DNA from: an uncultured Burkholderiales bacterium
GTDB taxonomy: Bacteria > Pseudomonadota > Gammaproteobacteria > Burkholderiales > Burkholderiaceae_C
Length of the DNA: 64,000 nt
Assembly: GCA_903844825.1 (NCBI GenBank)
Contig: CAIMVC010000409.1
Span: 1-64,000 of the forward strand
Direction of reading: 5' to 3'
The notes beneath the pieces are model-generated. The model was not told the origin of the DNA and searched no databases. It saw only the letters and a list, made by a program, of their open reading frames with translations. Both the position numbers and the translations under genes were made by a program. Shown here piece by piece: positions 1-64,000 of the stretch. How positions within the stretch are numbered: position 1 is the stretch's first letter; every line of letters begins with the position of its first letter.

Positions 1-428
1 ACCAATGTCTGGTCGCCCACGGCCAGCGCTTGCTTCATGCCCAGCGAGCCGTAACCGGCAAAACGTGGCGAGCTGGAATAGCCGCGGTTGCCGCCACGAA
101 ACCGTGCGTGGCCGACCACCGCCTGCGCGTCGGCGACGGTGTCCACATGCGGCACCAGCAAACCGGCAGCGCCCATGTCGAGCACCGACAAAATGGTCGC
201 CGGCTGGCCATCAGGAATACGCACCAGCAGCGGCAAACCGGCAGCGCGGCCGGCCAGCATCATGAGGTCCAGCATGGCCCGGTCCAGCGGTGCGTGCTCG
301 GCGTCGATCACGGCAAAGTCCAGCCCGGTGGTGCCCAGCACCTCGACCACATGGGGCGAGCTGGTCTTGATGAACGTACCCACCTGGTAGCGGCTGGGAT
401 GCTTTTGAAGCGTGCGGGTCTGCGCCAT
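1..428 (-). CDS. HpcH/HpaI aldolase/citrate lyase family protein (truncated by window start)
   Basis: Reverse-strand translation from ATG at 428: MAQTRTLQKHPSRYQVGTFIKTSSPHVVEVLGTTGLDFAVIDAEHAPLDRAMLDLMMLAGRAAGLPLLVRIPDG..., typical HpcH/HpaI motifs; open to the window edge. Confidence 0.85.
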   Translation of the reverse strand, partial: MAQTRTLQKHPSRYQVGTFIKTSSPHVVEVLGTTGLDFAVIDAEHAPLDRAMLDLMMLAGRAAGLPLLVRIPDGQPATILSVLDMGAAGLLVPHVDTVADAQAVVGHARFRGGNRGYSSSPRFAGYGSLGMKQALAVGDQTL

Positions 429-429
429 A

Positions 430-1071
430 TCAGTCTTTCAAATGCTGGCTGCGGTCAGGCGGTGTTTGCAGCACCGGCCGCTCAAAAATCTCGCCGAGTG
501 CCGCATAAAAAGGACCACCCAAGCGGGCAATTGGCTGCATCTTCACGCTGTCCACGTTCTTGCCGTCAAAAATGTGGTCGGACAGGTGAAAGGCCAGCAC
601 CTCGCCGATGTACAAGGTGTTGAGCTCGCCCAAACGCACCACCTCACGCAGGCGGCACTCCATCTGGGCCGGCGCCACCGCCACGCGCGGCGGCTTGACG
701 AATCGGCTGGGCAGCAGCGCGATGCCCAGGGCTTCGGTTTCACTTTGCTCCGGAGGAAACTCGGCCGAGGTCTGGTGCATCAGGTCCATGTGCGGCAAGG
801 TGGCGACATTGACCACGAATTCGCGGCCCTGCTCGATGTTGCGCGCCGTGTCCTTCAGGGCACCGCCACGCGAGCCGATGTTGACCGCCAGCATGGGCGG
901 GCTGTGCGCCACGTAGTTGTAAGAGCTAAAGGGCGCCGCATTGACCACCCCCTGTGGGCTGAGCGTGGTGATCCAGGCGATCGGCCGGGGCACCACAATG
1001 CCGCAGAGCAAGCGGTAGGCCGTCGAGTTGTCGATCTCGGCCGCGCACAAGGTGGTGAAGTCGTGCGGCAT
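430..1071 (-). CDS. Flavin reductase-like (FMN-binding split barrel) protein
   Basis: 213 aa, PRPIAWITTLSPQGVVNAAPFSSYNYVAHSPPMLAVNIG motif of the flavin reductase family. Confidence 0.85.
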   Translation of the reverse strand: MPHDFTTLCAAEIDNSTAYRLLCGIVVPRPIAWITTLSPQGVVNAAPFSSYNYVAHSPPMLAVNIGSRGGALKDTARNIEQGREFVVNVATLPHMDLMHQTSAEFPPEQSETEALGIALLPSRFVKPPRVAVAPAQMECRLREVVRLGELNTLYIGEVLAFHLSDHIFDGKNVDSVKMQPIARLGGPFYAALGEIFERPVLQTPPDRSQHLKD

Positions 1072-1074
1072 CGA

Positions 1075-2040
1075 TCAGGCGCCGGCCTGGCCTGCTGACG
1101 CTGCTGACTTGCTGCCGCTTTTGATGAACACGCGCTTGCCGGTGTCGTGAAAGACCGCGCGCTTTTCGTCGGGCGAAAGCAGCACGGCCGAGTCAAGAAA
1201 GCGCTGCACCATCTCTTTGTAAGTGCCCGAGGAGGTGCCGATGTCCGAGCCCCACATGAGGTGGTCGGCGCCAAACATGTCGACAGCGCGGCGCAGCACC
1301 TGGTCGGCGGGAATGCCGGCTTCGCGGCAGATGTCCAGATTGATCGAGGTGAATTTGAAATAGATGTTGTGCTCGCCCGCCAGGGTCTGATAGCGCTCGT
1401 CGAGGCCGAAGTGTTCGCCCTCTTCCATCTCGGGCTCGAGCAGGTGGTCCAGCACGATGCGGATGTCGGGGTACTTGCGGGTCAGCTCGATGATGGCCGG
1501 AATGGACGGGCCACCGCCACCGTGCGAGAGCACCTCGAGATCCATCACCAGACCGAACTCTTGCGCCACCGCCCAGGTCTTGAGAGCCTTGGGGGAGTTG
1601 AGCCAGGGCATGCTGCCGTCGGCCAGGCGACCACCGAAAAGGCGTACCCCCGCCAGGCCATGGTCGCGCACATATTGGCGCACCAGCGCTGGCGTGCTGT
1701 CGTCTTCGGCGTCCAGAATCACCACGGCGCTAAAGAGGTCGGCGTACTGGTCCGACGAGTCCAGGATGTAGCTGTTGTCGTAGCGGTAGATCATGCGTTT
1801 TTGCACGGCCACGATGCCGTCAACGTTTTCTTCCTGCATCCAGCGCAGCAGACGCGAGGCGTCGGGCACCTCATTGACCGGCGTCGGCCCGTGGTGGCCG
1901 CCCGGCTTGCCGATCACGCCCGGCGCCCGGTAAGGTGCATCGGCGGCGCGCTGCATGGGGTTGCGGGGGTAGCGCTGCTGGTCGTCGGCGACCAGGTGGG
2001 CATGGGAGTCAAAAAGAAGGGGGCGGGTGCTGGCGGTCAT
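1075..2040 (-). CDS. Amidohydrolase family (TIM-barrel metal-dependent hydrolase)
   Basis: 321 aa; LLFDSHAHLVAD N-terminal metal motif and C-terminal FGADHLMWGSDIGTSSGTY. Confidence 0.85.
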   Translation of the reverse strand: MTASTRPLLFDSHAHLVADDQQRYPRNPMQRAADAPYRAPGVIGKPGGHHGPTPVNEVPDASRLLRWMQEENVDGIVAVQKRMIYRYDNSYILDSSDQYADLFSAVVILDAEDDSTPALVRQYVRDHGLAGVRLFGGRLADGSMPWLNSPKALKTWAVAQEFGLVMDLEVLSHGGGGPSIPAIIELTRKYPDIRIVLDHLLEPEMEEGEHFGLDERYQTLAGEHNIYFKFTSINLDICREAGIPADQVLRRAVDMFGADHLMWGSDIGTSSGTYKEMVQRFLDSAVLLSPDEKRAVFHDTGKRVFIKSGSKSAASAGQAGA

Positions 2041-2156
2041 GGCAGTCGTGTCGGTGGTGTCAGGTCGGTGGTCGTATCGGTCGTGTTGTCAGGGGCGTTG
2101 TTGGCATTGTCGGTTGGCAAGTCTTACTTGAGCAGTTGAGCAGTTGCTCGGTAGAT

Positions 2157-2178
2157 CAATTGCGCAATTGCGCAATTG
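2157..2178. repeat. Perfect 22-nt palindrome (three CAATTG cores)
   Basis: CAATTGCGCAATTGCGCAATTG reads identically on both strands. Confidence 0.9.
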
Positions 2179-2199
2179 CGTGCTCGCAGACTTGCTGGC

Positions 2200-3192
2200 T
2201 TATTCGAGGGAAATCCTGGCGGCGTCGACCACTTTTTTCCACTTGGCGGCTTCGGCCGTCATCAGCGTTCCCAGCAAGTCGGGGCCGCCGTTGGCCTCGA
2301 CCATGCCGAACTGCGCGAGCTTGGCGCGGCCTTCGGCCGAGTTGGTGTAGCTGTTGATCGCCTGGTTGAGTTTGCTCACCACCGGCCGCGGCAGGCCGGC
2401 GGGGCCAATGATGGCAAACCAGACCGTAGCCTCCAGCTCAATGCCTTGCTCGAGCGCCGTCGGCACATTGGGCAGGCCCGGAAAACGCTTATTGGAGGTG
2501 ACCGCCAGACCGGTGAGTTTGCCGCCCTGAATGTTGGGAATGAAGGCGCTCACGGGCGCCGAAATGGCCTGGATCTGGCCGCCGAGCAGGTCGGTCATGG
2601 CTGGCGTGTCGCCCTTGTAGGGCACCGACTGGGGCGCGCTACCGGTCGTCGTCTTGAAGTATTCAAGCGCCAGATGACCAATGGTGCCGTTGCCCGGGTG
2701 ACCCACCGAGTACTGCGCCGGGTTGGCTTTGGCCAGCGCCACAAAGTCCTTGAGGCTGCCGGCCTTGACGGCGGGACTCGAGACTATGACCAGGGGAATT
2801 TCGCCCACCAGGGCAATCGGCGTCAGGTCCTTCTGGGCATCAAAGGGCATGGTTTTGTAGAGCGACTTGTTGTTGGCCAGCGGCCCCGACGTGGACAGGC
2901 CAATGGTGTGACCGTCGGGGGCGGACTTGGCCACCAGGTCGGTGCCAATATTGCCGCCCGCACCGGCCCGGTTGTCGACCACGAACTGCTGGCCGAAGGT
3001 ATTGCTCAGGTGCAGGGCCAGTTGCCTGGCCACGATGTCGGTGCTGCCGCCGGCCGGAAACGGCACGACGATCTTGACGGGCTTGCTAGGCCAGTCGGCC
3101 TGGGCCTGCGCACTCAGGGGTGCGATGCCGAACAAGGCGGCCGCCGACAGGGCGATGGTGAGGCTGCGGCGAAACAGGGGGCGTGGGGTCAT
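2200..3192 (-). CDS. Bug family tripartite tricarboxylate transporter substrate-binding protein
   Basis: Signal peptide then WPSKPVKIVVPFPAGGSTDIVARQLALHLSNTFGQQFVVDNRAGAGGNIGTDLVAKSAPDGHT. Confidence 0.93.
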   Translation of the reverse strand: MTPRPLFRRSLTIALSAAALFGIAPLSAQAQADWPSKPVKIVVPFPAGGSTDIVARQLALHLSNTFGQQFVVDNRAGAGGNIGTDLVAKSAPDGHTIGLSTSGPLANNKSLYKTMPFDAQKDLTPIALVGEIPLVIVSSPAVKAGSLKDFVALAKANPAQYSVGHPGNGTIGHLALEYFKTTTGSAPQSVPYKGDTPAMTDLLGGQIQAISAPVSAFIPNIQGGKLTGLAVTSNKRFPGLPNVPTALEQGIELEATVWFAIIGPAGLPRPVVSKLNQAINSYTNSAEGRAKLAQFGMVEANGGPDLLGTLMTAEAAKWKKVVDAARISLE

Positions 3193-3851
3193 GAAATTCT
3201 CCTTGATGAGGGGGTGGTCGTCGTGCCAATCAGTCGTTGGCGCCGGATGTCTTCGAGGATGCCGGGCAGGCGCGCGGCGGCGCGTTGTTGCAGGCTGTCA
3301 TACACGCTGTTGCCGTGCGCGTCGATGGCCACCGTGGCCGGCCCCAGGTCGCGCACGCGCAGAGTCACCAGGCGAAATTGCGAGATGTATTCGTTCCAGT
3401 GGCTGGCCACCAGGGCCTCGATGGACTCGGACAGCAAGGTGCAGCCACCACCTAGAAACGACAGGTAGGCGCAACCGGCATCCTTCATGGCGGCCACGCT
3501 GGCCATGTCAAGCCCGCCCTTGCCGCCCACCAGCCGCAGGCCCAGCGAGCGAATCAGCGTGGGCATGTAGGGGTTGTAGCGGGTGCTGGTGCTGGGGTTC
3601 ATGTACAGCGCCTGCGAATCGGCCGGGTTGGCGGCGTCGCGAATGTAGGCGCTCAGGTGAAAGAAGGCACCGCCTTGCAGGTCCAGCGGCAAGGCCTGAC
3701 CCGCCTGCAGTTCGCGCATCATGCGCTGGTGGGTGGGCAGGCCGATGGTGATGGTGATCTCGCCACTGAGCAGCACCATGTCGCCCACCGCCAGTTCGCG
3801 CACGGCGGCAGCGTCCAAGGGCAGTTGCAAATGATGCGTGCGCCCGCTCAT
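3189..3851 (-). CDS. Class I fumarase-type hydro-lyase, beta subunit (fumarate/L-tartrate dehydratase-like)
   Basis: 220 aa; GEITITIGLPTHQRMM ... YNPYMPTLIRSLGLRLVGGKGGLDM; overlaps the upstream alpha subunit by 4 nt. Confidence 0.85.
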   Translation of the reverse strand: MSGRTHHLQLPLDAAAVRELAVGDMVLLSGEITITIGLPTHQRMMRELQAGQALPLDLQGGAFFHLSAYIRDAANPADSQALYMNPSTSTRYNPYMPTLIRSLGLRLVGGKGGLDMASVAAMKDAGCAYLSFLGGGCTLLSESIEALVASHWNEYISQFRLVTLRVRDLGPATVAIDAHGNSVYDSLQQRAAARLPGILEDIRRQRLIGTTTTPSSRRIS

Positions 3852-4714
3852 TCAAACCACTCCACCGCGCCGTCGTTATAAATACGCGCGCCCATGCGGC
3901 GGTTGATCCAGCAGTTCAGCGCCACCGCCACCGGCATGAAGCCGTGGCTGGCCGCGTAGTCGATGTGCACCGCCATGGCGGTGGTGTCGCCGCCCGTGCC
4001 CATGGGGCCAAAGCCCATGGCGTTGATGGCCGACAGCAGGCGCTGCTCCATGGCCGCCAAAATGGGCTCGGGATTGATCTGGCCAAAAGGCCGCAAGATC
4101 TGCTGCTTGGCCATGCGCGCCGCATAGTCGAAGGTGCCGCCAATGCCTACCCCCACCACGATAGGCGGGCACGGTTGCGAGCCGGCTTTCATGACGACGT
4201 CGAGCACATAGGTCTCGATGGTCTCCAGCGAGGGGTAGACAAAGGTCTCCAGCGCCTCCCAGCGGCCACTGCCCATGGCCTTGGGCGCGCAAATAATCTC
4301 GAGGTAGTCGGCGCCATCCATGACGTCGAAGGTCACGATCGGCATGTCCTTGCCGGCGTGGCTGCGCTCGTGGGTCAGGGGGTTGGTGACCATGCGCAAA
4401 ATCGGCGGCTGAATGTCGGCGGCGAGTTGCGCAAAGCCCTCGACGATGGCCTGGCGCAGCGCACCTTCAAAGCGCACTTGCGTGCCGATCTTGACTGAGT
4501 AAACCGGAATACCTACATCGGTACAGACCAGGTGATCTTTTTGCTCGGCAGCATCAGCGCTCTTGAGCATGATGGTCAGGGTCTTTTTGCCGGTGTCGGA
4601 CGTCTCCATGCCTTGCGCCCGGCGCAGCACCGCTTTGGTGTCTTCGGGTATCTTCTTGAGCGATCGCTCGTACAAGGAGGCCGTGACGGTCTTGATCAAT
4701 TCCTGGCTAATCAT
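3848..4714 (-). CDS. Class I fumarase-type hydro-lyase, alpha subunit
   Basis: Start chosen at MISQELIKTVTASLYERSLKKIPEDTKAVL; CTDVGIPVYSVKIG and PCPPIVVGVGIGGTFDYAARMAKQ motifs. Confidence 0.85.
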   Translation of the reverse strand: MISQELIKTVTASLYERSLKKIPEDTKAVLRRAQGMETSDTGKKTLTIMLKSADAAEQKDHLVCTDVGIPVYSVKIGTQVRFEGALRQAIVEGFAQLAADIQPPILRMVTNPLTHERSHAGKDMPIVTFDVMDGADYLEIICAPKAMGSGRWEALETFVYPSLETIETYVLDVVMKAGSQPCPPIVVGVGIGGTFDYAARMAKQQILRPFGQINPEPILAAMEQRLLSAINAMGFGPMGTGGDTTAMAVHIDYAASHGFMPVAVALNCWINRRMGARIYNDGAVEWFE

Positions 4715-4921
4715 CAGACCTGTGAGGATGCTATGGACATGGCCGGGACACAAGCGGGGTTTTCCTTCTTTTCGCGGTGCGAAAAATCAGGCGCTGATTG
4801 ATGAGGCGTGCTGGGTAAGCGGCCTCGCCTGACGATACCGGGCATGGATTGCCGCGCGGCTTTGCCGCTTGCTACGACGGAGCGGATCCGCCTGCGCACG
4901 GGTGGACTTTTCGCGCGCGGA

Positions 4922-5004
4922 CAACAAAGGCCTGTTGCGAGGTGCCGCTGAAGAGGAAAACGCATCCACGGGGGTGGCACGCGCGGGCAACAGGGGCCTG
5001 TTGC
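4922..5004. repeat. Pair of related short hairpins
   Basis: CAACAAAGGCCTGTTGCGAGG (4922) and GCAACAGGGGCCTGTTGC(GAGG) (4987), the second an 8-bp perfect stem. Confidence 0.75.
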
Positions 5005-5176
5005 GAGGCCCAAAGAGCCGTGGCAACCCATGCATGCGGGCCGCTGGACGCACCCCCCTCCGCCACCCCGTCGTTGCGAGCGGCAACGCAGGCCTGCGCG
5101 GGCCACGCCCGTCGAGCCGACTCATAATGCGGGCTCGGCAAACCCCTGCGCCCTCGGGCAGACTCCTTTTTTCCTC

Positions 5177-6085
5177 ATGCACACACCGTCACCCGAAGCT
5201 GGCGTCCAGACCTTCAACCCTCGGCCCTCGCCCCCTGCCCTGCGCCTGCCGGCCGGCGCCTGCGACGCCCATGTCCACGTCTTCGGTCCGGCCAGCCGCT
5301 TTGCGTTTGCCCAAAGCCGCAACTTCACCCCGGCCGACGCACCCAAAGAGACCTTGTTTGCGCTGCACCGCCAGTTGGGCATCGCGCGCTGCGTGATCGT
5401 GCAGTCGGCCATTCACGGGCTGGACAACAGCGCCGTGGAAGACGCGATCGAGGCCGGCGAAGGCCGTTACCTGGGTGTGGCGCTGGTGCCGGCGAACGTG
5501 GCCGATGCCGAACTCCAGCGCCTGGCGGGCAAGGGCTTTCGCGGCGTGCGTTTTAACTTTATGAAGCACCTGGCGGGCGGCGCCAGCATCGACGAGGTGG
5601 TGACGCTGACGCAGCGGCTCAAGCCGCTGGGCCTGCACCTGCAGGTTCATTTTGAAAGCAGCCTGATCCACAGCCTGGCGCCGGCCCTGCTGCGCAGCGC
5701 GGTGCCGGTGATGGTCGACCACATGGGCCGGGTCGACGCCACACAGGGCCTGGCGGGGGCCGATTTTCAGGCCCTGTGCGATCTGCTCACCCAGCCGCAG
5801 ATGCACGTCAAGGTCAGCGGCATTGACCGCATTGATGCCCATGCTTTTGAGCCCTCGGCCGGCCAGGGCGCTGCCTACGCCCAGGGCATTGCGCTGGCGC
5901 GGCATCTGGTCGAGCGTTTTCCCGATCGCTGCGTCTGGGGCAGCGACTGGCCGCACCCGAATCACACCCACATCCCCGACGACGGCGTGCTGGTCGACGC
6001 CATCGCACAACTCGCGCCCGAGCCGGCGCAGCGCCAGCAGCTGCTGGTCGACAACCCCGCCAATTTCTACCGTTTTTCCAACTGA
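5177..6085 (+). CDS. Amidohydrolase resembling 2-pyrone-4,6-dicarboxylate lactonase (LigI-like)
   Basis: GACDAHVHVFGPASRFAFAQSRNFTPADAPKETLFALHRQLGIARCVIVQSAIHGLDN ... RFPDRCVWGSDWPHPNH. Confidence 0.85.
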   Translation: MHTPSPEAGVQTFNPRPSPPALRLPAGACDAHVHVFGPASRFAFAQSRNFTPADAPKETLFALHRQLGIARCVIVQSAIHGLDNSAVEDAIEAGEGRYLGVALVPANVADAELQRLAGKGFRGVRFNFMKHLAGGASIDEVVTLTQRLKPLGLHLQVHFESSLIHSLAPALLRSAVPVMVDHMGRVDATQGLAGADFQALCDLLTQPQMHVKVSGIDRIDAHAFEPSAGQGAAYAQGIALARHLVERFPDRCVWGSDWPHPNHTHIPDDGVLVDAIAQLAPEPAQRQQLLVDNPANFYRFSN

Positions 6086-6104
6086 GCGCTTGCCCGCGAA
6101 CCAC

Positions 6105-6947
6105 ATGCCATCAGAGCCACACATGAAGCACCCAGGCGCAGGCCAGGCAGCAGGCCGACTGGCCGGCAAAGTGGTGTTGGTCACCGGGGCCGGCTCGGTC
6201 GGTCCGGGTTGGGGCAACGGGCGCGCCATCGCGGTGCGCTTTGCGGCAGAGGACGCCCGGATCGTGGGCCTGGACCGCGACTTGCAGCGCATGCAGGAAA
6301 CCCGCAGCCTGATCGAGCAGGCCGGCGGCGAATTCACGGCGCTGGCCTGCGACGTGACCAGCAGCGCTGCCGTTCAAGACGCCGTGGCACAGGGCCTGTC
6401 GCGTTATGGGCGCCTTGACGTGCTGGTCAACAACGTGGGGGGCTCGGCCAAGGGCGGCCCGATAGAGATGAGCGAGGAGATTTGGGACGCGCAAATCGAC
6501 CAGAACCTCAAGAGCGTGTTTCTAACTTGCAAGCACGTGCTGCCCCAGATGCTGGCGCAAGGCGCGGGCAACATCATCAACATCTCGTCCACGTCGGGGC
6601 TGCGCTGGACCGGCGCCGCGCAAATTGCCTATGCCGCCACCAAGGCCGCCGTGATCCAGTTTTCCCGCGTACTGGCCGTGCAATACGCCAAGCAAGGCAT
6701 TCGCGCCAACACCGTGGTGCCAGGCCAGTTGCACACCCCGATGGTCGAATTTCGCCTGGCCGGCCAGCGCGCAGGCGGTGACGTGCAAGCCTTGCTCGAG
6801 CAAAGACAGTCGCGCATCCCGCTGCCCTTCATGGGCGATGGCCGCGACACCGCCAACGCCGCACTTTTTCTGGCCAGCGACGAGTCGCGCTTTGTGACGG
6901 GCACCGAAATCGTCGTCGACGGCGGCATGTCGGTGCGCTGCGACTAG
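6105..6947 (+). CDS. SDR family oxidoreductase
   Basis: VVLVTGAGSVGPGWGNGRAIA cofactor motif; INISSTSGLRWTGAAQIAYAATKAAV catalytic YxxxK; C-terminal VTGTEIVVDGGMSVRCD. Start 6105 or 6123. Confidence 0.92.
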   Translation: MPSEPHMKHPGAGQAAGRLAGKVVLVTGAGSVGPGWGNGRAIAVRFAAEDARIVGLDRDLQRMQETRSLIEQAGGEFTALACDVTSSAAVQDAVAQGLSRYGRLDVLVNNVGGSAKGGPIEMSEEIWDAQIDQNLKSVFLTCKHVLPQMLAQGAGNIINISSTSGLRWTGAAQIAYAATKAAVIQFSRVLAVQYAKQGIRANTVVPGQLHTPMVEFRLAGQRAGGDVQALLEQRQSRIPLPFMGDGRDTANAALFLASDESRFVTGTEIVVDGGMSVRCD

Positions 6948-6990
6948 CCAGCCCCTTCAAGCTATTTTCAACAACTCCAAGGACAAGCCC

Positions 6991-7971
6991 ATGAGACCCA
7001 TTTCAAATGCACGCCGCACCCTGGGCCTGACGCTGGCCTGCCTGGCCCTGGCCGGCAGCGCCCTGGCGCAGACCCCAGCGCGGGTGACCCGCATCATCGT
7101 CGCCTTTCCGCCCGGTGGGCCGGTCGACTTTGTGGCACGCACCGTCGGCGAGGGCTTGAGCAAGGAGCTTGGGCATCAGGTGGTGATTGAAAACAAGGCC
7201 GGCGGCAACGGCGCGATTGCGGCCGAGTTCCTGGCCCGCTCGCCCGCTGACGGCAGCACGTTGTGGCTGACCAGCGTGGGCGCCGTAGCCATCAACCCCG
7301 CCTTGTACGACAAGCTCGCCTACGACCCGGTGCGTGACCTGGTGCCGGTGTCGCTGGTGGTCAACAACGTCGAGGTGCTGGTGGTGGGTGCCAAGGCGCC
7401 TTACAACACCGGCGCTGAATTTGTTGCCGCCGCTCGCCAGCAAACAGCCAAGCCTCTGACCATGGCCTCGTCGGGCACCGGCAGCGTGCCGCATCTGGCC
7501 GCCGAGCTGCTCAACGATGCTGCCAAAATCAACTTGCTGCACGTGCCCTACAAAGGCGCCGCGCCAGCGCTGACCGACGTGATCGCCGGCCATGTGAACG
7601 GCTTTTTTGGCGACATCCCGGGCCTGATCGGCTTCGTCAAATCGGGCCAGCTCAAGGCCATCGGCATTGCCGCGCCAGCGCGCCACCCGCTGCTGCCAGA
7701 CGTCAAGACCTTTGATGAAATGGGCATCAAGGGCGTGGACTCGGACAACTGGTACGCCCTGTTCGCCACCAAAGGCACGCCACCCGCGCAAGTGGCATTG
7801 GTCAACCAGGCGCTGCGCAAGGCGCTGACCAGCGAGGCGGTCAAAACCAAGCTGATGAATTCGGGCGCCGCACCAGCGCCGTCAACGCCGGCTGACTTGG
7901 CGGCCCTGCTCAAGAGCGACACCGAGAAATGGTCCAAAGTCGTGCGCTCCAAAAATATCAAGCCGGATTAA
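6991..7971 (+). CDS. Bug family tripartite tricarboxylate transporter substrate-binding protein
   Basis: Signal peptide; RVTRIIVAFPPGGPVDFVARTVGEGLSKELGHQVVIENKAGGNGAIAAEFLARSPADGST. Confidence 0.93.
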   Translation: MRPISNARRTLGLTLACLALAGSALAQTPARVTRIIVAFPPGGPVDFVARTVGEGLSKELGHQVVIENKAGGNGAIAAEFLARSPADGSTLWLTSVGAVAINPALYDKLAYDPVRDLVPVSLVVNNVEVLVVGAKAPYNTGAEFVAAARQQTAKPLTMASSGTGSVPHLAAELLNDAAKINLLHVPYKGAAPALTDVIAGHVNGFFGDIPGLIGFVKSGQLKAIGIAAPARHPLLPDVKTFDEMGIKGVDSDNWYALFATKGTPPAQVALVNQALRKALTSEAVKTKLMNSGAAPAPSTPADLAALLKSDTEKWSKVVRSKNIKPD

Positions 7972-7975
7972 ACCT

Positions 7976-8494
7976 ATGCGCATCGCTCCTATTGAACCCG
8001 GCACGCGCCCCGAACTGGCCGAGCAGGAAGCGCGCATTGCCGCCGCACGCGGACGCGTGTCACCGCTCTATCAGGTCTTGCTCAACAGCCCGCCGATTGC
8101 GCACGGCTGGGAGCAAATGCTGTCGGCGGTGCGCAACCACAGCAGCTTGCCCGCTTCGCTGCGCGAGCTGGTGATCCTGCGCGTGGCCGTGCTCAACCGC
8201 GCCCCCTACGAGTTCGACGCGCACGCGCCGATTGCCCTGGCCGCCGGCGTCTCAGCCCAGACCCTCGAGGCCGTTCGGCAAACCGTCCTGACAGACGACA
8301 TGCCCCTGAGCGAGGTCGAACACGCCGTGCTGGCACTGACCGACAGCATGACGCTGCACATCGAGGTGCCCGATGCTTTGTTTGCGCGCGTCAAGGCGCA
8401 CTTTGGCGATCAGAGCCTGCTCGATCTGGTGGCCACCGTGGCCGCCTACAACATGGTGTCGCGCTTGTTGACCGCCTTCGAGATCGGTCACTGA
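7976..8494 (+). CDS. Carboxymuconolactone decarboxylase family protein
   Basis: 172 aa; SSLPASLRELVILRVAVLNRAPYEFDAHAPIALAAGVS. Confidence 0.85.
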   Translation: MRIAPIEPGTRPELAEQEARIAAARGRVSPLYQVLLNSPPIAHGWEQMLSAVRNHSSLPASLRELVILRVAVLNRAPYEFDAHAPIALAAGVSAQTLEAVRQTVLTDDMPLSEVEHAVLALTDSMTLHIEVPDALFARVKAHFGDQSLLDLVATVAAYNMVSRLLTAFEIGH

Positions 8495-8496
8495 GC

Positions 8497-9105
8497 ATGC
8501 AGCTGACCCACTTTTTTCTGGTCGAAATCAGCAGCCCGCAGGCCCCTGGCGCTGAGCTGTGCCAGGCGGCCATCCAAGCCAGCGCAGCAGCCGCCGAGCC
8601 GTTGACGCTGACGCGTATAGCCTGGAACGCCGAGCTGCAAACGGCCTACGTCTACCTCCAGCTGGCGCAAGCCGCGCCCACCGGTGCTGGCACTGCGCGG
8701 AGCCTGCAAACGGTGTGGCAGCAAGCCCTGCCCGATGCCAGCGCGGTCAAGGTGTCGCGGCTGCAAACCATTTTTACCCTGCCCGGGCACTCGAGCGAGC
8801 AGCAAGCGGTCCATCACTACGTGGTTGAAACCGACGCCGACGAGGGCTGGATGCCCGAGATCTCGCGCTGGTACGACACCGAGCACATGCCCGGCCTGGC
8901 CGCCGTGCCCGGCTGCACCCTGGCCATGCGCCTGCTCAACCATGACCACGGCCCGCTCTCGCATGCGCTCTACGGACTGGTCGACAGCACGACCCTGGGC
9001 TCGCCCGCCTGGCTAGCGGTTCGCGGCACCGAATGGAGCAGCCGCACCCGCCCGCACTTTGTCAACACCCGGCGCTGCATGTTCAGGCTGCTGAGCACCC
9101 GCTGA
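8497..9105 (+). CDS. Hypothetical protein (possible dimeric alpha-beta barrel/EthD-like)
   Basis: 202 aa; EGWMPEISRWYDTEHMPGLAAVPGCTLAMRLLNHD resembles EthD-type segments; in operon with preceding gene. Confidence 0.5.
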   Translation: MQLTHFFLVEISSPQAPGAELCQAAIQASAAAAEPLTLTRIAWNAELQTAYVYLQLAQAAPTGAGTARSLQTVWQQALPDASAVKVSRLQTIFTLPGHSSEQQAVHHYVVETDADEGWMPEISRWYDTEHMPGLAAVPGCTLAMRLLNHDHGPLSHALYGLVDSTTLGSPAWLAVRGTEWSSRTRPHFVNTRRCMFRLLSTR

Positions 9106-9140
9106 AAAGAGCCAGCCGGGGCCAGCTGCCGGGTTTAGGT

Positions 9141-9530
9141 TCAGTCCGCAGGCATAGCAAAGGACCGCCGGCGCAAGCCGATGTACGCCGTCTGCAGGGC
9201 ATCGGTTTGAGCACCACCCTGTGCCAGCGCCACCAGATGCATCGTGGCTTGCGGGTGGGTGACCAGGCACCAGTTGACGATGGGCGCGGCCAGGTAGCGG
9301 CTGTGCTCGGTCAGGCATTCGAGCGCCACACTGGCCTGAAACGGCGTGCCGGCACGGGCACTGAAGCCGGGCGAGGGCAAGGGTTCGAGCCACAGGGTCA
9401 GCAGCCCATCGTCGATGTCTGGCTTGACCAGGCGAACATGCTTGATGAGCCCGCCTTCGCGGTAAATCGCCTCTTGCCCGACGAGCGCCTGCAGGTGTGC
9501 GAGCAGCCGGGCGGCGGGCTTGGCTTTCAT
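9141..9530 (-). CDS. Uncharacterised small protein coupled to the DUF4062-STAND NTPase
   Basis: Start reassigned to MKAKPAARLLAHLQALVGQEAIYREGGLIKHV...; ATGA overlap with stop of the upstream gene (9527). Confidence 0.6.
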   Translation of the reverse strand: MKAKPAARLLAHLQALVGQEAIYREGGLIKHVRLVKPDIDDGLLTLWLEPLPSPGFSARAGTPFQASVALECLTEHSRYLAAPIVNWCLVTHPQATMHLVALAQGGAQTDALQTAYIGLRRRSFAMPAD

Positions 9531-12500
9531 GCGCCACCTCTGCCGGGTGGTCGGCGAGGGGGTCGCCCGGATGGTCGGCGGGCTGGCGCGGCGGGGGTCG
9601 CGCCCACGGCCAGTTGCAGAGCTGCCAGCGCACGGCTGTTGACCTCGCGCTGCTCCGCACGGTCTTCGCTGATGTCGTCGATGGTCGACAAGATGCGCTG
9701 CACGCGCTCGCGGGCAGCAAGGGCTGCTGCGAGCTCGCCCACCAGTTCGCGCACCGCCGCCACGACCACGAGAATATTGACCAGCTGCACGGCCTCCACG
9801 CCGTACTGTCCTTCGGCCAGGCGCAGGCACTTTTCGTACACGGGCAGCGCCGCCCCGGCGCTGACATGCTTTTCGAGCAAATCGCCTAAACGGTAGAGCA
9901 ACTGGCAGTGCTCGCCAGTATCAAAGTCGGCGGTGGCCTCGGCGATCGCCAACGCCTCCCGGTAGGCCGTCTGGGCGGCATCAACATCGCCGGCGCCGAT
10001 TTCAACATCGGCCAGGCTGCTCAGCTGCGCGATAAGCTTGGGGCTTTGCGGGCCGTCGGTGGCGACCAGCTGCGCCAGCGACCGTTGCAGCACCTCACGC
10101 GCCTGCGCGTAGTCGCCGCGCGACTCATGAATCCAGCTGAGCATCAGACACACGTCGGGCAAGGTGGTGACCGGCGCGCCCGTCAGGCCTGACTGCAGGC
10201 GCAGGCATTCCTGCAACCAGCGCAAGGCCTGCTCGTCATCGCCCTGGTCGTAGTAAAAACGCCCCAGGCCGAACTTGTTGGCCAGTACGTGGTAGTGGGT
10301 TGAAGGCAACAAGCGCTCGACCATGCTGTGGGCTTCGAGCAGGAGCTGCTCGCCAGTTTCGTTGTCGCCTTCCTCGTGGGTGAGCCAGCCCAACTGACCG
10401 ACGGCGCTCATGGTGAACATGTGGTCACCCAGCACCTGGCGCGCCACCGCGTAGCCCTCTTCCAGCAGCGTCCGGCGGGCGCTGGCCTCTTCAGTGACGG
10501 CGGCCAGGTTCAGCAAGGCGCGCACCGTTTCGCGGTGCTGGTTGCCGAGCACCGTGCGCGCAATGCGCAGTGCCTCGGTCTGCAGGCTCAGTGCCAGCGC
10601 GCCCTGCCCTTGCTGCTGGCGCAGCAAGCCCAGATTGCCCAGTGGCAGCAAAATATCGACGCAGCGTCGGCCCAAAATAGCGTCGTACATATCAATGGAT
10701 AACTGGTACTGGCGCGCTGCCTCCTCCAGATTGCCCGAACGCTCCAGCGCCGTGGCGTGGTTGGCCAGAAAAAGTGCCACCTCCGGACAGGCTTGCCCGA
10801 GCACCCGTCGGGCGGCGGCGAGGTTCTCGCCATGCACGGCCAGCGCCTGGTCATAGCGGCCGATTTCCGAATGCGCGTTGGCCAGGTTGTTGGCCACCAA
10901 AAAGCTCAGGCGGTGGGTCGGGCCCAGAGTGGCGCGGCGAAACGCCAGCACCGCCTCGAAACTAGGCAGGGATTCCTCAAAATGACCCAGGTAGTAGGTG
11001 TTGACGGCCACGTCGTTGAGTGCGTCGAAGTAAATCGCGGCTTTTTCACCCCGACCCGAGGCGACTCTGGGGTAGGCATCGAGCACACGCTGGTGCTGCG
11101 CCACGGCCGCGGCATAGCGGGACTGCCCCGTGAGGATTTTCCCCAGGATGTTGCGCGCCTTGTGCGTGGCCACATGGCGCTCACCGTGGTGCGCCACCAG
11201 CATCGCCACGCTGCGGCTGGCCAGCTTGAAAGCGGCGGCATAGTGGCTGACAAACAGCAGCAGATTGGCCAGATCGAGCGTGAGTTGGGCGCTGGCAGGA
11301 TCGTTGGCTGGCAAGTCCCAACGCCGCCAGGCGCGCAGACAGGTCTGCGGCATGTTGACACCGGCGTGTTGCTCAAGCTGGCGCCAGTAGGGCTGCATCT
11401 CGGCCGCGCCGCCGCGCTTGCCAAACGCGGCAAACACCGCGGCATCGCTAAGGCAGGCCTTGAGCGAGCGCCAATCGCGCGCCGCCAGCCATTGCCAAGG
11501 CTCTTCCTCGGCACGTCGGGCATCGGCCGAGGCAGCGCGAAACCAGCGTCCCAGCACCCGGTGGGCGTCGGCGCGCTGCCGCTCTTGCGGCATGTAGCGC
11601 GCAGCGACTGCCGCGCGCATGTAGTCGTGCGCGAAGGTGATGCGCCCATTGGACTCGAGCAAAGCTTCGTCCAGCGCATCGCGGATCGGTGCCCAGGTGG
11701 CCGGCACCAGATCGGCAACGCCCAAGATTTCTTTTTCGCTCAAGCCCGACCGGCTCGCCCAAATCGCCGTCATGGCGGTTTTGACAGCGGCCTGGCCGCA
11801 GTCGCCCTCGACGCGCTCGAGCACGCGAGCAAACAAATCGTCGACGCCGTGGCTGCCGAGGTAATGCGCCAGCACCGATTGCAGGGCTTCATGCACACCG
11901 AAGAGCCGCAGTTCCTCGGCCAGCGTGCGAACAAACAGCGGGTTGCTGGCCAGGGGATGCGCCAGAATCTGCCGCAGCAACGGTGCCGCCAAGGTCTTGT
12001 TGTAGCGCGCCAGGTAGGTCACCAGCAGCGTCTTGCGCTCAGGCTTCGTCAAGGGCTTGACCTCTAGCGTCTGCCAGGGCGCGCCGCTGGTCTTGGCCTT
12101 CAAGCTGTCGCAGATCGCACCCTCCAGGCAGGAGACCACAAAGTGCACGCGCTCTGGCAAAAACGCCGGAAACCAGCGCAGATCCTGCAACTGCGTCAGG
12201 CTGTTGAGCGCGTCCAGCGCGAAAATCCAGCGCGTCTTTTTCCGCCCCGCCCAGGCACTGGCCGTGGCCAGCCAGACCGGCAGGCTGTCGATGAGTTTTT
12301 GCGACTCACCCGCAATCTCCTCGGTGCTGCCCGTGCTGCGCGCAATGAACTCGATCAGGCGCCTGAGCAGGGCGTGCAGATCGGCCGCATCCGCGCTGGC
12401 GCCCAGGTAGTGCTCGTGCACCAGGTCGCGCGGATGGGCGCGGCGATGCGCCTGCAAGGCATTGGCCAGCAGCGCACTCTTGCCGCCGCCACTGGCGCCG

Positions 12501-13285
12501 CCTATCAAGAGGCGCGGCTGACCCTGGTCCAGTGCGCGCGCCAGCCAGGCCTGGTAACGCTCGCCGCCCAAATACAGGCGCCGCCGCGGTGCCGCATAGG
12601 CTTCGTGCTTGAGCCGCTCGCGCTCGAAGGCGTCGGGCACCGAGTCGGGCGGAAAGGCTGCGTCCAGCAGCGCCCACAGGTCTTTTTCGAGGCGCTTGGC
12701 CAGCGCCTCGGGGTCGCGGTAGTTGACCACCGGGTAAGCGCTGGCGCGAATGCGCCGCTTGAGTTCGTCCTGCCGGGCCCGGTCCTCGGCCGAGGCAGGC
12801 ACATAGTCGCCGCCCTTGGTGCCGGCGTAGGCCCGTGAGCGCAGGTAGAAAAAGGCCCGCCCGACCATTTTTTTGTTGTTCAGCACCCCATGCAAAATTT
12901 CGAGCTCGGTAACGCTCTTGCCGCCTTGATGCTTTTTGAGCCAGGGCTGGCGCTCGACCAGGTCAGATGCAAAACCGTCGGCCGGCGGAATCCAGCCGTA
13001 GCGCTCGCCCAGCATGCCGATGAAGTAGGGACGGGCCCGGTCGATTTCACTCAGGCAAATCGGCAACACCTCGCCGCGCTCGGCCTGCTCGACCGTGATA
13101 CCCCAGCGCAGGTCCACATCCACCAGTTCGACAAAGCGGTCCTTCAAGCGGGCACGCAGCGCCGGGAACACCTTGCGCACCAGCAAGTCGCGCTCTTCAC
13201 CAAAGTCCCTGAAGGTGCTGGAGAGAAAAATGCGGACGGTGCGGCTGGCCGGCAGCGCCCGCTGGGATGCGGATTTTCCAGGCAT
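9527..13285 (-). CDS. DUF4062 domain STAND-type NTPase with C-terminal TPR repeats
   Basis: N-term RTVRIFLSSTFRDFGEERDLLVRKVFPALR...DVDLRWGIT (DUF4062-like); Walker A LLIGGASGGGKSALLAN; C-terminal half repeated TPR-like (e.g. LGPTHRLSFLVANNLANAHSEIGRYDQALAVHGENLAAARRVLGQ). Confidence 0.88.
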   Translation of the reverse strand: MPGKSASQRALPASRTVRIFLSSTFRDFGEERDLLVRKVFPALRARLKDRFVELVDVDLRWGITVEQAERGEVLPICLSEIDRARPYFIGMLGERYGWIPPADGFASDLVERQPWLKKHQGGKSVTELEILHGVLNNKKMVGRAFFYLRSRAYAGTKGGDYVPASAEDRARQDELKRRIRASAYPVVNYRDPEALAKRLEKDLWALLDAAFPPDSVPDAFERERLKHEAYAAPRRRLYLGGERYQAWLARALDQGQPRLLIGGASGGGKSALLANALQAHRRAHPRDLVHEHYLGASADAADLHALLRRLIEFIARSTGSTEEIAGESQKLIDSLPVWLATASAWAGRKKTRWIFALDALNSLTQLQDLRWFPAFLPERVHFVVSCLEGAICDSLKAKTSGAPWQTLEVKPLTKPERKTLLVTYLARYNKTLAAPLLRQILAHPLASNPLFVRTLAEELRLFGVHEALQSVLAHYLGSHGVDDLFARVLERVEGDCGQAAVKTAMTAIWASRSGLSEKEILGVADLVPATWAPIRDALDEALLESNGRITFAHDYMRAAVAARYMPQERQRADAHRVLGRWFRAASADARRAEEEPWQWLAARDWRSLKACLSDAAVFAAFGKRGGAAEMQPYWRQLEQHAGVNMPQTCLRAWRRWDLPANDPASAQLTLDLANLLLFVSHYAAAFKLASRSVAMLVAHHGERHVATHKARNILGKILTGQSRYAAAVAQHQRVLDAYPRVASGRGEKAAIYFDALNDVAVNTYYLGHFEESLPSFEAVLAFRRATLGPTHRLSFLVANNLANAHSEIGRYDQALAVHGENLAAARRVLGQACPEVALFLANHATALERSGNLEEAARQYQLSIDMYDAILGRRCVDILLPLGNLGLLRQQQGQGALALSLQTEALRIARTVLGNQHRETVRALLNLAAVTEEASARRTLLEEGYAVARQVLGDHMFTMSAVGQLGWLTHEEGDNETGEQLLLEAHSMVERLLPSTHYHVLANKFGLGRFYYDQGDDEQALRWLQECLRLQSGLTGAPVTTLPDVCLMLSWIHESRGDYAQAREVLQRSLAQLVATDGPQSPKLIAQLSSLADVEIGAGDVDAAQTAYREALAIAEATADFDTGEHCQLLYRLGDLLEKHVSAGAALPVYEKCLRLAEGQYGVEAVQLVNILVVVAAVRELVGELAAALAARERVQRILSTIDDISEDRAEQREVNSRALAALQLAVGATPAAPARRPSGRPPRRPPGRGGA

Positions 13286-13331
13286 GACTGATTTCAATCT
13301 TTGGGAGCTTGGCCGATGCAAAAAGTTCAGG

Positions 13332-14129
13332 TCAGAAACGAAGGCCGGCGGCAATTCGCGTCTGGTTGTCCTGACTGAAGTTCACTTTCAAATCGCGACC
13401 GGCCCGCACGAAGTAGCGGTCAAAGTCGTAGGTCACGACCAGCGATGTGCCGTGAACTTTGCTGGCGTCCGGTGCTTCCCGACCGTGCTTGTAAGCCAGG
13501 TCCACGGTCAGCCGACGTTTATCTTCCAGGCTCTGGCGCCAGACCAGGTGGGTGATGCGCTGGCCGAGGCCAAGACGGTAGGTTTGTGTGGTGAATGCCG
13601 ACAGCACGGCACCCGACATGGCCTTGGTGCCAACGCCCAGGGTGATCGCGTTGTTGGGGTCGAAGTTGAGGTTGTAATAGTCTTTGTCGTTGGTCCTGTC
13701 GATGCCCCAGATCAGGTAGTTCGTGCTACCGACCTGGCCGGACAGCGCGCCACTGACAAAGCCCCCGGACGCGATTTGCAGCGAAGGCGTCAACTGGCCC
13801 CAGGCGGTGGCTATCGTGTGTTCGTAGCCGGCCCGGGTTTGCTGGTAGATCGACGGGTTCCAGTAGTGGCCGATCCAGATCACCTGATCGTCTTTGTTGA
13901 GCCGCAAGTTGGCGTCCTGCGCATAGTGGCTGTCGGCCATGCTGTAAAAACCGTGGGTGTACTTGTAGCCCCAGGCCTCTTGCGCCAGGGCAGTTCCCCC
14001 CGCGCCGCCCAGCAGCAGGGCCAGCAGGCTTGCTCGGGGCAGTGACTTCATTGACTTCATTGACTTCGTTGACTTCGTTGACTTCACTGAATTCATTAAC
14101 GTGGTCAGTGGCATAAAAACTCCTTGCAA
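13332..14129 (-). CDS. Putative secreted/outer-membrane beta-barrel protein
   Basis: Signal peptide LPRASLLALLLGGAGGTALAQ; alternating aromatic/polar strands ending with ...NQTRIAAGLRF (C-terminal Phe). Confidence 0.6.
   Translation of the reverse strand: MQGVFMPLTTLMNSVKSTKSTKSMKSMKSLPRASLLALLLGGAGGTALAQEAWGYKYTHGFYSMADSHYAQDANLRLNKDDQVIWIGHYWNPSIYQQTRAGYEHTIATAWGQLTPSLQIASGGFVSGALSGQVGSTNYLIWGIDRTNDKDYYNLNFDPNNAITLGVGTKAMSGAVLSAFTTQTYRLGLGQRITHLVWRQSLEDKRRLTVDLAYKHGREAPDASKVHGTSLVVTYDFDRYFVRAGRDLKVNFSQDNQTRIAAGLRF
14042..14088. repeat. 9-bp tandem repeat TTGACTTC(A/G) in the signal-peptide n-region of the OMP gene
   Basis: gacttcattgacttcattgacttcgttgacttcgttgacttcac; encodes SxK triplets. 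Confidence 0.9.
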
Positions 14130-14185
14130 AATTGACGCTAAAAATGCACCGGGCAGCAGATCATGAAACTATCTGAAGGACGAGC

Positions 14186-14602
14186 TCATTCATTGATCAC
14201 CGTCCGGACGCCGCGCGCTTCCTTGGCTTCGTTGGACAGGCTGCGAATCTGCTCGCGCTTTTCCGCCGCACCCGGCAGGTTTTCGATACGAAAAGAGCCG
14301 CTGACATCGGCGCTGTGAACCTCCACATCGCCCATGCCCACCAAGCGCTGCAAAAAGGGCTGGTGCAGGCGCGTATCGCGGATTCGGTAGAGCTCGATCT
14401 CGTCGATACGCCGTCCCAGCAGGCCTGACTCTTTAATCAGGCGCTGGTTGGTCAGGCGGTAACGGGTGTAGTAGCGCACCAGATAAACAATGCCCGCATA
14501 GATTCCCAGCGTCAGCAAAGTCAACACCCAGTGCTTCGGGTTGACATAAAAGTCCCGCATGCTGGCGGTCTCGCGCCACACGGTGATTTCTTCCATAGAC
14601 AT
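14186..14602 (-). CDS. Bacterial PH-domain (YdbS-like) membrane protein
   Basis: TM segment WVLTLLTLGIYAGIVYLV; YRLTNQRLIKESGLLGRRIDEIELYRIRD...FLQRLVGMGDVEV. Confidence 0.78.
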   Translation of the reverse strand: MSMEEITVWRETASMRDFYVNPKHWVLTLLTLGIYAGIVYLVRYYTRYRLTNQRLIKESGLLGRRIDEIELYRIRDTRLHQPFLQRLVGMGDVEVHSADVSGSFRIENLPGAAEKREQIRSLSNEAKEARGVRTVINE

Positions 14603-14686
14603 CAGGCCCTCAGGCTTTCTTAACGAAAATTAAATGAAGTGCAACGTTAAGCATGGCGGGCCAAGACAACGATCACACACGAACGA

Positions 14687-15838
14687 TCACACACGCCTGT
14701 CCTTCTGGCCTTTGGACGACAACTTGCGGCGCAAGGCCGCTTTGACTTTCTTGTCCGCCACACTGCCCAGCCACTGCGACGTGAACTGTTCGCTCAGCGC
14801 GCCGGCATCCAGCGACGGCCAGCGCTGACCGGTTTCTGCCAGCGTCTCAAGCAAGGTCAAAAATTCTTCCACCGATTGCTCGGGCGCCTGACAACACCAG
14901 GCGAGCGCCCCCTGAGTCAGCGCCGTGAACTTGTCGCCAGTGGCCTGGCTGTAGGGGTGCGCCTTGCCGTAGTAGCCGGCCAGCGCGCTGCAAGCGTGGG
15001 CGTTCATTTGCGACGCGGAAAAAATCGGTGACTCGCGCGGAAACAAGGTGTCAGCCTTGAGCCTGGACTCCAGCTCAGTCAGCAGCTTTAACTCAAGCGC
15101 CGCATCGTCCAGAGCGGTGCGGGCAAAGCGGGCGGCCGCCAGCCAGTTCTCCGTCACACCGCATTCGGGCAGCAGAGCCTGCACGCAGTCCCAGGCCGTG
15201 GCAAGCTCGGGCAGGTCAATGCACCTGAACTCGCGCAGCATCTCCAGGTAAAGATTGGCCGCCTGGTAGGTCTGCGCATAGTCTTGCGCGCTGTCGAGTT
15301 GCGCTTGCAGGAAGTCCTGCGGCGGACGCAAATGCAAAGCCACCCATTGCCTGGCCGGCTGCGCCCGGCCCAGCTTGAATTGATCGTCCTTGATCTGCAC
15401 ACCTTCGACATCGTCGTAGGCCTGAACGCAGACGCACAAGGCGTCTTGCAGGTCGTCGCCCTTGAGCTCGGCCGTGTGCAGCGCCGTGTCAGCACCTGAG
15501 TCACTGGCAAAGCGCCAGAGCCCACGCAACATGCCTACCGGATTTTCCTGTTGCAGGTGCACCACCGGGCGCAAATTATCCAGCTCCCACGGCCGGGCCA
15601 CCTTCAGCTCGGACAGCAGGCGGCTCATCTCGACATTGATGTCGTCCACATGGCTTTGCACCACGGGAGCACCGTCGATGCTGTAGGCGATATTCCAGTC
15701 AGGCTGAATCGACGCGGGCTCAACAATCACCAGGCTCTTGCCTTTGAACGTATTGCCCGCAGGCTTGATGGTGCGTGGCCGCGCCGCGCCCAGCCGGCTC
15801 AAAGTGACAACGGTGACGTGGCAAAGACCGAGTTTCAT
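14687..15838 (-). CDS. Uncharacterised 383-aa protein
   Basis: Long ORF in operon context; no family recognised. Confidence 0.6.
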   Translation of the reverse strand: MKLGLCHVTVVTLSRLGAARPRTIKPAGNTFKGKSLVIVEPASIQPDWNIAYSIDGAPVVQSHVDDINVEMSRLLSELKVARPWELDNLRPVVHLQQENPVGMLRGLWRFASDSGADTALHTAELKGDDLQDALCVCVQAYDDVEGVQIKDDQFKLGRAQPARQWVALHLRPPQDFLQAQLDSAQDYAQTYQAANLYLEMLREFRCIDLPELATAWDCVQALLPECGVTENWLAAARFARTALDDAALELKLLTELESRLKADTLFPRESPIFSASQMNAHACSALAGYYGKAHPYSQATGDKFTALTQGALAWCCQAPEQSVEEFLTLLETLAETGQRWPSLDAGALSEQFTSQWLGSVADKKVKAALRRKLSSKGQKDRRV

Positions 15839-15873
15839 GGCAACTGTGAGTGATGTAAAAAGTTAAAAAAGCA

Positions 15874-17712
15874 TCAGCCAGGCTGGCCGGACGCTGAACG
15901 GGTGATCACCAAGCCTTCGGTGCCCAGGATCTCCACCATCTGCAGGACGGAGTCACGGTCGAGCTGTTTGATCGGCTCGGTCAAGTCGTCGTAGGGCACC
16001 AGGTTCGGGTGCAGCTTGCGCTTGTTGTCGCGAACGGGATCGTATTTCCAGCCGTCCAACGAGCGATCGGCCGCCCAGCGGTCATGCTCCATTCGCGCCA
16101 GCATTTCCAGCTCGTCCGGGCTCAGGACGGTGGGCTCGCTGCCTTCGCCCCGCGCCACGATACGGCAACCCACGGCGCGCATCTTGACCTCGAAATGATC
16201 GGCCGTGATGCGGTTGGCGTCGCGCGCGGTCTCGGGCAAATCGGCCCAGGGCAGGTTAAAGGGCATAGGCTGGCGGCCCGGGTTCTTCTCGCACTCGAGC
16301 CGGTCCTTGGTGCAGTAACCTTCATGAAACTGGCGTGCGCGCGAGTCGTCAACGTCAGACATCAAGCTGCCAGCGCCATCGCCCGCCTGGCGAGGCCGGC
16401 CCGCGCTGCCACCCACCAGCGAGAAGAGGTAAAAGTGACCCTGGTGCCGGCCGTGCGCCGCGTAGTCCGACAGCACGCAGCCGCCGGGCGGGTCGAGCGC
16501 CACCACATCTGCCACGCGGCCATGACCTTCGCTTTCACGGCCCTGCATCCGGGTCAGCAACAGGCGGGCAATGCGCAAGTTGGCGATTTCATCCCGGGTG
16601 CAGACGTAGGCAATCGTCACCGGCCGCTCATCGAACAACCAGCGATCAAGGTCGTCCGTGCTGACGTCCTCGATCTTGAGTTCCTGCGTCTCGACGCTCA
16701 GCAAGGACTCCAGATGCGGATAGGCTTCGAGCACCTGCCGCCACTGCTGCTTGACATTGCGGTCAATCACCGTGGCCTTGGGTTTCTTGCCACTGCGGTA
16801 GTGACCGATACGCGCCAGCTGCAACAGGATCGACTGCCCGACCGAGCCCAGCCCCACCAGCAGCACGTGCACGCCGTCTTCGTCGCTGGCGGCAACCGGC
16901 GTATCGGGCGGGTAGGCCTGCATCACGCGCCGGGCAATCAGCTCGGACTCATTGAAGACGCGAATGCGGGGCAGGCTCTCGGTCTCGAAATAGTCTTCCA
17001 GCCGAAAGCTGCGCTTGACCGACAAGGGCTCGATCAGGCACTTGCATTCCAAACCCGGGTTGTCCAGTGAAGACGCCATGGCAGCGCGCGTCAAGGTGAT
17101 GTTGTCGCCGTAGTGGTCGCGCATGGCAATGAGCATGCTGGCGCGCCGCGCGCCGGTGGCCTGCAGCACATCGGCCATGGCCATGTCCTCGGTCAGCACG
17201 GTCACACCAGCTTCCCAGAGCTTGCTGCGCTTGCCCTCGTCAACAGACTTCAGGCTCAGCACCACGGCTTGCGTGGCGGCCATGGACAGAGCCAGATCAA
17301 TGGCCAGTGCCGCTTTGTCAACTTGCTGGCCGAGGGCGTTGCGCGGCGAACGCGCCGACTGATCTGCCGGGTTGCTGTCGGCTTTGCCCGCGACGATGAT
17401 CACGTGCGAGCGCGCCAGATAGCGGGCCGAAAAGTTGTCCCACTTGAGCCCGGCCGTGGCCATGTAAACGCGGATCGCAGCCCAGGCCAGGGTCACGTTC
17501 ACCATCAGGTGCATGCGCTTGGCCCAGCCTTCGGCCGAGTCTGAATCGGACGTTGCTGTGTTCAAGATGGCGGTCCATAAAGTCACAGCCTCGTCGCCGG
17601 GTTTGGGCCGCATTTCTTCGTTCACGGCCAGCCCGAAGGCGATGCCCGTGCACAGCACCAGCAGCAGCAAGCCCCACTTTTCAACGAACACCAGCACTCT
17701 TTTCATCAGCAT
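15874..17712 (-). CDS. Membrane protein with TrkA/RCK-like Rossmann domains and C-terminal RyR domain
   Basis: N-terminal TM helices; VHVLLVGLGSVGQSILLQLARIG Rossmann motif; C-terminal LSPDELEMLARMEHDRWAADRSLDGWKYDPVRDNKRKLHPNLVPYDDL typical of the RyR domain. Confidence 0.8.
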   Translation of the reverse strand: MLMKRVLVFVEKWGLLLLVLCTGIAFGLAVNEEMRPKPGDEAVTLWTAILNTATSDSDSAEGWAKRMHLMVNVTLAWAAIRVYMATAGLKWDNFSARYLARSHVIIVAGKADSNPADQSARSPRNALGQQVDKAALAIDLALSMAATQAVVLSLKSVDEGKRSKLWEAGVTVLTEDMAMADVLQATGARRASMLIAMRDHYGDNITLTRAAMASSLDNPGLECKCLIEPLSVKRSFRLEDYFETESLPRIRVFNESELIARRVMQAYPPDTPVAASDEDGVHVLLVGLGSVGQSILLQLARIGHYRSGKKPKATVIDRNVKQQWRQVLEAYPHLESLLSVETQELKIEDVSTDDLDRWLFDERPVTIAYVCTRDEIANLRIARLLLTRMQGRESEGHGRVADVVALDPPGGCVLSDYAAHGRHQGHFYLFSLVGGSAGRPRQAGDGAGSLMSDVDDSRARQFHEGYCTKDRLECEKNPGRQPMPFNLPWADLPETARDANRITADHFEVKMRAVGCRIVARGEGSEPTVLSPDELEMLARMEHDRWAADRSLDGWKYDPVRDNKRKLHPNLVPYDDLTEPIKQLDRDSVLQMVEILGTEGLVITRSASGQPG

Positions 17713-17760
17713 GTCTTTACTCCTTTAGGCAAGTCGCTTGCGGACTTATTCTTTGCTTCG

Positions 17761-17801
17761 TTCATAGAATCATTCATTGAATCGTTCATTGAATCGTTCA
17801 T
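17761..17801. repeat. 12-bp tandem repeat upstream of the RyR gene
   Basis: ttcatagaatca ttcattgaatcg ttcattgaatcg ttcat. Confidence 0.9.
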
Positions 17802-17848
17802 GGGCATCTTCGGTTGATCTTTGTCCGGCGCTCGTCAGGGCATTGACC

Positions 17849-18961
17849 TCAAGGCGCCGCCACGCGCGCCAGCGCCAAACCCAGCGCAGCGCCCTGCTCG
17901 TCGACCTCCGTCACGCCTTCTTCTGTCAGGCCCGCCGCCAGCCACCAGTCGCGCAGTGCCAGGCGGTCGGCCGGGGCCTGGGCTTCCGCGCGCTCGAGCT
18001 GACCCGCGCCGAAAAGCGCATCAAGCCAGGTTTTGACCGGCTCGACCGGGCAGCTCGAACGCAGCGGGCCACCGCGCAGGTAGCACCAGCCGGGCCGCCC
18101 CGGCAGGCTTTGCAGCGAGATCAGGCCGTCTGCCTGACCGGCGCTGTTGTGGCCCAGAAACTGCGTGCCGCAAGCCGCTTCAAAACGTAACTGCTGCAAC
18201 AGCTCCTGCACGCCCGCACCGCTCACGGCCTGGCTGGCCAGGTGCTCAAGGAACCAGGCACTGCCATGCAAGGCGAGCAGCCAGTGCGCCAGATTCGCCT
18301 CATTGACCGCTTGCCAGCCTGGCGGCGGCGCCAGCGGCACAAGCTCGGGCACGGGCCGTGGCTCGGCATGCTGAAGTGCCGGTCTGAAATCGTCCAGCCC
18401 CGCCAGCGGCAAGGATTGCAGGGCCGCGGGCGGCGTGAACCAGGCCGGCACCAGCCGGTAATGCACCATAGGCTCTTGCCCACCGGTCAGCCTCAGCACC
18501 CGCGTGCGGCGAAAACCGCTGGCGGCAATGACGGCCTGCGCCGGCTTGTTGGACAGGGCCGTCGCCGTGCCCAGACGCCGCACACCGCGGGTGCGCAGGG
18601 CCGCCATCATCATCAGCTGCCAGCCCTCCTGCCGCGCCTGCGCCTGCCCGCGCGTGCCGCTGGCGCTGCCGCCATGCAGACAGATCAGGCCTTCGCCGTC
18701 GAGCGACCAGTCGACCCGGATATGCCCGATGACCTGCTCGGTGTCGAGCAGGCACACGTCAAAGTAGCTGCTCAAACCATGCGCCAGGGCGGCTTCGGCC
18801 GAGGCAATCACCTGCTCGATAGCGCTCACCGGCCGGCCGAACTGGCGCTCAAAAAAGTGCGGGCTGGGCAAACGGGCATAGTCGCTGACCAGCTCGCGCA
18901 GCGGGCGGCTTCGCAGCACAAGCTTGACCCGCCTGCCTAGCAGGGCTCGGCTAGGGTTCAC
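17849..18961 (-). CDS. GNAT family N-acetyltransferase-like protein
   Basis: 370 aa; CLLDTEQVIGHIRVDW...LMMMAALRTRGVRRLGTATALSNKPAQAVIAASGFRRTRVLRL. Confidence 0.7.
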   Translation of the reverse strand: MNPSRALLGRRVKLVLRSRPLRELVSDYARLPSPHFFERQFGRPVSAIEQVIASAEAALAHGLSSYFDVCLLDTEQVIGHIRVDWSLDGEGLICLHGGSASGTRGQAQARQEGWQLMMMAALRTRGVRRLGTATALSNKPAQAVIAASGFRRTRVLRLTGGQEPMVHYRLVPAWFTPPAALQSLPLAGLDDFRPALQHAEPRPVPELVPLAPPPGWQAVNEANLAHWLLALHGSAWFLEHLASQAVSGAGVQELLQQLRFEAACGTQFLGHNSAGQADGLISLQSLPGRPGWCYLRGGPLRSSCPVEPVKTWLDALFGAGQLERAEAQAPADRLALRDWWLAAGLTEEGVTEVDEQGAALGLALARVAAP

Positions 18962-18967
18962 GCGCCT

Positions 18968-19957
18968 TCACTCCAGCCGACTTTGCAACGCCTGGGCAAT
19001 GCCGCGGGCAATGCCGATGCCGAGTTTTTCGTCGATCCAGAGCCACTGGCCATTCGCATTGCACTCCAGAAAAACATGCTCGCCAGTGGGTGTCACGATG
19101 AAGTCGAAGGCCCCATAGTGCAAGCCCAGGTCACGGCAGTAGGCGCCGATCTGCTGCGTCAGCTCAGGCGGCAGCGCCGCCACTGAGTAGTCGAGTTCCT
19201 GCCAGTTGACACGGCGCCAGTCGAGCCGCGCCTGCTGGGGACCGGACTGCGAATGGATGCGCGCGGCGTAGCTGCGGCCATCAACCCAGGTCACGCGCAG
19301 CTCGTGGTCCTTGTCGAACTTTTGCTGAAAGAAATTGATGTGGCCGCTGAGCATGTCCGGTGAGGCGGCCAGCTGTTCGCGATCGACCTCGGCGGTATAG
19401 AAGGCATGAAAAACATCGTCCGCCTCAAAGCCGGTCTCGCGAATGGCCTTGACGACCAGCGGCGAGGCCGCCGCCAGCGCCTGAATGTCGGGCGCGCTGT
19501 TGCCGTAATACGTATCGGGCACGCGCATGCCCAGGGAACGGGCCAGCTTGATTTGCAGCGGCTTGCAGGACGCCCGGTCAATGACCGAGGGCTGCGCACT
19601 GATCCACGGCCGGTCGTCCAGGTAGGCATAAAGCCAGCGCAAAAACCAGCGCGCCTCTGACGCCACCACGGTGGCGGCCTGCGGGTTGTCCTGCCACAGC
19701 GCCGGCACATCGGGCGGGGCGGGACGGCGAAAGTAGACCACGCCAACGTCCTGCCCGCGCAGCGTGCGGCCGCTGAGCTGGTCGTGCAGCAACAGTGATT
19801 CCCCCGCCGCCGTCTGGCTCAGGGAGACGGTTTGCCCGGTTAAAAGCGTTTCCGTGTTCAGACGAAAGACCTTCACGCCCCTCTCGTTGAGATGGGCGAT
19901 CACCGCCGAGGCGTGCAGGTCTTCCTGGTTGGTGATGACGAGGACGGAACGGCTCAA
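18968..19957 (-). CDS. ATP-grasp ribosomal-peptide ligase-like protein (MvdC/MvdD/SAV_5884-like)
   Basis: MSRSVLVITNQEDLHASAVIAHLNERGVKVFRLNTETLL N-terminus; KPLQIKLARSLGMRVPDTYYGNS; C-term HYGAFDFIVTPTGEHVFLECNANGQWLWIDEKLGIGIARGIAQAL. Confidence 0.85.
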   Translation of the reverse strand: MSRSVLVITNQEDLHASAVIAHLNERGVKVFRLNTETLLTGQTVSLSQTAAGESLLLHDQLSGRTLRGQDVGVVYFRRPAPPDVPALWQDNPQAATVVASEARWFLRWLYAYLDDRPWISAQPSVIDRASCKPLQIKLARSLGMRVPDTYYGNSAPDIQALAAASPLVVKAIRETGFEADDVFHAFYTAEVDREQLAASPDMLSGHINFFQQKFDKDHELRVTWVDGRSYAARIHSQSGPQQARLDWRRVNWQELDYSVAALPPELTQQIGAYCRDLGLHYGAFDFIVTPTGEHVFLECNANGQWLWIDEKLGIGIARGIAQALQSRLE

Positions 19958-19964
19958 AACCAGC

Positions 19965-20396
19965 TCAGGCCTTCAGCAAAGATTTCCAGCTCGCTTCGGC
20001 GGCGTCGTGCTGCTCGATCAAGGTCTCGATCGCCGTCACGCTTTGCGCCGTCACACCCAGTGCCTCGGCCAGGCTGGCGATGGCTGCGCGCTCTTTGGCG
20101 CCGAGGCCGTCAATGCGGCACATGCGAATGGCATCGCGCACGATGTAGGGCCCAAAAAAGGCGGCTGACTTGTTGGCCGACACCGCCGCCATGGTCAGAC
20201 TGCGGGAAGTGACCAGCGCCTCGTCCAGCACGGACGCCGACTGGCCTTGCAGCGCCAGCCAGTGACCGACGGCCAACTTCTCTGCGTCGCTCAGGCCGTC
20301 AGAGGCGCAGGCGGCCACGATGCAGGCGACATAAAGGTTCCAGTCGGTACGGGCCGACTCGTTTTTTTCGATGGGGACAAAAGTGATGAAACTCAT
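19965..20396 (-). CDS. TerB-like (tellurite-resistance family) helical protein
   Basis: Start reassigned to MSFITFVPIEKNESARTDWNLYVACIVAACASDGLSDAEKLAVGHWL...RDAIRMCRIDGLGAKERAAIASLAEALGV, two TerB-like acidic repeats; 8 nt before the ATP-grasp gene. Confidence 0.65.
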   Translation of the reverse strand: MSFITFVPIEKNESARTDWNLYVACIVAACASDGLSDAEKLAVGHWLALQGQSASVLDEALVTSRSLTMAAVSANKSAAFFGPYIVRDAIRMCRIDGLGAKERAAIASLAEALGVTAQSVTAIETLIEQHDAAEASWKSLLKA

Positions 20397-20433
20397 GCGG
20401 TTCTCCAAAATTAGGGGGCAACAGTGCTCAAGC

Positions 20434-20685
20434 TCAATAGTCGTCAGCGGCGTAGTCGCCTTCGGGGTCCTTGCCGACCATCGGCGTGCTGTGCGTGGCC
20501 TTGGTGCAGCCGGTGCGGTCGGAGCTCCCGCACTGAATGATCTCTCTCGACAGCTGCGTGACCGGGTCATAAATGATCTGGTCCTGCGGCTGGCCCTGCG
20601 GGTTGAGCATCGGCGTGGCGTGGCGCAGCAGCACCGGCATCGGCGTCATACGCGGCGTCGGGGAATGGGATTGAGCAAAAGTCAT
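20434..20685 (-). CDS. Candidate ATP-grasp-modified RiPP (graspetide) precursor peptide
   Basis: 83 aa MTFAQSHSPTPRMTPMPVLLRHATPMLNPQGQPQDQIIYDPVTQLSREIIQCGSSDRTGCTKATHSTPMVGKDPEGDYAADDY; YDPVTQ motif and Thr/Ser/Lys then Asp/Glu-rich C-terminus; immediately upstream of TerB/ATP-grasp/GNAT genes. Confidence 0.7.
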   Translation of the reverse strand: MTFAQSHSPTPRMTPMPVLLRHATPMLNPQGQPQDQIIYDPVTQLSREIIQCGSSDRTGCTKATHSTPMVGKDPEGDYAADDY

Positions 20686-20761
20686 TTCACGTCTCCAGGG
20701 CTAGGCTGTGGGTGCGAGGACGGGCACAGCGGTTTTAAAAAAATTCTAAAAATACGGGAAT

Positions 20762-20803
20762 GGCATCAGCGACAACGGCATCAGCGACAACGGCATCAGC
20801 GAA
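20762..20803. repeat. 15-bp tandem repeat upstream of the candidate RiPP precursor gene
   Basis: ggcatcagcgacaac x2 plus ggcatcagcgaa. Confidence 0.92.
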
Positions 20804-20811
20804 AAACAGCT

Positions 20812-22047
20812 TCAGTCAAAGCCAGGCGTTTCATCTGACACCACATTCAAATTAGAGACCGACGCGCCGCCCTGGTCCATGTCGATGCGCGCAATCGCGC
20901 ACCACTTGCCGCGCTGCTGCGCGCTCAAGGGGACCACGATCTGCGAGCCATCGCTGGCGGTGACCTCGACTTGCCCGTCGTAGTCACTGTAGCGGTCGCC
21001 GGAGCCGAAGATCATGGTGGCAAAGACGATGGTGGTGAATGAGTCGAGCTGGTCCACCTTGATGTTTTCCACGTTGCGACCGCCCCGGTCGCCAATGCCC
21101 GCGTCATGGTCTAGGCTGATGTCTTGGTGACGCGGCGCGCCAAAGTAAACCTGACCTTCGGTGCCGTCGGGGCGGCGGTAAAAGGCGTGCAAGTCCAAGT
21201 CAATCGGCCGGGTCCAGCGCAGCTGCACGCCCACATCCGTCAGCGGCGTGCTGCTGCCAAACTTGGCCGACTCGCCCACGGCCAGCACGGTGGAGCGCTC
21301 TGACTCCGACACACTGCCGCTGGCATCCCACTTGTCCTGCCCGAACAGCGCGCGCGTGTAGCTCGGCTCGCCGGAGGACTGCAGCGACATGACCGAAATG
21401 CTTTTACCCATTTGCGAGAGCAGCTGCGAAAAGTCCACGCTGCGCAGACCGTCGCCGCCACTGACAAACTCAAGCTCACTGCCATTGGCCTGCGACAAGG
21501 CCAGCGAGGCATCCGATTCGGGCAGCGCCGCGAACAGCTTGATGCGCCGGCGTGTGAGTTTTTCGATGAGTTCGGGAATCCGTTCGACACGGCCGGACTC
21601 CACCGCACCGGCCTCAATCGGCTCGTCCGAAAAAAGAGCAATGACGCGGCAGGTGCTGGTGATGGGCCCAAACGGCAGGTCGGCTGCCAGGTCCAGGGCC
21701 AGCAGCAGGTCCTCATTGCCTTCGGGCTTGAGGTCCGCCAGGAAGCTGCGCACACGGCCAGCGTCCGCCGTGAAGAAGGGGCCCCGGCCAGCGCCCTGAT
21801 TAGACGGCCCCGCGTAGAGGGCGGCCAGTGCATCGGCGCCGCTGGTGCCGATAAAACGGTGATCGTGCACCAGCGTGCGGCCGCGCATACCCACCGACTG
21901 GGCCAGCACACAAAACTGGACGTTGGTCACAAAACCCTGCAAGGGCGCGACCACGCGCGCCAGGTTCTCCCTGAGCGCATCAAAGCAGGGCTTCATGCTG
22001 GAGCTGGCGTCAATCACCAGGACGAGGTCCACATTTTGAGCGGGCAT
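20812..22047 (-). CDS. vWA domain protein with C-terminal TerD-like domain
   Basis: MIDAS DASSS in VDLVLVIDASSSMKP; C-term DLDLHAFYRRPDGTEGQVYFGAPRHQDISLDHDAGIGDRGGRNVENIKVDQLDSFTTIVFATMI resembles TerD. Confidence 0.8.
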   Translation of the reverse strand: MPAQNVDLVLVIDASSSMKPCFDALRENLARVVAPLQGFVTNVQFCVLAQSVGMRGRTLVHDHRFIGTSGADALAALYAGPSNQGAGRGPFFTADAGRVRSFLADLKPEGNEDLLLALDLAADLPFGPITSTCRVIALFSDEPIEAGAVESGRVERIPELIEKLTRRRIKLFAALPESDASLALSQANGSELEFVSGGDGLRSVDFSQLLSQMGKSISVMSLQSSGEPSYTRALFGQDKWDASGSVSESERSTVLAVGESAKFGSSTPLTDVGVQLRWTRPIDLDLHAFYRRPDGTEGQVYFGAPRHQDISLDHDAGIGDRGGRNVENIKVDQLDSFTTIVFATMIFGSGDRYSDYDGQVEVTASDGSQIVVPLSAQQRGKWCAIARIDMDQGGASVSNLNVVSDETPGFD

Positions 22048-22173
22048 GGGGGCTATTCCAAGGGTGCAAAGTTCACAGAGATGGCGTCAAATCAGCGGTC
22101 AAAACCGGGGGAGTGATGACGATGTTTTTACAGTTGAGCTTGAACTATACTCCCCAAATCACAAAGGATTGTC

Positions 22174-22512
22174 ATGGATTTCCTGTGTTCCAAAGCTGCC
22201 CTGCGCCAAGGTCTGGCCGGGCTGATTGGCCTTGTTTCGCTGGCCGCCCTGGCTGACGCGCCGGCCGCTCAGGCACTGGCCCGTGACGGTAGTTGCCCTT
22301 CAGGCTACTCCAGCAGCGGCAACTACTGTGTACCGGGATCGGGGGCACGTTTTGCCCTGGCGCGCAACGGCGGATCCTGCCCCAGCGGCTACTTTTCCAG
22401 CAGCAATTACTGCGTCGCCAGTTCGGCCACATCCAAACACGCCATGCCGCGCTCGGGCTCATGCCCGAGTGGCTACTTTTCCAGCTCGGACTTCTGCGTG
22501 TCAAGCAAGTGA
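22174..22512 (+). CDS. Secreted small protein with three Cys-containing CPSGY repeats
   Basis: Signal peptide (GLAGLIGLVSLAALADAPAAQA) then GSCPSGYSSSGNYCV / GSCPSGYFSSSNYCV / GSCPSGYFSSSDFCV. Confidence 0.7.
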   Translation: MDFLCSKAALRQGLAGLIGLVSLAALADAPAAQALARDGSCPSGYSSSGNYCVPGSGARFALARNGGSCPSGYFSSSNYCVASSATSKHAMPRSGSCPSGYFSSSDFCVSSK

Positions 22513-22609
22513 AGTCGTCTTTCGATTGATCAGCGCCGAACTGCATCAGCCGTTTTTTTCCCTTTTTCTCTTTTTTCAACCTACCCCAGCAACCACCCCA
22601 GGACTGAAC

Positions 22610-23335
22610 ATGACCCAAGAATCGCTCGACAAGAAAAAAGGCATCCCCGACATCGTTTTTCTGCTGGACGCCAGCGGCAGCATGAGTGAGTGCATTCGGG
22701 CTGTGACACAGAACATCTCGACCTTAGTCGACACCCTCAGCGCCTCGGATGCCAACGGCGGCGTGCTGATCAAAGACTGGCGCATCCGGGTACTGGCCTA
22801 CCGCGACAAACAGGCCGACGGCTCCTACTGGTTCATCGACAACCCGTTCACCAGCGACATCGCCGAAGTCAAGGCGCAACTGGCCGCCATGGAAGCCAAG
22901 GGTGGCGGTGACGAGCCCGAGTCGCTGCTTGACGCCATGTACACACTGACGCAGTGGCCAGCCGCCGAAAAAGGCGCCACCCCCTCGCCCACCGGCTGGC
23001 GCCATCGCCACGATGCAGCCCGTGTGGCCGTGATCTTCACCGACGCCAGCTGCCAGCCCACCTTCAAGACGGCCGCAGGCACGGACGGCTCGGTCGACGA
23101 CCTGATCCAGGCCTACCACGCCAACAAGCTCAAAGTGGTCCTGTATGCGCCCGATGCGCCGCTGTACGCCGACCTCGCCGCCATGAACGGTCTGGAGTGG
23201 GAACCGGTGGGCAAGTTGGGCGAAAACCCGGTCCAGGCCCTGAAGGACTACACCAGCAACACCGACAATTTCCGCAAGGTGATGGAAGCGCTGGCCAAGA
23301 CTGTTTCGGCCTCGGCCGCCGTCCCCGTTTTGTAA
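22610..23335 (+). CDS. vWA domain protein
   Basis: Start at MTQESLDKKKGIPDIVFLLDASGSMSECI (MIDAS DASGS) ... VAVIFTDASCQPTF. Confidence 0.85.
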   Translation: MTQESLDKKKGIPDIVFLLDASGSMSECIRAVTQNISTLVDTLSASDANGGVLIKDWRIRVLAYRDKQADGSYWFIDNPFTSDIAEVKAQLAAMEAKGGGDEPESLLDAMYTLTQWPAAEKGATPSPTGWRHRHDAARVAVIFTDASCQPTFKTAAGTDGSVDDLIQAYHANKLKVVLYAPDAPLYADLAAMNGLEWEPVGKLGENPVQALKDYTSNTDNFRKVMEALAKTVSASAAVPVL

Positions 23336-23348
23336 GCACGCGCACGCC

Positions 23349-24719
23349 ATGCCCATCAAGTTCGGACCCGGAGAAAAAGTCAAGTCCAGCCTCGACACCT
23401 ACGTTGTTGACACGGTGCTCAGCCAGGGCGCGTTCGCGCATGCCGCCAAAGCCCAGTCAACCGCGCGCGGCGGCAAGCCGGTGTTTCTCAAGAGGTACTT
23501 CTCGCCCACGCGCGCGCTCGAATGGTATGACGGCTTCGTGGCGCACCAGCAAGAACTCAAGCGCCGCATCACCGCCACCGAAGGTCTGCGCCAGTACTGC
23601 TACGGCTTTCTTGATTTTTTCGAGGGCACCGAGGGGCGCTCCAACAAGACCTTTCACCAGGTCTTTGAGTTCGTTGAAAACGGCAAGCCGCTGACCACCT
23701 TTTTGAGCGAGCTCTCGTCCGAAGGGCCGACCTCGCACTGGGAGCAGCGGGTGACCTTTGCCCGCGTGATGATGATGGGCATCGCAGCGCTGCACGACCA
23801 GCGCATCGTGCACACCGACCTCAAGCCCGACAACCTGCTGCTCATTCCCAACCCGAGCCGGGCCGGCGCCTACCATCTCAAGCTGATCGACATGGACTGG
23901 GCGATCTTCTCGGACCGCAAAGCCCCCTGGGATGGCCTGGGCGTGGGCTATGTCGGAACGCCCGGCTACATGTCGCCCGAACACATCGAGCAAAAAGTAC
24001 CGGCCGAATGTTCAGACGTGTACACCTGCGCCATCATGCTGGCCGAGTTGCTGGCTGGAGAACATCCTTTTACCGGCAAGCGCGGCGACGACGCCGACAT
24101 GGCGCGGGCGGTCAAGGCCGGTGACTTCAAGCGTTTCAAACTGGCCAAGCCGATCGACAAGGTGAACAACCCGGCCTTTCTCGAAGCCCTGGTCAACCGT
24201 GCGATGCACCCGTCGGCCAACCAGCGCCCGACGGCCGCCGAGCTCAAACGTGCGCTGTTCGGGCTCGACGAAGCAGGCAAGACTCCCGACGCGCCCCGAC
24301 CGGCCCCAGCACCAGCACCGGCCCCAGCGCCAGCGCCAGCGCCGGCACCAGCCCCCAGGCCTGCGCCTTCGCCGACACCCGCTCCGGCACCCAAGCCCGC
24401 TGCGGCGCCGGCTCAGGTGGTCGAGCTGATGCACGACGGCAAGGTGGGGCTGCGAATCGGCATCGACACCGTGGTCGGCCGAGCCATGCTCAAGCCCCTG
24501 AGTGCCGACGCGCAGTTTTTCGATGAAAAACAGTTTCGCATTTACCGCGCTGGCAGCGGGGAGTGGATGGTCGAGCCCTTGCCCGGCACCCCAAACGAGA
24601 CCTTGCTCGACGGCCGCAAGCTGTTGGCCATGACCGCCCTGCGTCATGGCATGCGCCTGGCCGTCGGTAATTCGGCCAAAGGCATCGAAAAGTTGCCGCT
24701 CACGGTTCGCCTGACTTGA
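23349..24719 (+). CDS. Ser/Thr protein kinase with Pro/Ala-rich linker and FHA-like C-terminal domain
   Basis: IVHTDLKPDNLLLI catalytic loop, GTPGYMSPEH activation segment, (PA)n linker, C-term GLRIGIDTVVGRAMLKPLSADAQFFDEKQFRIYR...MRLAVG. Confidence 0.88.
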   Translation: MPIKFGPGEKVKSSLDTYVVDTVLSQGAFAHAAKAQSTARGGKPVFLKRYFSPTRALEWYDGFVAHQQELKRRITATEGLRQYCYGFLDFFEGTEGRSNKTFHQVFEFVENGKPLTTFLSELSSEGPTSHWEQRVTFARVMMMGIAALHDQRIVHTDLKPDNLLLIPNPSRAGAYHLKLIDMDWAIFSDRKAPWDGLGVGYVGTPGYMSPEHIEQKVPAECSDVYTCAIMLAELLAGEHPFTGKRGDDADMARAVKAGDFKRFKLAKPIDKVNNPAFLEALVNRAMHPSANQRPTAAELKRALFGLDEAGKTPDAPRPAPAPAPAPAPAPAPAPAPRPAPSPTPAPAPKPAAAPAQVVELMHDGKVGLRIGIDTVVGRAMLKPLSADAQFFDEKQFRIYRAGSGEWMVEPLPGTPNETLLDGRKLLAMTALRHGMRLAVGNSAKGIEKLPLTVRLT

Positions 24720-24730
24720 AGGACGCTGCA

Positions 24731-25990
24731 GTGACCGATCCCACCCCCAGCGGCGCTGTTGAAGCGCCACCCAACGCGAGTCAGGCCACGATGGCGCCGC
24801 CACTGCTGCCCCACGCCGACCAGGAACTGCGCCGCATTCGCAGCCAGATGCCGCAGTTGCTGGCGCTTTTCAAAAGCAAGCTGTCAGGCGGCCAGGCGCC
24901 TGGCGCTTTGCTGCGTTACGGCCAGCCGCACAAGGTGGCGCGCCTGAGCGCTGAGGAAGCCGGCGCCATCGACCAGTGGTTTTTCATTGGCGATATTCAC
25001 GGCGATTTTTTTGCCCTGCACAGCTTGCTGCGCGAAGCCGAGAGCCGCCATGCCGATGCCCGGGTACTTTTTTTGGGTGACCTGGTCGACCGCGGTGACA
25101 TGCCTTTCGAATGTCTGTTCCTGCTGCTCGACTGGGGCCAGCGGCGCCCGGGCCGCCTGGGCTGGATCGCTGGCAACCACGACACGGCTTTCTCGATCAC
25201 CGAGCAAGGCGCTTTCAAGTCACTGGTCAGCCCGGCCGAGTTGCTCGACGAACTCAACCGCGACGACCTTTTCACCGGCTTTCGGCGCGTGATGGGCGAG
25301 TTCTTTGTGACCCTGTCCCAAGGACTGCCGCGCGCCTTGCTTTTTCCGGATGGCCTGCTCGCCACCCATGGCGGCATTCCGCTGGTGGACCTGCATGCCC
25401 AGGGCGCGGCCATCGACAACGAAGCGGCTTACCTGGACTGGCTCAACAGCCCGGCCTGTCTGAAAGACTTCACCTGGACGCGCATCCACCGCCTGCCCAA
25501 GAAAGCGCCTGATCGCTATTCCACCGGGGCTCAGTACGGATTTCGTGATTTCGAGGCCTTCTGCCAGCTCAAGCCAGACTGGTTTCCGGTGGCGCGCATG
25601 GTCAACGGCCACGAACACCCCCGAGGCGGCTTCGATCCGCACGACAGCTACGTGGTCAAGCCCGCGCTGACCCTGCTGGGCCTGGGCTTTGACGAATCGC
25701 GCCCGATGCCCGCCGCCTACGCCCACTACACCGAGGCCCTGCACCTGGCGCAAGGCGTGCCCGACGCACTGCCCGCGGTGATTGCGGTGCCGGTTGCGCG
25801 CGAACAGCTTGAAATGATGTACGGCGCGCTGGCGAGCAAGCCCGCCGCTGCGCCGGCCGCAACACCAAGCCCGGCGCCAAGCCTTTCGCCAACTGCGCCA
25901 TCACCAGCGGCCACCGCGAGCGCAGCTACCGCAGCTACCGCGGCCACAGCAGTGCCCGAGCCCCAAAGCCCTGTCGTCGTCAAGGTTTGA
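24731..25990 (+). CDS. PPP-family metallophosphatase (calcineurin-like phosphoesterase)
   Basis: GDIHGD, GDLVDRG, GNHD, ATHGG, GHEH motifs in order. GTG start proposed at 24731 (upstream TTG at 24716 possible). Confidence 0.88.
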   Translation: MTDPTPSGAVEAPPNASQATMAPPLLPHADQELRRIRSQMPQLLALFKSKLSGGQAPGALLRYGQPHKVARLSAEEAGAIDQWFFIGDIHGDFFALHSLLREAESRHADARVLFLGDLVDRGDMPFECLFLLLDWGQRRPGRLGWIAGNHDTAFSITEQGAFKSLVSPAELLDELNRDDLFTGFRRVMGEFFVTLSQGLPRALLFPDGLLATHGGIPLVDLHAQGAAIDNEAAYLDWLNSPACLKDFTWTRIHRLPKKAPDRYSTGAQYGFRDFEAFCQLKPDWFPVARMVNGHEHPRGGFDPHDSYVVKPALTLLGLGFDESRPMPAAYAHYTEALHLAQGVPDALPAVIAVPVAREQLEMMYGALASKPAAAPAATPSPAPSLSPTAPSPAATASAATAATAATAVPEPQSPVVVKV

Positions 25991-26055
25991 TCAGCTCATC
26001 GGCGAATTGGCCAATTTGCCTATCCGCCGACGTTCGCATTTTTTAGAAAGACCCC

Positions 26056-26802
26056 ATGGCTGCGCCCACCCAAATTGATCTCGTGCTGGTCATCGACACC
26101 AGCGTCAGCATGCGGCCTTGCATTGAGCTGCTCAAACAGCATTTGCGCGAACTGATCCAGCCGGTGCAGGGTCAGGCGGCGAAACTGCGCTTTGGCCTGG
26201 TCGGCCTGAGCGCCTCTTCGCAAGACGGCAGCATCGTTTACCGCCCGCAAACCCTGCCCGGCAACAACGACTCCGTGAGCTGGCTCTATGACAACGCGTC
26301 GCAGGCCGAATTTCTCAGTGACGACACGGCCAAGGTCATCGCGCGCCTGGACAGCTTGACGGTCTCGGGCGACGAAGACAACTTGCTGGCGCTGGACATT
26401 GCGCTGGACCATCCATTCGGGCCAGTGGCCAGCACCAAGCGCGTCGTGGCACTTTTTTCTGACGAAAAGCTTGAAGCCGGCGTGCAGCGCAACGCCAGCA
26501 ACGCGCTCATCCCGCGCCTGGTGGAAAAACTCCATGCCAGGCGCATCAAGCTTTTTTGCGCCATGCCTTACTCCAACGCGGCGCAGCAACTCGCCGAGGC
26601 CAACGGCTCGGAAATCGAGGACCTGGCCGGCGGCCAGGGCCTGGCCTCGGTCGACTTCAAAACCCTGCTGGGGCAAATGGGCAAGAGCATCAGCGTCTCG
26701 AGTTTGCAAGGTGGCCTGGAAGAGCGCCATGAACGCGCGCTCTTTGGTCAAGACAAGTGGGTGTACCGGCAAGCCGGCTGGAACGACAGCGATGCTGGCT
26801 AA
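26056..26802 (+). CDS. vWA domain (TerY-like) protein
   Basis: QIDLVLVIDTSVSMRPC MIDAS; shares tail LLGQMGKSISVSSLQ...RALFGQDKW with the vWA-TerD protein. Confidence 0.83.
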   Translation: MAAPTQIDLVLVIDTSVSMRPCIELLKQHLRELIQPVQGQAAKLRFGLVGLSASSQDGSIVYRPQTLPGNNDSVSWLYDNASQAEFLSDDTAKVIARLDSLTVSGDEDNLLALDIALDHPFGPVASTKRVVALFSDEKLEAGVQRNASNALIPRLVEKLHARRIKLFCAMPYSNAAQQLAEANGSEIEDLAGGQGLASVDFKTLLGQMGKSISVSSLQGGLEERHERALFGQDKWVYRQAGWNDSDAG

Positions 26803-26883
26803 ACATCGCCCGACGCTCCCATGCCCCGCCCTTGAGCGAAGCTGCACCGAACAGCTGACTTAGCCCTGCGAGAAAGACCCCCC

Positions 26884-28779
26884 ATGTCCGCCAGCCTGCG
26901 CGACCTCAGCGCGACCGATCTCAAGCGACTGGGAGGCCTGCGCGAGCAATGCAGCGCGCCCCTGGCCTGCGTTGAACATGGGGCGCCGCACCCCTGTGAA
27001 TTGTGCGAACTCGAAGGGCTGCCCGCGCTCAGTTGCACGGCCTGCGGTCACCAGTTCGCCCAGGGCCTGAGCTCCGTGGCCGAGCGGCCCTGCGCCTCGG
27101 GCGCCGAGTTCGCCAGCACGGGCCGCATTGCCTTCGAAACCGACGCCATCGCCGCGCTGGCCAAAGAACAGGCCAAACAGGAACGTGACCGGGAACGCGA
27201 ACTCGAGCGCACCCGCCAGCGCCGCCAGCGCGAAGAAAACGAAGCCCGGGCGCGCCAGGAAGCCCAGGCCCTGCGCGAGCGTGAGCAGGCCGAACGCACG
27301 GCGCGCGAGACCCGCGCCCGTGCCGAAGCCGAGCGGCGCCGCGAACGCGAGCGCGCCGAAGCGGCGCGCCTGGCCGAACAAGAACGTGCCCGCGCCGCCG
27401 ACATCAGGGCCCGGGCCGAAGACGAAAGCCGGCGAGAAAGTGTCGAGCGCAGCGCGCTTGAGGCCGACGCAGTGGGCGAGTCTCGCTCGCAGATCGCCGT
27501 GGTTGGCTCCGGGCTAGCCGCACTGGCGGGTGCCGTCATGGCCTGGCGCCTGCCCCTGATCCCGCTGCCTTCGACCTCGTGGCTCTACCTGATCCTCGTT
27601 TATGCGCCGGTGGTGCTGATGGCCTGGGCGGTGGGCGCCGCTTCGCTGTACGGCAAGGAAGTGGCCCACCGCAGCTTGCGCTGGTGGAGCGCCCTGCCCT
27701 GGGCCTTCTTTTGTTTTGCGTGGCCGGCACTGATCGGCTTGGGGACTTGCTACCTGCTCAGCGAAATTTTCTCCGGCGGTGCCTACTTCAAGGCGCTGCT
27801 GTATGTCTCGCTGGTAGTGGGTATTGGCGTGGCCACCATGATGCATGGCGGCGTGGCCTTCAGCATGGACAAGCCCTGGCCCAGCGCGGGTGTGCAGCCC
27901 GCCTTCAAGGGCAAGCGCAGTTGGTGGTTATGGCTGGGCGTGGTGCTGACCGTGTCGCTCAATTCGGCGCTTTGGCAGGGTCAGACCTTGCCACTGCCCG
28001 GGGCCGACGACACACCCCAGGCTGCCAAGCGCGCAGCCGCGGCACCACTGCTGCCGCTGCTCGGCGCGCCGTCAAGTTCATCCAGCCGCAGCAAGACCAG
28101 TGGTGTGTGCATTGGCAAGCCCAATCCCGCCGAGTGCGTGCGCGGCCAGCTCGGCCGCAGCGACAAGCTCAGCCCCGACGATCTGCGTGCGGCGGCCAGT
28201 CAGTCGCTCGGGCAAGTGGTCGCGGCGGTGAACGCTGTCGACGATCTGGGCAAAATCCCGGCGCAAACTGCCATGCCGGCCGCCGACGCGGCCATCAAGC
28301 TGATCAACGAACTGCCCAAACCCCAGCGGGGCGACCGGTCTGCCGCGCGCGTGCTGCTCACTCAGGGCCTGAACCTGTTTAACCAAAACGGCAGCACGGC
28401 CGACGCCTTGCTCCTACTCAAACGCGCCCACCAAACCGACCCGCTGGATGTGCAGATCGTCAACGACCTGGCTTACGTCCAAATGAAGACCGGCCAACTG
28501 AGCGAAGCCGAAGACAACTTGCTCGCCACCTTGATGCTCGCACCCAAGCGCGTCAGCGCCTGGGTCAACCTGGCGCAATTACGCACCACCTCCGCCCCCA
28601 CTGACGCACGCGCCATCGACGAGGCGGCGCGCTACATGGTGGTGGCCTATTGGTTTTCCAGCGACCGGGTCAAGACCGTGAACTTCATCAAAGACCAAAT
28701 CAAGTCCGGCAATGGCTCGACGCCCTTTGCGCAAGCGTGCTCAAAGACGTTGGAGCGAATTGGCGCTGCGGGGAAATAG
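26884..28779 (+). CDS. Membrane protein: N-terminal Cys-rich (zinc-ribbon-like) segment, charged coiled coil, TM helices, TPR-like C-terminus
   Basis: CSAPLACVEHGAPHPCELCELEGLPALSCTACGHQF; long R/E/A-rich segment; several hydrophobic segments; TPR-like ALLLLKRAHQTDPLDVQIVNDLAYVQMKTGQLSEAEDNLLATLMLAPKRVSAWVNLAQL. Confidence 0.7.
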   Translation: MSASLRDLSATDLKRLGGLREQCSAPLACVEHGAPHPCELCELEGLPALSCTACGHQFAQGLSSVAERPCASGAEFASTGRIAFETDAIAALAKEQAKQERDRERELERTRQRRQREENEARARQEAQALREREQAERTARETRARAEAERRRERERAEAARLAEQERARAADIRARAEDESRRESVERSALEADAVGESRSQIAVVGSGLAALAGAVMAWRLPLIPLPSTSWLYLILVYAPVVLMAWAVGAASLYGKEVAHRSLRWWSALPWAFFCFAWPALIGLGTCYLLSEIFSGGAYFKALLYVSLVVGIGVATMMHGGVAFSMDKPWPSAGVQPAFKGKRSWWLWLGVVLTVSLNSALWQGQTLPLPGADDTPQAAKRAAAAPLLPLLGAPSSSSSRSKTSGVCIGKPNPAECVRGQLGRSDKLSPDDLRAAASQSLGQVVAAVNAVDDLGKIPAQTAMPAADAAIKLINELPKPQRGDRSAARVLLTQGLNLFNQNGSTADALLLLKRAHQTDPLDVQIVNDLAYVQMKTGQLSEAEDNLLATLMLAPKRVSAWVNLAQLRTTSAPTDARAIDEAARYMVVAYWFSSDRVKTVNFIKDQIKSGNGSTPFAQACSKTLERIGAAGK

Positions 28780-28932
28780 ACGGCTGACCGTGCCCGATGA
28801 TCCACCGATACACCCTGACCCTCCAAATGCATCAGTCGATCGGCTGCAAAGTCTCTCGCTCTTGGTCAAGCGCGCTGCCGCCCTGCCGGCCGCTCGCGCG
28901 GATAACGCGAACACCGAAGGAAGTAGGTTGGC

Positions 28933-29649
28933 ATGAGCTTTGATGTAGCCGGGTCGCTCAACAAGAAAAAAGCCACCCCCGACATCGTTTTTCTGTTGAA
29001 CGCCACGGGCAGCATGCGTGGATGCTTTCAGGCCGTGACACAGTGCATCGCGGCGGTCGTTGACGCCCTCGGCAAACCGGACGCCTACGGGCGCGTGCTG
29101 ATCGAAGACTGGCGCGTCCGGGTGCTGACCTACCGCGACCGACTGACCGATGGCTCCTGCTGGTTCATCGACAACCCGTTCACTGGGGACATCACCGAAG
29201 TCAAGTCGCAACTCGCGGCTCTTGAAGCCAAAGGCGGCGGTGACGAACCCGAGTCGCTGCTGGACGCCATGTACACGCTGACGCAATGGTCGGCCGCCGA
29301 AAAAGGCGTCACCCCCTCGCCCAGCGGCTGGCGCCACCTCCACGATGCGGCGCGGGTGGTCGTGATCTTCACCGATGCCAGTTGCCACCCCAGCTTCAAG
29401 ACGGCGGCAGGCTCGGACGGCTCGGTCGACGACCTGATCCTGGCCTGCCAAGCCAGCAAGCTCAGGGTGCTCCTGCATGCGCCCGAAACGCCGCTGTACG
29501 GCGACCTTGCTGCCATGAACGGCCTGGAGTGGGAACCAATGGGCAGTCTGATCGACAACCCGGTCCAAGCTCTGAATGACTACACCCGCAACACCGAAGC
29601 TTTGCGCCTTGCGTTGGTGGGGCTCGTCGCGCGAAACATAGCGATCTAA
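28933..29649 (+). CDS. vWA domain protein, MIDAS-divergent paralogue of 22610-23335
   Basis: LNKKKATPDIVFLLNATGSMRGCFQAVTQCI; colinear similarity with the 22610 gene over nearly the full length. Confidence 0.83.
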   Translation: MSFDVAGSLNKKKATPDIVFLLNATGSMRGCFQAVTQCIAAVVDALGKPDAYGRVLIEDWRVRVLTYRDRLTDGSCWFIDNPFTGDITEVKSQLAALEAKGGGDEPESLLDAMYTLTQWSAAEKGVTPSPSGWRHLHDAARVVVIFTDASCHPSFKTAAGSDGSVDDLILACQASKLRVLLHAPETPLYGDLAAMNGLEWEPMGSLIDNPVQALNDYTRNTEALRLALVGLVARNIAI

Positions 29650-29752
29650 AACGGCTGAGGCGTAACAGTGTTCGCCTACTGGCAAAGACCTGACCAGACC
29701 TGTTAGCCGCCTGCTTCCCGACGCTTTTTCCGCGCACAGGAGGCGCAAAACC

Positions 29753-30193
29753 ATGACCATGACAATCCAGCATATTGACGCGCTAGCACGCGAAAAGCGC
29801 CGTGATGTGGCCTACATTGAATTTCGTCGCCCGGCTGCGCGCCAGCGTCGAGTGGACGCCTGGGATGACGACAAGCTGGTGACGCAGTGGAAAGATCTGG
29901 CGTCGCGGCGAAAAATCGTTCAATGGCTCGATGCGCAGGCCATTGGCTACCAGCCGTGCGCCGAGTTTGCTGACGAAGGCCGGATGCTGTCGTACCGCGG
30001 GCAGTTGTACATCGACCTGCCTGTTGACGCGAGCTCACCGGCTTTTCAGGCGCTGACGCTGTTTCTGGAAAAACCCGATGGGCGTGCGCGTTTGGCCGGC
30101 GTCAAGTTTCTGCGCTGCACGCTGGCGCAGGCCATGACGAACGCAGCCCATGATGAGCCCGGCTTTTGGGAACGTTGGGCGGAAACGTTTTAG
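29753..30193 (+). CDS. Uncharacterised 146-aa protein
   Basis: ORF in operon direction; no family recognised. Confidence 0.5.
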   Translation: MTMTIQHIDALAREKRRDVAYIEFRRPAARQRRVDAWDDDKLVTQWKDLASRRKIVQWLDAQAIGYQPCAEFADEGRMLSYRGQLYIDLPVDASSPAFQALTLFLEKPDGRARLAGVKFLRCTLAQAMTNAAHDEPGFWERWAETF

Positions 30194-30334
30194 GATCAAG
30201 CCGGCAAGTGGTGCGCACCCGGCGCGGAACCCCGTATTTCAATTGACGTTTGACGCGGCCATAAGCGCCCCGCTGCCGGGTGAGGGCTGCGCGGCCGCTG
30301 ATCACAGTGATCGACCCATCGCAGCTACCTGATC

Positions 30335-30399
30335 GGCCATGACGAACGCCGCCCGCGATGAGCCCGGCTTTTGGGAACACTGGGCGCAAACGTTTTAAG
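30335..30399 (+). repeat. Partial duplication of the 3-prime end of the 29753-30193 gene
   Basis: GGCCATGACGAACGCcGCCCgcGATGAGCCCGGCTTTTGGGAACacTGGGCGcAAACGTTTTA matches 30130-30192 with few mismatches. Confidence 0.8.
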
Positions 30400-30442
30400 C
30401 CGCAGCCGGCGCCCTCACAGCGACCCACTACCGGGTGGGGGC

Positions 30443-31588
30443 TCAGTCGTCCGACTCGACCACCCGGCTCATACTCACGCGGCCCTGCCGCCAGCTGTCA
30501 TCTTCGTCGGCCACCGCGGCCGGGAGTTCCGTGCAGTTCTCCAACGACATGGTTTTCATGTGGGTTGCCAGCGCCACCGTGCAAATGTCCGCCAGGGGAA
30601 AGCAAGCCGGCAGGCTCAAGGCCTGCAGTGCGCCCAGGCGACCCAGCGGCAAGATGTCTTGCAGCGTTCCCTGGCAGTGGTAGAGGTCGAGCTGTTCGAG
30701 TTGAGGCAGGCCAGACAGCGGCCCAATGTCAGACACCGAGCGCGCGCGGATCGTGAGCGTGCGCAGTTCGGTGAGCCCGGCCAGGGGCCTGAGGTCGCTG
30801 AGTTTGTCGGAGGCGATAGTTAAATTCTGCAAGGACTTCAAACCGGCTATAGGGCTTAGATCACTCAATTCGTCGAGCGTGCCCAGGTGCAGGTCCTGCA
30901 ACTGCGTGAGCTCGGCCAGCGGCGACAGGTCCGTGACTTGATGATGCCCGAGCCTGAGCCGCTCGAGCTTGTGCAGTGTCTTGAGTGGCCGCAAGTCAAC
31001 CAGGTCTTGGCTCGTTGAGGTCAGGTCCAGGCGGCGCAGTTCGGTCAGGCCCGACAGGCCACGCAGATCCAGCAGCTCAGAGCTTGCGCCACGCAAGGTC
31101 AGTTCCTGCAGTTGCGGCAGGCCCGCCAGTGCCGACAAGTCGATCAGACCCGAAATCGGCAGGCGCAGCTTTCGCAGACTGGTCAGCGTCGATAAAGGTG
31201 AGGCATCGCGCAGCCCCTTGCACCAGCCCAGATCGAGGTCTTGCAACGCGGTCAGCCGCTGCAAGGGCTGCACGTCCGACAGAGAGATCGTCAGGCCACT
31301 GAATGACAGCCGGGTGATGGTGTGATGGTTTGTTGAGTGACACAGCCCATACACGGCTACCCCCATGCGGTGCTCGGCCCTGACTTTGCCGAGTACCTCG
31401 CTGTCGGCAGCCATTTCGATGAGGCCCTCCTCGTTTTGCGACAGGCCCTTGGCGACGATCTCCAACAGCGCAGGGTCATCGAGCGAGACAAGCGCCTGCA
31501 GGCCCAGCGCCACGCTATCCCAGTCGGGTGATGAATACAGCTTGCGCGCAGCCGCGAGGTATTTTTTCTGCTCCGGGGTCAGTGCCAT
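30443..31588 (-). CDS. Leucine-rich repeat protein
   Basis: Repeated LxxLxxLxxLxxL units, e.g. LSALAGLPQLQELTLRGASSELLDLRGLSGLTELRRLDLTSTSQDLVDLRPLKTLHKLERLRL. Confidence 0.85.
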   Translation of the reverse strand: MALTPEQKKYLAAARKLYSSPDWDSVALGLQALVSLDDPALLEIVAKGLSQNEEGLIEMAADSEVLGKVRAEHRMGVAVYGLCHSTNHHTITRLSFSGLTISLSDVQPLQRLTALQDLDLGWCKGLRDASPLSTLTSLRKLRLPISGLIDLSALAGLPQLQELTLRGASSELLDLRGLSGLTELRRLDLTSTSQDLVDLRPLKTLHKLERLRLGHHQVTDLSPLAELTQLQDLHLGTLDELSDLSPIAGLKSLQNLTIASDKLSDLRPLAGLTELRTLTIRARSVSDIGPLSGLPQLEQLDLYHCQGTLQDILPLGRLGALQALSLPACFPLADICTVALATHMKTMSLENCTELPAAVADEDDSWRQGRVSMSRVVESDD

Positions 31589-31742
31589 GAGGTCATTTCT
31601 TTGAGTTTGGATTCATTTTAAAAAACATCGGTCTACAGCTGAATTTTTGCACTTGTAGCGCCGATCAAACAGCGTGATCTACGAACAAAACCAAAGCAGT
31701 TATCATCATCGGCCGACGCAAAAACCACTTCCGGATCACACC

Positions 31743-32453
31743 ATGCAAGTTGCCCAATTTACCCTGAACGAGCCCGATGATGACGGCGACATGAGCGCCG
31801 AATTTTCGCTGCAGGTTTTCAATTCCAGCCAGGTCGACATACGGCTGGTCAAGTCCACCATCTTGTTCGCCAACCAAGAAGGCCTGGTCTTCGCTTCCAA
31901 TGAAGATGAGTCGGAAGTTCGCATCGAGCCCGACTCGGATGAGACCCTCGGCATTTCGCTGTCCTGGATCAAGTCGATTTACTGCGCTGGTGCCACCGAC
32001 GGCGTCTCGGCCAAAGTCGCCGCCACACTTTACAGCCGGGAGTGGCTCAAGTTAGGCAGCTCGCCAGTGCCTAAAAACGAGACGGACCTGGTCGCCCTTA
32101 AACCAAAGTTCAAATCCAACCACATCAGCCCTGCGCTGAAAGTGCTGGTCAGCCGGACCAAGCCTGATGACGACGGGGATATCAATCTGGAGTTCCGGTG
32201 CGCGGTCACCAATGCCTCGGACCAGCCCCTGGGCAAGGTGATGCTCAAAGCCGAATTGATCGACGAAGACGATTCGATTTTGAACACCAGCACGGGCGAC
32301 ACCGATCTGGCCCCCCGACAAGCCAAGCTGATCGAATGCTCAATGTGGAACCTCAAACGCAGCGTGCTCAAGGGTGCCCAGTTGAAATTTTCAATGGCCG
32401 TTTTTGTGCCCGTGTTGCAGGAAGAATGCGAGGCCACCTCGGCCAGCGCGTAG
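31743..32453 (+). CDS. Uncharacterised protein with two tandem beta-sandwich-like repeats
   Basis: PDDDGDMSAEFSLQVFNSSQVDIRLVKSTILFANQEG vs PDDDGDINLEFRCAVTNASDQPLGKVMLKAELIDEDD; start chosen at MQVAQFTLNE. Confidence 0.65.
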   Translation: MQVAQFTLNEPDDDGDMSAEFSLQVFNSSQVDIRLVKSTILFANQEGLVFASNEDESEVRIEPDSDETLGISLSWIKSIYCAGATDGVSAKVAATLYSREWLKLGSSPVPKNETDLVALKPKFKSNHISPALKVLVSRTKPDDDGDINLEFRCAVTNASDQPLGKVMLKAELIDEDDSILNTSTGDTDLAPRQAKLIECSMWNLKRSVLKGAQLKFSMAVFVPVLQEECEATSASA

Positions 32454-32455
32454 TG

Positions 32456-33949
32456 ATGCCTGCGCCCGAAGCTCAGGAAAACGCCTACCTGGCCGGTCTG
32501 CGCGACCTCCTGGCCGACCGCGAGTGGCCAACGGTGTTGCAGGCCGTCGAGCTGGCCATCAGCCTCGACGAGCAAGACTGCCTGCAGCCGCTGCTCGAAG
32601 GGGTGTCGATCGAAGAGGGCCGGGTTCACTATTCACCCGCCTGGGCCCTGACCAACCGGATTCGCATTGGCAATCGCAGCAACGCCGCTTTGCTGGCCTT
32701 GTCGCTGCAAGCCGATCAGCCGCTCAAGCAGGTGCGCGTTCTGGATCTTTCAGACCTGGAAGACTTGAGCGATATTGCGCCGCTGGCGCAGGCCCGCAAC
32801 CTGACCGATTTGCGCCTGCCCCAGCTCAATGACAGCAGCGCCCGTGGCGTGTTGGCAGGCATGACCGAGTTGCGCAAGCTGACCGTGGCCGACTGCAGCG
32901 CGCTCAGCGAGCTGCCCGACTTCAGCGCGATGCCCCAGCTCGAGCACCTGGCCTTGAGTGTTTGCAACTGCAGCGACATGCGCCCCCTGGCGGCCTTGCC
33001 CCATCTGCGCGTGCTGGCACTGCGCAGCTTTGAAGGCTTGAGCACGCTGGTGGCGATCAGCGGTCTGAGCCGGCTCGAGCGCCTGTCGCTGACCGACTGC
33101 CCCGCGCTTGATGACCCCTCCGGCCTTGAGGGGCTGCTGCAGCTCAAACGCCTGACGCTGAGTAATTCGGGCCAGGGCGTCTTACGTCTGCCCCTTGCCA
33201 AACTCACAGCGCTGGAAGAGTTGAGCCTGTGCGACTTGTCCTGCGCCTGCGTGCTCAATGAGCTGGACCAGCTCAAAGCCTTGAAGGTGCTGGACCTGAG
33301 CGGCTCCAGCCAGCTGTACTGCCTGTTCGCGCTGCTGGGCCTGGAGGCCCTGGAAGAACTCACGCTACCTGACCGGATCGACACCGGCCCGGATGCGACC
33401 CAAGCGGCCTTCCTGGCCTCGCTCAAGCTGCTGATGGGCAGCAAGCGCCAGCAAGGTCATTTTTCAGATGCCGACGTCAAACCGGCGGTGGCGGCGCTGG
33501 CCCTGCTTGATGCGCTGGCGCTGATGCCGGGCAGCGACAGCGCGTTCAGCTGGATCGGCATCCGGGGTGTTTTGGCAACCGTGCTGACCGCCGGGGGAGC
33601 GGCGCTGGCCGACAGCGTCTGCGATCAAATCGCCCTGCACGGCCCAAGACTTCACGTCGGCCAGCGCAACCGCCTGCGCCAGCTGTGGCAAACCTATGGC
33701 CAGGCCGCCTGGACGGACAACGCCTTGCTCAAAGTCATCGTGGCTGCGCCCAAGGTTGGCCTGGCCAGGGTCATGACAGTCGACCTGAGTGAATTGGCGC
33801 TCTCAGACCTGAGCATGCTCGCGCCGCTAGAGCAACTGAGGGAGGTCCGGCTGGCAGCCAACAGCGCCCGCCTGGAGCTGCCACCAGCGCTGCAAGCCGC
33901 CGGTTGCCAACTGGTGTACGCCCAAGCCAGCGACGGCACAACGAGTTAA
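32456..33949 (+). CDS. Leucine-rich repeat protein
   Basis: MPAPEAQENAYLAGLRDLLADREWPTVLQAVELAISLDEQD...; repeats LEHLALSVCNCSDMRPLAALPHLRVLALRSFEGLSTLVAISGLSRLERLSLTDC. Confidence 0.83.
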   Translation: MPAPEAQENAYLAGLRDLLADREWPTVLQAVELAISLDEQDCLQPLLEGVSIEEGRVHYSPAWALTNRIRIGNRSNAALLALSLQADQPLKQVRVLDLSDLEDLSDIAPLAQARNLTDLRLPQLNDSSARGVLAGMTELRKLTVADCSALSELPDFSAMPQLEHLALSVCNCSDMRPLAALPHLRVLALRSFEGLSTLVAISGLSRLERLSLTDCPALDDPSGLEGLLQLKRLTLSNSGQGVLRLPLAKLTALEELSLCDLSCACVLNELDQLKALKVLDLSGSSQLYCLFALLGLEALEELTLPDRIDTGPDATQAAFLASLKLLMGSKRQQGHFSDADVKPAVAALALLDALALMPGSDSAFSWIGIRGVLATVLTAGGAALADSVCDQIALHGPRLHVGQRNRLRQLWQTYGQAAWTDNALLKVIVAAPKVGLARVMTVDLSELALSDLSMLAPLEQLREVRLAANSARLELPPALQAAGCQLVYAQASDGTTS

Positions 33950-33986
33950 AAGACAACAGCCCAACCCAAGAAAAGGCACACCTGCA

Positions 33987-35147
33987 ATGAGCGAATCAGT
34001 CACCACCTACGGCTCCCAACTCGACTCCGAATCCGTCACCCGGGCGCTGGAACACATCTTCAGGGCCAACCTGGCCAACGAAGAGCGCACCGCCAAAGAA
34101 GACCCCAAAGGCCAGGGCATGCGCCCGACCCCGATCTGCATCTGGGGCCTGCACGGGATTGGCAAAACTGCGGTGGTCAAGTCGTTTGCCAACGCCAACG
34201 GCTGGAAATTCAGGTACTGCGCGCCGGCCCAGTTCGAGGAAATGGGCGACCTGCACGGCCTGCCGGTGCGCAGCGATCCCAACCCGAATATCAGCGGCGA
34301 CGAGACCACCATCTACATGCCGCCCGAATGGGTGCCCAAGCCAGACGACGAGGGCCCCGGCATTTTGCTGCTCGACGACTTGAACCGGGCCGACGACCGC
34401 ATCCTGCGCGGCACCATGCAGCTGCTGCAGGAGTTCGAAATGTTCTCCTGGAAGCTGCCGCCCAAATGGCAAATCGTCTGCACCGCCAACCCGGAGGGCG
34501 GCGACTACTCGGTCAGCACCATGGACGACGCCATGCTCACGCGGATGCTGCATGTCACGATGATTTTTGACCTCAAGGCCTGGTCGCGCTGGGCCTCGGC
34601 CAACGGGGTCGATGCCCGCGGCATTGCCTTTGTGCTGACCTACCCCGAGGTGATCACCGGCAAGCGCACGACGCCGCGCACGCTGGCCCAGTTCTTCGCC
34701 CAGATCAGCTCGATTGCCGACCTGAAAAAAGAGCTCGAACTCGTCAGCATCCTGGCGAACAGTTCGCTGGACATGGTGACCGCCACCACGTTTGTGGCCT
34801 TCGTCAACGACGACCTCGAACAGCTGATCAACCCGGCCGATATTCTGGACGCGCCCAAGTGGGCACCGGTGGCCGAGCAGATCAAGAAATTGGCCAGCGG
34901 CAAGGGTGACGCCAAACGGGTCGACCGCATCGCCACGATCTGCACGCGCTTGTACCTCGAGCTGTCCGCGCCGGTCTACAAGCCCAAGGCCAAACATGCC
35001 GACAACCTGGTGGAGTTCCTGATGCACGCCGAGCTGCCCAACGATCTGCGTTTTAGCCTGCACCGCGACCTGGTGGCCCTGGGCGGCGAGATCCCGGGCA
35101 TGCTGCGTTCACCCAAGCTGGCCAAGCTCATTCTCGGGGGTATTTGA
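33987..35147 (+). CDS. MoxR-family AAA ATPase
   Basis: Walker A WGLHGIGKTAVV, Walker B GILLLDDLNRAD, IVCTANPEGGDYSVSTMDDAMLTRM. Confidence 0.88.
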   Translation: MSESVTTYGSQLDSESVTRALEHIFRANLANEERTAKEDPKGQGMRPTPICIWGLHGIGKTAVVKSFANANGWKFRYCAPAQFEEMGDLHGLPVRSDPNPNISGDETTIYMPPEWVPKPDDEGPGILLLDDLNRADDRILRGTMQLLQEFEMFSWKLPPKWQIVCTANPEGGDYSVSTMDDAMLTRMLHVTMIFDLKAWSRWASANGVDARGIAFVLTYPEVITGKRTTPRTLAQFFAQISSIADLKKELELVSILANSSLDMVTATTFVAFVNDDLEQLINPADILDAPKWAPVAEQIKKLASGKGDAKRVDRIATICTRLYLELSAPVYKPKAKHADNLVEFLMHAELPNDLRFSLHRDLVALGGEIPGMLRSPKLAKLILGGI

Positions 35148-36484
35148 TGGCGAAGGCGGCTGTCGCGGCGGCCTCGCCGCAAGACGTTTCGCAGGAGCTC
35201 AGTCGCAGCATCGTCGCCATTTTGCTCAAAGAGCCGTTCTACGGGCACTTGCTCGGTGGCGTGGTGCGGCGCATTGACGAGTCGGTGCCCACCGCCGCCG
35301 TGGCGCTGACGCCGCAGGGCTTGCAGCTGATCGTCAACCCGAATTTTTTCATGCACGAGCTCAAGCGCGACGAGCGCGTGGCTGTCATCAAGCACGAGGC
35401 CTTGCACCTGGTCTTTCGCCATTTGTACCGGCCGCTGTTTCAAAACGGCAACCAGCAGATATTCAACATTGCCGCTGACCTGGTGGTCAACCAGCATGTC
35501 GCGCCCTGGCCGCTGCCCGAGAACGCCGTCACGCTCAAACTGTTCCCCGACATGGACCTCAAGGTCAACCAGAGCCTGGAGTGGTACTACAAAAAACTGA
35601 CGGACCTGCATCGGAAAACGCAGGACCAAAAGAAAACACCGGGCAAGCCAGGCCGTCAAGGATCAAGCAAGGGCCAGCCAGACAGCGGCCAGAGCGAGTC
35701 CCCGCAAAGTGCCGAGGCGCTCGAGAAACTGATGGGCCAGGCCCTGCAGGGCGACCACAGCCTCTGGGCTTCGGCGGGCGGCGAAGGCTTTGCGCAAGGC
35801 GAGCCCGGCTCGTCCGACCCGGTGCTGACCGAGAGCCTGAGAAAAGCCCTGGAATCGGACCTGGAGCGTCACCTGTTGCGCGCGCGTGACCAGACCAACG
35901 CCAAGCGCTGGGGCGACATGCCTTTGGGCATTCGCTCGGCGCTCGACGAGATGGCCGAGCAACGCAAGCCGCAGGTGGACTGGCGGCGCACGCTGCGGCT
36001 GTTTGCCTTCAGTGGCTACCGCACCTCGATCACGGCGACCAAGCGGCGCATGTCCAAACGCTTTAACACCTTCCCCGGCATCCGCATCCAGCGCGAACAG
36101 CGCGTGGCGGTGGTCATCGACACCTCGGGCTCGATCAATGCGGCGGCGCTGGAACTTTTTTTCGGTGAAATTCACGGCATCTGGCGCACCGGCGCCGAGG
36201 TGGTCGTGATCGAGGCCGACGCCGCAGTTCAGCAAAGCTACCCCTACAAAGGCAAGCCGCCCAAAGGCGTCAAGGGCGGCGGCGGCACCTCGTTTGACCC
36301 CGCACTGCAATGGCTGACCGAACCCAGGAACGGCCGCTTTGATGCCTGCATCTACCTGACTGACGGTTATGCGCCCGAGCCCAAGGTGCGAGCCCGCTGC
36401 CCCTTGCTCTGGGTGATCACGCCCGGCGGACGCACGGGCGAGCACCTCAAGTCCGGGCGCGTGGTCTGCCTGCCCGAGCTGTAG
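35144..36484 (+). CDS. Putative metallopeptidase domain plus C-terminal vWA domain (DUF2201-like)
   Basis: VAVIKHEALHLVFRHLYR (HExxH) and C-terminal VAVVIDTSGSINAAALELFFGEI...GGGGTSFDPAL; 4-nt overlap with the MoxR gene. Confidence 0.85.
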   Translation: MMAKAAVAAASPQDVSQELSRSIVAILLKEPFYGHLLGGVVRRIDESVPTAAVALTPQGLQLIVNPNFFMHELKRDERVAVIKHEALHLVFRHLYRPLFQNGNQQIFNIAADLVVNQHVAPWPLPENAVTLKLFPDMDLKVNQSLEWYYKKLTDLHRKTQDQKKTPGKPGRQGSSKGQPDSGQSESPQSAEALEKLMGQALQGDHSLWASAGGEGFAQGEPGSSDPVLTESLRKALESDLERHLLRARDQTNAKRWGDMPLGIRSALDEMAEQRKPQVDWRRTLRLFAFSGYRTSITATKRRMSKRFNTFPGIRIQREQRVAVVIDTSGSINAAALELFFGEIHGIWRTGAEVVVIEADAAVQQSYPYKGKPPKGVKGGGGTSFDPALQWLTEPRNGRFDACIYLTDGYAPEPKVRARCPLLWVITPGGRTGEHLKSGRVVCLPEL

Positions 36485-36519
36485 GCCAGCGCGCCTGGCC
36501 GTCCAGGTACGGCACGCGG

Positions 36520-39500
36520 TCAGTGCGGCCTGAGCATCCGCAGGCCACGGTCCAGGCTGAAGGTCGGCCCCGGCCGGATGTCGGGCACCCAGACGCCCCA
36601 GCGCCCTTGGTCAAATAGCTCCAGCGCCAAGGGGCCTGCGGCCGAATCCATCGGTCGGCACAAAGGGGGGCAGTCTGCGGCGCAGCTGGCGAGTCGCCAC
36701 AGCTCGCGCGCCAGGGCCTGATCCTGCCTCGCCACCAGGAGCCCGAGCCGGATCAGCCACGGCCAGGGCAGCGGACGGGCGCGCTCTGCGAGGCAGGCCT
36801 GTATACGGCCGAGCGCGGTGGACGGCGAGGCGTCTAAGCGCAAGGCCAGGGCGACGATCTGCAGTCTGTCATCGTCGGGCGTCTTGAGCGCAGCGTTGTC
36901 CAGCCCGCTCAGCGCGCGCTCGGTGTCACCGGCCTGACAGCGCTGATCGGCCCTGACGATGTGGCCGAACGCATCGGCCGGCGACAAGTCCAGCAGGACC
37001 TCCAGCGCCTCGGCCATCAAGGCGGCGGCCTGGAGCCGGTCAAAGTGGGGGTACGGCTTGGAAGGCTGCTGATCGGCATGCAAAAAACAGATCCATTGAC
37101 GCCAGCTGGCAGCGTCTTGCGGGCGGACCTGGCGCTGCGCCTGCAGCATGGCGGGCGTCGACCCGTGCTGGCGGTGGCTTGCCATTTCGGCCGCAACGAT
37201 ATCGCGCCAGACCAGACTGTCGACCTCGCGCCAGGTGGGGTCGTCGATGTTGCGTATCGCCACGGCGCTGTCAGTGTTGATCTCGGTATCGCTGTCTCGA
37301 TGCGGCTCAAGGGTCATGGACAGCACAAAACACTTCTCAACCTCCTGCGCACTCCAATGCTGATAGCCCGGTTGGCGCCAGCGCCGGGGCAAGGACCAGC
37401 AGGCTGCGGCATCGGTCAGGCCCGAAGTCCGCGCCAGCGGCTCCAGCCGGGCTGGCGACTGGCTTTGCCACAAATCAATCGCACCCTCGGCAGACCAGGT
37501 GGCGAGCTGACCTGCGCCCAGGTCGCAGGCACCGGCCAGCGGCGCACCGTTGCCCACCAGCAAGGTAGCCAGGCAAGGACGCCGGCCCGACCAGGATGGC
37601 TTGACGATCACGGCCCGGTCTACGCCGCCCGCCGGGCACGCCAGAAAATCAAACTCGCCCAGCGGCCAACAAAGCCCGGCCAGCGCGGGGTCGGGCCCTT
37701 GTCCAGTGTTGAGTAATCCCACCGGCCGAACCCCCTCCCACCAGGCGACGCTGCCGATGTTCGCGCTCATGCCCCAGGTCACAAAGCGGCCAGAGCCCAG
37801 GCCCACGGCACCCAGGACCTGGTGGTGGTGGACCTGGGGCAGCACCGTCACAGCGCAGGTGCCGAGGTCGATGAGAACCAGTCGCCCGTCGGGGGCGTCG
37901 GCCGCGTCTACATAAAAAGCCACACAGGCCAGCGGACCGACCCGCCACAACCCCATGACGTGGGCTTGCGGTGGCGCAAACGACAGACGGGAAGGCAACA
38001 GCGACGGTCCAGATCCAGGCCCAGAGGCCCCCTGCCCCATCGCCACAAGCAGCAACTCGTTCACGTTGGCGCCGGGCGCGCCGTACAAGGCCAGCGCGCC
38101 GTCCAGACCGAAGACCTGCCCGATGTCCCAGGGCGCATCGCCGCGCATCAGCACGCGCGCCGTCGCCAGTTCAATGAGCTGCCAGCCCGACCGGTGCCAG
38201 GCCAGCACATGCTGCTCGTCGATGACCGCCACCCGCTCAATAGCGCGTCCCACGTCACCCGAGCACTGCGCGGCCTGACCCGACAGCGGCCAGACCTGGA
38301 AGCGACCGTCGGTGTGCCATTGCAACAGCCTGCGCCCGGCCAGCCACATCCAGCCTGGGCAGGGTGAAGCACCGGCTGCCGGCATGAGCGCCAGGTCAGC
38401 GGGCGCCTGGTCCCATGCGGACAAGTCCAGCGCGAGAAGCCGCTCGAACGTCATGCGGGCATGCAACTCGCCCGATTGGCAATCCCAGATTTCAAGGTCC
38501 TGGCCGGCATCGCTGCTCACCACCACCCACTGCGGGCTGAGCCGCCAGAGCGACAGCCGACCCGCCAGGCGGCTGCTCAAACGCAGGCGCTCAGGCAACT
38601 GGCTCAAGCGACTCGCGCCGGCCACACAAACCACCGGTGACCAGTCGATGCGCTGCTTGGCCAGCCATTGCCTGGCCGCTCGGTGGGCATCCTCTTGCGC
38701 GGGCTCGTCAAGCGCGAGCTGCAGCAAGACGCGGTGCCGGGGCCAGAGCGCATGCCAGGGCGCGTCAGCCAGCCGATTCAGGCCGGCGCTCAGCCAGCGT
38801 CGCCACGAGCCCCGCAGCGCACCCAGGTCGTCAGCCAGATCCACCTGACGGCCCGCCGCGACCTTGGCCATGCCAAAGCCAAAGTCAGTCAGCAGTTCGG
38901 CCAGAGCCTCCTTCTGCCCGGACCTGGCCAGTTGCCAGGGCTGCTCCATGACCCGGCGCAGGGCCGCGCTGTCCTGCGTGCGGCCAATCGCGGTTCTGTG
39001 GAACAGATCGCTCTGCCCGGGCGCGAGCTGCCCGAAGGTCTGCGCCAGATGCCCATGCAGAGCCCGCCCGTGGCCGCTGGCCCGCCCCAGCAGAAGGGTC
39101 TGCACCACCTGCGTGAACTCCCGATGAAAAAAACGATGCAGCAGCGCGCCGTCGGTGCTCGCCAGGCCGAGGTAGGGCCGCAAATCAAAATAAAGCCGCG
39201 ACCACAAAATCGGCGGCAAGCGCGTGGGATGCGCCCATTTGCGCTCGGTCTGCTCCTGGCCGGCGAACTCTTGCCTGACCTGCGGATCGGTGCCCAAAGC
39301 CAGGCTGAGTTCATCTTCGGCCAGGCCGAAGCGGCTGGCGGCCAGATAAGACAGCGCGCGCTCGGCGAAGATCCGCAGGTGTCCGGCGCGCCGTGTCAGA
39401 CGCTGAACCAGCCGCTCGACCATGCCCTCCACGCTTTCGGGCAGGACCAGGGGCGCCTGCCATGAGGGCCAGCTTCTGGCCTCCTCGTAGGCCAGTTTGA

Positions 39501-41172
39501 GCCACAGCGGCTTGCCCGTACGGGCGAAGACCTGGAGCACAGCGTCCTTTTGCGCTGGCGTCAGGCGCCGACCCTGCGTGGGCGCCGTGCCGGCATTCAC
39601 CCACGCCTCCTGCGCCGAGGCCAGCCACGCGTCTAGCATCTGCGCACCCTCGGCCGCCGTCATGGGCGGCACCGCCAGCACGCTAAGCGCCAGGCGCCTG
39701 GGCAGCACCGCGGCGCCAGAACCGGGCCGGGTGCTGATCACGAGGCGAACATGCGCGGGCAAGCTGGCGGCAGGCCACTCCAGCAACCAGGGCGTATCGG
39801 CGCTGTCGAGCTGGTCCAGCGCATCCAGGAACAGCCGCAGCGGACGGCACCTGCTGGCATACGCCAGCGCCCGCTCGAAAGCCGCCATGGCTTGCCTGAC
39901 GTTGCCGGACGCTGGCGCAGTCGGCTGCGCATAGGCACTGGCCAGGTCGGCCGTGAGCGAGTTCAGCAGCGTGATCAGCGATTGGCTGCCGGGCACAGCA
40001 CCGATGAAGCGAGCCATCACCACCGGAGTGCAAGCCGGCTCAGTCGGCTCGGTCGGCTCAGTCGGCTCGGTCGGCTGCAACGCGGCCAGCGCACTGGCCC
40101 GCGCCAGCAAGGCCGACTTGCCACTGCCGCCCTCGCCCAGCACCACCAGCGGCGCGGCAAGGCCCGGCTGGTCGATGTAGGCCTTGATCGCGGACAAAAG
40201 CGACTCGCGCCCGCGAAAGTTGCGCGCGCGCTCCTGTGCAAACGCCTGATGCTGCCGCGCCTGCGCCTGGTCATCGCCCTGGGTCGCCAACAAATCGAGC
40301 TCGCGCGCGATCAACTCGGTCTGATGGGTCAGGAAGGCGGCGCAGAAGTCGTCCAGATGTTCGCCACTGACGCCCCCGTCCACCCAGCGGGCCGCCACCT
40401 CGTGCACCTTGCCGGGCAGTTGCTGGCGCAGCGTAGACACCAGCGCTTCAAGCTGCTGCCGCGCCTGGGGCAGCAGCTGCCCGCGCTCGCCGTCCCAGTC
40501 GACGAAGGCCCTGGCCGAATCGTCCGTTGGCAAATTGGCGATGCGCCGGACGTACACATGCACATGGTCCGCGGCGTCAAGCGCATGCTGCGGATCAAGC
40601 GCGCCCAGCGCAATTTCCTGGTGCGTGGCCGACGCGAAGTACGGCAGGCGCTCATCGGCCGTAAAGCCGGCCGCCTCGGCGGCACGGCGCAGGGCCTGCC
40701 GGGTGCGCGCGTGGCTGGCCTGACTGGCGAGCGGATCGGCCTGGGACGCAAGGAGCCAGTAGACCGGCGGCACGGCGTTGAGATCGGGCTCGCTCCGGTA
40801 GGCCCGGCCAATGGTCTGCCCGTCGGCGGGGCTGGCCGCCGCCATCAGACGCTGCCAGTGCCCCAGAGGAATGCGGGCGGGCACTGGCTCCCAGCCATAA
40901 CGCTCACCGAGCAGCACAGCAAAATTGGGACGAGGCGACAGGGTCTGGCTGCGCCGCACTTCCTCCAGGCAGATGCGCATGGTGTCATGCTCTTGCTGGG
41001 CAGCCTCGGTGATACCCCAGCGCAGGTCAATGGCCTGAAAGCGAGCGCCCCGCTCGGCACAAAACGCTTCCAGACGGGGGAACACCGTCCTTTGCAAGGC
41101 TTCACGCTCAGCCAGAAAGTCGCTGAACGTGGAGCTGATGAACAGGCGAAAAGTTCGGGTGGAGAGGGTCAT
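36520..41172 (-). CDS. DUF4062 domain STAND-type NTPase with C-terminal WD40-like and helical repeats
   Basis: TRTFRLFISSTFSDFLAEREALQRTVFPRLEAFC...AIDLRWGIT; Walker A LVVLGEGGSGKSALLAR; C-term W/D-rich beta-repeat segments (RLSLWRLSPQWVVVSSDAGQDLEIWDCQSGELHARM) then helical region. Confidence 0.83.
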   Translation of the reverse strand: MTLSTRTFRLFISSTFSDFLAEREALQRTVFPRLEAFCAERGARFQAIDLRWGITEAAQQEHDTMRICLEEVRRSQTLSPRPNFAVLLGERYGWEPVPARIPLGHWQRLMAAASPADGQTIGRAYRSEPDLNAVPPVYWLLASQADPLASQASHARTRQALRRAAEAAGFTADERLPYFASATHQEIALGALDPQHALDAADHVHVYVRRIANLPTDDSARAFVDWDGERGQLLPQARQQLEALVSTLRQQLPGKVHEVAARWVDGGVSGEHLDDFCAAFLTHQTELIARELDLLATQGDDQAQARQHQAFAQERARNFRGRESLLSAIKAYIDQPGLAAPLVVLGEGGSGKSALLARASALAALQPTEPTEPTEPTEPACTPVVMARFIGAVPGSQSLITLLNSLTADLASAYAQPTAPASGNVRQAMAAFERALAYASRCRPLRLFLDALDQLDSADTPWLLEWPAASLPAHVRLVISTRPGSGAAVLPRRLALSVLAVPPMTAAEGAQMLDAWLASAQEAWVNAGTAPTQGRRLTPAQKDAVLQVFARTGKPLWLKLAYEEARSWPSWQAPLVLPESVEGMVERLVQRLTRRAGHLRIFAERALSYLAASRFGLAEDELSLALGTDPQVRQEFAGQEQTERKWAHPTRLPPILWSRLYFDLRPYLGLASTDGALLHRFFHREFTQVVQTLLLGRASGHGRALHGHLAQTFGQLAPGQSDLFHRTAIGRTQDSAALRRVMEQPWQLARSGQKEALAELLTDFGFGMAKVAAGRQVDLADDLGALRGSWRRWLSAGLNRLADAPWHALWPRHRVLLQLALDEPAQEDAHRAARQWLAKQRIDWSPVVCVAGASRLSQLPERLRLSSRLAGRLSLWRLSPQWVVVSSDAGQDLEIWDCQSGELHARMTFERLLALDLSAWDQAPADLALMPAAGASPCPGWMWLAGRRLLQWHTDGRFQVWPLSGQAAQCSGDVGRAIERVAVIDEQHVLAWHRSGWQLIELATARVLMRGDAPWDIGQVFGLDGALALYGAPGANVNELLLVAMGQGASGPGSGPSLLPSRLSFAPPQAHVMGLWRVGPLACVAFYVDAADAPDGRLVLIDLGTCAVTVLPQVHHHQVLGAVGLGSGRFVTWGMSANIGSVAWWEGVRPVGLLNTGQGPDPALAGLCWPLGEFDFLACPAGGVDRAVIVKPSWSGRRPCLATLLVGNGAPLAGACDLGAGQLATWSAEGAIDLWQSQSPARLEPLARTSGLTDAAACWSLPRRWRQPGYQHWSAQEVEKCFVLSMTLEPHRDSDTEINTDSAVAIRNIDDPTWREVDSLVWRDIVAAEMASHRQHGSTPAMLQAQRQVRPQDAASWRQWICFLHADQQPSKPYPHFDRLQAAALMAEALEVLLDLSPADAFGHIVRADQRCQAGDTERALSGLDNAALKTPDDDRLQIVALALRLDASPSTALGRIQACLAERARPLPWPWLIRLGLLVARQDQALARELWRLASCAADCPPLCRPMDSAAGPLALELFDQGRWGVWVPDIRPGPTFSLDRGLRMLRPH
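40036..40071. repeat. 9-bp tandem repeat inside the STAND NTPase gene
   Basis: cggctcagt/cggctcggt alternating four times; encodes PTEPTEPTEPTE just after the Walker A helix. Confidence 0.92.
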
Positions 41173-41316
41173 TGAAATTGATCTGAGGCAGCGGGTCCAG
41201 CCAGCCCGGGCGGCGCTCTAACCCACTGTAACCGAGCAAGCCTGGATGGCCGCGTGGCTTTGCCACTCGCCATGACGACCTGGAACTCACTTACCCGGAG
41301 CGACGCACCCATTCAC

Positions 41317-42732
41317 TCACACCGGGTTCCAGCCCTTTTTGATGTTGGCCGCAATCATCTCGTCGGCGATCTGCATGGCGCGGGCCTCGTCGGGGGCGGG
41401 TTTGACCTCGCGGTCCAGCGGCGTGGCGCGGCCGGCGCTGAAGTCGCTCCAATGAACCACGTAGGCCGGGAAATCGGCCACGGCTTCTTTGTTGGTTTTC
41501 CAGACCAGCAACTTGCGCACGGCCGTCTGGCCTTTGGCCTCCTTGGTCCAGACGGCGCGCCGGAGCAAAGTGCTTTGGGGCAATTCGGCAGCAGGCGCAG
41601 CCTGAGCGGTCGCCGCCAGATAAGCCTGCACCTGGGCGAACCGGACGTCCTGCACATTGACGGCCTTGTCGGTACGCAAGCGGCTCAAGACCGGGTGCAG
41701 CAGGCGTGGCGAGGCGGCCATGCCCGCAGATTGCCAGCCCTCTGGCGCCAGGGTCAACACGGGAGACGTCGGTTCACGACCATCAGAAAGTTCACCCTGC
41801 AAGTCGGTGACCACCACCTCAGCGACCAGCTCGGGGCGAACAAAGGTGTACAAGCCGCCGCTGTCGCTGGCATGGCGCACCTGCGAGGCGAGCGTCAAAG
41901 GCGCCAGTTGCAAGCGCAACGCCTGCCGCTCCTGCGCCGAGCCGAGGTTGCCGCAGGCGCCCAACAGCACCATCGCGCCATCTTCGCGCAGCAGCCCGAG
42001 CAAGATCGAGCGCACCAGATCGGGCTGATCGACTTTGGTGGTGAAGCCGATGACGGCCGCGTCAATGCTGACGGAGGGCTTGAGCTTGTGGATGATGCCG
42101 TTGTCGAGACGAACAATCAACCCCTCCTGTTCACCGCTGAGCACCCGTGTGTCAAAGCGGCTGCGAACGTCAGCGGCCGTGTGAAGTAACTCGGTGGCCA
42201 CGACGCTCAGGTGTGAGCCACCCGGAATGATCTGGCTCAGGCTGGCCAGCCGTTGCTCGTAAGCTGTCTCCGGCTCGCCGCTGTGATCGCGCAGCAGGTC
42301 GAAGGCCGAAAACAGCACGGCGTCGGCGCCGCCGCCATCGTCACGCCCCATGGCAAACGCCAGGTCGCCAACGCGGGCGCGGCGTCCATCCACCCTGGCG
42401 TGCAACTCACCGGCGATGACCGTGCCCTCGGCCAGGTGCTGCGCCTGCGCCAGCACGGGCACATCGCCGGCGATCACTTCGCCTTTGGCATTGGTCAACA
42501 ACAGATCGCCCTGCTGCCTGACCAAAAACCACAGCTCGCCATCGAGCTTGGTAGACACCCACATGCGCCCGGCACTGAGCTGCTCGATGTCGGTGCTCGG
42601 CAAAGGCCGGTAGTTGCCGGCCACGCGGCGCTTGTAGCCGGCCAGCAGGTCGAGCAGGGCCGCGTCCTCAAGCCGCGCCTGCTGAATGCCTTGGCCGAAA
42701 GGACGGCCGCCTGAATAGGTTTTTGCTTGCAT
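41317..42732 (-). CDS. ATP-dependent DNA ligase-like nucleotidyltransferase
   Basis: Motif I VSTKLDGELW, motif III LFSAFDLLR, motif IV EGLIVRL, motif V HKLKPSVSIDAAVIGF, OB-like RPELVAEVVVTDL. Confidence 0.78.
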   Translation of the reverse strand: MQAKTYSGGRPFGQGIQQARLEDAALLDLLAGYKRRVAGNYRPLPSTDIEQLSAGRMWVSTKLDGELWFLVRQQGDLLLTNAKGEVIAGDVPVLAQAQHLAEGTVIAGELHARVDGRRARVGDLAFAMGRDDGGGADAVLFSAFDLLRDHSGEPETAYEQRLASLSQIIPGGSHLSVVATELLHTAADVRSRFDTRVLSGEQEGLIVRLDNGIIHKLKPSVSIDAAVIGFTTKVDQPDLVRSILLGLLREDGAMVLLGACGNLGSAQERQALRLQLAPLTLASQVRHASDSGGLYTFVRPELVAEVVVTDLQGELSDGREPTSPVLTLAPEGWQSAGMAASPRLLHPVLSRLRTDKAVNVQDVRFAQVQAYLAATAQAAPAAELPQSTLLRRAVWTKEAKGQTAVRKLLVWKTNKEAVADFPAYVVHWSDFSAGRATPLDREVKPAPDEARAMQIADEMIAANIKKGWNPV

Positions 42733-42736
42733 CGCT

Positions 42737-43477
42737 TTATCCTGCCTTGGCCGATGGGGGGGCGGGCTGCACCGGCTTGGCGGCGGCCGGCATTTTTAAC
42801 TCCATGTCACTGAGCAACAGGGACAGGCGGTAGGCCTTGCCCTGGGTCCGCCCCTCGAGAAAGCCGCGGTAGGGCCGGCCATTGGCCTGAAAGATCAGCG
42901 GGCCGCTGCCCTTCTCGCCGGTGCCCAGCAGCATCAGCGACTGGCTGGACTCGAGCTCGCTGGCCATGGCGTAAAGGTAGTCGTAGCTCAGGCCGTCGAG
43001 ATGCTGCAACTTCAGGCGCCGCTTGAAGGCAAAACGCCTGAGCGCATCGGCCAGCGGGATTTTTCGGCCCGTCCAGCGCACCGGCGATTCGGCGTTGACG
43101 TTGGCATCGGTCTCGACCGGCTCTCGCCGCTCTTTTTCTGTGCCATCGGCATTGATCAGGAGTTCCATGACCCGTGGGTCGGTGTACAAAAGCTCGCCGT
43201 CACCGTCGAGGTAGACCGTCTGGGTCTGCTCAATGAACATGCCCACCCGCTCCATGTCGACCTCGGGGTCGCCGGCGATCAGCTGCTGCGCATAGTCAGG
43301 CCCAAAACGTCGCGCCAGCGCCGCGCCGGTGCCCGACTCCGCCGCCGCCACATAGCGACGAAAAACAACGGCTTCCCCGGGCAAACGCAACACCGGCGGC
43401 GGTGCGGCCTTGACGGGCGCGATGCCGATCGTGGCGTCGCGCCCCTGGGCGTTGGTGAGGTGCAAGGCGTGGGTCAT
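42737..43477 (-). CDS. Uncharacterised 246-aa protein
   Basis: ORF 4 nt upstream of the ligase-like gene; no family recognised. Confidence 0.6.
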   Translation of the reverse strand: MTHALHLTNAQGRDATIGIAPVKAAPPPVLRLPGEAVVFRRYVAAAESGTGAALARRFGPDYAQQLIAGDPEVDMERVGMFIEQTQTVYLDGDGELLYTDPRVMELLINADGTEKERREPVETDANVNAESPVRWTGRKIPLADALRRFAFKRRLKLQHLDGLSYDYLYAMASELESSQSLMLLGTGEKGSGPLIFQANGRPYRGFLEGRTQGKAYRLSLLLSDMELKMPAAAKPVQPAPPSAKAG

Positions 43478-43577
43478 ACGGGAATTCCAGGTGTCGTCAA
43501 CAGGTGTGAATCAGTGGCTGAAGCGGTGGCTACTCGCGGGGCGAATGCAAGCGAAAAACGAAACGGCTCAAAGCGCG

Positions 43578-44177
43578 TCAAAGCGCGTCAAAGTCCAGGT
43601 CGTCGCTGACCTCTTCAAGCGCGGGCGCCGCGTAGGTCTGCCCCTCCTGCACCCAGTCAAACTCGGCCGGCTGTCCGACCAGCGCGAAATAGCCTTCGTC
43701 GTTGTGCAAGATGTGCGCGGTCTCCACCTCGAGCCCGGTGACGTAGTTAAAGGGGCAGCTAAAGGCCTGACCCGACTTCAGACTCTGCTCGAGCGCGGCG
43801 TCGATCTGCTCGGGCTGCAGGCTGTAGATGCTGCGCAACTCGAAATCAATCAATGCAGCCGGCAAAAGCGGCCCCGACAAGGCCTGCGCCACGCCGAGGG
43901 TCGAGGGCTTGGGTTCAATGACAGCGCCCTTCGCGTCGAGTCCGACCAAAGCAGCGCGCGCCACCGAGTGCCCCGCGGCCGTGAAATAGCCCTGCGCCGT
44001 CATGCCCGAGGCGAGCAACTGGCGCCCGTCCGGTGTCAGCGCCGCGCGCGTGCATGGGCGCCCTTGCGCGTCCAGCATCACGCGCCGGCGGGCGCCGTAA
44101 ATATCACTGCGTTCGAGCAGATGGATGGCAAAACTCGAACTCGCAGCGCCGAACTGAACGACCAGAGGTTTGGCCAT
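43578..44177 (-). CDS. Uncharacterised 199-aa protein
   Basis: ORF in the same direction as the ligase operon; no family recognised. Confidence 0.58.
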   Translation of the reverse strand: MAKPLVVQFGAASSSFAIHLLERSDIYGARRRVMLDAQGRPCTRAALTPDGRQLLASGMTAQGYFTAAGHSVARAALVGLDAKGAVIEPKPSTLGVAQALSGPLLPAALIDFELRSIYSLQPEQIDAALEQSLKSGQAFSCPFNYVTGLEVETAHILHNDEGYFALVGQPAEFDWVQEGQTYAAPALEEVSDDLDFDAL

Positions 44178-44431
44178 GTGATGAACTCGCTTTCATGAAA
44201 AATGGCCGGCCTGGCCGGCAAGCGTGCGGCGTTGCTCACAAGCCAGGACTTCTTGCCGACGTGGCCACCCAAGACATCAAACCAATGACTTAAGGCCACT
44301 GAAAGTGCCCACGAGACCGGGGTGAATCGCTTACAAAAATATCATAATGCATCTGCTCACCACCACCCTCATGACCACGGTTGCGGCTAAGCCAAAGCCA
44401 GCGCTCTTCCTTTATTTTTTCACCGTTTTTT

Positions 44432-47400
44432 ATGGCCACTACCCCAGCACGCCTGAAGCCACTCAAGGCCGAAGCCTCCCGCATTTTCAAATTGTGCCTC
44501 GCGCCAGACCGGCTGGTGGCCTTGCAAGGCCTGGAACTGGCGGCCAGTCTGGACGCCCCCCTGGAAGGCGTTCTCGACGAAGTCAGCGTCGACCCCGCCA
44601 CAGGCGAGTTGCTGCGCGGCAAGCGCTTCACAGGAACTGACAAAACCCAAACCATGCTGGACGCGCTGCTCATGCAGCAACTGGCGATGGCGGGCAAGGG
44701 CTCGGCGCCGTATGAGTTGCGCCAGCAGGTGCGCCGGCTCAAGCTGGCCTGCCCCGTGGTGCCCGACCTGAGTGGATTGACGCGGCTCGAAGTTCTTCAC
44801 ATGACCTTCAGCCCGGAGTTTCATGGCGATGACCTGGCGCTGCTGGGAAAACTGCCCGAGCTCACTGAGCTGAAGATCGCCGGCAGCTCGCTCTGGAGCG
44901 CGCAAGGCAGGACATCACTGAGCAGCCTCCAAGGCCTGGATGCACCCAGGCTGGAGAAAATAGATGTCGCCAACCTCGACCTCAAAGACATCGGGGCACT
45001 GGCCCTCTGCAAAAAGCTCAAGCACGTGAACCTGCCGGGTCATGACGGGCTGCTATCGATCGATGCGCTGAAGGCCTCCGCACCTTCCCTCGAGTACCTG
45101 GACCTGTCCTGGTGCCACAACATCAGCTCGCTGAAGCCGCTGGCCCTGGCGCGCAAACTGCAACACCTGGACATCAGTGGCCTCAATCAAATCAGCGCGC
45201 TGACCGATCTGAAGAAGTGCCTGGCCTTGCAGACACTTGATGTAACGCACTGCGAAGGCCTGAACACGCTCGAAGGCCTGCCGCTGCTGAACTGGCAGCC
45301 CTGTCTTTTTGGCACCCCAGGGCGCGCCAGGTCACTGGCCTTTCCCAACATGAAGTCGCTCCAGTCGCTGCGCGGTTTGCCCGTACTGGGGGGCGACGTG
45401 ACAGAGTTCACGCTGAGCAACGCCAGCAGCTTGAGCGAGCTGGCCGGCATCGAAGCGTCAGCAGGGCTCAAAACGCTCAAGATCAGCCAGGCACTCATCA
45501 CCGATCTGACGGCACTCCAGGCCTTGACGCAACTCGCAGTGCTGGAGATCACTGACTGCGCCGAGCTGATCGACGCCTCGGCGCTTAGCAGCCTGACCCA
45601 ACTGCGTTGGGTCATGCTCAAGAACTGCCCCAAACTCCAGCAGCTGCCAGATGCCTGGGCCGCACCCGTGACCATGCTCAACCTGCGGGGCTGCGGCGCG
45701 CTGCAGCCGCTCAAAAGCATACCGCCCGGAATCGACACCAAGTCCATCGAAATTGACGATCGCCGCCTGCTGCCCCGAGCCAAAGCGCTTAAAGCGCTCA
45801 AGTCCGATGTCGGCTCGGTCTGGAAACTGCTGTCCTCACGCGAAATCCCCAACATTCAGGTGGGCCTTGAACTGTCGCAGGGTTTGGAAGATAAATTCGA
45901 CACGCTCTTTGAAGGTGTGAGCGTCAACAAAGAAGGCGTCTTGCAGCGCGGCAAGCGCTTTACCGGAACGGGTCCGGCCCAACCCTATCTGGACATGGCC
46001 TTGTTCGGCCTGATGCGCATGGCCAAGTCGGGCAGTGTGATCGCCAAAATGGGCAGCAAGATTCGCCAACTCGATCTGACGCTGACCGATCTGGCACCGC
46101 CGCTCGAAGGTCTGACGGCGCTCGAGGTGTTGGAGCTCTCGGTGCTCGAAGCCCACACGCCAGACCTGAGCAGCTTTGGCCCCATGCCCCGTCTGCACAC
46201 CCTCAAAATCAACCGCACCGGCTGGAACTCAAAGGGCAGCCTGGGCAGCCTGCAGGGGCTGCAGGCGCCAGGGCTTAAGAGCGTGACGCTGACCAAAATC
46301 GGTGTGCAAGATATCTCGGCCCTGCAACTGGCCGCGGGCATCACCCATGCGGATCTCGAAGGCAATCAAACGCTCAGCGACATTGCCGGCTTGCACGCCA
46401 GCGCGGGCACGCTGCTGGACCTGAGTCTGCGCGACTGCAAAAAAGTTCTGTCGATCGAGCCTTTGCGAGCTGCCGCAAAACTGACCGGGCTGGATTTGCA
46501 AGCCTACGAGGCCTTGAGCTCGCTCGAGCCGCTCGCCAACTGCCACAGCCTGACGCAGATCAGCCTGGAAAACTGCCGCAGTCTGACATCGCTCAAAGGC
46601 CTGGAGAACAAGCAACTGGTGATTGAGCAGCGCTACGACAAGGCCTACGAATTTTCTCTGGACGGTTGCAACAGCCTGAAGTCGATCGCCCATTTTCCTG
46701 TCGTCGGCCCGGGCTTGACAGTCCTGAGCCTGAACTACACCGGCGCACTGGCACAGCTCGATTTACCGCGCCAGTTGCCAACGGTGCAGCAACTGGACAT
46801 GAACGAATCGGGCATCAAGGACATCTCTGGCCTGAGCGCCCTGCCCGGCCTTGAGCGCGTGGACCTCGACGGCGCCAAGGCTTTGCAGAACGTCGAGCCG
46901 CTGGCCCTCTTGAAGAAGTTGCAAACCCTGTCCCTGAACAAAACGGCCATCGTCAAACTGCCATCGAACTGGGCCGCTGCAGTGCAAACCATCAGCCTCA
47001 AAGCCTGCGCTCAATTGACGTCGCTAGGCCAGCTGCCAAGCACGCTGACCCAACTCGAATGCGACGGCTGTACCGCGCTTGAAAAAGTCGATGGCTGGTC
47101 CGGCTGCAACGTACTCGACAACGCCTCGTTTCGCCAGTGCAGTGCGCTGCGCGATCTGGGACAAGCAGCACCCAACATCAAACGCCTTGACCTGACCAAG
47201 TGCCCGGCGCTAACCCAATTCAAGGGCTTGGAAGGCTGCCAGTTGCTCGAGCACATCAGTGTGCCCTTTGGCATCAAGGACGCCTCGGCCATCGCGCACC
47301 TGAGCCCCCTGACGGTGGCCATGGAAATCGAGTCCGAAGACCAGATCGTTGCGCCAGCGTTTGTGCAAGCCATCAACGGCTTAAAGCCCATCTCCCTGCA

Positions 47401-47695
47401 CGTCAAAGGCAGCCAGGGCTGGTACTCCAAAAGCAAGTTCGACATGAGCCTGTTCAACCGCTTCAGCAATCTGCATGAACTGAGCTTTGTGGACTACAAC
47501 ATCAGCTGCGAGTTGGTCGATTTGCACTGGCTGGTGCCGATTTCGACCCTGCAAGGCTTGTGGTTCACACCACGTGGCTCGATGTCCTACCGCATCGGCA
47601 GCAGTGTTTTTGACTCACCCAAAAAAGTCAGAGACCTGCAGCTGAAAATCTGCGCTGCAGCCAAGATCAAGCTGCCGGTCCATCTGGCTGCTTAG
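44432..47695 (+). CDS. Large leucine-rich repeat protein with internally duplicated N-terminal module and LRR block
   Basis: Start at MATTPARLKPLKAEASRIFKLCLAPDRL; many LxxLDLSxC repeats; second copy of the module begins SVWKLLSSREIPNIQVGLEL (about 45810). Confidence 0.83.
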   Translation: MATTPARLKPLKAEASRIFKLCLAPDRLVALQGLELAASLDAPLEGVLDEVSVDPATGELLRGKRFTGTDKTQTMLDALLMQQLAMAGKGSAPYELRQQVRRLKLACPVVPDLSGLTRLEVLHMTFSPEFHGDDLALLGKLPELTELKIAGSSLWSAQGRTSLSSLQGLDAPRLEKIDVANLDLKDIGALALCKKLKHVNLPGHDGLLSIDALKASAPSLEYLDLSWCHNISSLKPLALARKLQHLDISGLNQISALTDLKKCLALQTLDVTHCEGLNTLEGLPLLNWQPCLFGTPGRARSLAFPNMKSLQSLRGLPVLGGDVTEFTLSNASSLSELAGIEASAGLKTLKISQALITDLTALQALTQLAVLEITDCAELIDASALSSLTQLRWVMLKNCPKLQQLPDAWAAPVTMLNLRGCGALQPLKSIPPGIDTKSIEIDDRRLLPRAKALKALKSDVGSVWKLLSSREIPNIQVGLELSQGLEDKFDTLFEGVSVNKEGVLQRGKRFTGTGPAQPYLDMALFGLMRMAKSGSVIAKMGSKIRQLDLTLTDLAPPLEGLTALEVLELSVLEAHTPDLSSFGPMPRLHTLKINRTGWNSKGSLGSLQGLQAPGLKSVTLTKIGVQDISALQLAAGITHADLEGNQTLSDIAGLHASAGTLLDLSLRDCKKVLSIEPLRAAAKLTGLDLQAYEALSSLEPLANCHSLTQISLENCRSLTSLKGLENKQLVIEQRYDKAYEFSLDGCNSLKSIAHFPVVGPGLTVLSLNYTGALAQLDLPRQLPTVQQLDMNESGIKDISGLSALPGLERVDLDGAKALQNVEPLALLKKLQTLSLNKTAIVKLPSNWAAAVQTISLKACAQLTSLGQLPSTLTQLECDGCTALEKVDGWSGCNVLDNASFRQCSALRDLGQAAPNIKRLDLTKCPALTQFKGLEGCQLLEHISVPFGIKDASAIAHLSPLTVAMEIESEDQIVAPAFVQAINGLKPISLHVKGSQGWYSKSKFDMSLFNRFSNLHELSFVDYNISCELVDLHWLVPISTLQGLWFTPRGSMSYRIGSSVFDSPKKVRDLQLKICAAAKIKLPVHLAA

Positions 47696-47707
47696 GCCTG
47701 GCTACCC

Positions 47708-49603
47708 TCAGTCGGGAAAGATAGCCGCCAGGTTGTCCACAGTGGCCACTATCGCTTCGAGTTCGGCCCTTGAAAAGGTGCTGCGCAGTTTCTCCAGGTC
47801 CAGACTTTTCCAGATGGGAAATCCGGCCGAGAAAGCGGCGGTGAGCACGTCCTTGTCGTATTGAAGCGCCTGCGGCACGTTTTCAATACCCCAGCCGTTG
47901 CGCGACAGGCACAACGACAAAAAGCGTTTGTCCGAACGCACCTTGCGCGGCACCCGCGACATCAGGGTGCGGGCTGCCGCACTTCTTTCGTTCTCGATGG
48001 CTTGCAGGCAGTCGAGCAAAAAGTCGATGTCCGACAGCATGGGCTCGGGCAGCTTGAGCGCGGCGTCGTCGGCGTCGGCCTTGAGTGCCGCCTGCATGAA
48101 GCTCCGGTCGCTGAAGACCGACTCGGCCGCATAACGCAGGCTGTTGGGATTTTGCGCGAATGCCGTGGCAACTACCTCGGGATCACCCTTGAGTGCAGGG
48201 CTGACCGACTCCAGCAGGCTCCCGCGCACCGCCACCATCCTGAGCACACAGTTGCGGTCCTGCCACATCGACGGGTCGGTGATGTCTTTGACCTGGCTGA
48301 GAAATTCGACCCGCGTGATCAGGCTCACCAGAAAGTCAGCATCGCGCCTGAGCGCGGGCGCAATCGCCGCCGGCGGAGTACGGTAGCCCACGTTCGCCAG
48401 CACAAAATCGGCATCGGCGCCCAGTGCAGGGTCCAGCTTGTCCAGCACCCCCCCGCGACTGGCGCTCATCAAGCCGGCCAAAAACTTGCGGTCTTTCATG
48501 AGACTCGGCGCGATGAAGTCCATGCTCTGGCCCCGGACTTTGGCGTACATCGGGTCGCGCAGGTAGTCCGCCTCGACCCAGGCGGTCATCAGCAGGGCGT
48601 TACCAGAGCAGGCGGCCAGCCGCTCTTGCAAGTCTTGTAACTTGGCGCTTTGCTGCTCGGTTTCATACCGGCTCACGCCAAAGCCTTGCAGGGCTTTGCG
48701 CACATCACGCAGTGCCGCCTTGAGTGCCGTGACCTCGGCCGCGCCGGGGCCCTTGCTGGCAGCGAGCGCCAACTTGTGCACGTCCTTGATCGCGGTGGTC
48801 GTTTTTTTACGGTAGTCGGTGCGGTAGGGTTTGAGCCGCTCGAGGGCCTTGGCCACAAACGCCTTGTCCTGGCGCAAGTTGGGACCGGCGAACTCAAAGC
48901 CCATCGCGGCAAGCGGATTGAGGTCCGACTTGAACATCGCCTGCAGCACGAGCTCGGGGTCTTCGCGCAAGTCATCAGCGACAAATTGCAGCGACTGCGC
49001 ATCATGGGCCAGGATCTGCATCACCAGCTCGCGGTCCTGGGCATAGCGGGCCGGCAAGACCCGCAGCACCCCATCTTGGGCCCGCTGCTCGGTCACAAAG
49101 TCCAGCACGAATTCCCGGTCTTGCAGCATCGCCTCGGGCGCATGGCCCAGGGCGCAACCGTGCTTGTCAAAGGCTCGCGCAATGAGCGCCCGCTCACCCC
49201 GCCGCTTGGCGGGCACAAAGGCCAGCGCCAGACCGTCGCTGCCCAGCGCTGCGCGCAGAACATCGTCGTCGAGCTTGAGGCGCTCACTGGCAAACTCCAG
49301 GTTGGCGCCGGCCCGGTAAGCCGAGACGAAGGCCATGACCACGTCCTTGTCATCACGCAGCCGCGCCGACAGGTACTGCAGCGCCCGGCCTTCCCCACTG
49401 ATGGCCGCCAGTTTCAGCGCGAAAGCGCTATCGTCAAGCAGGGCCTGACTGGCGTGCACAAGATTGGCGCTCAGACCCTTGCCGTATTCGCAAGCGGCGA
49501 GCACCACCTCGGCGTCGCCGCGCAAGGACTCGGGGGTGACCTGGTCGAGTGTATTTTCCGAGCGGTACAAAGAAAAGAAGTAAACGGCTTCGTACTTCTG
49601 CAT
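47708..49603 (-). CDS. DUF4116-repeat protein
   Basis: Repeats of the type LRDDKDVVMAFVSAYRAGANLEFASERLKLDDDVLRAALGSDGLALAFVP / LRQDKAFVAKALE / LKGDPEVVATAFAQNPNSLRYAAESVFSDRSFMQAAL. Confidence 0.78.
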   Translation of the reverse strand: MQKYEAVYFFSLYRSENTLDQVTPESLRGDAEVVLAACEYGKGLSANLVHASQALLDDSAFALKLAAISGEGRALQYLSARLRDDKDVVMAFVSAYRAGANLEFASERLKLDDDVLRAALGSDGLALAFVPAKRRGERALIARAFDKHGCALGHAPEAMLQDREFVLDFVTEQRAQDGVLRVLPARYAQDRELVMQILAHDAQSLQFVADDLREDPELVLQAMFKSDLNPLAAMGFEFAGPNLRQDKAFVAKALERLKPYRTDYRKKTTTAIKDVHKLALAASKGPGAAEVTALKAALRDVRKALQGFGVSRYETEQQSAKLQDLQERLAACSGNALLMTAWVEADYLRDPMYAKVRGQSMDFIAPSLMKDRKFLAGLMSASRGGVLDKLDPALGADADFVLANVGYRTPPAAIAPALRRDADFLVSLITRVEFLSQVKDITDPSMWQDRNCVLRMVAVRGSLLESVSPALKGDPEVVATAFAQNPNSLRYAAESVFSDRSFMQAALKADADDAALKLPEPMLSDIDFLLDCLQAIENERSAAARTLMSRVPRKVRSDKRFLSLCLSRNGWGIENVPQALQYDKDVLTAAFSAGFPIWKSLDLEKLRSTFSRAELEAIVATVDNLAAIFPD

Positions 49604-49700
49604 GGTGGCTCCGGGCTGGTAAAACTGAGGAACTCGATGTTATCCCGGCCTGCGTCGGGTAGCCGGCCCGCCAGCGCCCTTGCGTTTGGCAAACCGGCAC

Positions 49701-51791
49701 TCAGCCGCCGAGCAGCAGCCTCAGGCCACTGACTCGCCGCAGCCTTCGCCTGGCGGCGGCGGCCAGCGCGTCCGGCTCGCCTTCCACGATCGACAACCAG
49801 GTTTTGGCGCGGGTGATACCGGTGTAGACCAGCTCCTTGGTGGCGCCCTCGCTTTGACCCTGGGGCAGCACCAGCACGGTGTGCTCAAACTCGGAACCCT
49901 GGCTTTTGTGGACCGTCATGGCAAAGGCCGTCTCGACATGGGCCAGGCGGCTGACAGCGACCGAGCGCAAGGTCTCGCCGTCCAGAAAATACGCCCGCAG
50001 CGCCCGACCGGCGCCGGGTGCGGGCAAGACCACGCCCACGTCGCCATTGAAAACTCCCAGCGCGGCGTCGTTGCGGGTGACCATGATCGGCCGGCCCACA
50101 AACCACAGCCCCGAGGGCTTGAGCGCGCCGGTATCGGCCAGGGCCTTTTGCACCTGACGATTGAGTTCGCGGTCGCCCCAGGGACCGTCATGCACCGCGC
50201 ACAAAATACGGAACTGCTCAAACGCTTTGAGTACCGAGATCGCCCAGGCCCGGTGTGCCACTTCATCTGCCAGCACCGCCGGCGGCCGGGCGTTGATCAG
50301 GCCCAGGTAGTTGGCGTAGCTCACGCTGGCCTGCGCACGCCCCTGCACCGCCAGCTTCAACACGCTGTCGGGCCGGGCCTGCGGTGGCTGCAGGCGCCAG
50401 ACGCTGTGCCGGTCTTGCGCGCTGGCGGCGTCGGGCAGCGCCGGCCAGCGCAAGGGCGCGTCGGCCGGGCAGCTGTTGACCGCCAGGGCCAACTGGCCGA
50501 TGACCGAGCCGAAGCGGCGGCTGTGGCGCAGCATCACGGTTTGCTGGGCCAGCGCGGTGCTGCGCGCCGGCGCCTGGCTCAGGCCCAGCCCGATGCCGGT
50601 GGTGGCCTGCACATAGTCGAGCGTCGATTGCGGGTAGCCCTCGTCTTCGGCACCCACGCACAGGTCGCCCAGCACCGCCCCGGCTTCGACAGAGGCCAGC
50701 TGGTCTTTGTCGCCCAGCAGGATCAAGCGTGCTGTGGCGGGCAAGGCGGCCAGCAGCGCGGCCATCATCTCCAGGTGCACCATGGAGGTCTCGTCCACGA
50801 TCAAGAGGTCCAGGTCCAGCGGGTGCGCCGCGTTGTGCTTGAACTGGCGCGTGCCGGGGCGTGCCCCGAGCAGCGCGTGCACGGTTTTGGCGGGGCCGAT
50901 GCGCCGCGTCAAGGCGTCAAGATCAAGGTCTTCGCCCAAACTGACCTGCAGACTTTTGAGCGAGTCGTCGATCGACTGGCGCAGCCGGGCGGCGGCCTTG
51001 CCGGTGGGTGCAGCCAGCGCCACCTTCAGCGGCGAGGCGCTGCCGTGCATGGCCAGCTGCAGGGCCAGCAGGCGGGCGGCGGTGTAGGTCTTGCCGGTGC
51101 CAGGCCCGCCAGTGATGACCGTCAGGCCGGCCCGCAAAGCCAGGGCACAGGCGATTTTTTGCCAGTCTGGCGCCGCATCGGGCACCAGCTGATCGGGCGC
51201 TGCTGGCGCAGAGCGGGCGGGAAACAACTTATCGAGCCAGCCACGCGCGGCCGCGCTGTCCACCGCGCGTAGCGCGCGGGTGCGGGCCAGGATGGAGCTG
51301 GCCACCGTCTGCTCGTCATGCCAGTAACGGCGCAAAAACATCAGCGGCGCTTCAGCGCTGCCGCCCAGCACCAGCGGCTGCCCGCAGTCGGCCTGCGCTT
51401 GAGGGTGGGCTGCCGAGGGCTGCGCAAAAGCCTGCCGCACCAGCGGGCTGGCGAGCAGCGCAGCGGTCCAGTCAGGGTGCCGCACCGGCAAGGCGGCCCA
51501 GCACCGGTCCAGCGCGGCGTGGCTGTCGCCCGGCCAGGCCAGCAGGTCCTTGGGCTGGCTCACCAGCGGCGCCAGGGGCAGGCAGCTATGGCCGCGCCCC
51601 TCCATGTGCGTGAGCAGCGCGCTGGCCACCAGCACAGCGGGCGGGGCCAGCGGGTCGAGGTCGTGCACAAAGGCGGCCATCGCGCTGTCCAGGCGACGCA
51701 GCCAGCCCAGGTCGGTCCAGGCGTTGAGCAGGCTCAGGGTATTGGCCGCGTCGGTGGGCAGCAGCGGCTCGGGGGTCAGGGTGTCGGTCAT
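49701..51791 (-). CDS. recD: Exodeoxyribonuclease V alpha subunit (RecD)
   Basis: TVITGGPGTGKTYTAARLLALQ; IVDETSMVHLEMMAALLAALP; C-term FAMTVHKSQGSEFEHTVLVLP...YTGITRAKTWLSIV. Start assigned to MTDTLTPEPLL. Confidence 0.92.
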   Translation of the reverse strand: MTDTLTPEPLLPTDAANTLSLLNAWTDLGWLRRLDSAMAAFVHDLDPLAPPAVLVASALLTHMEGRGHSCLPLAPLVSQPKDLLAWPGDSHAALDRCWAALPVRHPDWTAALLASPLVRQAFAQPSAAHPQAQADCGQPLVLGGSAEAPLMFLRRYWHDEQTVASSILARTRALRAVDSAAARGWLDKLFPARSAPAAPDQLVPDAAPDWQKIACALALRAGLTVITGGPGTGKTYTAARLLALQLAMHGSASPLKVALAAPTGKAAARLRQSIDDSLKSLQVSLGEDLDLDALTRRIGPAKTVHALLGARPGTRQFKHNAAHPLDLDLLIVDETSMVHLEMMAALLAALPATARLILLGDKDQLASVEAGAVLGDLCVGAEDEGYPQSTLDYVQATTGIGLGLSQAPARSTALAQQTVMLRHSRRFGSVIGQLALAVNSCPADAPLRWPALPDAASAQDRHSVWRLQPPQARPDSVLKLAVQGRAQASVSYANYLGLINARPPAVLADEVAHRAWAISVLKAFEQFRILCAVHDGPWGDRELNRQVQKALADTGALKPSGLWFVGRPIMVTRNDAALGVFNGDVGVVLPAPGAGRALRAYFLDGETLRSVAVSRLAHVETAFAMTVHKSQGSEFEHTVLVLPQGQSEGATKELVYTGITRAKTWLSIVEGEPDALAAAARRRLRRVSGLRLLLGG

Positions 51792-51855
51792 GGCGTCGTC
51801 ATTCGGGCTGTGTCGCTGGGTCTGTGTACAGGGGCCGCGTCGCTGGGGCGGCAGC

Positions 51856-54800
51856 TCATTCGGGCAGGTCGGCCGATGCCGGCAGCGCGCCGAGCATGGC
51901 GTCCAGGGCCTCCAGGCACGGCGGCGACGGCGGCACCATGCACACGCCGCTGACCGGCCCCTGGATGCCGCGCAAAAAGAGGTAGACCGCGCCGCCCAGA
52001 TGTTGCGCCGGGTCGTAGGTGGCGCCCAGTCGATTGCGCAGCAGGCGATGCAGGGCTTGCAGGTAAATGGCGGCCTGAACGTCGTAACGGTGCTCGGCCA
52101 TGGCCGCATTGAGCGCGGCTGCGGTGTAGGCGCTGTCGTCGGGGCCGAGGTGGTTGGACTTGTAGTCAAGCACCCAGTAGCGGCCCTGGTGTTCAAACAC
52201 CAGGTCGGCAAAACCCATCAGCATGCCGTGCAAGACGCTGTTTTGCAGCGCGGGGCGCGCCACGCCGGCCAGCAGGTGGGCGCTGCAGACCTGGTCGATG
52301 ACCGAGGTTTCGAGCCGGTCGGCGGGCAGCCAAAATTCCATCTCGCTCTGGCAGGTACCCAGCCCGGCCAGCGACACCTCGGGCCCGGGCAGGCGGGTGC
52401 GGACGATCTCGGCCAGCCAGCCGACCAGCTCCGGAGCCTGCTCCTCGTAGCCTGCGCTGCGGCAGCGCAGACGCAGGCGCTCGGCGAGCTCGGGCTGATC
52501 TTGCAACCCAAAGCGCTCACCGGCAAGCCACTCGAGCTGCTCGTGCAAGAAGTTGCCGGCGACCGGGCCGCGCACAAAACGGTGGCGGATCGGCGCGTCT
52601 GCGGCGCCGGCACCCTTGAGCCGGGGCAGGCCGGCGCTGACATCGGCTCTTGCATCGGCTCTCGCATCGGCTCTCGCATCGGCGCTGCTACCGCCGTTGC
52701 TGTCGTCGTTGCTATCGGCGCTTGCATCGGCGTCTTCGCCAGGCGCGCGCCCCCATTCGTCATCCGCAGGCTGCCTGGCCTGCATCGGCGACAGGGGCGA
52801 GCCCGCGCCGGTCTTGAGGTCACGCGTGACACGGGAGTAGCTGGCAATCGTCCAGTCGCGAACAAAGTCGGCGCTGTAGGCCGTGGCGGCGCGCAAAGCG
52901 GGCAGGTCAACCGGCCGCACCAGAAGGCTCACAGGGGTGGCCTGCGGCGCAGCCTGCAGCGCGACCTGGCGGGCGCCATTGGCGTAGGCCTGCAAAACGC
53001 CCAGCCAGTCTGGCGCGTCAATGGCGGTGTCTCCCGCCAGCAGGTAACCCAATGCGCTGCGGTGGCTCTGGCAACTCTTGCCGTTGCCAATCTTCAGGGC
53101 GGCAAAACCCAGCCACAGCAGGTGACGCGGCCGGGTCAGGGCGACATACAGCAGCCGCAGGTCCTCACGCAGGCGCTCGGCTTCGGCGCGTTCGACCTGC
53201 TCCTTGCTCAGGTCAAACACCAGCTCGCGCCGGCCCTGCGCATCGGCCAGGCTCAAGGCGCTGGTGTTGCCGGTGGTGACCTCCCGAAAACTGCTGGCAA
53301 AGGGCAGGCAGACCACCGGGTACTCCAGGCCCTTGCTTTTGTGCACGGTGATGATCTGCACCAAATCGGCATCGCTTTCCAGGCGCATCACCTGCTCGTC
53401 GCTGCCGCCGCTGGTGTCGGCGATCTGGTTGCCCAGCCAGCGCACCAGCGCCTGCTCGCCCTCGAGCCCGCTGCTGGCCGTTTGCAGCAGTTCGGCCAGG
53501 TGAAGAAAGTTCGTCAGCCGGCGCTCGCCATCGCTGTGCGTCAGCCAGCGCGCCGCCAGGCCGAAGCGGTGCAGGGACTGGCGCAGCATGGCCAGCACGC
53601 CCTGCGTTTGCCAGACCTGCTGCAAGGCAAAAAACTGCAGGCTGCGCGCGTCAAAAGCTTCATCGTCGCTCGCCAGGCGAGCCAGCTCGTCCAGACCCAT
53701 GCCGACGCTGCGTACCGCCAACGCCGCCCGCACCAGCGTGGACTCCTGCGGGCTGGCCACGCCACGCAGCCAATGCACCAGGTCGGCCGCCTCGTCGCTG
53801 GCAAACACCGAATCCTGGTCGGACAGATAAACCGACGCGACACCGCGGCGCTGCAGGCTGCGGCGCATGGCTGCCGCCTCTTTGCCGGTGCGCACCAGCA
53901 CCGCAATGTCCTTGGGCCGCAGGCGTGCCAGGGGCTTGCCGGTCTGCGCAAAGCCGGTTGCAGGGTCATTGAGCCAGACCACGATCTGCTCGGCGCAGCG
54001 CTCGGCAAAACGGCGCTGCGCGCTTTGCGCGCTTTGCAGTTCCAGGTCATGCACCAGGGTCAGCGCCGGCAGCGGCCCAATGGCGCTGACGAGCTGTTCA
54101 GCCCGCCCGTTGGCCGTGACCTCGACAAAGGGCAAGGGGTTGACGCCGGTCGGATCGCGAAAACGGAAGGCCCCCTGCGCACGCGCTTGCTCCGCTTGTA
54201 AAAATCCGTGGTTGACCGCCTGCACCAGCGCATGGGTCGAGCGGTAGTTCACACGCAGCACATAGTGCCGGCCCGCGGTGGCCTGACGGGCGCGCAGGTA
54301 GCTGTAAATGTCGGCACCGCGAAAACCGTAGATCGACTGCTTGGGGTCGCCAATGAGCAGCAAAGCCCGGTCCGGCGCGTGGGCCTGGGTCTGGTAGATC
54401 TGGTCGAAGATGTCGTACTGCCGCGGAGAGGTGTCCTGAAATTCGTCGATCAGCGCCACCGGGTACTGGGCCAGGATGCGCTCGCGCAGGCGCTGGCCTT
54501 GCGCACCCGCCAGCGCGGCCTGCAGGCGCGCGAGCATGTCGGCAAAGCCAAAGCTGCCGGCCTGCCGCTTGAGCTGCGCCAGCCGCTGCGTGACGCGGGT
54601 GGCGGCCTGACGCCGCATGGCCGGAGCCAGGGGATGGTCGGTGTAGCGCTGCACCACGCGGGCAAACCAGTCGAACGCAGCGGGAATCTGAAGGTCGGCC
54701 GGGGCCGCCTTGGTGCGGGCATCACGCAGGCCGTCGGGTGTCAGGCGGTTCAGGCCGCTGCCCAGATCGGGCAGGCCCAGCGGCGCGTCGAGCTGGCTCC

Positions 54801-55758
54801 AGTCGTCGAGAAGATCGAGCCATTTTCCGGCACTGGCATCCTTGAGTTTGCTGCCGCTCCAGTGGCTGCGGCGGTGCTGCAACTCGTCCCGCAGCCACAG
54901 GCGCATGGCCGCGATCTGCGCGTGTTTGTCGCCCAGGCAGTCCTTGAGTTGCCCGGTCCATTGCTGGATCAAGGTGGCCAGCGGCAGCGCATCGGCAGTG
55001 GTGTCGATGCCCTGGCTGGTCAGCTGCCTGACGTCCTGCGCCAGGCTGTCGATGTCCTTCCAGATGCCGAGCACCTGCGACAAGGTCTGCGGCGCCAGCG
55101 GGTAGCACTCGCGGCGCCAGTAGTCTTGCACGGCTTGGGTCAGCAGCGCTTTTTCGTCAGCCACCAGTTCTTCGTCAAACAGGCTGCCGCTGTCAAAAGC
55201 GTGCTCGCGCAGCATGCGCTGGCACCAGGCGTCGATGGTCAGCACGCTGGCGTCGTCCATGCCTTCGGCGGCCATCGCCAGCCGCCAGGCCGCTTGCTGG
55301 CGCGCGTCCCCCTCGGGGTAATCGTTCATGAGGGACGCCAGAAACTCGTCTTTGGCGTCAACACGGGCCTCCCCCCTGAAACAGCGGGCGGCTTGCAGCA
55401 GGCGCTCGCGGATGCGGCTGGAGAGCTCACGCGTGGCCGCGCGGGTGAAGGTCATCACCAGGATTTCGGCGGGCGCCAGGGCACGCGTAAAGCCGTTGTC
55501 CTGGCCATGACCGAGCACCAGCCGCAGGTACAGCGCGGCAATGGTCCAGGTTTTACCGGTGCCGGCGCTGGCTTCGATCAGGCGGCTGCCCCACAGGGGG
55601 AAGGTGCCGGCGATCAGCGCTTGCGGCTGCGGCTGCGGCTGCGGCTGTGGCTGTAGCTGTGGCTGTGGCTGTGGCTGTGGTTGTGGTTGGACGGGCGCGT
55701 TGATGGTGTTGTCATCATCGTTATCGCGATGGCTGTCGTTCACTGGGTCTGAAGGCAT
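51856..55758 (-). CDS. recB: Exodeoxyribonuclease V beta subunit (RecB)
   Basis: LIEASAGTGKTWTIAALYLRLVLG; LIDEFQDTSPRQYDIFDQIY; VHKSKGLEYPVVCLPF; nuclease motif YWVLDYKSNHLG. Confidence 0.93.
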   Translation of the reverse strand: MPSDPVNDSHRDNDDDNTINAPVQPQPQPQPQPQLQPQPQPQPQPQALIAGTFPLWGSRLIEASAGTGKTWTIAALYLRLVLGHGQDNGFTRALAPAEILVMTFTRAATRELSSRIRERLLQAARCFRGEARVDAKDEFLASLMNDYPEGDARQQAAWRLAMAAEGMDDASVLTIDAWCQRMLREHAFDSGSLFDEELVADEKALLTQAVQDYWRRECYPLAPQTLSQVLGIWKDIDSLAQDVRQLTSQGIDTTADALPLATLIQQWTGQLKDCLGDKHAQIAAMRLWLRDELQHRRSHWSGSKLKDASAGKWLDLLDDWSQLDAPLGLPDLGSGLNRLTPDGLRDARTKAAPADLQIPAAFDWFARVVQRYTDHPLAPAMRRQAATRVTQRLAQLKRQAGSFGFADMLARLQAALAGAQGQRLRERILAQYPVALIDEFQDTSPRQYDIFDQIYQTQAHAPDRALLLIGDPKQSIYGFRGADIYSYLRARQATAGRHYVLRVNYRSTHALVQAVNHGFLQAEQARAQGAFRFRDPTGVNPLPFVEVTANGRAEQLVSAIGPLPALTLVHDLELQSAQSAQRRFAERCAEQIVVWLNDPATGFAQTGKPLARLRPKDIAVLVRTGKEAAAMRRSLQRRGVASVYLSDQDSVFASDEAADLVHWLRGVASPQESTLVRAALAVRSVGMGLDELARLASDDEAFDARSLQFFALQQVWQTQGVLAMLRQSLHRFGLAARWLTHSDGERRLTNFLHLAELLQTASSGLEGEQALVRWLGNQIADTSGGSDEQVMRLESDADLVQIITVHKSKGLEYPVVCLPFASSFREVTTGNTSALSLADAQGRRELVFDLSKEQVERAEAERLREDLRLLYVALTRPRHLLWLGFAALKIGNGKSCQSHRSALGYLLAGDTAIDAPDWLGVLQAYANGARQVALQAAPQATPVSLLVRPVDLPALRAATAYSADFVRDWTIASYSRVTRDLKTGAGSPLSPMQARQPADDEWGRAPGEDADASADSNDDSNGGSSADARADARADARADVSAGLPRLKGAGAADAPIRHRFVRGPVAGNFLHEQLEWLAGERFGLQDQPELAERLRLRCRSAGYEEQAPELVGWLAEIVRTRLPGPEVSLAGLGTCQSEMEFWLPADRLETSVIDQVCSAHLLAGVARPALQNSVLHGMLMGFADLVFEHQGRYWVLDYKSNHLGPDDSAYTAAALNAAMAEHRYDVQAAIYLQALHRLLRNRLGATYDPAQHLGGAVYLFLRGIQGPVSGVCMVPPSPPCLEALDAMLGALPASADLPE
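52641..52688. repeat. 12-bp tandem repeat inside recB linker
   Basis: catcggctcttg/catcggctctcg x2/catcggcgctgc; encodes ADARADARADA. Confidence 0.9.
55622..55690. repeat. 6-bp repeat in recB N-terminus encoding (PQ)n
   Basis: ggctgc/ggctgt units giving QPQPQPQPQPQLQPQPQPQPQPQ. Confidence 0.93.
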
Positions 55759-55822
55759 CTGCTGGCTCCGCTGGCGGTGAGGGTGTCTGTCGGATGGATG
55801 GCTAGGCGATGGCCGGCGGCAG

Positions 55823-58800
55823 TCAATGCTGGCGCTGGACGGTCACCGCCGTCTGCACCCACTGCAGCATGGGGCCGTACACGGTCAGGGCCAGCGCGGG
55901 CAGCCGGCCGTCCTGGCTCAGGGCTTCGTAGTCCGGGAACAGGCGGGCCAGGCAAGCGTCCCGCACTTCGGCCATGCTGCTGTCGTAGTCGCTGCCCTGG
56001 TACACCTCGGCGGCCTTGTCGGCATCGCCAACAAGGGTCAGAGCGGTTTTGAGCGGCAGCGGCAAGGGCGCGCGCATGCCCTCGCGCCAGCAGTTCAGGA
56101 GTTCGCGCAGGTAGGGCACGGCCATGTCGGCGGGCACGGGCCGCATCTGCAAGCTGGCGTCTTGCCCCACCAGCAGCCCGCTCAGGCTGTGCCCGCAGGC
56201 GGCAGCGACCACCGTGCGCAGCCAGGCAGCGAGCAGCTTGTCGGGGCGAACCTCGCCTTTTTTGTCCAGCAACTTGCCAGGCTCGAGCTCAAGCCAGGTT
56301 GGCTCGCCGGGTGCCAGGGCGCTGCGCTGATGCAAATGCTCGATCCAGTCGCGCAGGACCACGCCGTCGCTTTCAAATTCGACCGCCTGGCGCACGCTCT
56401 GGTGCGGCCAGTCTTGCCCCGCTTGTTGCCAGGCAGCGGCCATGCCCCGCAAGGTCGTGGCCAGCTCGCCCTGCTTGATGTCGCCAAAGCCGCCCATAGG
56501 CAGGGCGCCGCTGCGGCGCAAACGCTCAATGACCGCGGGCATCTGCGCGGGCAGGCCGGCGGCTTCGGTGGCCACCGGCCAGCTCTGCAGCAGCTGCCTG
56601 ATCAGCTGGTAGTTCTCCATGCCTTTGACTTCGAAAGGCTCGACGTCGGGCACGTCTTGCTCGGCCTCCAGAAAGGTCACACCCAGGCGCTCCCGGAAAA
56701 AAACCTTGACCGGGTTGCGCAAAAAACTCGTCAGGCGCTGCAAGGTCAGAGACTCTGCTGCCTCCAGCGCGGGGTCGCTGCGCAGCGCCGGGGCTGGCGC
56801 CGCGGCAGCGACACTCTGCGCGTGCAGGCTGCGCCACTCGCGGGCCTGGGTCGAGAGTGGGCTGTCGGCTTCAAAGTAGCGCCGACTGAACGGCTGCAAG
56901 GGATGCTCGGTGGTGCGTTGCTCAACCACCGACTGGCCCCAGACGGCCGCGAGGTAGTCACGCAACTGTGACACCAGAATCGACGGCGGCTGTTCGCTGT
57001 TGTCGCGCACGCTGCGGCCGGTCCAGCTCAGGTACAGCATGCGGCGGGCCGACAGCAAAGCCTCGAGCATCAGCTGCCGGTCGTCGTGCTGGCGCGAACG
57101 ATCGCCGGGCCGGTGCTGGCCCGCCAGGGCCATCAGGTCGAAGTCGCTGCGCAGACTGTGGCGCGGGTAGTCGCCGTCGTTCATTCCGAGCAGGCAGACC
57201 ACTTCAAACGGAATCGCACGCATCGGCATCAGGGTGCAAAAGGTCACGCCGCCAGCTTGAAAGCGCCGGTTCAGGCTGGGCGACTCCAGCGCCTCGAGCC
57301 AGGCGTGGCGAAAGGCGGGCAGCGCCAGGTCCTCATCAAAGCCGGCTTGCTCGCAGGCGTTGACCCAGCGCGTGAGCGCCTGCTCAAGTGCCGACAGCGC
57401 GCCACGGTCCAGCTCGTCGACGGCCGTGAACAGCTGGCGCAGCAGCGCGCGCCCGCGCTGCGCCCACACGGCGGGTCGGGCCGGCTCGCCCGCCTGCCGC
57501 GTCCAGTCGCGCAGGGACCGCAGCAGGTGGGCCAGCGCGCCCGCCATCTCTGCATCCAGACCACCGACTTCAAGATACGGCTCGATGCCCGCCACGCTCG
57601 CGCCTGCCCCGGCCCCGGCTGCAGCGTCCAGCGAGCCAGTGGCATAACCCAGCAACATGCGCTGCACGCCAAACCAGGCGGTGTTTTGCTCGCCGCAGGC
57701 CTGCAAATCCAGTTGCGCGCGGTGCTGTCCGTCCAGGCCCCAGCGCATGCCGGCGCCGCTCATCCACTGGCGCAGCAGCGGCATCTGATCGGCGCTCAAG
57801 CCCCAGCGCTTGGCCAGCGCCGGCACCTCCAGCAAGTCCACCAGATCACTGAGCAGCCCGCGCTGCCCCGGCAGCCGCAGCACCCACTCGACGGCCTGAA
57901 CGATGGTGCTGCTGGACTTGGCGCTCAAGTCTGCAATGTCAAAAGGAATGTGGCGTTTGTCAGCGCGCGGGTACTGGCCAAACACTGCGCGGATCGCGGG
58001 CGCCATGGTCTCGATGTCGGGCACCATCACCACCACATCGCGCGGCTGCAAAGGCCGCTGACCGGTCGGGCGCTCGGCCAGCAGCGCGAGCAGCTGGTCG
58101 TGCAAGACTTCAAGCTCGCGCACCTTGCTGTGAGCCACGCTGAAGGTGATGGAGCGGTCGCCAGGTGCAATCGGCCTGTCGGCCCGCTCGCTCTGCAGGG
58201 GCTCAAGGTCGCGGATGCGGTTTTGCACCCGCGTCAGCAGCGGCGTGTGGGCCGACTCCGGGGTCTCGTCAAAGAGGTCGATGCGCGGCAGGTTGAAGTT
58301 GCGGCGGGTCGCCTCGGCATCGTCAAAAGCGTCGAGCTGGCGAATGAAGTCGCGCCCCTGCCGGCCCCAGGCGGCCAGCAAGGGGTGGGCATGGGCATGC
58401 AGGGCCTCGAGCGGCACCTGCGACAGATCGCGCCCCTGACGCAAGCCATGACGGCGCCGCTCGGCCCGCAGCAACTCGCGCCCTTCAATGATGTCGCCCC
58501 AGTAATAACGGCAAGGGTTGGGCACGGCCAGCAGCACCTGGCAGTGCCGGCTCAGGGCGGCCAGGGCTTCGAGCATGGCGCCGGGCAAATGGCTCATGCC
58601 GTAGACCACCACCCGGCGCGGCAGCTTGCCGGCCAGATCGTCGCTGCTGTTTAACGTAGCCAGGGCGCGCTGATGCAGCATCGGGCGGATGTTGCCGCGC
58701 TGCGTCTCGTCAAGCGTGGCCAGCAGCGCCCGCCACAGCTGCGCCTGCCAGCGCTGGTCAGCCGGCAGCGGACCGCTGGCCCCATTGGCCTGCCGCAGGC

Positions 58801-59362
58801 GATCGTCCGTGCGGGCCCAGTCGGCCAGCCAGTCGGCACGGTAGTTCTGGTACTGGTCAAACAGGTCGGCCAGCCGCGTGGCCAGCTGCAGCAAGCGCTC
58901 GGGGTCGGCGTCACTCAGGTAGGCCTTGACCGGCGCGAAGTCGGCGCCATCGAGCAGCGCCGGCAGGATGTTCATCAGGCGCCAGGTCATCGGCACCTTG
59001 TCCAGCGGCGAGTCCGCCGGCACCGACCTCGGCCCCAGCAGCTGGCGGTAAGTGCGCCACAAAAAGCGGCCCGGCAACTCCACACGCGCAGCCGAACACA
59101 CCCCGCTTTGACGCGCCAGTTCCATCTTGAACCACTCGGACATGCCATTGCTTTGCACCAGCACGACTTCGGACTCCAGCGGCGCCAGCGGCGTCTGCTG
59201 CAGCCAGCCCATCACAGTCTGCGCCAGATCCTCCGCGCGGTTGCCGTGCAGGGCAATAAAACCAGGCTTGATCAACGAGGACGGGTGTTGCATGACGGTG
59301 TGCGGCGGGTTGGGTGGTCCGCTGGCGCGCGGGCCTGGCGGGTGGGGGAGGAGAAGATCCAT
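55823..59362 (-). CDS. recC: Exodeoxyribonuclease V gamma subunit (RecC)
   Basis: GFIALHGNRAEDLAQTVMGWL...VVLVQSNGMSEWFKMELA; FEVVCLLGMNDGDYPR. True start probably MQHPSSLIKPGF (about 59293). Confidence 0.92.
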   Translation of the reverse strand: MDLLLPHPPGPRASGPPNPPHTVMQHPSSLIKPGFIALHGNRAEDLAQTVMGWLQQTPLAPLESEVVLVQSNGMSEWFKMELARQSGVCSAARVELPGRFLWRTYRQLLGPRSVPADSPLDKVPMTWRLMNILPALLDGADFAPVKAYLSDADPERLLQLATRLADLFDQYQNYRADWLADWARTDDRLRQANGASGPLPADQRWQAQLWRALLATLDETQRGNIRPMLHQRALATLNSSDDLAGKLPRRVVVYGMSHLPGAMLEALAALSRHCQVLLAVPNPCRYYWGDIIEGRELLRAERRRHGLRQGRDLSQVPLEALHAHAHPLLAAWGRQGRDFIRQLDAFDDAEATRRNFNLPRIDLFDETPESAHTPLLTRVQNRIRDLEPLQSERADRPIAPGDRSITFSVAHSKVRELEVLHDQLLALLAERPTGQRPLQPRDVVVMVPDIETMAPAIRAVFGQYPRADKRHIPFDIADLSAKSSSTIVQAVEWVLRLPGQRGLLSDLVDLLEVPALAKRWGLSADQMPLLRQWMSGAGMRWGLDGQHRAQLDLQACGEQNTAWFGVQRMLLGYATGSLDAAAGAGAGASVAGIEPYLEVGGLDAEMAGALAHLLRSLRDWTRQAGEPARPAVWAQRGRALLRQLFTAVDELDRGALSALEQALTRWVNACEQAGFDEDLALPAFRHAWLEALESPSLNRRFQAGGVTFCTLMPMRAIPFEVVCLLGMNDGDYPRHSLRSDFDLMALAGQHRPGDRSRQHDDRQLMLEALLSARRMLYLSWTGRSVRDNSEQPPSILVSQLRDYLAAVWGQSVVEQRTTEHPLQPFSRRYFEADSPLSTQAREWRSLHAQSVAAAAPAPALRSDPALEAAESLTLQRLTSFLRNPVKVFFRERLGVTFLEAEQDVPDVEPFEVKGMENYQLIRQLLQSWPVATEAAGLPAQMPAVIERLRRSGALPMGGFGDIKQGELATTLRGMAAAWQQAGQDWPHQSVRQAVEFESDGVVLRDWIEHLHQRSALAPGEPTWLELEPGKLLDKKGEVRPDKLLAAWLRTVVAAACGHSLSGLLVGQDASLQMRPVPADMAVPYLRELLNCWREGMRAPLPLPLKTALTLVGDADKAAEVYQGSDYDSSMAEVRDACLARLFPDYEALSQDGRLPALALTVYGPMLQWVQTAVTVQRQH

Positions 59363-59982
59363 TGTGATCGTAAGGCTTGATCATCTCACTGGGTGGATGG
59401 CCGATGACGGCGGCTTATTTCAGGCTCGCAAGAAGGCCTGTGGCGGCGCGCCGTCGTTTTCCAGGCAGGGTGCTGTCGACTCCCTTTGAGTCGCAGCCCG
59501 GCCGCAGGGGTCTGGCTATACTTCGACCATCGCGAGACAAAATTCGGCTCCAGGCCGTGAGGTGATTCGGTTCATCCTATATCTCGCGATCCACCTACCC
59601 GACACCCGCTACCCGCTTTACCTTCCCGGGCTTGTGCCCGCGTGGGGCCTAAGTGCCCTGTCAGCTCATCCTACCGCTCGCTGACCATGACCCGCGCCTT
59701 GTTCTGTCAATCGGCCTTTGGGCATGCAATGGCAGATGGGCAGGCACCTTATTGCTTGATGGCTTGCGACTTCATTTGCGAGATCTTTTGCGAGATCTTG
59801 TACGAGAACAGTTCATTGGCAGAAATATGTTTTCTTCCAGAATTTTTGCGAGATCAAATGCCGGAATAAACGCCTTCTCCATCCGGAGCTGAATCTGGCA
59901 ACTCGACTGACATTGTTCGAAATGCTGTTCACAAAACCGGCTCGTCATGCCGCGCATCAGGTCAGAAACGCGAGATTGGTTT

Positions 59983-60036
59983 GTGGCAGCCCAGGGGCCC
60001 GAATTCATGGGTTGTTGCGCTGCGCAATGACGCAAC
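59983..60036. repeat. Dispersed repeat copy (pairs with 60399-60452)
   Basis: GTGGCAGCCCAGGGGCcCGAATTCATGGgTTGttGCGCTGCGC, nearly identical to the copy at 60399. Confidence 0.8.
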
Positions 60037-60109
60037 TACCGGGTCGCCGTGACGCGCAGAGCTGCGCGGTTGCCGTGCAAGGCAATAAACATCAACCCAG
60101 CCCACGCCG

Positions 60110-60469
60110 TCACTTGCCTGCTTTTCGTGGTCCGTCCGGCACGGTGCGGCGCATGAACTGATCGAACAGCGGCACCGTGAAAGCGGTATCGCCGTGCGCA
60201 GGGCTGAAAATCATGCCTTTTTTGATCAGACTGGACCGAAGCGGTGGCACCAGCAGCAAGGGCAGCGGCTTGTTTTCGTGGGCCTCGATCCAAACGGCCT
60301 GATAGCCCTGCGCCACCGCCATGTCCCGAACCCGATTCAAAAGCGACGACACGGAATGCGGCAGCGACAAAAAAACCGTCGCTGCGAGGCCGCAGGCGGT
60401 GGCAGCCCAGGGGCACGAATTCATGGATTGCCGCGCTGCGCTCGCAAAGACGCGGATACCCAGCCGCAA
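60110..60469 (-). pseudogene. Decayed ATP-binding (AAA-type) protein remnant
   Basis: LSLPHSVSSLLNRVRDMAVAQGYQAVWIEAHENKPLPLLLVPPLRSSL joined to KKGMIFSPAHGDTAFTVPLFDQFMRRTVPD, resembling non-adjacent parts of AAA ATP-binding proteins; no Walker motif. Confidence 0.4.
60399..60452. repeat. Dispersed repeat copy (pairs with 59983-60036; core also at 4842 and 41242)
   Basis: GTGGCAGCCCAGGGGCaCGAATTCATGGATTGCCGCGCTGCGCTCGCAAAGACG. Confidence 0.8.
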
Positions 60470-60567
60470 TGATGCGCAAAGCTGTGCGTTACGACGACGC
60501 GCAATGCGGCGCGTTGTGGTGATGCGCCAAGCCGTGCGTTGCCAGGACCCGATGAATGCCGGGAGGT

Positions 60568-61338
60568 TCAGGCCTGCCGGTAGCGCAATGCCACGGCGTC
60601 GGCACCGGCGATGAGCAGGTGCTGGTCGGTGCCGACACCCACCAGGGTGGCACCACCGGCGAAGTAGTGATCGGCTTTGCCATCTGCAGCCAAAACGCCC
60701 GCGGCCTTGCCGGCGGCGCGGGCTGTCTTGAAGGCTTGCGCAATGGCCGCCTGCACGTCCGGATGGCCCGCATTGCCGCGGTGGCCCAGGCTAGCGGCGA
60801 GGTCGGACGGGCCGATGAAGACGGCGTCGACACCGGGGACGCGGCAGATGGCGTCCAGGTCGTCAAGCGCCTCGCGCGACTCGATTTGCAGGATCAGGCC
60901 AATTTCGTCGTTGGCGCGGGCCATATAGTCTTTGAAGCGCGTGTAGTTGCCGGCGCGTGTGCTGCCGGCAACGCCGCGCACGCCTTCCGGGGCAAAACGG
61001 GTAAAGGCCACGGCATCGCGGGCTTCGGCGGCGTTGCGGATGTTGGGCACCATGATGTTGGCAGCGCCCGCGTCAAGCACGCGCTTGATCCAGCCCATGT
61101 CCAAAATCGGCACCCGCACCACGGCCGCGGTGGGCGTGCCGCGTACCGACAGCAATTGCTGGCCCACGTCGTACAGGTCGGTGGGGCTGTGTTCCATGTC
61201 AAAGAGCAGCCAGTCAAAACCGGCATCGGCCAGCACCTCGGCAATTTGCTGGTGCGCAAACGTGACCCACAGGCCGACCTGGCGGCGGTTGTCGATCAGT
61301 GCTTTTTTAAAGGTATTGGTGGGCAGTGAGTTGTTCAT
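60568..61338 (-). CDS. HpcH/HpaI aldolase family protein
   Basis: Start MNNSLPTNTFKKALIDNRRQVGLWVTFAHQQIAEVLADAGFDWLLFDMEHSPTDL...VPGVDAVFIGPSDLAASLG. Confidence 0.92.
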   Translation of the reverse strand: MNNSLPTNTFKKALIDNRRQVGLWVTFAHQQIAEVLADAGFDWLLFDMEHSPTDLYDVGQQLLSVRGTPTAAVVRVPILDMGWIKRVLDAGAANIMVPNIRNAAEARDAVAFTRFAPEGVRGVAGSTRAGNYTRFKDYMARANDEIGLILQIESREALDDLDAICRVPGVDAVFIGPSDLAASLGHRGNAGHPDVQAAIAQAFKTARAAGKAAGVLAADGKADHYFAGGATLVGVGTDQHLLIAGADAVALRYRQA

Positions 61339-61358
61339 GGCGTGGCTCGTAGAAAGGT

Positions 61359-62519
61359 TCAGATCAAGGCGGCGTAGATGTGGCGCATGTCTTCGCGCGT
61401 CATGGCTCGGGGGTTGTTGTCGAGCAACCGGGTGACTTTGGCCGCGCCATCGACCAGGCCTTCCAGGTCGTGCGGCGTGATGCCCAGGCTTTTGAGCGAA
61501 TCGGGAATGCCGAGGTCTCGATTGAGTTCGCGCAGGGCCTGCACAAAAACGGCTGCGGCGGCCTGGTCGTCCAGGCCTTGCACTGGCAAGGCCATGGCGC
61601 GCGCCATGGCGGCAAAGCGCAGCTCGCAGCCGACCTGGTTGAAGGCCATGACCGACGGCAGCAAGATGGCATTGGACAGGCCATGCGCCATACGGTACGT
61701 ACCCCCCAAGGGATAGGCCAGGGCATGCACGGCGGTGGTGCTGGAGGTGGCGATGCACACGCCGCCCCAGTAGGCGCCCATCAGCAGGTCTTCGCGGGCG
61801 GCAACGTCGTTGCCGTCTTGCACGGCTTTGCGGATGCTGCGCGCAATCAGCCGGATGGCCTCGAGCGCATACAGGTCGCTGAAGGCGTTGCCTTTTTTAG
61901 AGCAGTAGCACTCGATGGCATGGGTCAGTGCGTCCATGCCGGTCGATGCCGTCACATCCGGTGGCAGGCTGAGCGTGAGCAGTGGGTCGAGGATGACGGC
62001 GTCGGGCAGCAGGTAGGGGCTGACGATGCCGATTTTCAGCGCGTATTCGGGCACCAGAATGATGGAATTGGGCGTGGCTTCGGCCCCTGTGCCCGAGGTG
62101 GTGGGCACCATGATGTTGGGCAGGCCGCGGGAGGTGATCTCCACCTTTTTGGCCAGTACGTCGCGCAGGTCCAGGTTCTGCGCCAGCAGCACCGCCATGA
62201 TCTTGGCCACGTCCATGGCACTGCCGCCGCCGATGCCGACAACCAGGTCAAAGTCCCCGGCCGCGCGGGCCTGGGCTTCAATGGCCTGTACGTCGGCGAC
62301 GTCGGGTTCCGGCGGCGTGCTGGCGATCACGGTGACCGCCAGGCCTGCGGCTTCCAGGCTTTGGCGCGGCGCGTCCACCAGACGGGCCACGCTCTTGGTG
62401 GTGATGATCAGGACGCGTTGCGCGCGAAAGTAACGCGCCAGTTCCGTCAACGCGGACAAACTGCCCGCACCGGCATGCACGCGGCCGGGGTTGAGTAAAA
62501 GACAGGGGTTGGAATTCAT
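61359..62519 (-). CDS. Iron-containing alcohol dehydrogenase family protein
   Basis: VVGIGGGSAMDVAKIMAVLL; IMVPTTSGTGAEATPNSII; TGMDALTHAIECYCSKKGNAFSD; MAHGLSNAILLPSVMAFN. Confidence 0.93.
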   Translation of the reverse strand: MNSNPCLLLNPGRVHAGAGSLSALTELARYFRAQRVLIITTKSVARLVDAPRQSLEAAGLAVTVIASTPPEPDVADVQAIEAQARAAGDFDLVVGIGGGSAMDVAKIMAVLLAQNLDLRDVLAKKVEITSRGLPNIMVPTTSGTGAEATPNSIILVPEYALKIGIVSPYLLPDAVILDPLLTLSLPPDVTASTGMDALTHAIECYCSKKGNAFSDLYALEAIRLIARSIRKAVQDGNDVAAREDLLMGAYWGGVCIATSSTTAVHALAYPLGGTYRMAHGLSNAILLPSVMAFNQVGCELRFAAMARAMALPVQGLDDQAAAAVFVQALRELNRDLGIPDSLKSLGITPHDLEGLVDGAAKVTRLLDNNPRAMTREDMRHIYAALI

Positions 62520-62550
62520 ACGCTTGGTTTCAGGTCGACAAGTGACGTGC

Positions 62551-63744
62551 TCAGGCGCTTGCCGAATCCAGTCCATGCACCCAGTCCGGCATGACCCGTA
62601 CGTAACGGATGTGCTGACGAAACACGGTGTAGGCCAGGTGCAAGGCCCCATCGGCCGACTGAGTGATGGAGGGGTAGGAGTATTCGCGGTTGAGTCGCTG
62701 CTCGGAGTTGTTGCTCATGCACCAGCCGTCGCCGGTTTCCAGGTGGCGCTGCCAGGGCCAGGTCAGGCCGTCATCGACCGACAAGGCCAGCGTGAGCGGT
62801 GCACGCGGCGCGCCCCAGAAGGCTTGCGGCCGGGCGGCGGCATCGGCTACGGCCGCCGCTGGCTGGGCCGCCGGGGCATGCGCGTCGAGTTCATCGGTCA
62901 AGTCGTCATAAAGAGATTCACGGCGGCCGGTGGCGTCAGCGGCGCTGCTGGCGTTGAAGATCATGGCCAGCCGGCCATCGGCCAGGCGCAAGGCCTGAAT
63001 GGATGAGTTGTTATTGGGCAGCGGCGTGGCGCGTGGCGCCTGCCAGGTCAGCCCGCCATCGTCGCTGCGGGTCCGGTACACATGGTCAGCCCAGCGGCTG
63101 CGAAAGAACGCCAGCAGGCCGCCATCGCTGGCGGGCACGATGTTCATGTGCGCGCAGCCCAGGCTGCCCGGCACGTCAATGAGCTGCCACGAGTTGCCTT
63201 GATCGATCGAGCGCAGCAAGGCACTGTCGTCCAGACTGCCGTCCCAGGCTTTGCCCGGCACCGGCTTGCAGCGAAAAATTGGCAGCAACCAGCTGCCGTC
63301 GGCCTGGATGCGTAGGGGCTGGCGCACGAAGGTGCCTGCCGGCGCACCGGCCAGGTCGGCGGTCGGGCCCCAGCTCAGGCCGTTGTCGAGCGAAATGCGG
63401 CAGCGCGCCACCGAGGTGTCTTGATGGCCCGATGTTTGCGCGGTGTGCAGCAGCCACAGCTCACCGGCCGGCATCACGCACAAGAGCGGGTTTTGCTCGG
63501 ACCGGTCCGGGTCGCTCGAGAGCTGCACCGGCGCGCTCCATTGCGCGCTGCCCGGCGCCAGGCGCGACATGTACACGCAAATATCCGAGCGCCCCTCCAT
63601 CGAGCCGCCAAACCAGACGCAGGCCAGCGTGCCGTCGGTCAGTACCGTCAGGTTGGCTGCATGGGCTTGCACGCAAGGCGACGGCAGGTCGCTCACCAGA
63701 CGTGCGGCATCGTCTGCATGCGCCTGCAATAAGCCGCTGTTCAT
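62551..63744 (-). CDS. Sialidase/BNR-repeat family protein
   Basis: Several Asp-box-like motifs: [36 protein letters not shown]. Confidence 0.88.
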
Positions 63745-64000
63745 GATGCGGCAGCGACCGTTGCCATGGCCGTGGCGCGTTGACCGGCGATCAGCTTGAA
63801 GGCGTATTCAGCGGCCTCGACCATGCTGTCGGCGTTGGCAATACCCTTGCCGGCGATGTCAAAGGCCGTGCCGTGGTCTACCGAGGTGCGCAAGATGGGC
63901 AAACCCAGCGTGATGTTGACGCCGCTGACGGATTGCCAGGTGCCGGTCGCCGGATCGATCTGAAAACCCAGCAGCTTGACCGGAATGTGGCCCTGGTCAT
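63741..64000 (-). CDS. PdxA-like (4-hydroxythreonine-4-phosphate dehydrogenase family) protein, partial
   Basis: Reverse-strand [66 protein letters not shown]; truncated by window end. Confidence 0.85.

What the first reader, a model, noticed from the sequence alone, without database searches (positions are those of the whole stretch)
17849..20685. Candidate graspetide (ATP-grasp RiPP) cassette embedded in a Ter-type operon
Seen: an 83-aa ORF with YDPVTQ and a Thr/Ser/Lys- then Asp/Glu-rich tail (CTKATHSTPMVGKDPEGDYAADDY), followed in tight succession by a TerB-like gene, an ATP-grasp ligase with the MvdD/SAV_5884-type N-terminus (VLVITNQEDLHASAVIAHLNERGVKVFRLNT) and a GNAT. Knowledge: microviridin-type pathways use ATP-grasp ligases to form ester/amide links between Thr/Ser/Lys and Asp/Glu, and include a GNAT; the ATP-grasp-modified RiPP family (GRASP_targ) carries a YDPxTQ-like leader motif (from memory). 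Inference: a modified peptide acts as signal, effector or toxin of the island.
Basis: partly seen in the sequence, partly recalled or inferred. Interest (0 to 1): 0.85.

Follow-up and report, generated by a model that had tools for sequence, protein, structure and literature searches.

The report
Graspetide gene cassette carrying TerB partner
Four side-by-side bacterial genes most likely make a small chemically cross-linked peptide (a graspetide), and two of them, a TerB-type and a divergent GNAT-type protein, turn out to be recurrent companions of one branch of graspetide enzymes in distant bacteria; I found no published report of that link in the papers I could search.

Summary
On the minus strand an 83-aa peptide gene, a TerB-like gene, an ATP-grasp ligase and a GNAT-like gene follow within 6-37 nt of each other. 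The ligase is a microviridin/TIGR04187-type graspetide synthetase, full length with its conserved residues. The small ORF is a real precursor: 37 homologous small ORFs lie directly upstream of related ligases (mostly Bacteroidota), sharing a Phh leader motif, Y[DN]P-x-[ST]-Q, Thr/Ser residues and a D/E..DD tail. TerB is confirmed by profile and by a confident model (pLDDT 93). Two Flavobacteriales loci have the identical four-gene order. 'Ter-type operon' is not supported: no TerD was found in this draft genome. The GNAT lacks a clean acetyl-CoA motif, so +42 Da is unsure. No exporter or leader peptidase was seen, so the product may stay inside the cell. Verdict: new variant of a known kind; chemistry likely, biological role inferred.

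The parts
20434..20685 (-). Graspetide precursor, 83 aa: leader P17-VLL-R21, Y39-D-P-V-T-Q44, core C52..Y83 with T58 T61 K62 T64 S66 T67 K72 and D73 E75 D77 D81 D82
   Evidence: Homologous small ORFs directly upstream of the ligase in 37 clade loci; P17, Y39, D81 invariant and D40, T61 nearly so in a 16-row alignment; motif enrichment; TIGR04186 weak, E=0.073
19965..20396 (-). TerB-like all-helical protein, 143 aa, with two D-G-x(4)-E repeats (D33..E39, D96..E102)
   Evidence: Family profile hits solved TerB 2jxu and 2ou3; model pLDDT 93.3; 2ou3 (COG3793) is the only PDB fold hit with E<0.001, TM 0.73. No Pfam TerB hit on its own
18968..19957 (-). ATP-grasp graspetide synthetase, 329 aa, TTG start
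   Evidence: TIGR04187 E=5e-69; Pfam PF21068 MvdD pre-ATP-grasp above gathering; solved MdnB/AMdnB/CdnC/MdnC; K132, K170, R221, D246-W-R248, D285, E298, N300 invariant in A1
17849..18961 (-). Divergent GNAT-type acyltransferase, 370 aa; N-terminal half is the GNAT domain, C-terminal half unresolved
   Evidence: N-terminal half of the model matches PDB GNATs (second hit 9iy3 is an iterative lasso-peptide acetyltransferase); C-half pLDDT<50; homologues beside the ligase in 8 clade loci
15874..17712 (-). Membrane-anchored (by sequence look) RyR + TrkA_N protein, downstream of the GNAT
   Evidence: Pfam RyR E=5e-16; follows ligase-GNAT in L014 at 55% identity; a paralogue lies by the VWA-kinase module in L125. 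Island part, not found in the Bacteroidota cassettes examined
20812..22047 (-). VWA protein, 411 aa, first gene of the same-strand run (126 nt before the precursor)
   Evidence: Pfam VWA, weak; its C-terminal part matches a TerD-domain protein of the same genus, apparently outside that TerD domain
22226..25990 (+). Divergently transcribed VWA - Ser/Thr kinase - metallophosphatase module (context)
   Evidence: Pfam Pkinase and Metallophos; 80/70/58% identical homologues in the same order on L125, same MAG as L014

Best explanation
The cassette makes a graspetide. The ATP-grasp ligase binds the PVLLR leader motif, phosphorylates acidic side chains of the C-terminal core (E75, D77, D81, D82) and joins them to Thr/Ser/Lys side chains (T58, T61, K62, T64, S66, T67, K72), giving ester or amide rings, probably nested around T61 and D81/D82 as in fuscimiditide. 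The TerB-like protein is a dedicated partner of the pathway, either a chaperone that holds the precursor or ligase, or the intracellular receptor of the product. The GNAT-like protein acylates or otherwise tailors the peptide. With no exporter or leader peptidase seen nearby, the product probably stays in the cell and feeds the neighbouring VWA-kinase-phosphatase signalling and conflict island. Shown by computation: gene order, homology, fold and conserved linkage. Inferred: every chemical step, the roles of TerB and GNAT, and the biological purpose.
For: Ligase is a graspetide synthetase by profile, full-length solved homologues and conserved residues. Precursor homologues lie directly upstream of the ligase in 37 clade loci with the same leader and acidic DD tail; motif enriched 40/209 against 12/6508. 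TerB beside the ligase in 16/39 clade loci and 0/52 outside (p=1.4e-7); with a non-iterated model 14/39 against 0/52 (p=1.4e-6); after collapsing ligases at 70% identity 13/28 against 0/39 (p=1.5e-6). GNAT-like 8/39 against 0/52. Identical order precursor-TerB-ligase-GNAT in L071 and L066/L096; TerB-precursor-ligase-GNAT in L097, L099, L016. Ligase-GNAT-RyR repeated in another Comamonadaceae MAG, whose other contig holds the VWA-kinase-phosphatase module. Partner-dependent graspetide synthetases exist (PMC13097080). Nested Thr-Asp rings and the RPFG recognition motif are known for fuscimiditide (PMC12291112, PMC13003496).
Against: TIGR04186 and TIGR04187 scores are below the curated cut-offs. 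TerB was not found beside 23 of 39 clade ligases (some loci truncated), so it is not essential everywhere. The window TerB has no Pfam TerB hit alone. The GNAT lacks a clean R/Q-x-x-G-x-G/A motif. In the closest relative (L014) the contig starts inside the ligase, so precursor and TerB cannot be checked there; no TerB was found elsewhere in that MAG.
Confidence: 0.68

Rival explanations
1. A graspetide is made, but TerB and the GNAT are island signalling or resistance genes that ride along and take no part in its synthesis or sensing.
For: TerB was not found beside over half of the clade ligases. The window cassette sits in a large mixed VWA/kinase/STAND island, and PMC7159879 notes that conflict operons cluster, sometimes generically.
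Against: TerB and GNAT recur close to the ligase in Bacteroidota, Ignavibacteria and Proteobacteria loci with unrelated flanking genes, and never outside the clade in this sample.
Confidence: 0.2
2. The ATP-grasp enzyme adds amino acids or joins the 83-aa protein to another protein (RimK-like ligation) instead of making rings within the peptide.
For: ATP-grasp chemistry allows it; weak RimK similarity, 21.4 bits.
Against: MvdC/MvdD/TIGR04187 scores are 6 to 11 times higher; MvdD pre-ATP-grasp domain present; Thr/Ser followed by a D/E tail is conserved in the precursors.
Confidence: 0.07
3. The product is an exported peptide (protease inhibitor, antibiotic or intercellular signal) like microviridins, cut and exported by enzymes encoded elsewhere.
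For: Microviridins are released protease inhibitors and their pathways also carry a GNAT (established knowledge).
Against: No C39 peptidase or ABC exporter among the window proteins scanned between 9.5 and 42.7 kb; no GG site in the precursor; the GNAT is not of ordinary acetyl-CoA type by motif.
Confidence: 0.2

Closest known systems
Graspetides with TIGR04187-type synthetase and TIGR04186 precursor (tgmA/tgmB; fuscimiditide ThfA/ThfB)
   Same: Ligase family; proline-hydrophobic leader motif and Y-D-P-x-T-Q-like segment; Thr then Asp/Glu core; adjacent small precursor gene
   Different: Scores below the curated cut-offs; no PIMT-type methyltransferase in the cassette; carries TerB and GNAT; about 31-35% ligase identity to Streptomyces tgmB and relatives
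Microviridins (MdnB/MdnC, MvdC/MvdD, acetyltransferase)
   Same: ATP-grasp fold and full-length alignment to MdnB/MdnC; P-h-h-x-R leader resembling PFFARFL (from memory); a GNAT in the cluster
   Different: One ligase, not two; different core; GNAT is divergent; TerB added
Partner-protein-dependent graspetides (rosaritide MirC; PMC13097080)
   Same: Conserved extra protein next to the synthetase
   Different: Partner is a PPIase-like protein there and TerB-like here; dependence untested here
TerB (COG3793, PF05099; 2jxu, 2ou3)
   Same: Helical fold, two acidic D-G..E repeats
   Different: Encoded inside a RiPP cassette and not beside TerC/TerD/TelA; window copy below Pfam detection

Membership tests
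Graspetide biosynthetic cluster | ATP-grasp ligase of the MvdC/MvdD/TIGR04187 type | tested here: met
   PF21068 above gathering
Graspetide biosynthetic cluster | Small precursor gene adjacent, leader Phh motif, Thr/Ser/Lys and Asp/Glu core, conserved in relatives | tested here: met
Graspetide biosynthetic cluster | Side-chain ester or amide rings (loss of 18 Da each) | not testable with these tools
   Needs mass spectrometry
TIGR04186 GRASP_targ | Score at or above the curated cut-off of 25 bits | tested here: not met
   13.2 bits, E=0.073
TIGR04187 GRASP_SAV_5884 | Score at or above the curated cut-off of 350 bits | tested here: not met
   232.8 bits, full length
Graspimiditide (fuscimiditide type) | PIMT-type methyltransferase in the cluster | tested here: not met
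   No methyltransferase among the cassette genes or scanned neighbours
TerB family | TerB fold and paired acidic repeats | tested here: met
   Pfam TerB above gathering in homologues L022, L048, L036
Classical Ter stress operon | TerD, TerC, TelA genes together | tested here: not met
   No TerD in the draft genome; none of them among scanned window proteins
GNAT acetyltransferase | GNAT fold | tested here: met
   N-terminal half: 330 PDB matches with E<0.001, those listed being mostly named acetyltransferases; model confidence moderate
GNAT acetyltransferase | R/Q-x-x-G-x-G/A acetyl-CoA motif | tested here: inconclusive
   Window has RGQAQA; not evident in L014, L071 or L066 (read by eye)

The most novel reading that the evidence does not exclude
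TerB-type proteins are partners or receptors of intracellular cross-linked peptides: the cassette makes a cytoplasmic graspetide that TerB holds or senses and that sets the VWA-kinase-phosphatase stress or defence circuit. That would give TerB-fold proteins a peptide ligand and graspetides an internal signalling role.
Probability: 0.22. Interest if true: 0.85.

Novelty: new variant of a known kind. Interest (0 to 1): 0.62.

Why it matters
TerB proteins are widespread and named for tellurite resistance, but what they bind is unclear. A conserved pairing with a peptide-crosslinking enzyme in distant phyla gives a concrete, testable ligand or partner. It also defines a branch of graspetide clusters with two unstudied accessory proteins, a TerB-type and a divergent GNAT; TerB is not named in the main text of the two surveys read here (PMC8939145, PMC13097080).

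Tried and rejected
Classical Ter operon: rejected, no TerD in the draft genome. Defence-system filing: PADLOC gave nothing for the four cassette proteins. Plasmid search with TerB or GNAT: no match. Closer relatives in the genus, family and order samples: best 35% ligase identity, no TerB or GNAT hits among the family loci checked. Class-wide GNAT search: only the window. TerB search in the L014 MAG: none, and its contig starts inside the ligase. Viral-contig scan failed on the server. The C-terminal half of the GNAT could not be modelled with confidence. I worried that the iterated TerB model had drifted (it took in a 266-aa protein of L071); a non-iterated model gave the same contrast. Ramesh 2021, Iyer 2009 and a paper I looked up as the 2012 Ter-systems paper were not held, so an earlier mention of TerB with graspetides cannot be excluded.

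Full report
Observation. A VWA gene (22047-20812) precedes them by 126 nt and a RyR/TrkA_N gene (17712-15874) follows by 136 nt. The precursor has GGAG upstream of its ATG and coding-type composition, and its YDPVTQ is the only such motif in 458 window ORFs.

Ligase. It scores 232.8 bits to TIGR04187, 157 to MvdC and 136 to MvdD, against 21 to RimK, carries the MvdD pre-ATP-grasp domain above the Pfam cut-off and aligns end to end with solved MdnB, AMdnB, CdnC and MdnC (the MdnB/MdnC names of 5ig8/5ig9 are from memory, the file calls them ATP grasp ligase). Residues K132, K170, R221, D246-W-R248, D285, E298 and N300 are invariant with six relatives. It stays below the curated TIGR04187 cut-off (350), so it is graspetide-synthetase-like but outside that curated subfamily.

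Precursor. TIGR04186 sees it only weakly (13.2 bits, cut-off 25). Relatives settle it. A genome scan gave 80 loci; in the ligase clade that holds the window, 37 loci have a homologous small ORF directly upstream of the ligase, with P-h-h leader, Y[DN]P-x-[ST]-Q or a variant, Thr/Ser residues and an acidic tail with DD. P17, Y39 and D81 are invariant in a 16-row alignment, D40 and T61 nearly so. The leader pattern is in 40 of 209 small ORFs just upstream of ligases and in 12 of 6508 others.

TerB. The window protein has no Pfam TerB hit alone, but its family profile matches solved TerB structures 2jxu and 2ou3; the model is confident (pLDDT 93.3), and 2ou3 is its only PDB match with E<0.001 (TM 0.73). 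Homologues in the same position in Bacteroidales score above the Pfam TerB cut-off.

GNAT. The N-terminal half folds as a GNAT; the second-best PDB match is an acetyltransferase acting on lasso peptides (9iy3). The C-terminal half is not resolved. Homologues share LHG, R, W, S-N..A and G positions but no clean acetyl-CoA motif, so the donor is open and +42 Da is only one possibility.

Linkage. On a ligase tree the window and a Comamonadaceae MAG (L014) are sister to a mostly Bacteroidota set (SH-aLRT 94 for the joint clade). A TerB-like gene lies beside the ligase in 16 of 39 loci of this clade and in 0 of 52 outside (one-sided Fisher p=1.4e-7); a model from five seeds without iteration gives 14 against 0 (p=1.4e-6); collapsing ligases at 70% identity gives 13 of 28 against 0 of 39 (p=1.5e-6). 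The GNAT-like gene is beside 8 of 39 and 0 of 52. L071 and L066/L096 (Flavobacteriales) have precursor-TerB-ligase-GNAT, exactly the window order; L097, L099 and L016 have TerB-precursor-ligase-GNAT (the L016 GNAT and L099 TerB reading frames are short or split).

Surroundings. The label 'Ter-type operon' is not supported: no TerD in the draft genome (about 89% complete) and no TerC/TelA/TerD among scanned window proteins. The island holds VWA proteins, a Ser/Thr kinase, a metallophosphatase, two DUF4062-STAND proteins, LRR proteins, and an AAA plus VWA-like DUF2201 pair. In the L014 MAG the order ligase-GNAT-RyR is repeated at 68, 49 and 55% identity, and another contig has VWA-kinase-phosphatase next to a RyR paralogue. 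The L014 contig starts inside the ligase, so its precursor and TerB cannot be checked.

Mechanism. The best-supported reading is that the ligase cross-links the core of the precursor, with T61 and D81/D82 as the most conserved candidates and a nested arrangement as in fuscimiditide (T3-D22, T7-D18; PMC12291112). The leader motif PVLLR is like the RPFG recognition sequence of ThfA (PMC13003496). TerB is likely a pathway partner; partner-dependent synthetases are known (PMC13097080). The absence of an exporter or leader peptidase among the scanned genes suggests an internal product. Roles of TerB, GNAT and product are inferred.

Novelty. PMC8939145 and PMC13097080 list genes found with graspetides; neither main text names TerB or tellurite proteins, and no held paper has both 'graspetide' and 'tellur'. 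PMC13097080 does note an acetyltransferase often present in its group 7; whether this clade is that group could not be tested. Supplementary tables and several key papers were not readable.

Noticed in passing
window 20756-20802: About three tandem copies of a 15-bp unit (GGCATCAGCGACAAC) lie between the VWA gene and the precursor, in the gap just before the cassette; possible operator.
   Followed up: no
window 17760-17802: Short tandem repeats (TTCATTGAATCG-type) in the GNAT-RyR gap.
   Followed up: no
window 22174-22512 (+): Small secreted-looking protein with three CPSGYxSSxxxC repeats beside the divergent VWA genes.
   Followed up: no
window 9527-13354 (-) and 36520-41172 (-): Two large DUF4062-STAND (NACHT/AAA_16) proteins, the first with TPR repeats, flank the island; conflict-type proteins.
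   Followed up: partly
window 33987-36484 (+): AAA_5 ATPase followed by a DUF2201 VWA-like protein, a MoxR-VWA-like pair.
   Followed up: partly
L125 3631-5379 and L014 1671-3452: One Comamonadaceae MAG holds two RyR/TrkA_N paralogues (60 and 55% to the window copy), one by VWA-kinase-phosphatase, one by ligase-GNAT.
   Followed up: partly
L121 6275-9147, L032 12138-13901: KAP-type P-loop NTPase (by sequence look) and proteins with repeated beta-rich N-terminal segments next to the ligase in Bacteroidota; L071 11978-12778 pairs such a segment with a weak TerB match.
   Followed up: partly
L028 3467-4150, L022 7232-8626, L032 5426-6229: Recurrent small domain (VKTLKKxF..G..LRVYNGKKFADDxxTLASIR) and an OmpA-domain protein near Bacteroidales graspetide clusters; function unknown.
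   Followed up: no
L099 1731-1976: Precursor shares YDPVTQ and CGSS..R..C with the window precursor although the ligases are only about 30% identical, hinting at a conserved Cys-containing core variant.
   Followed up: no
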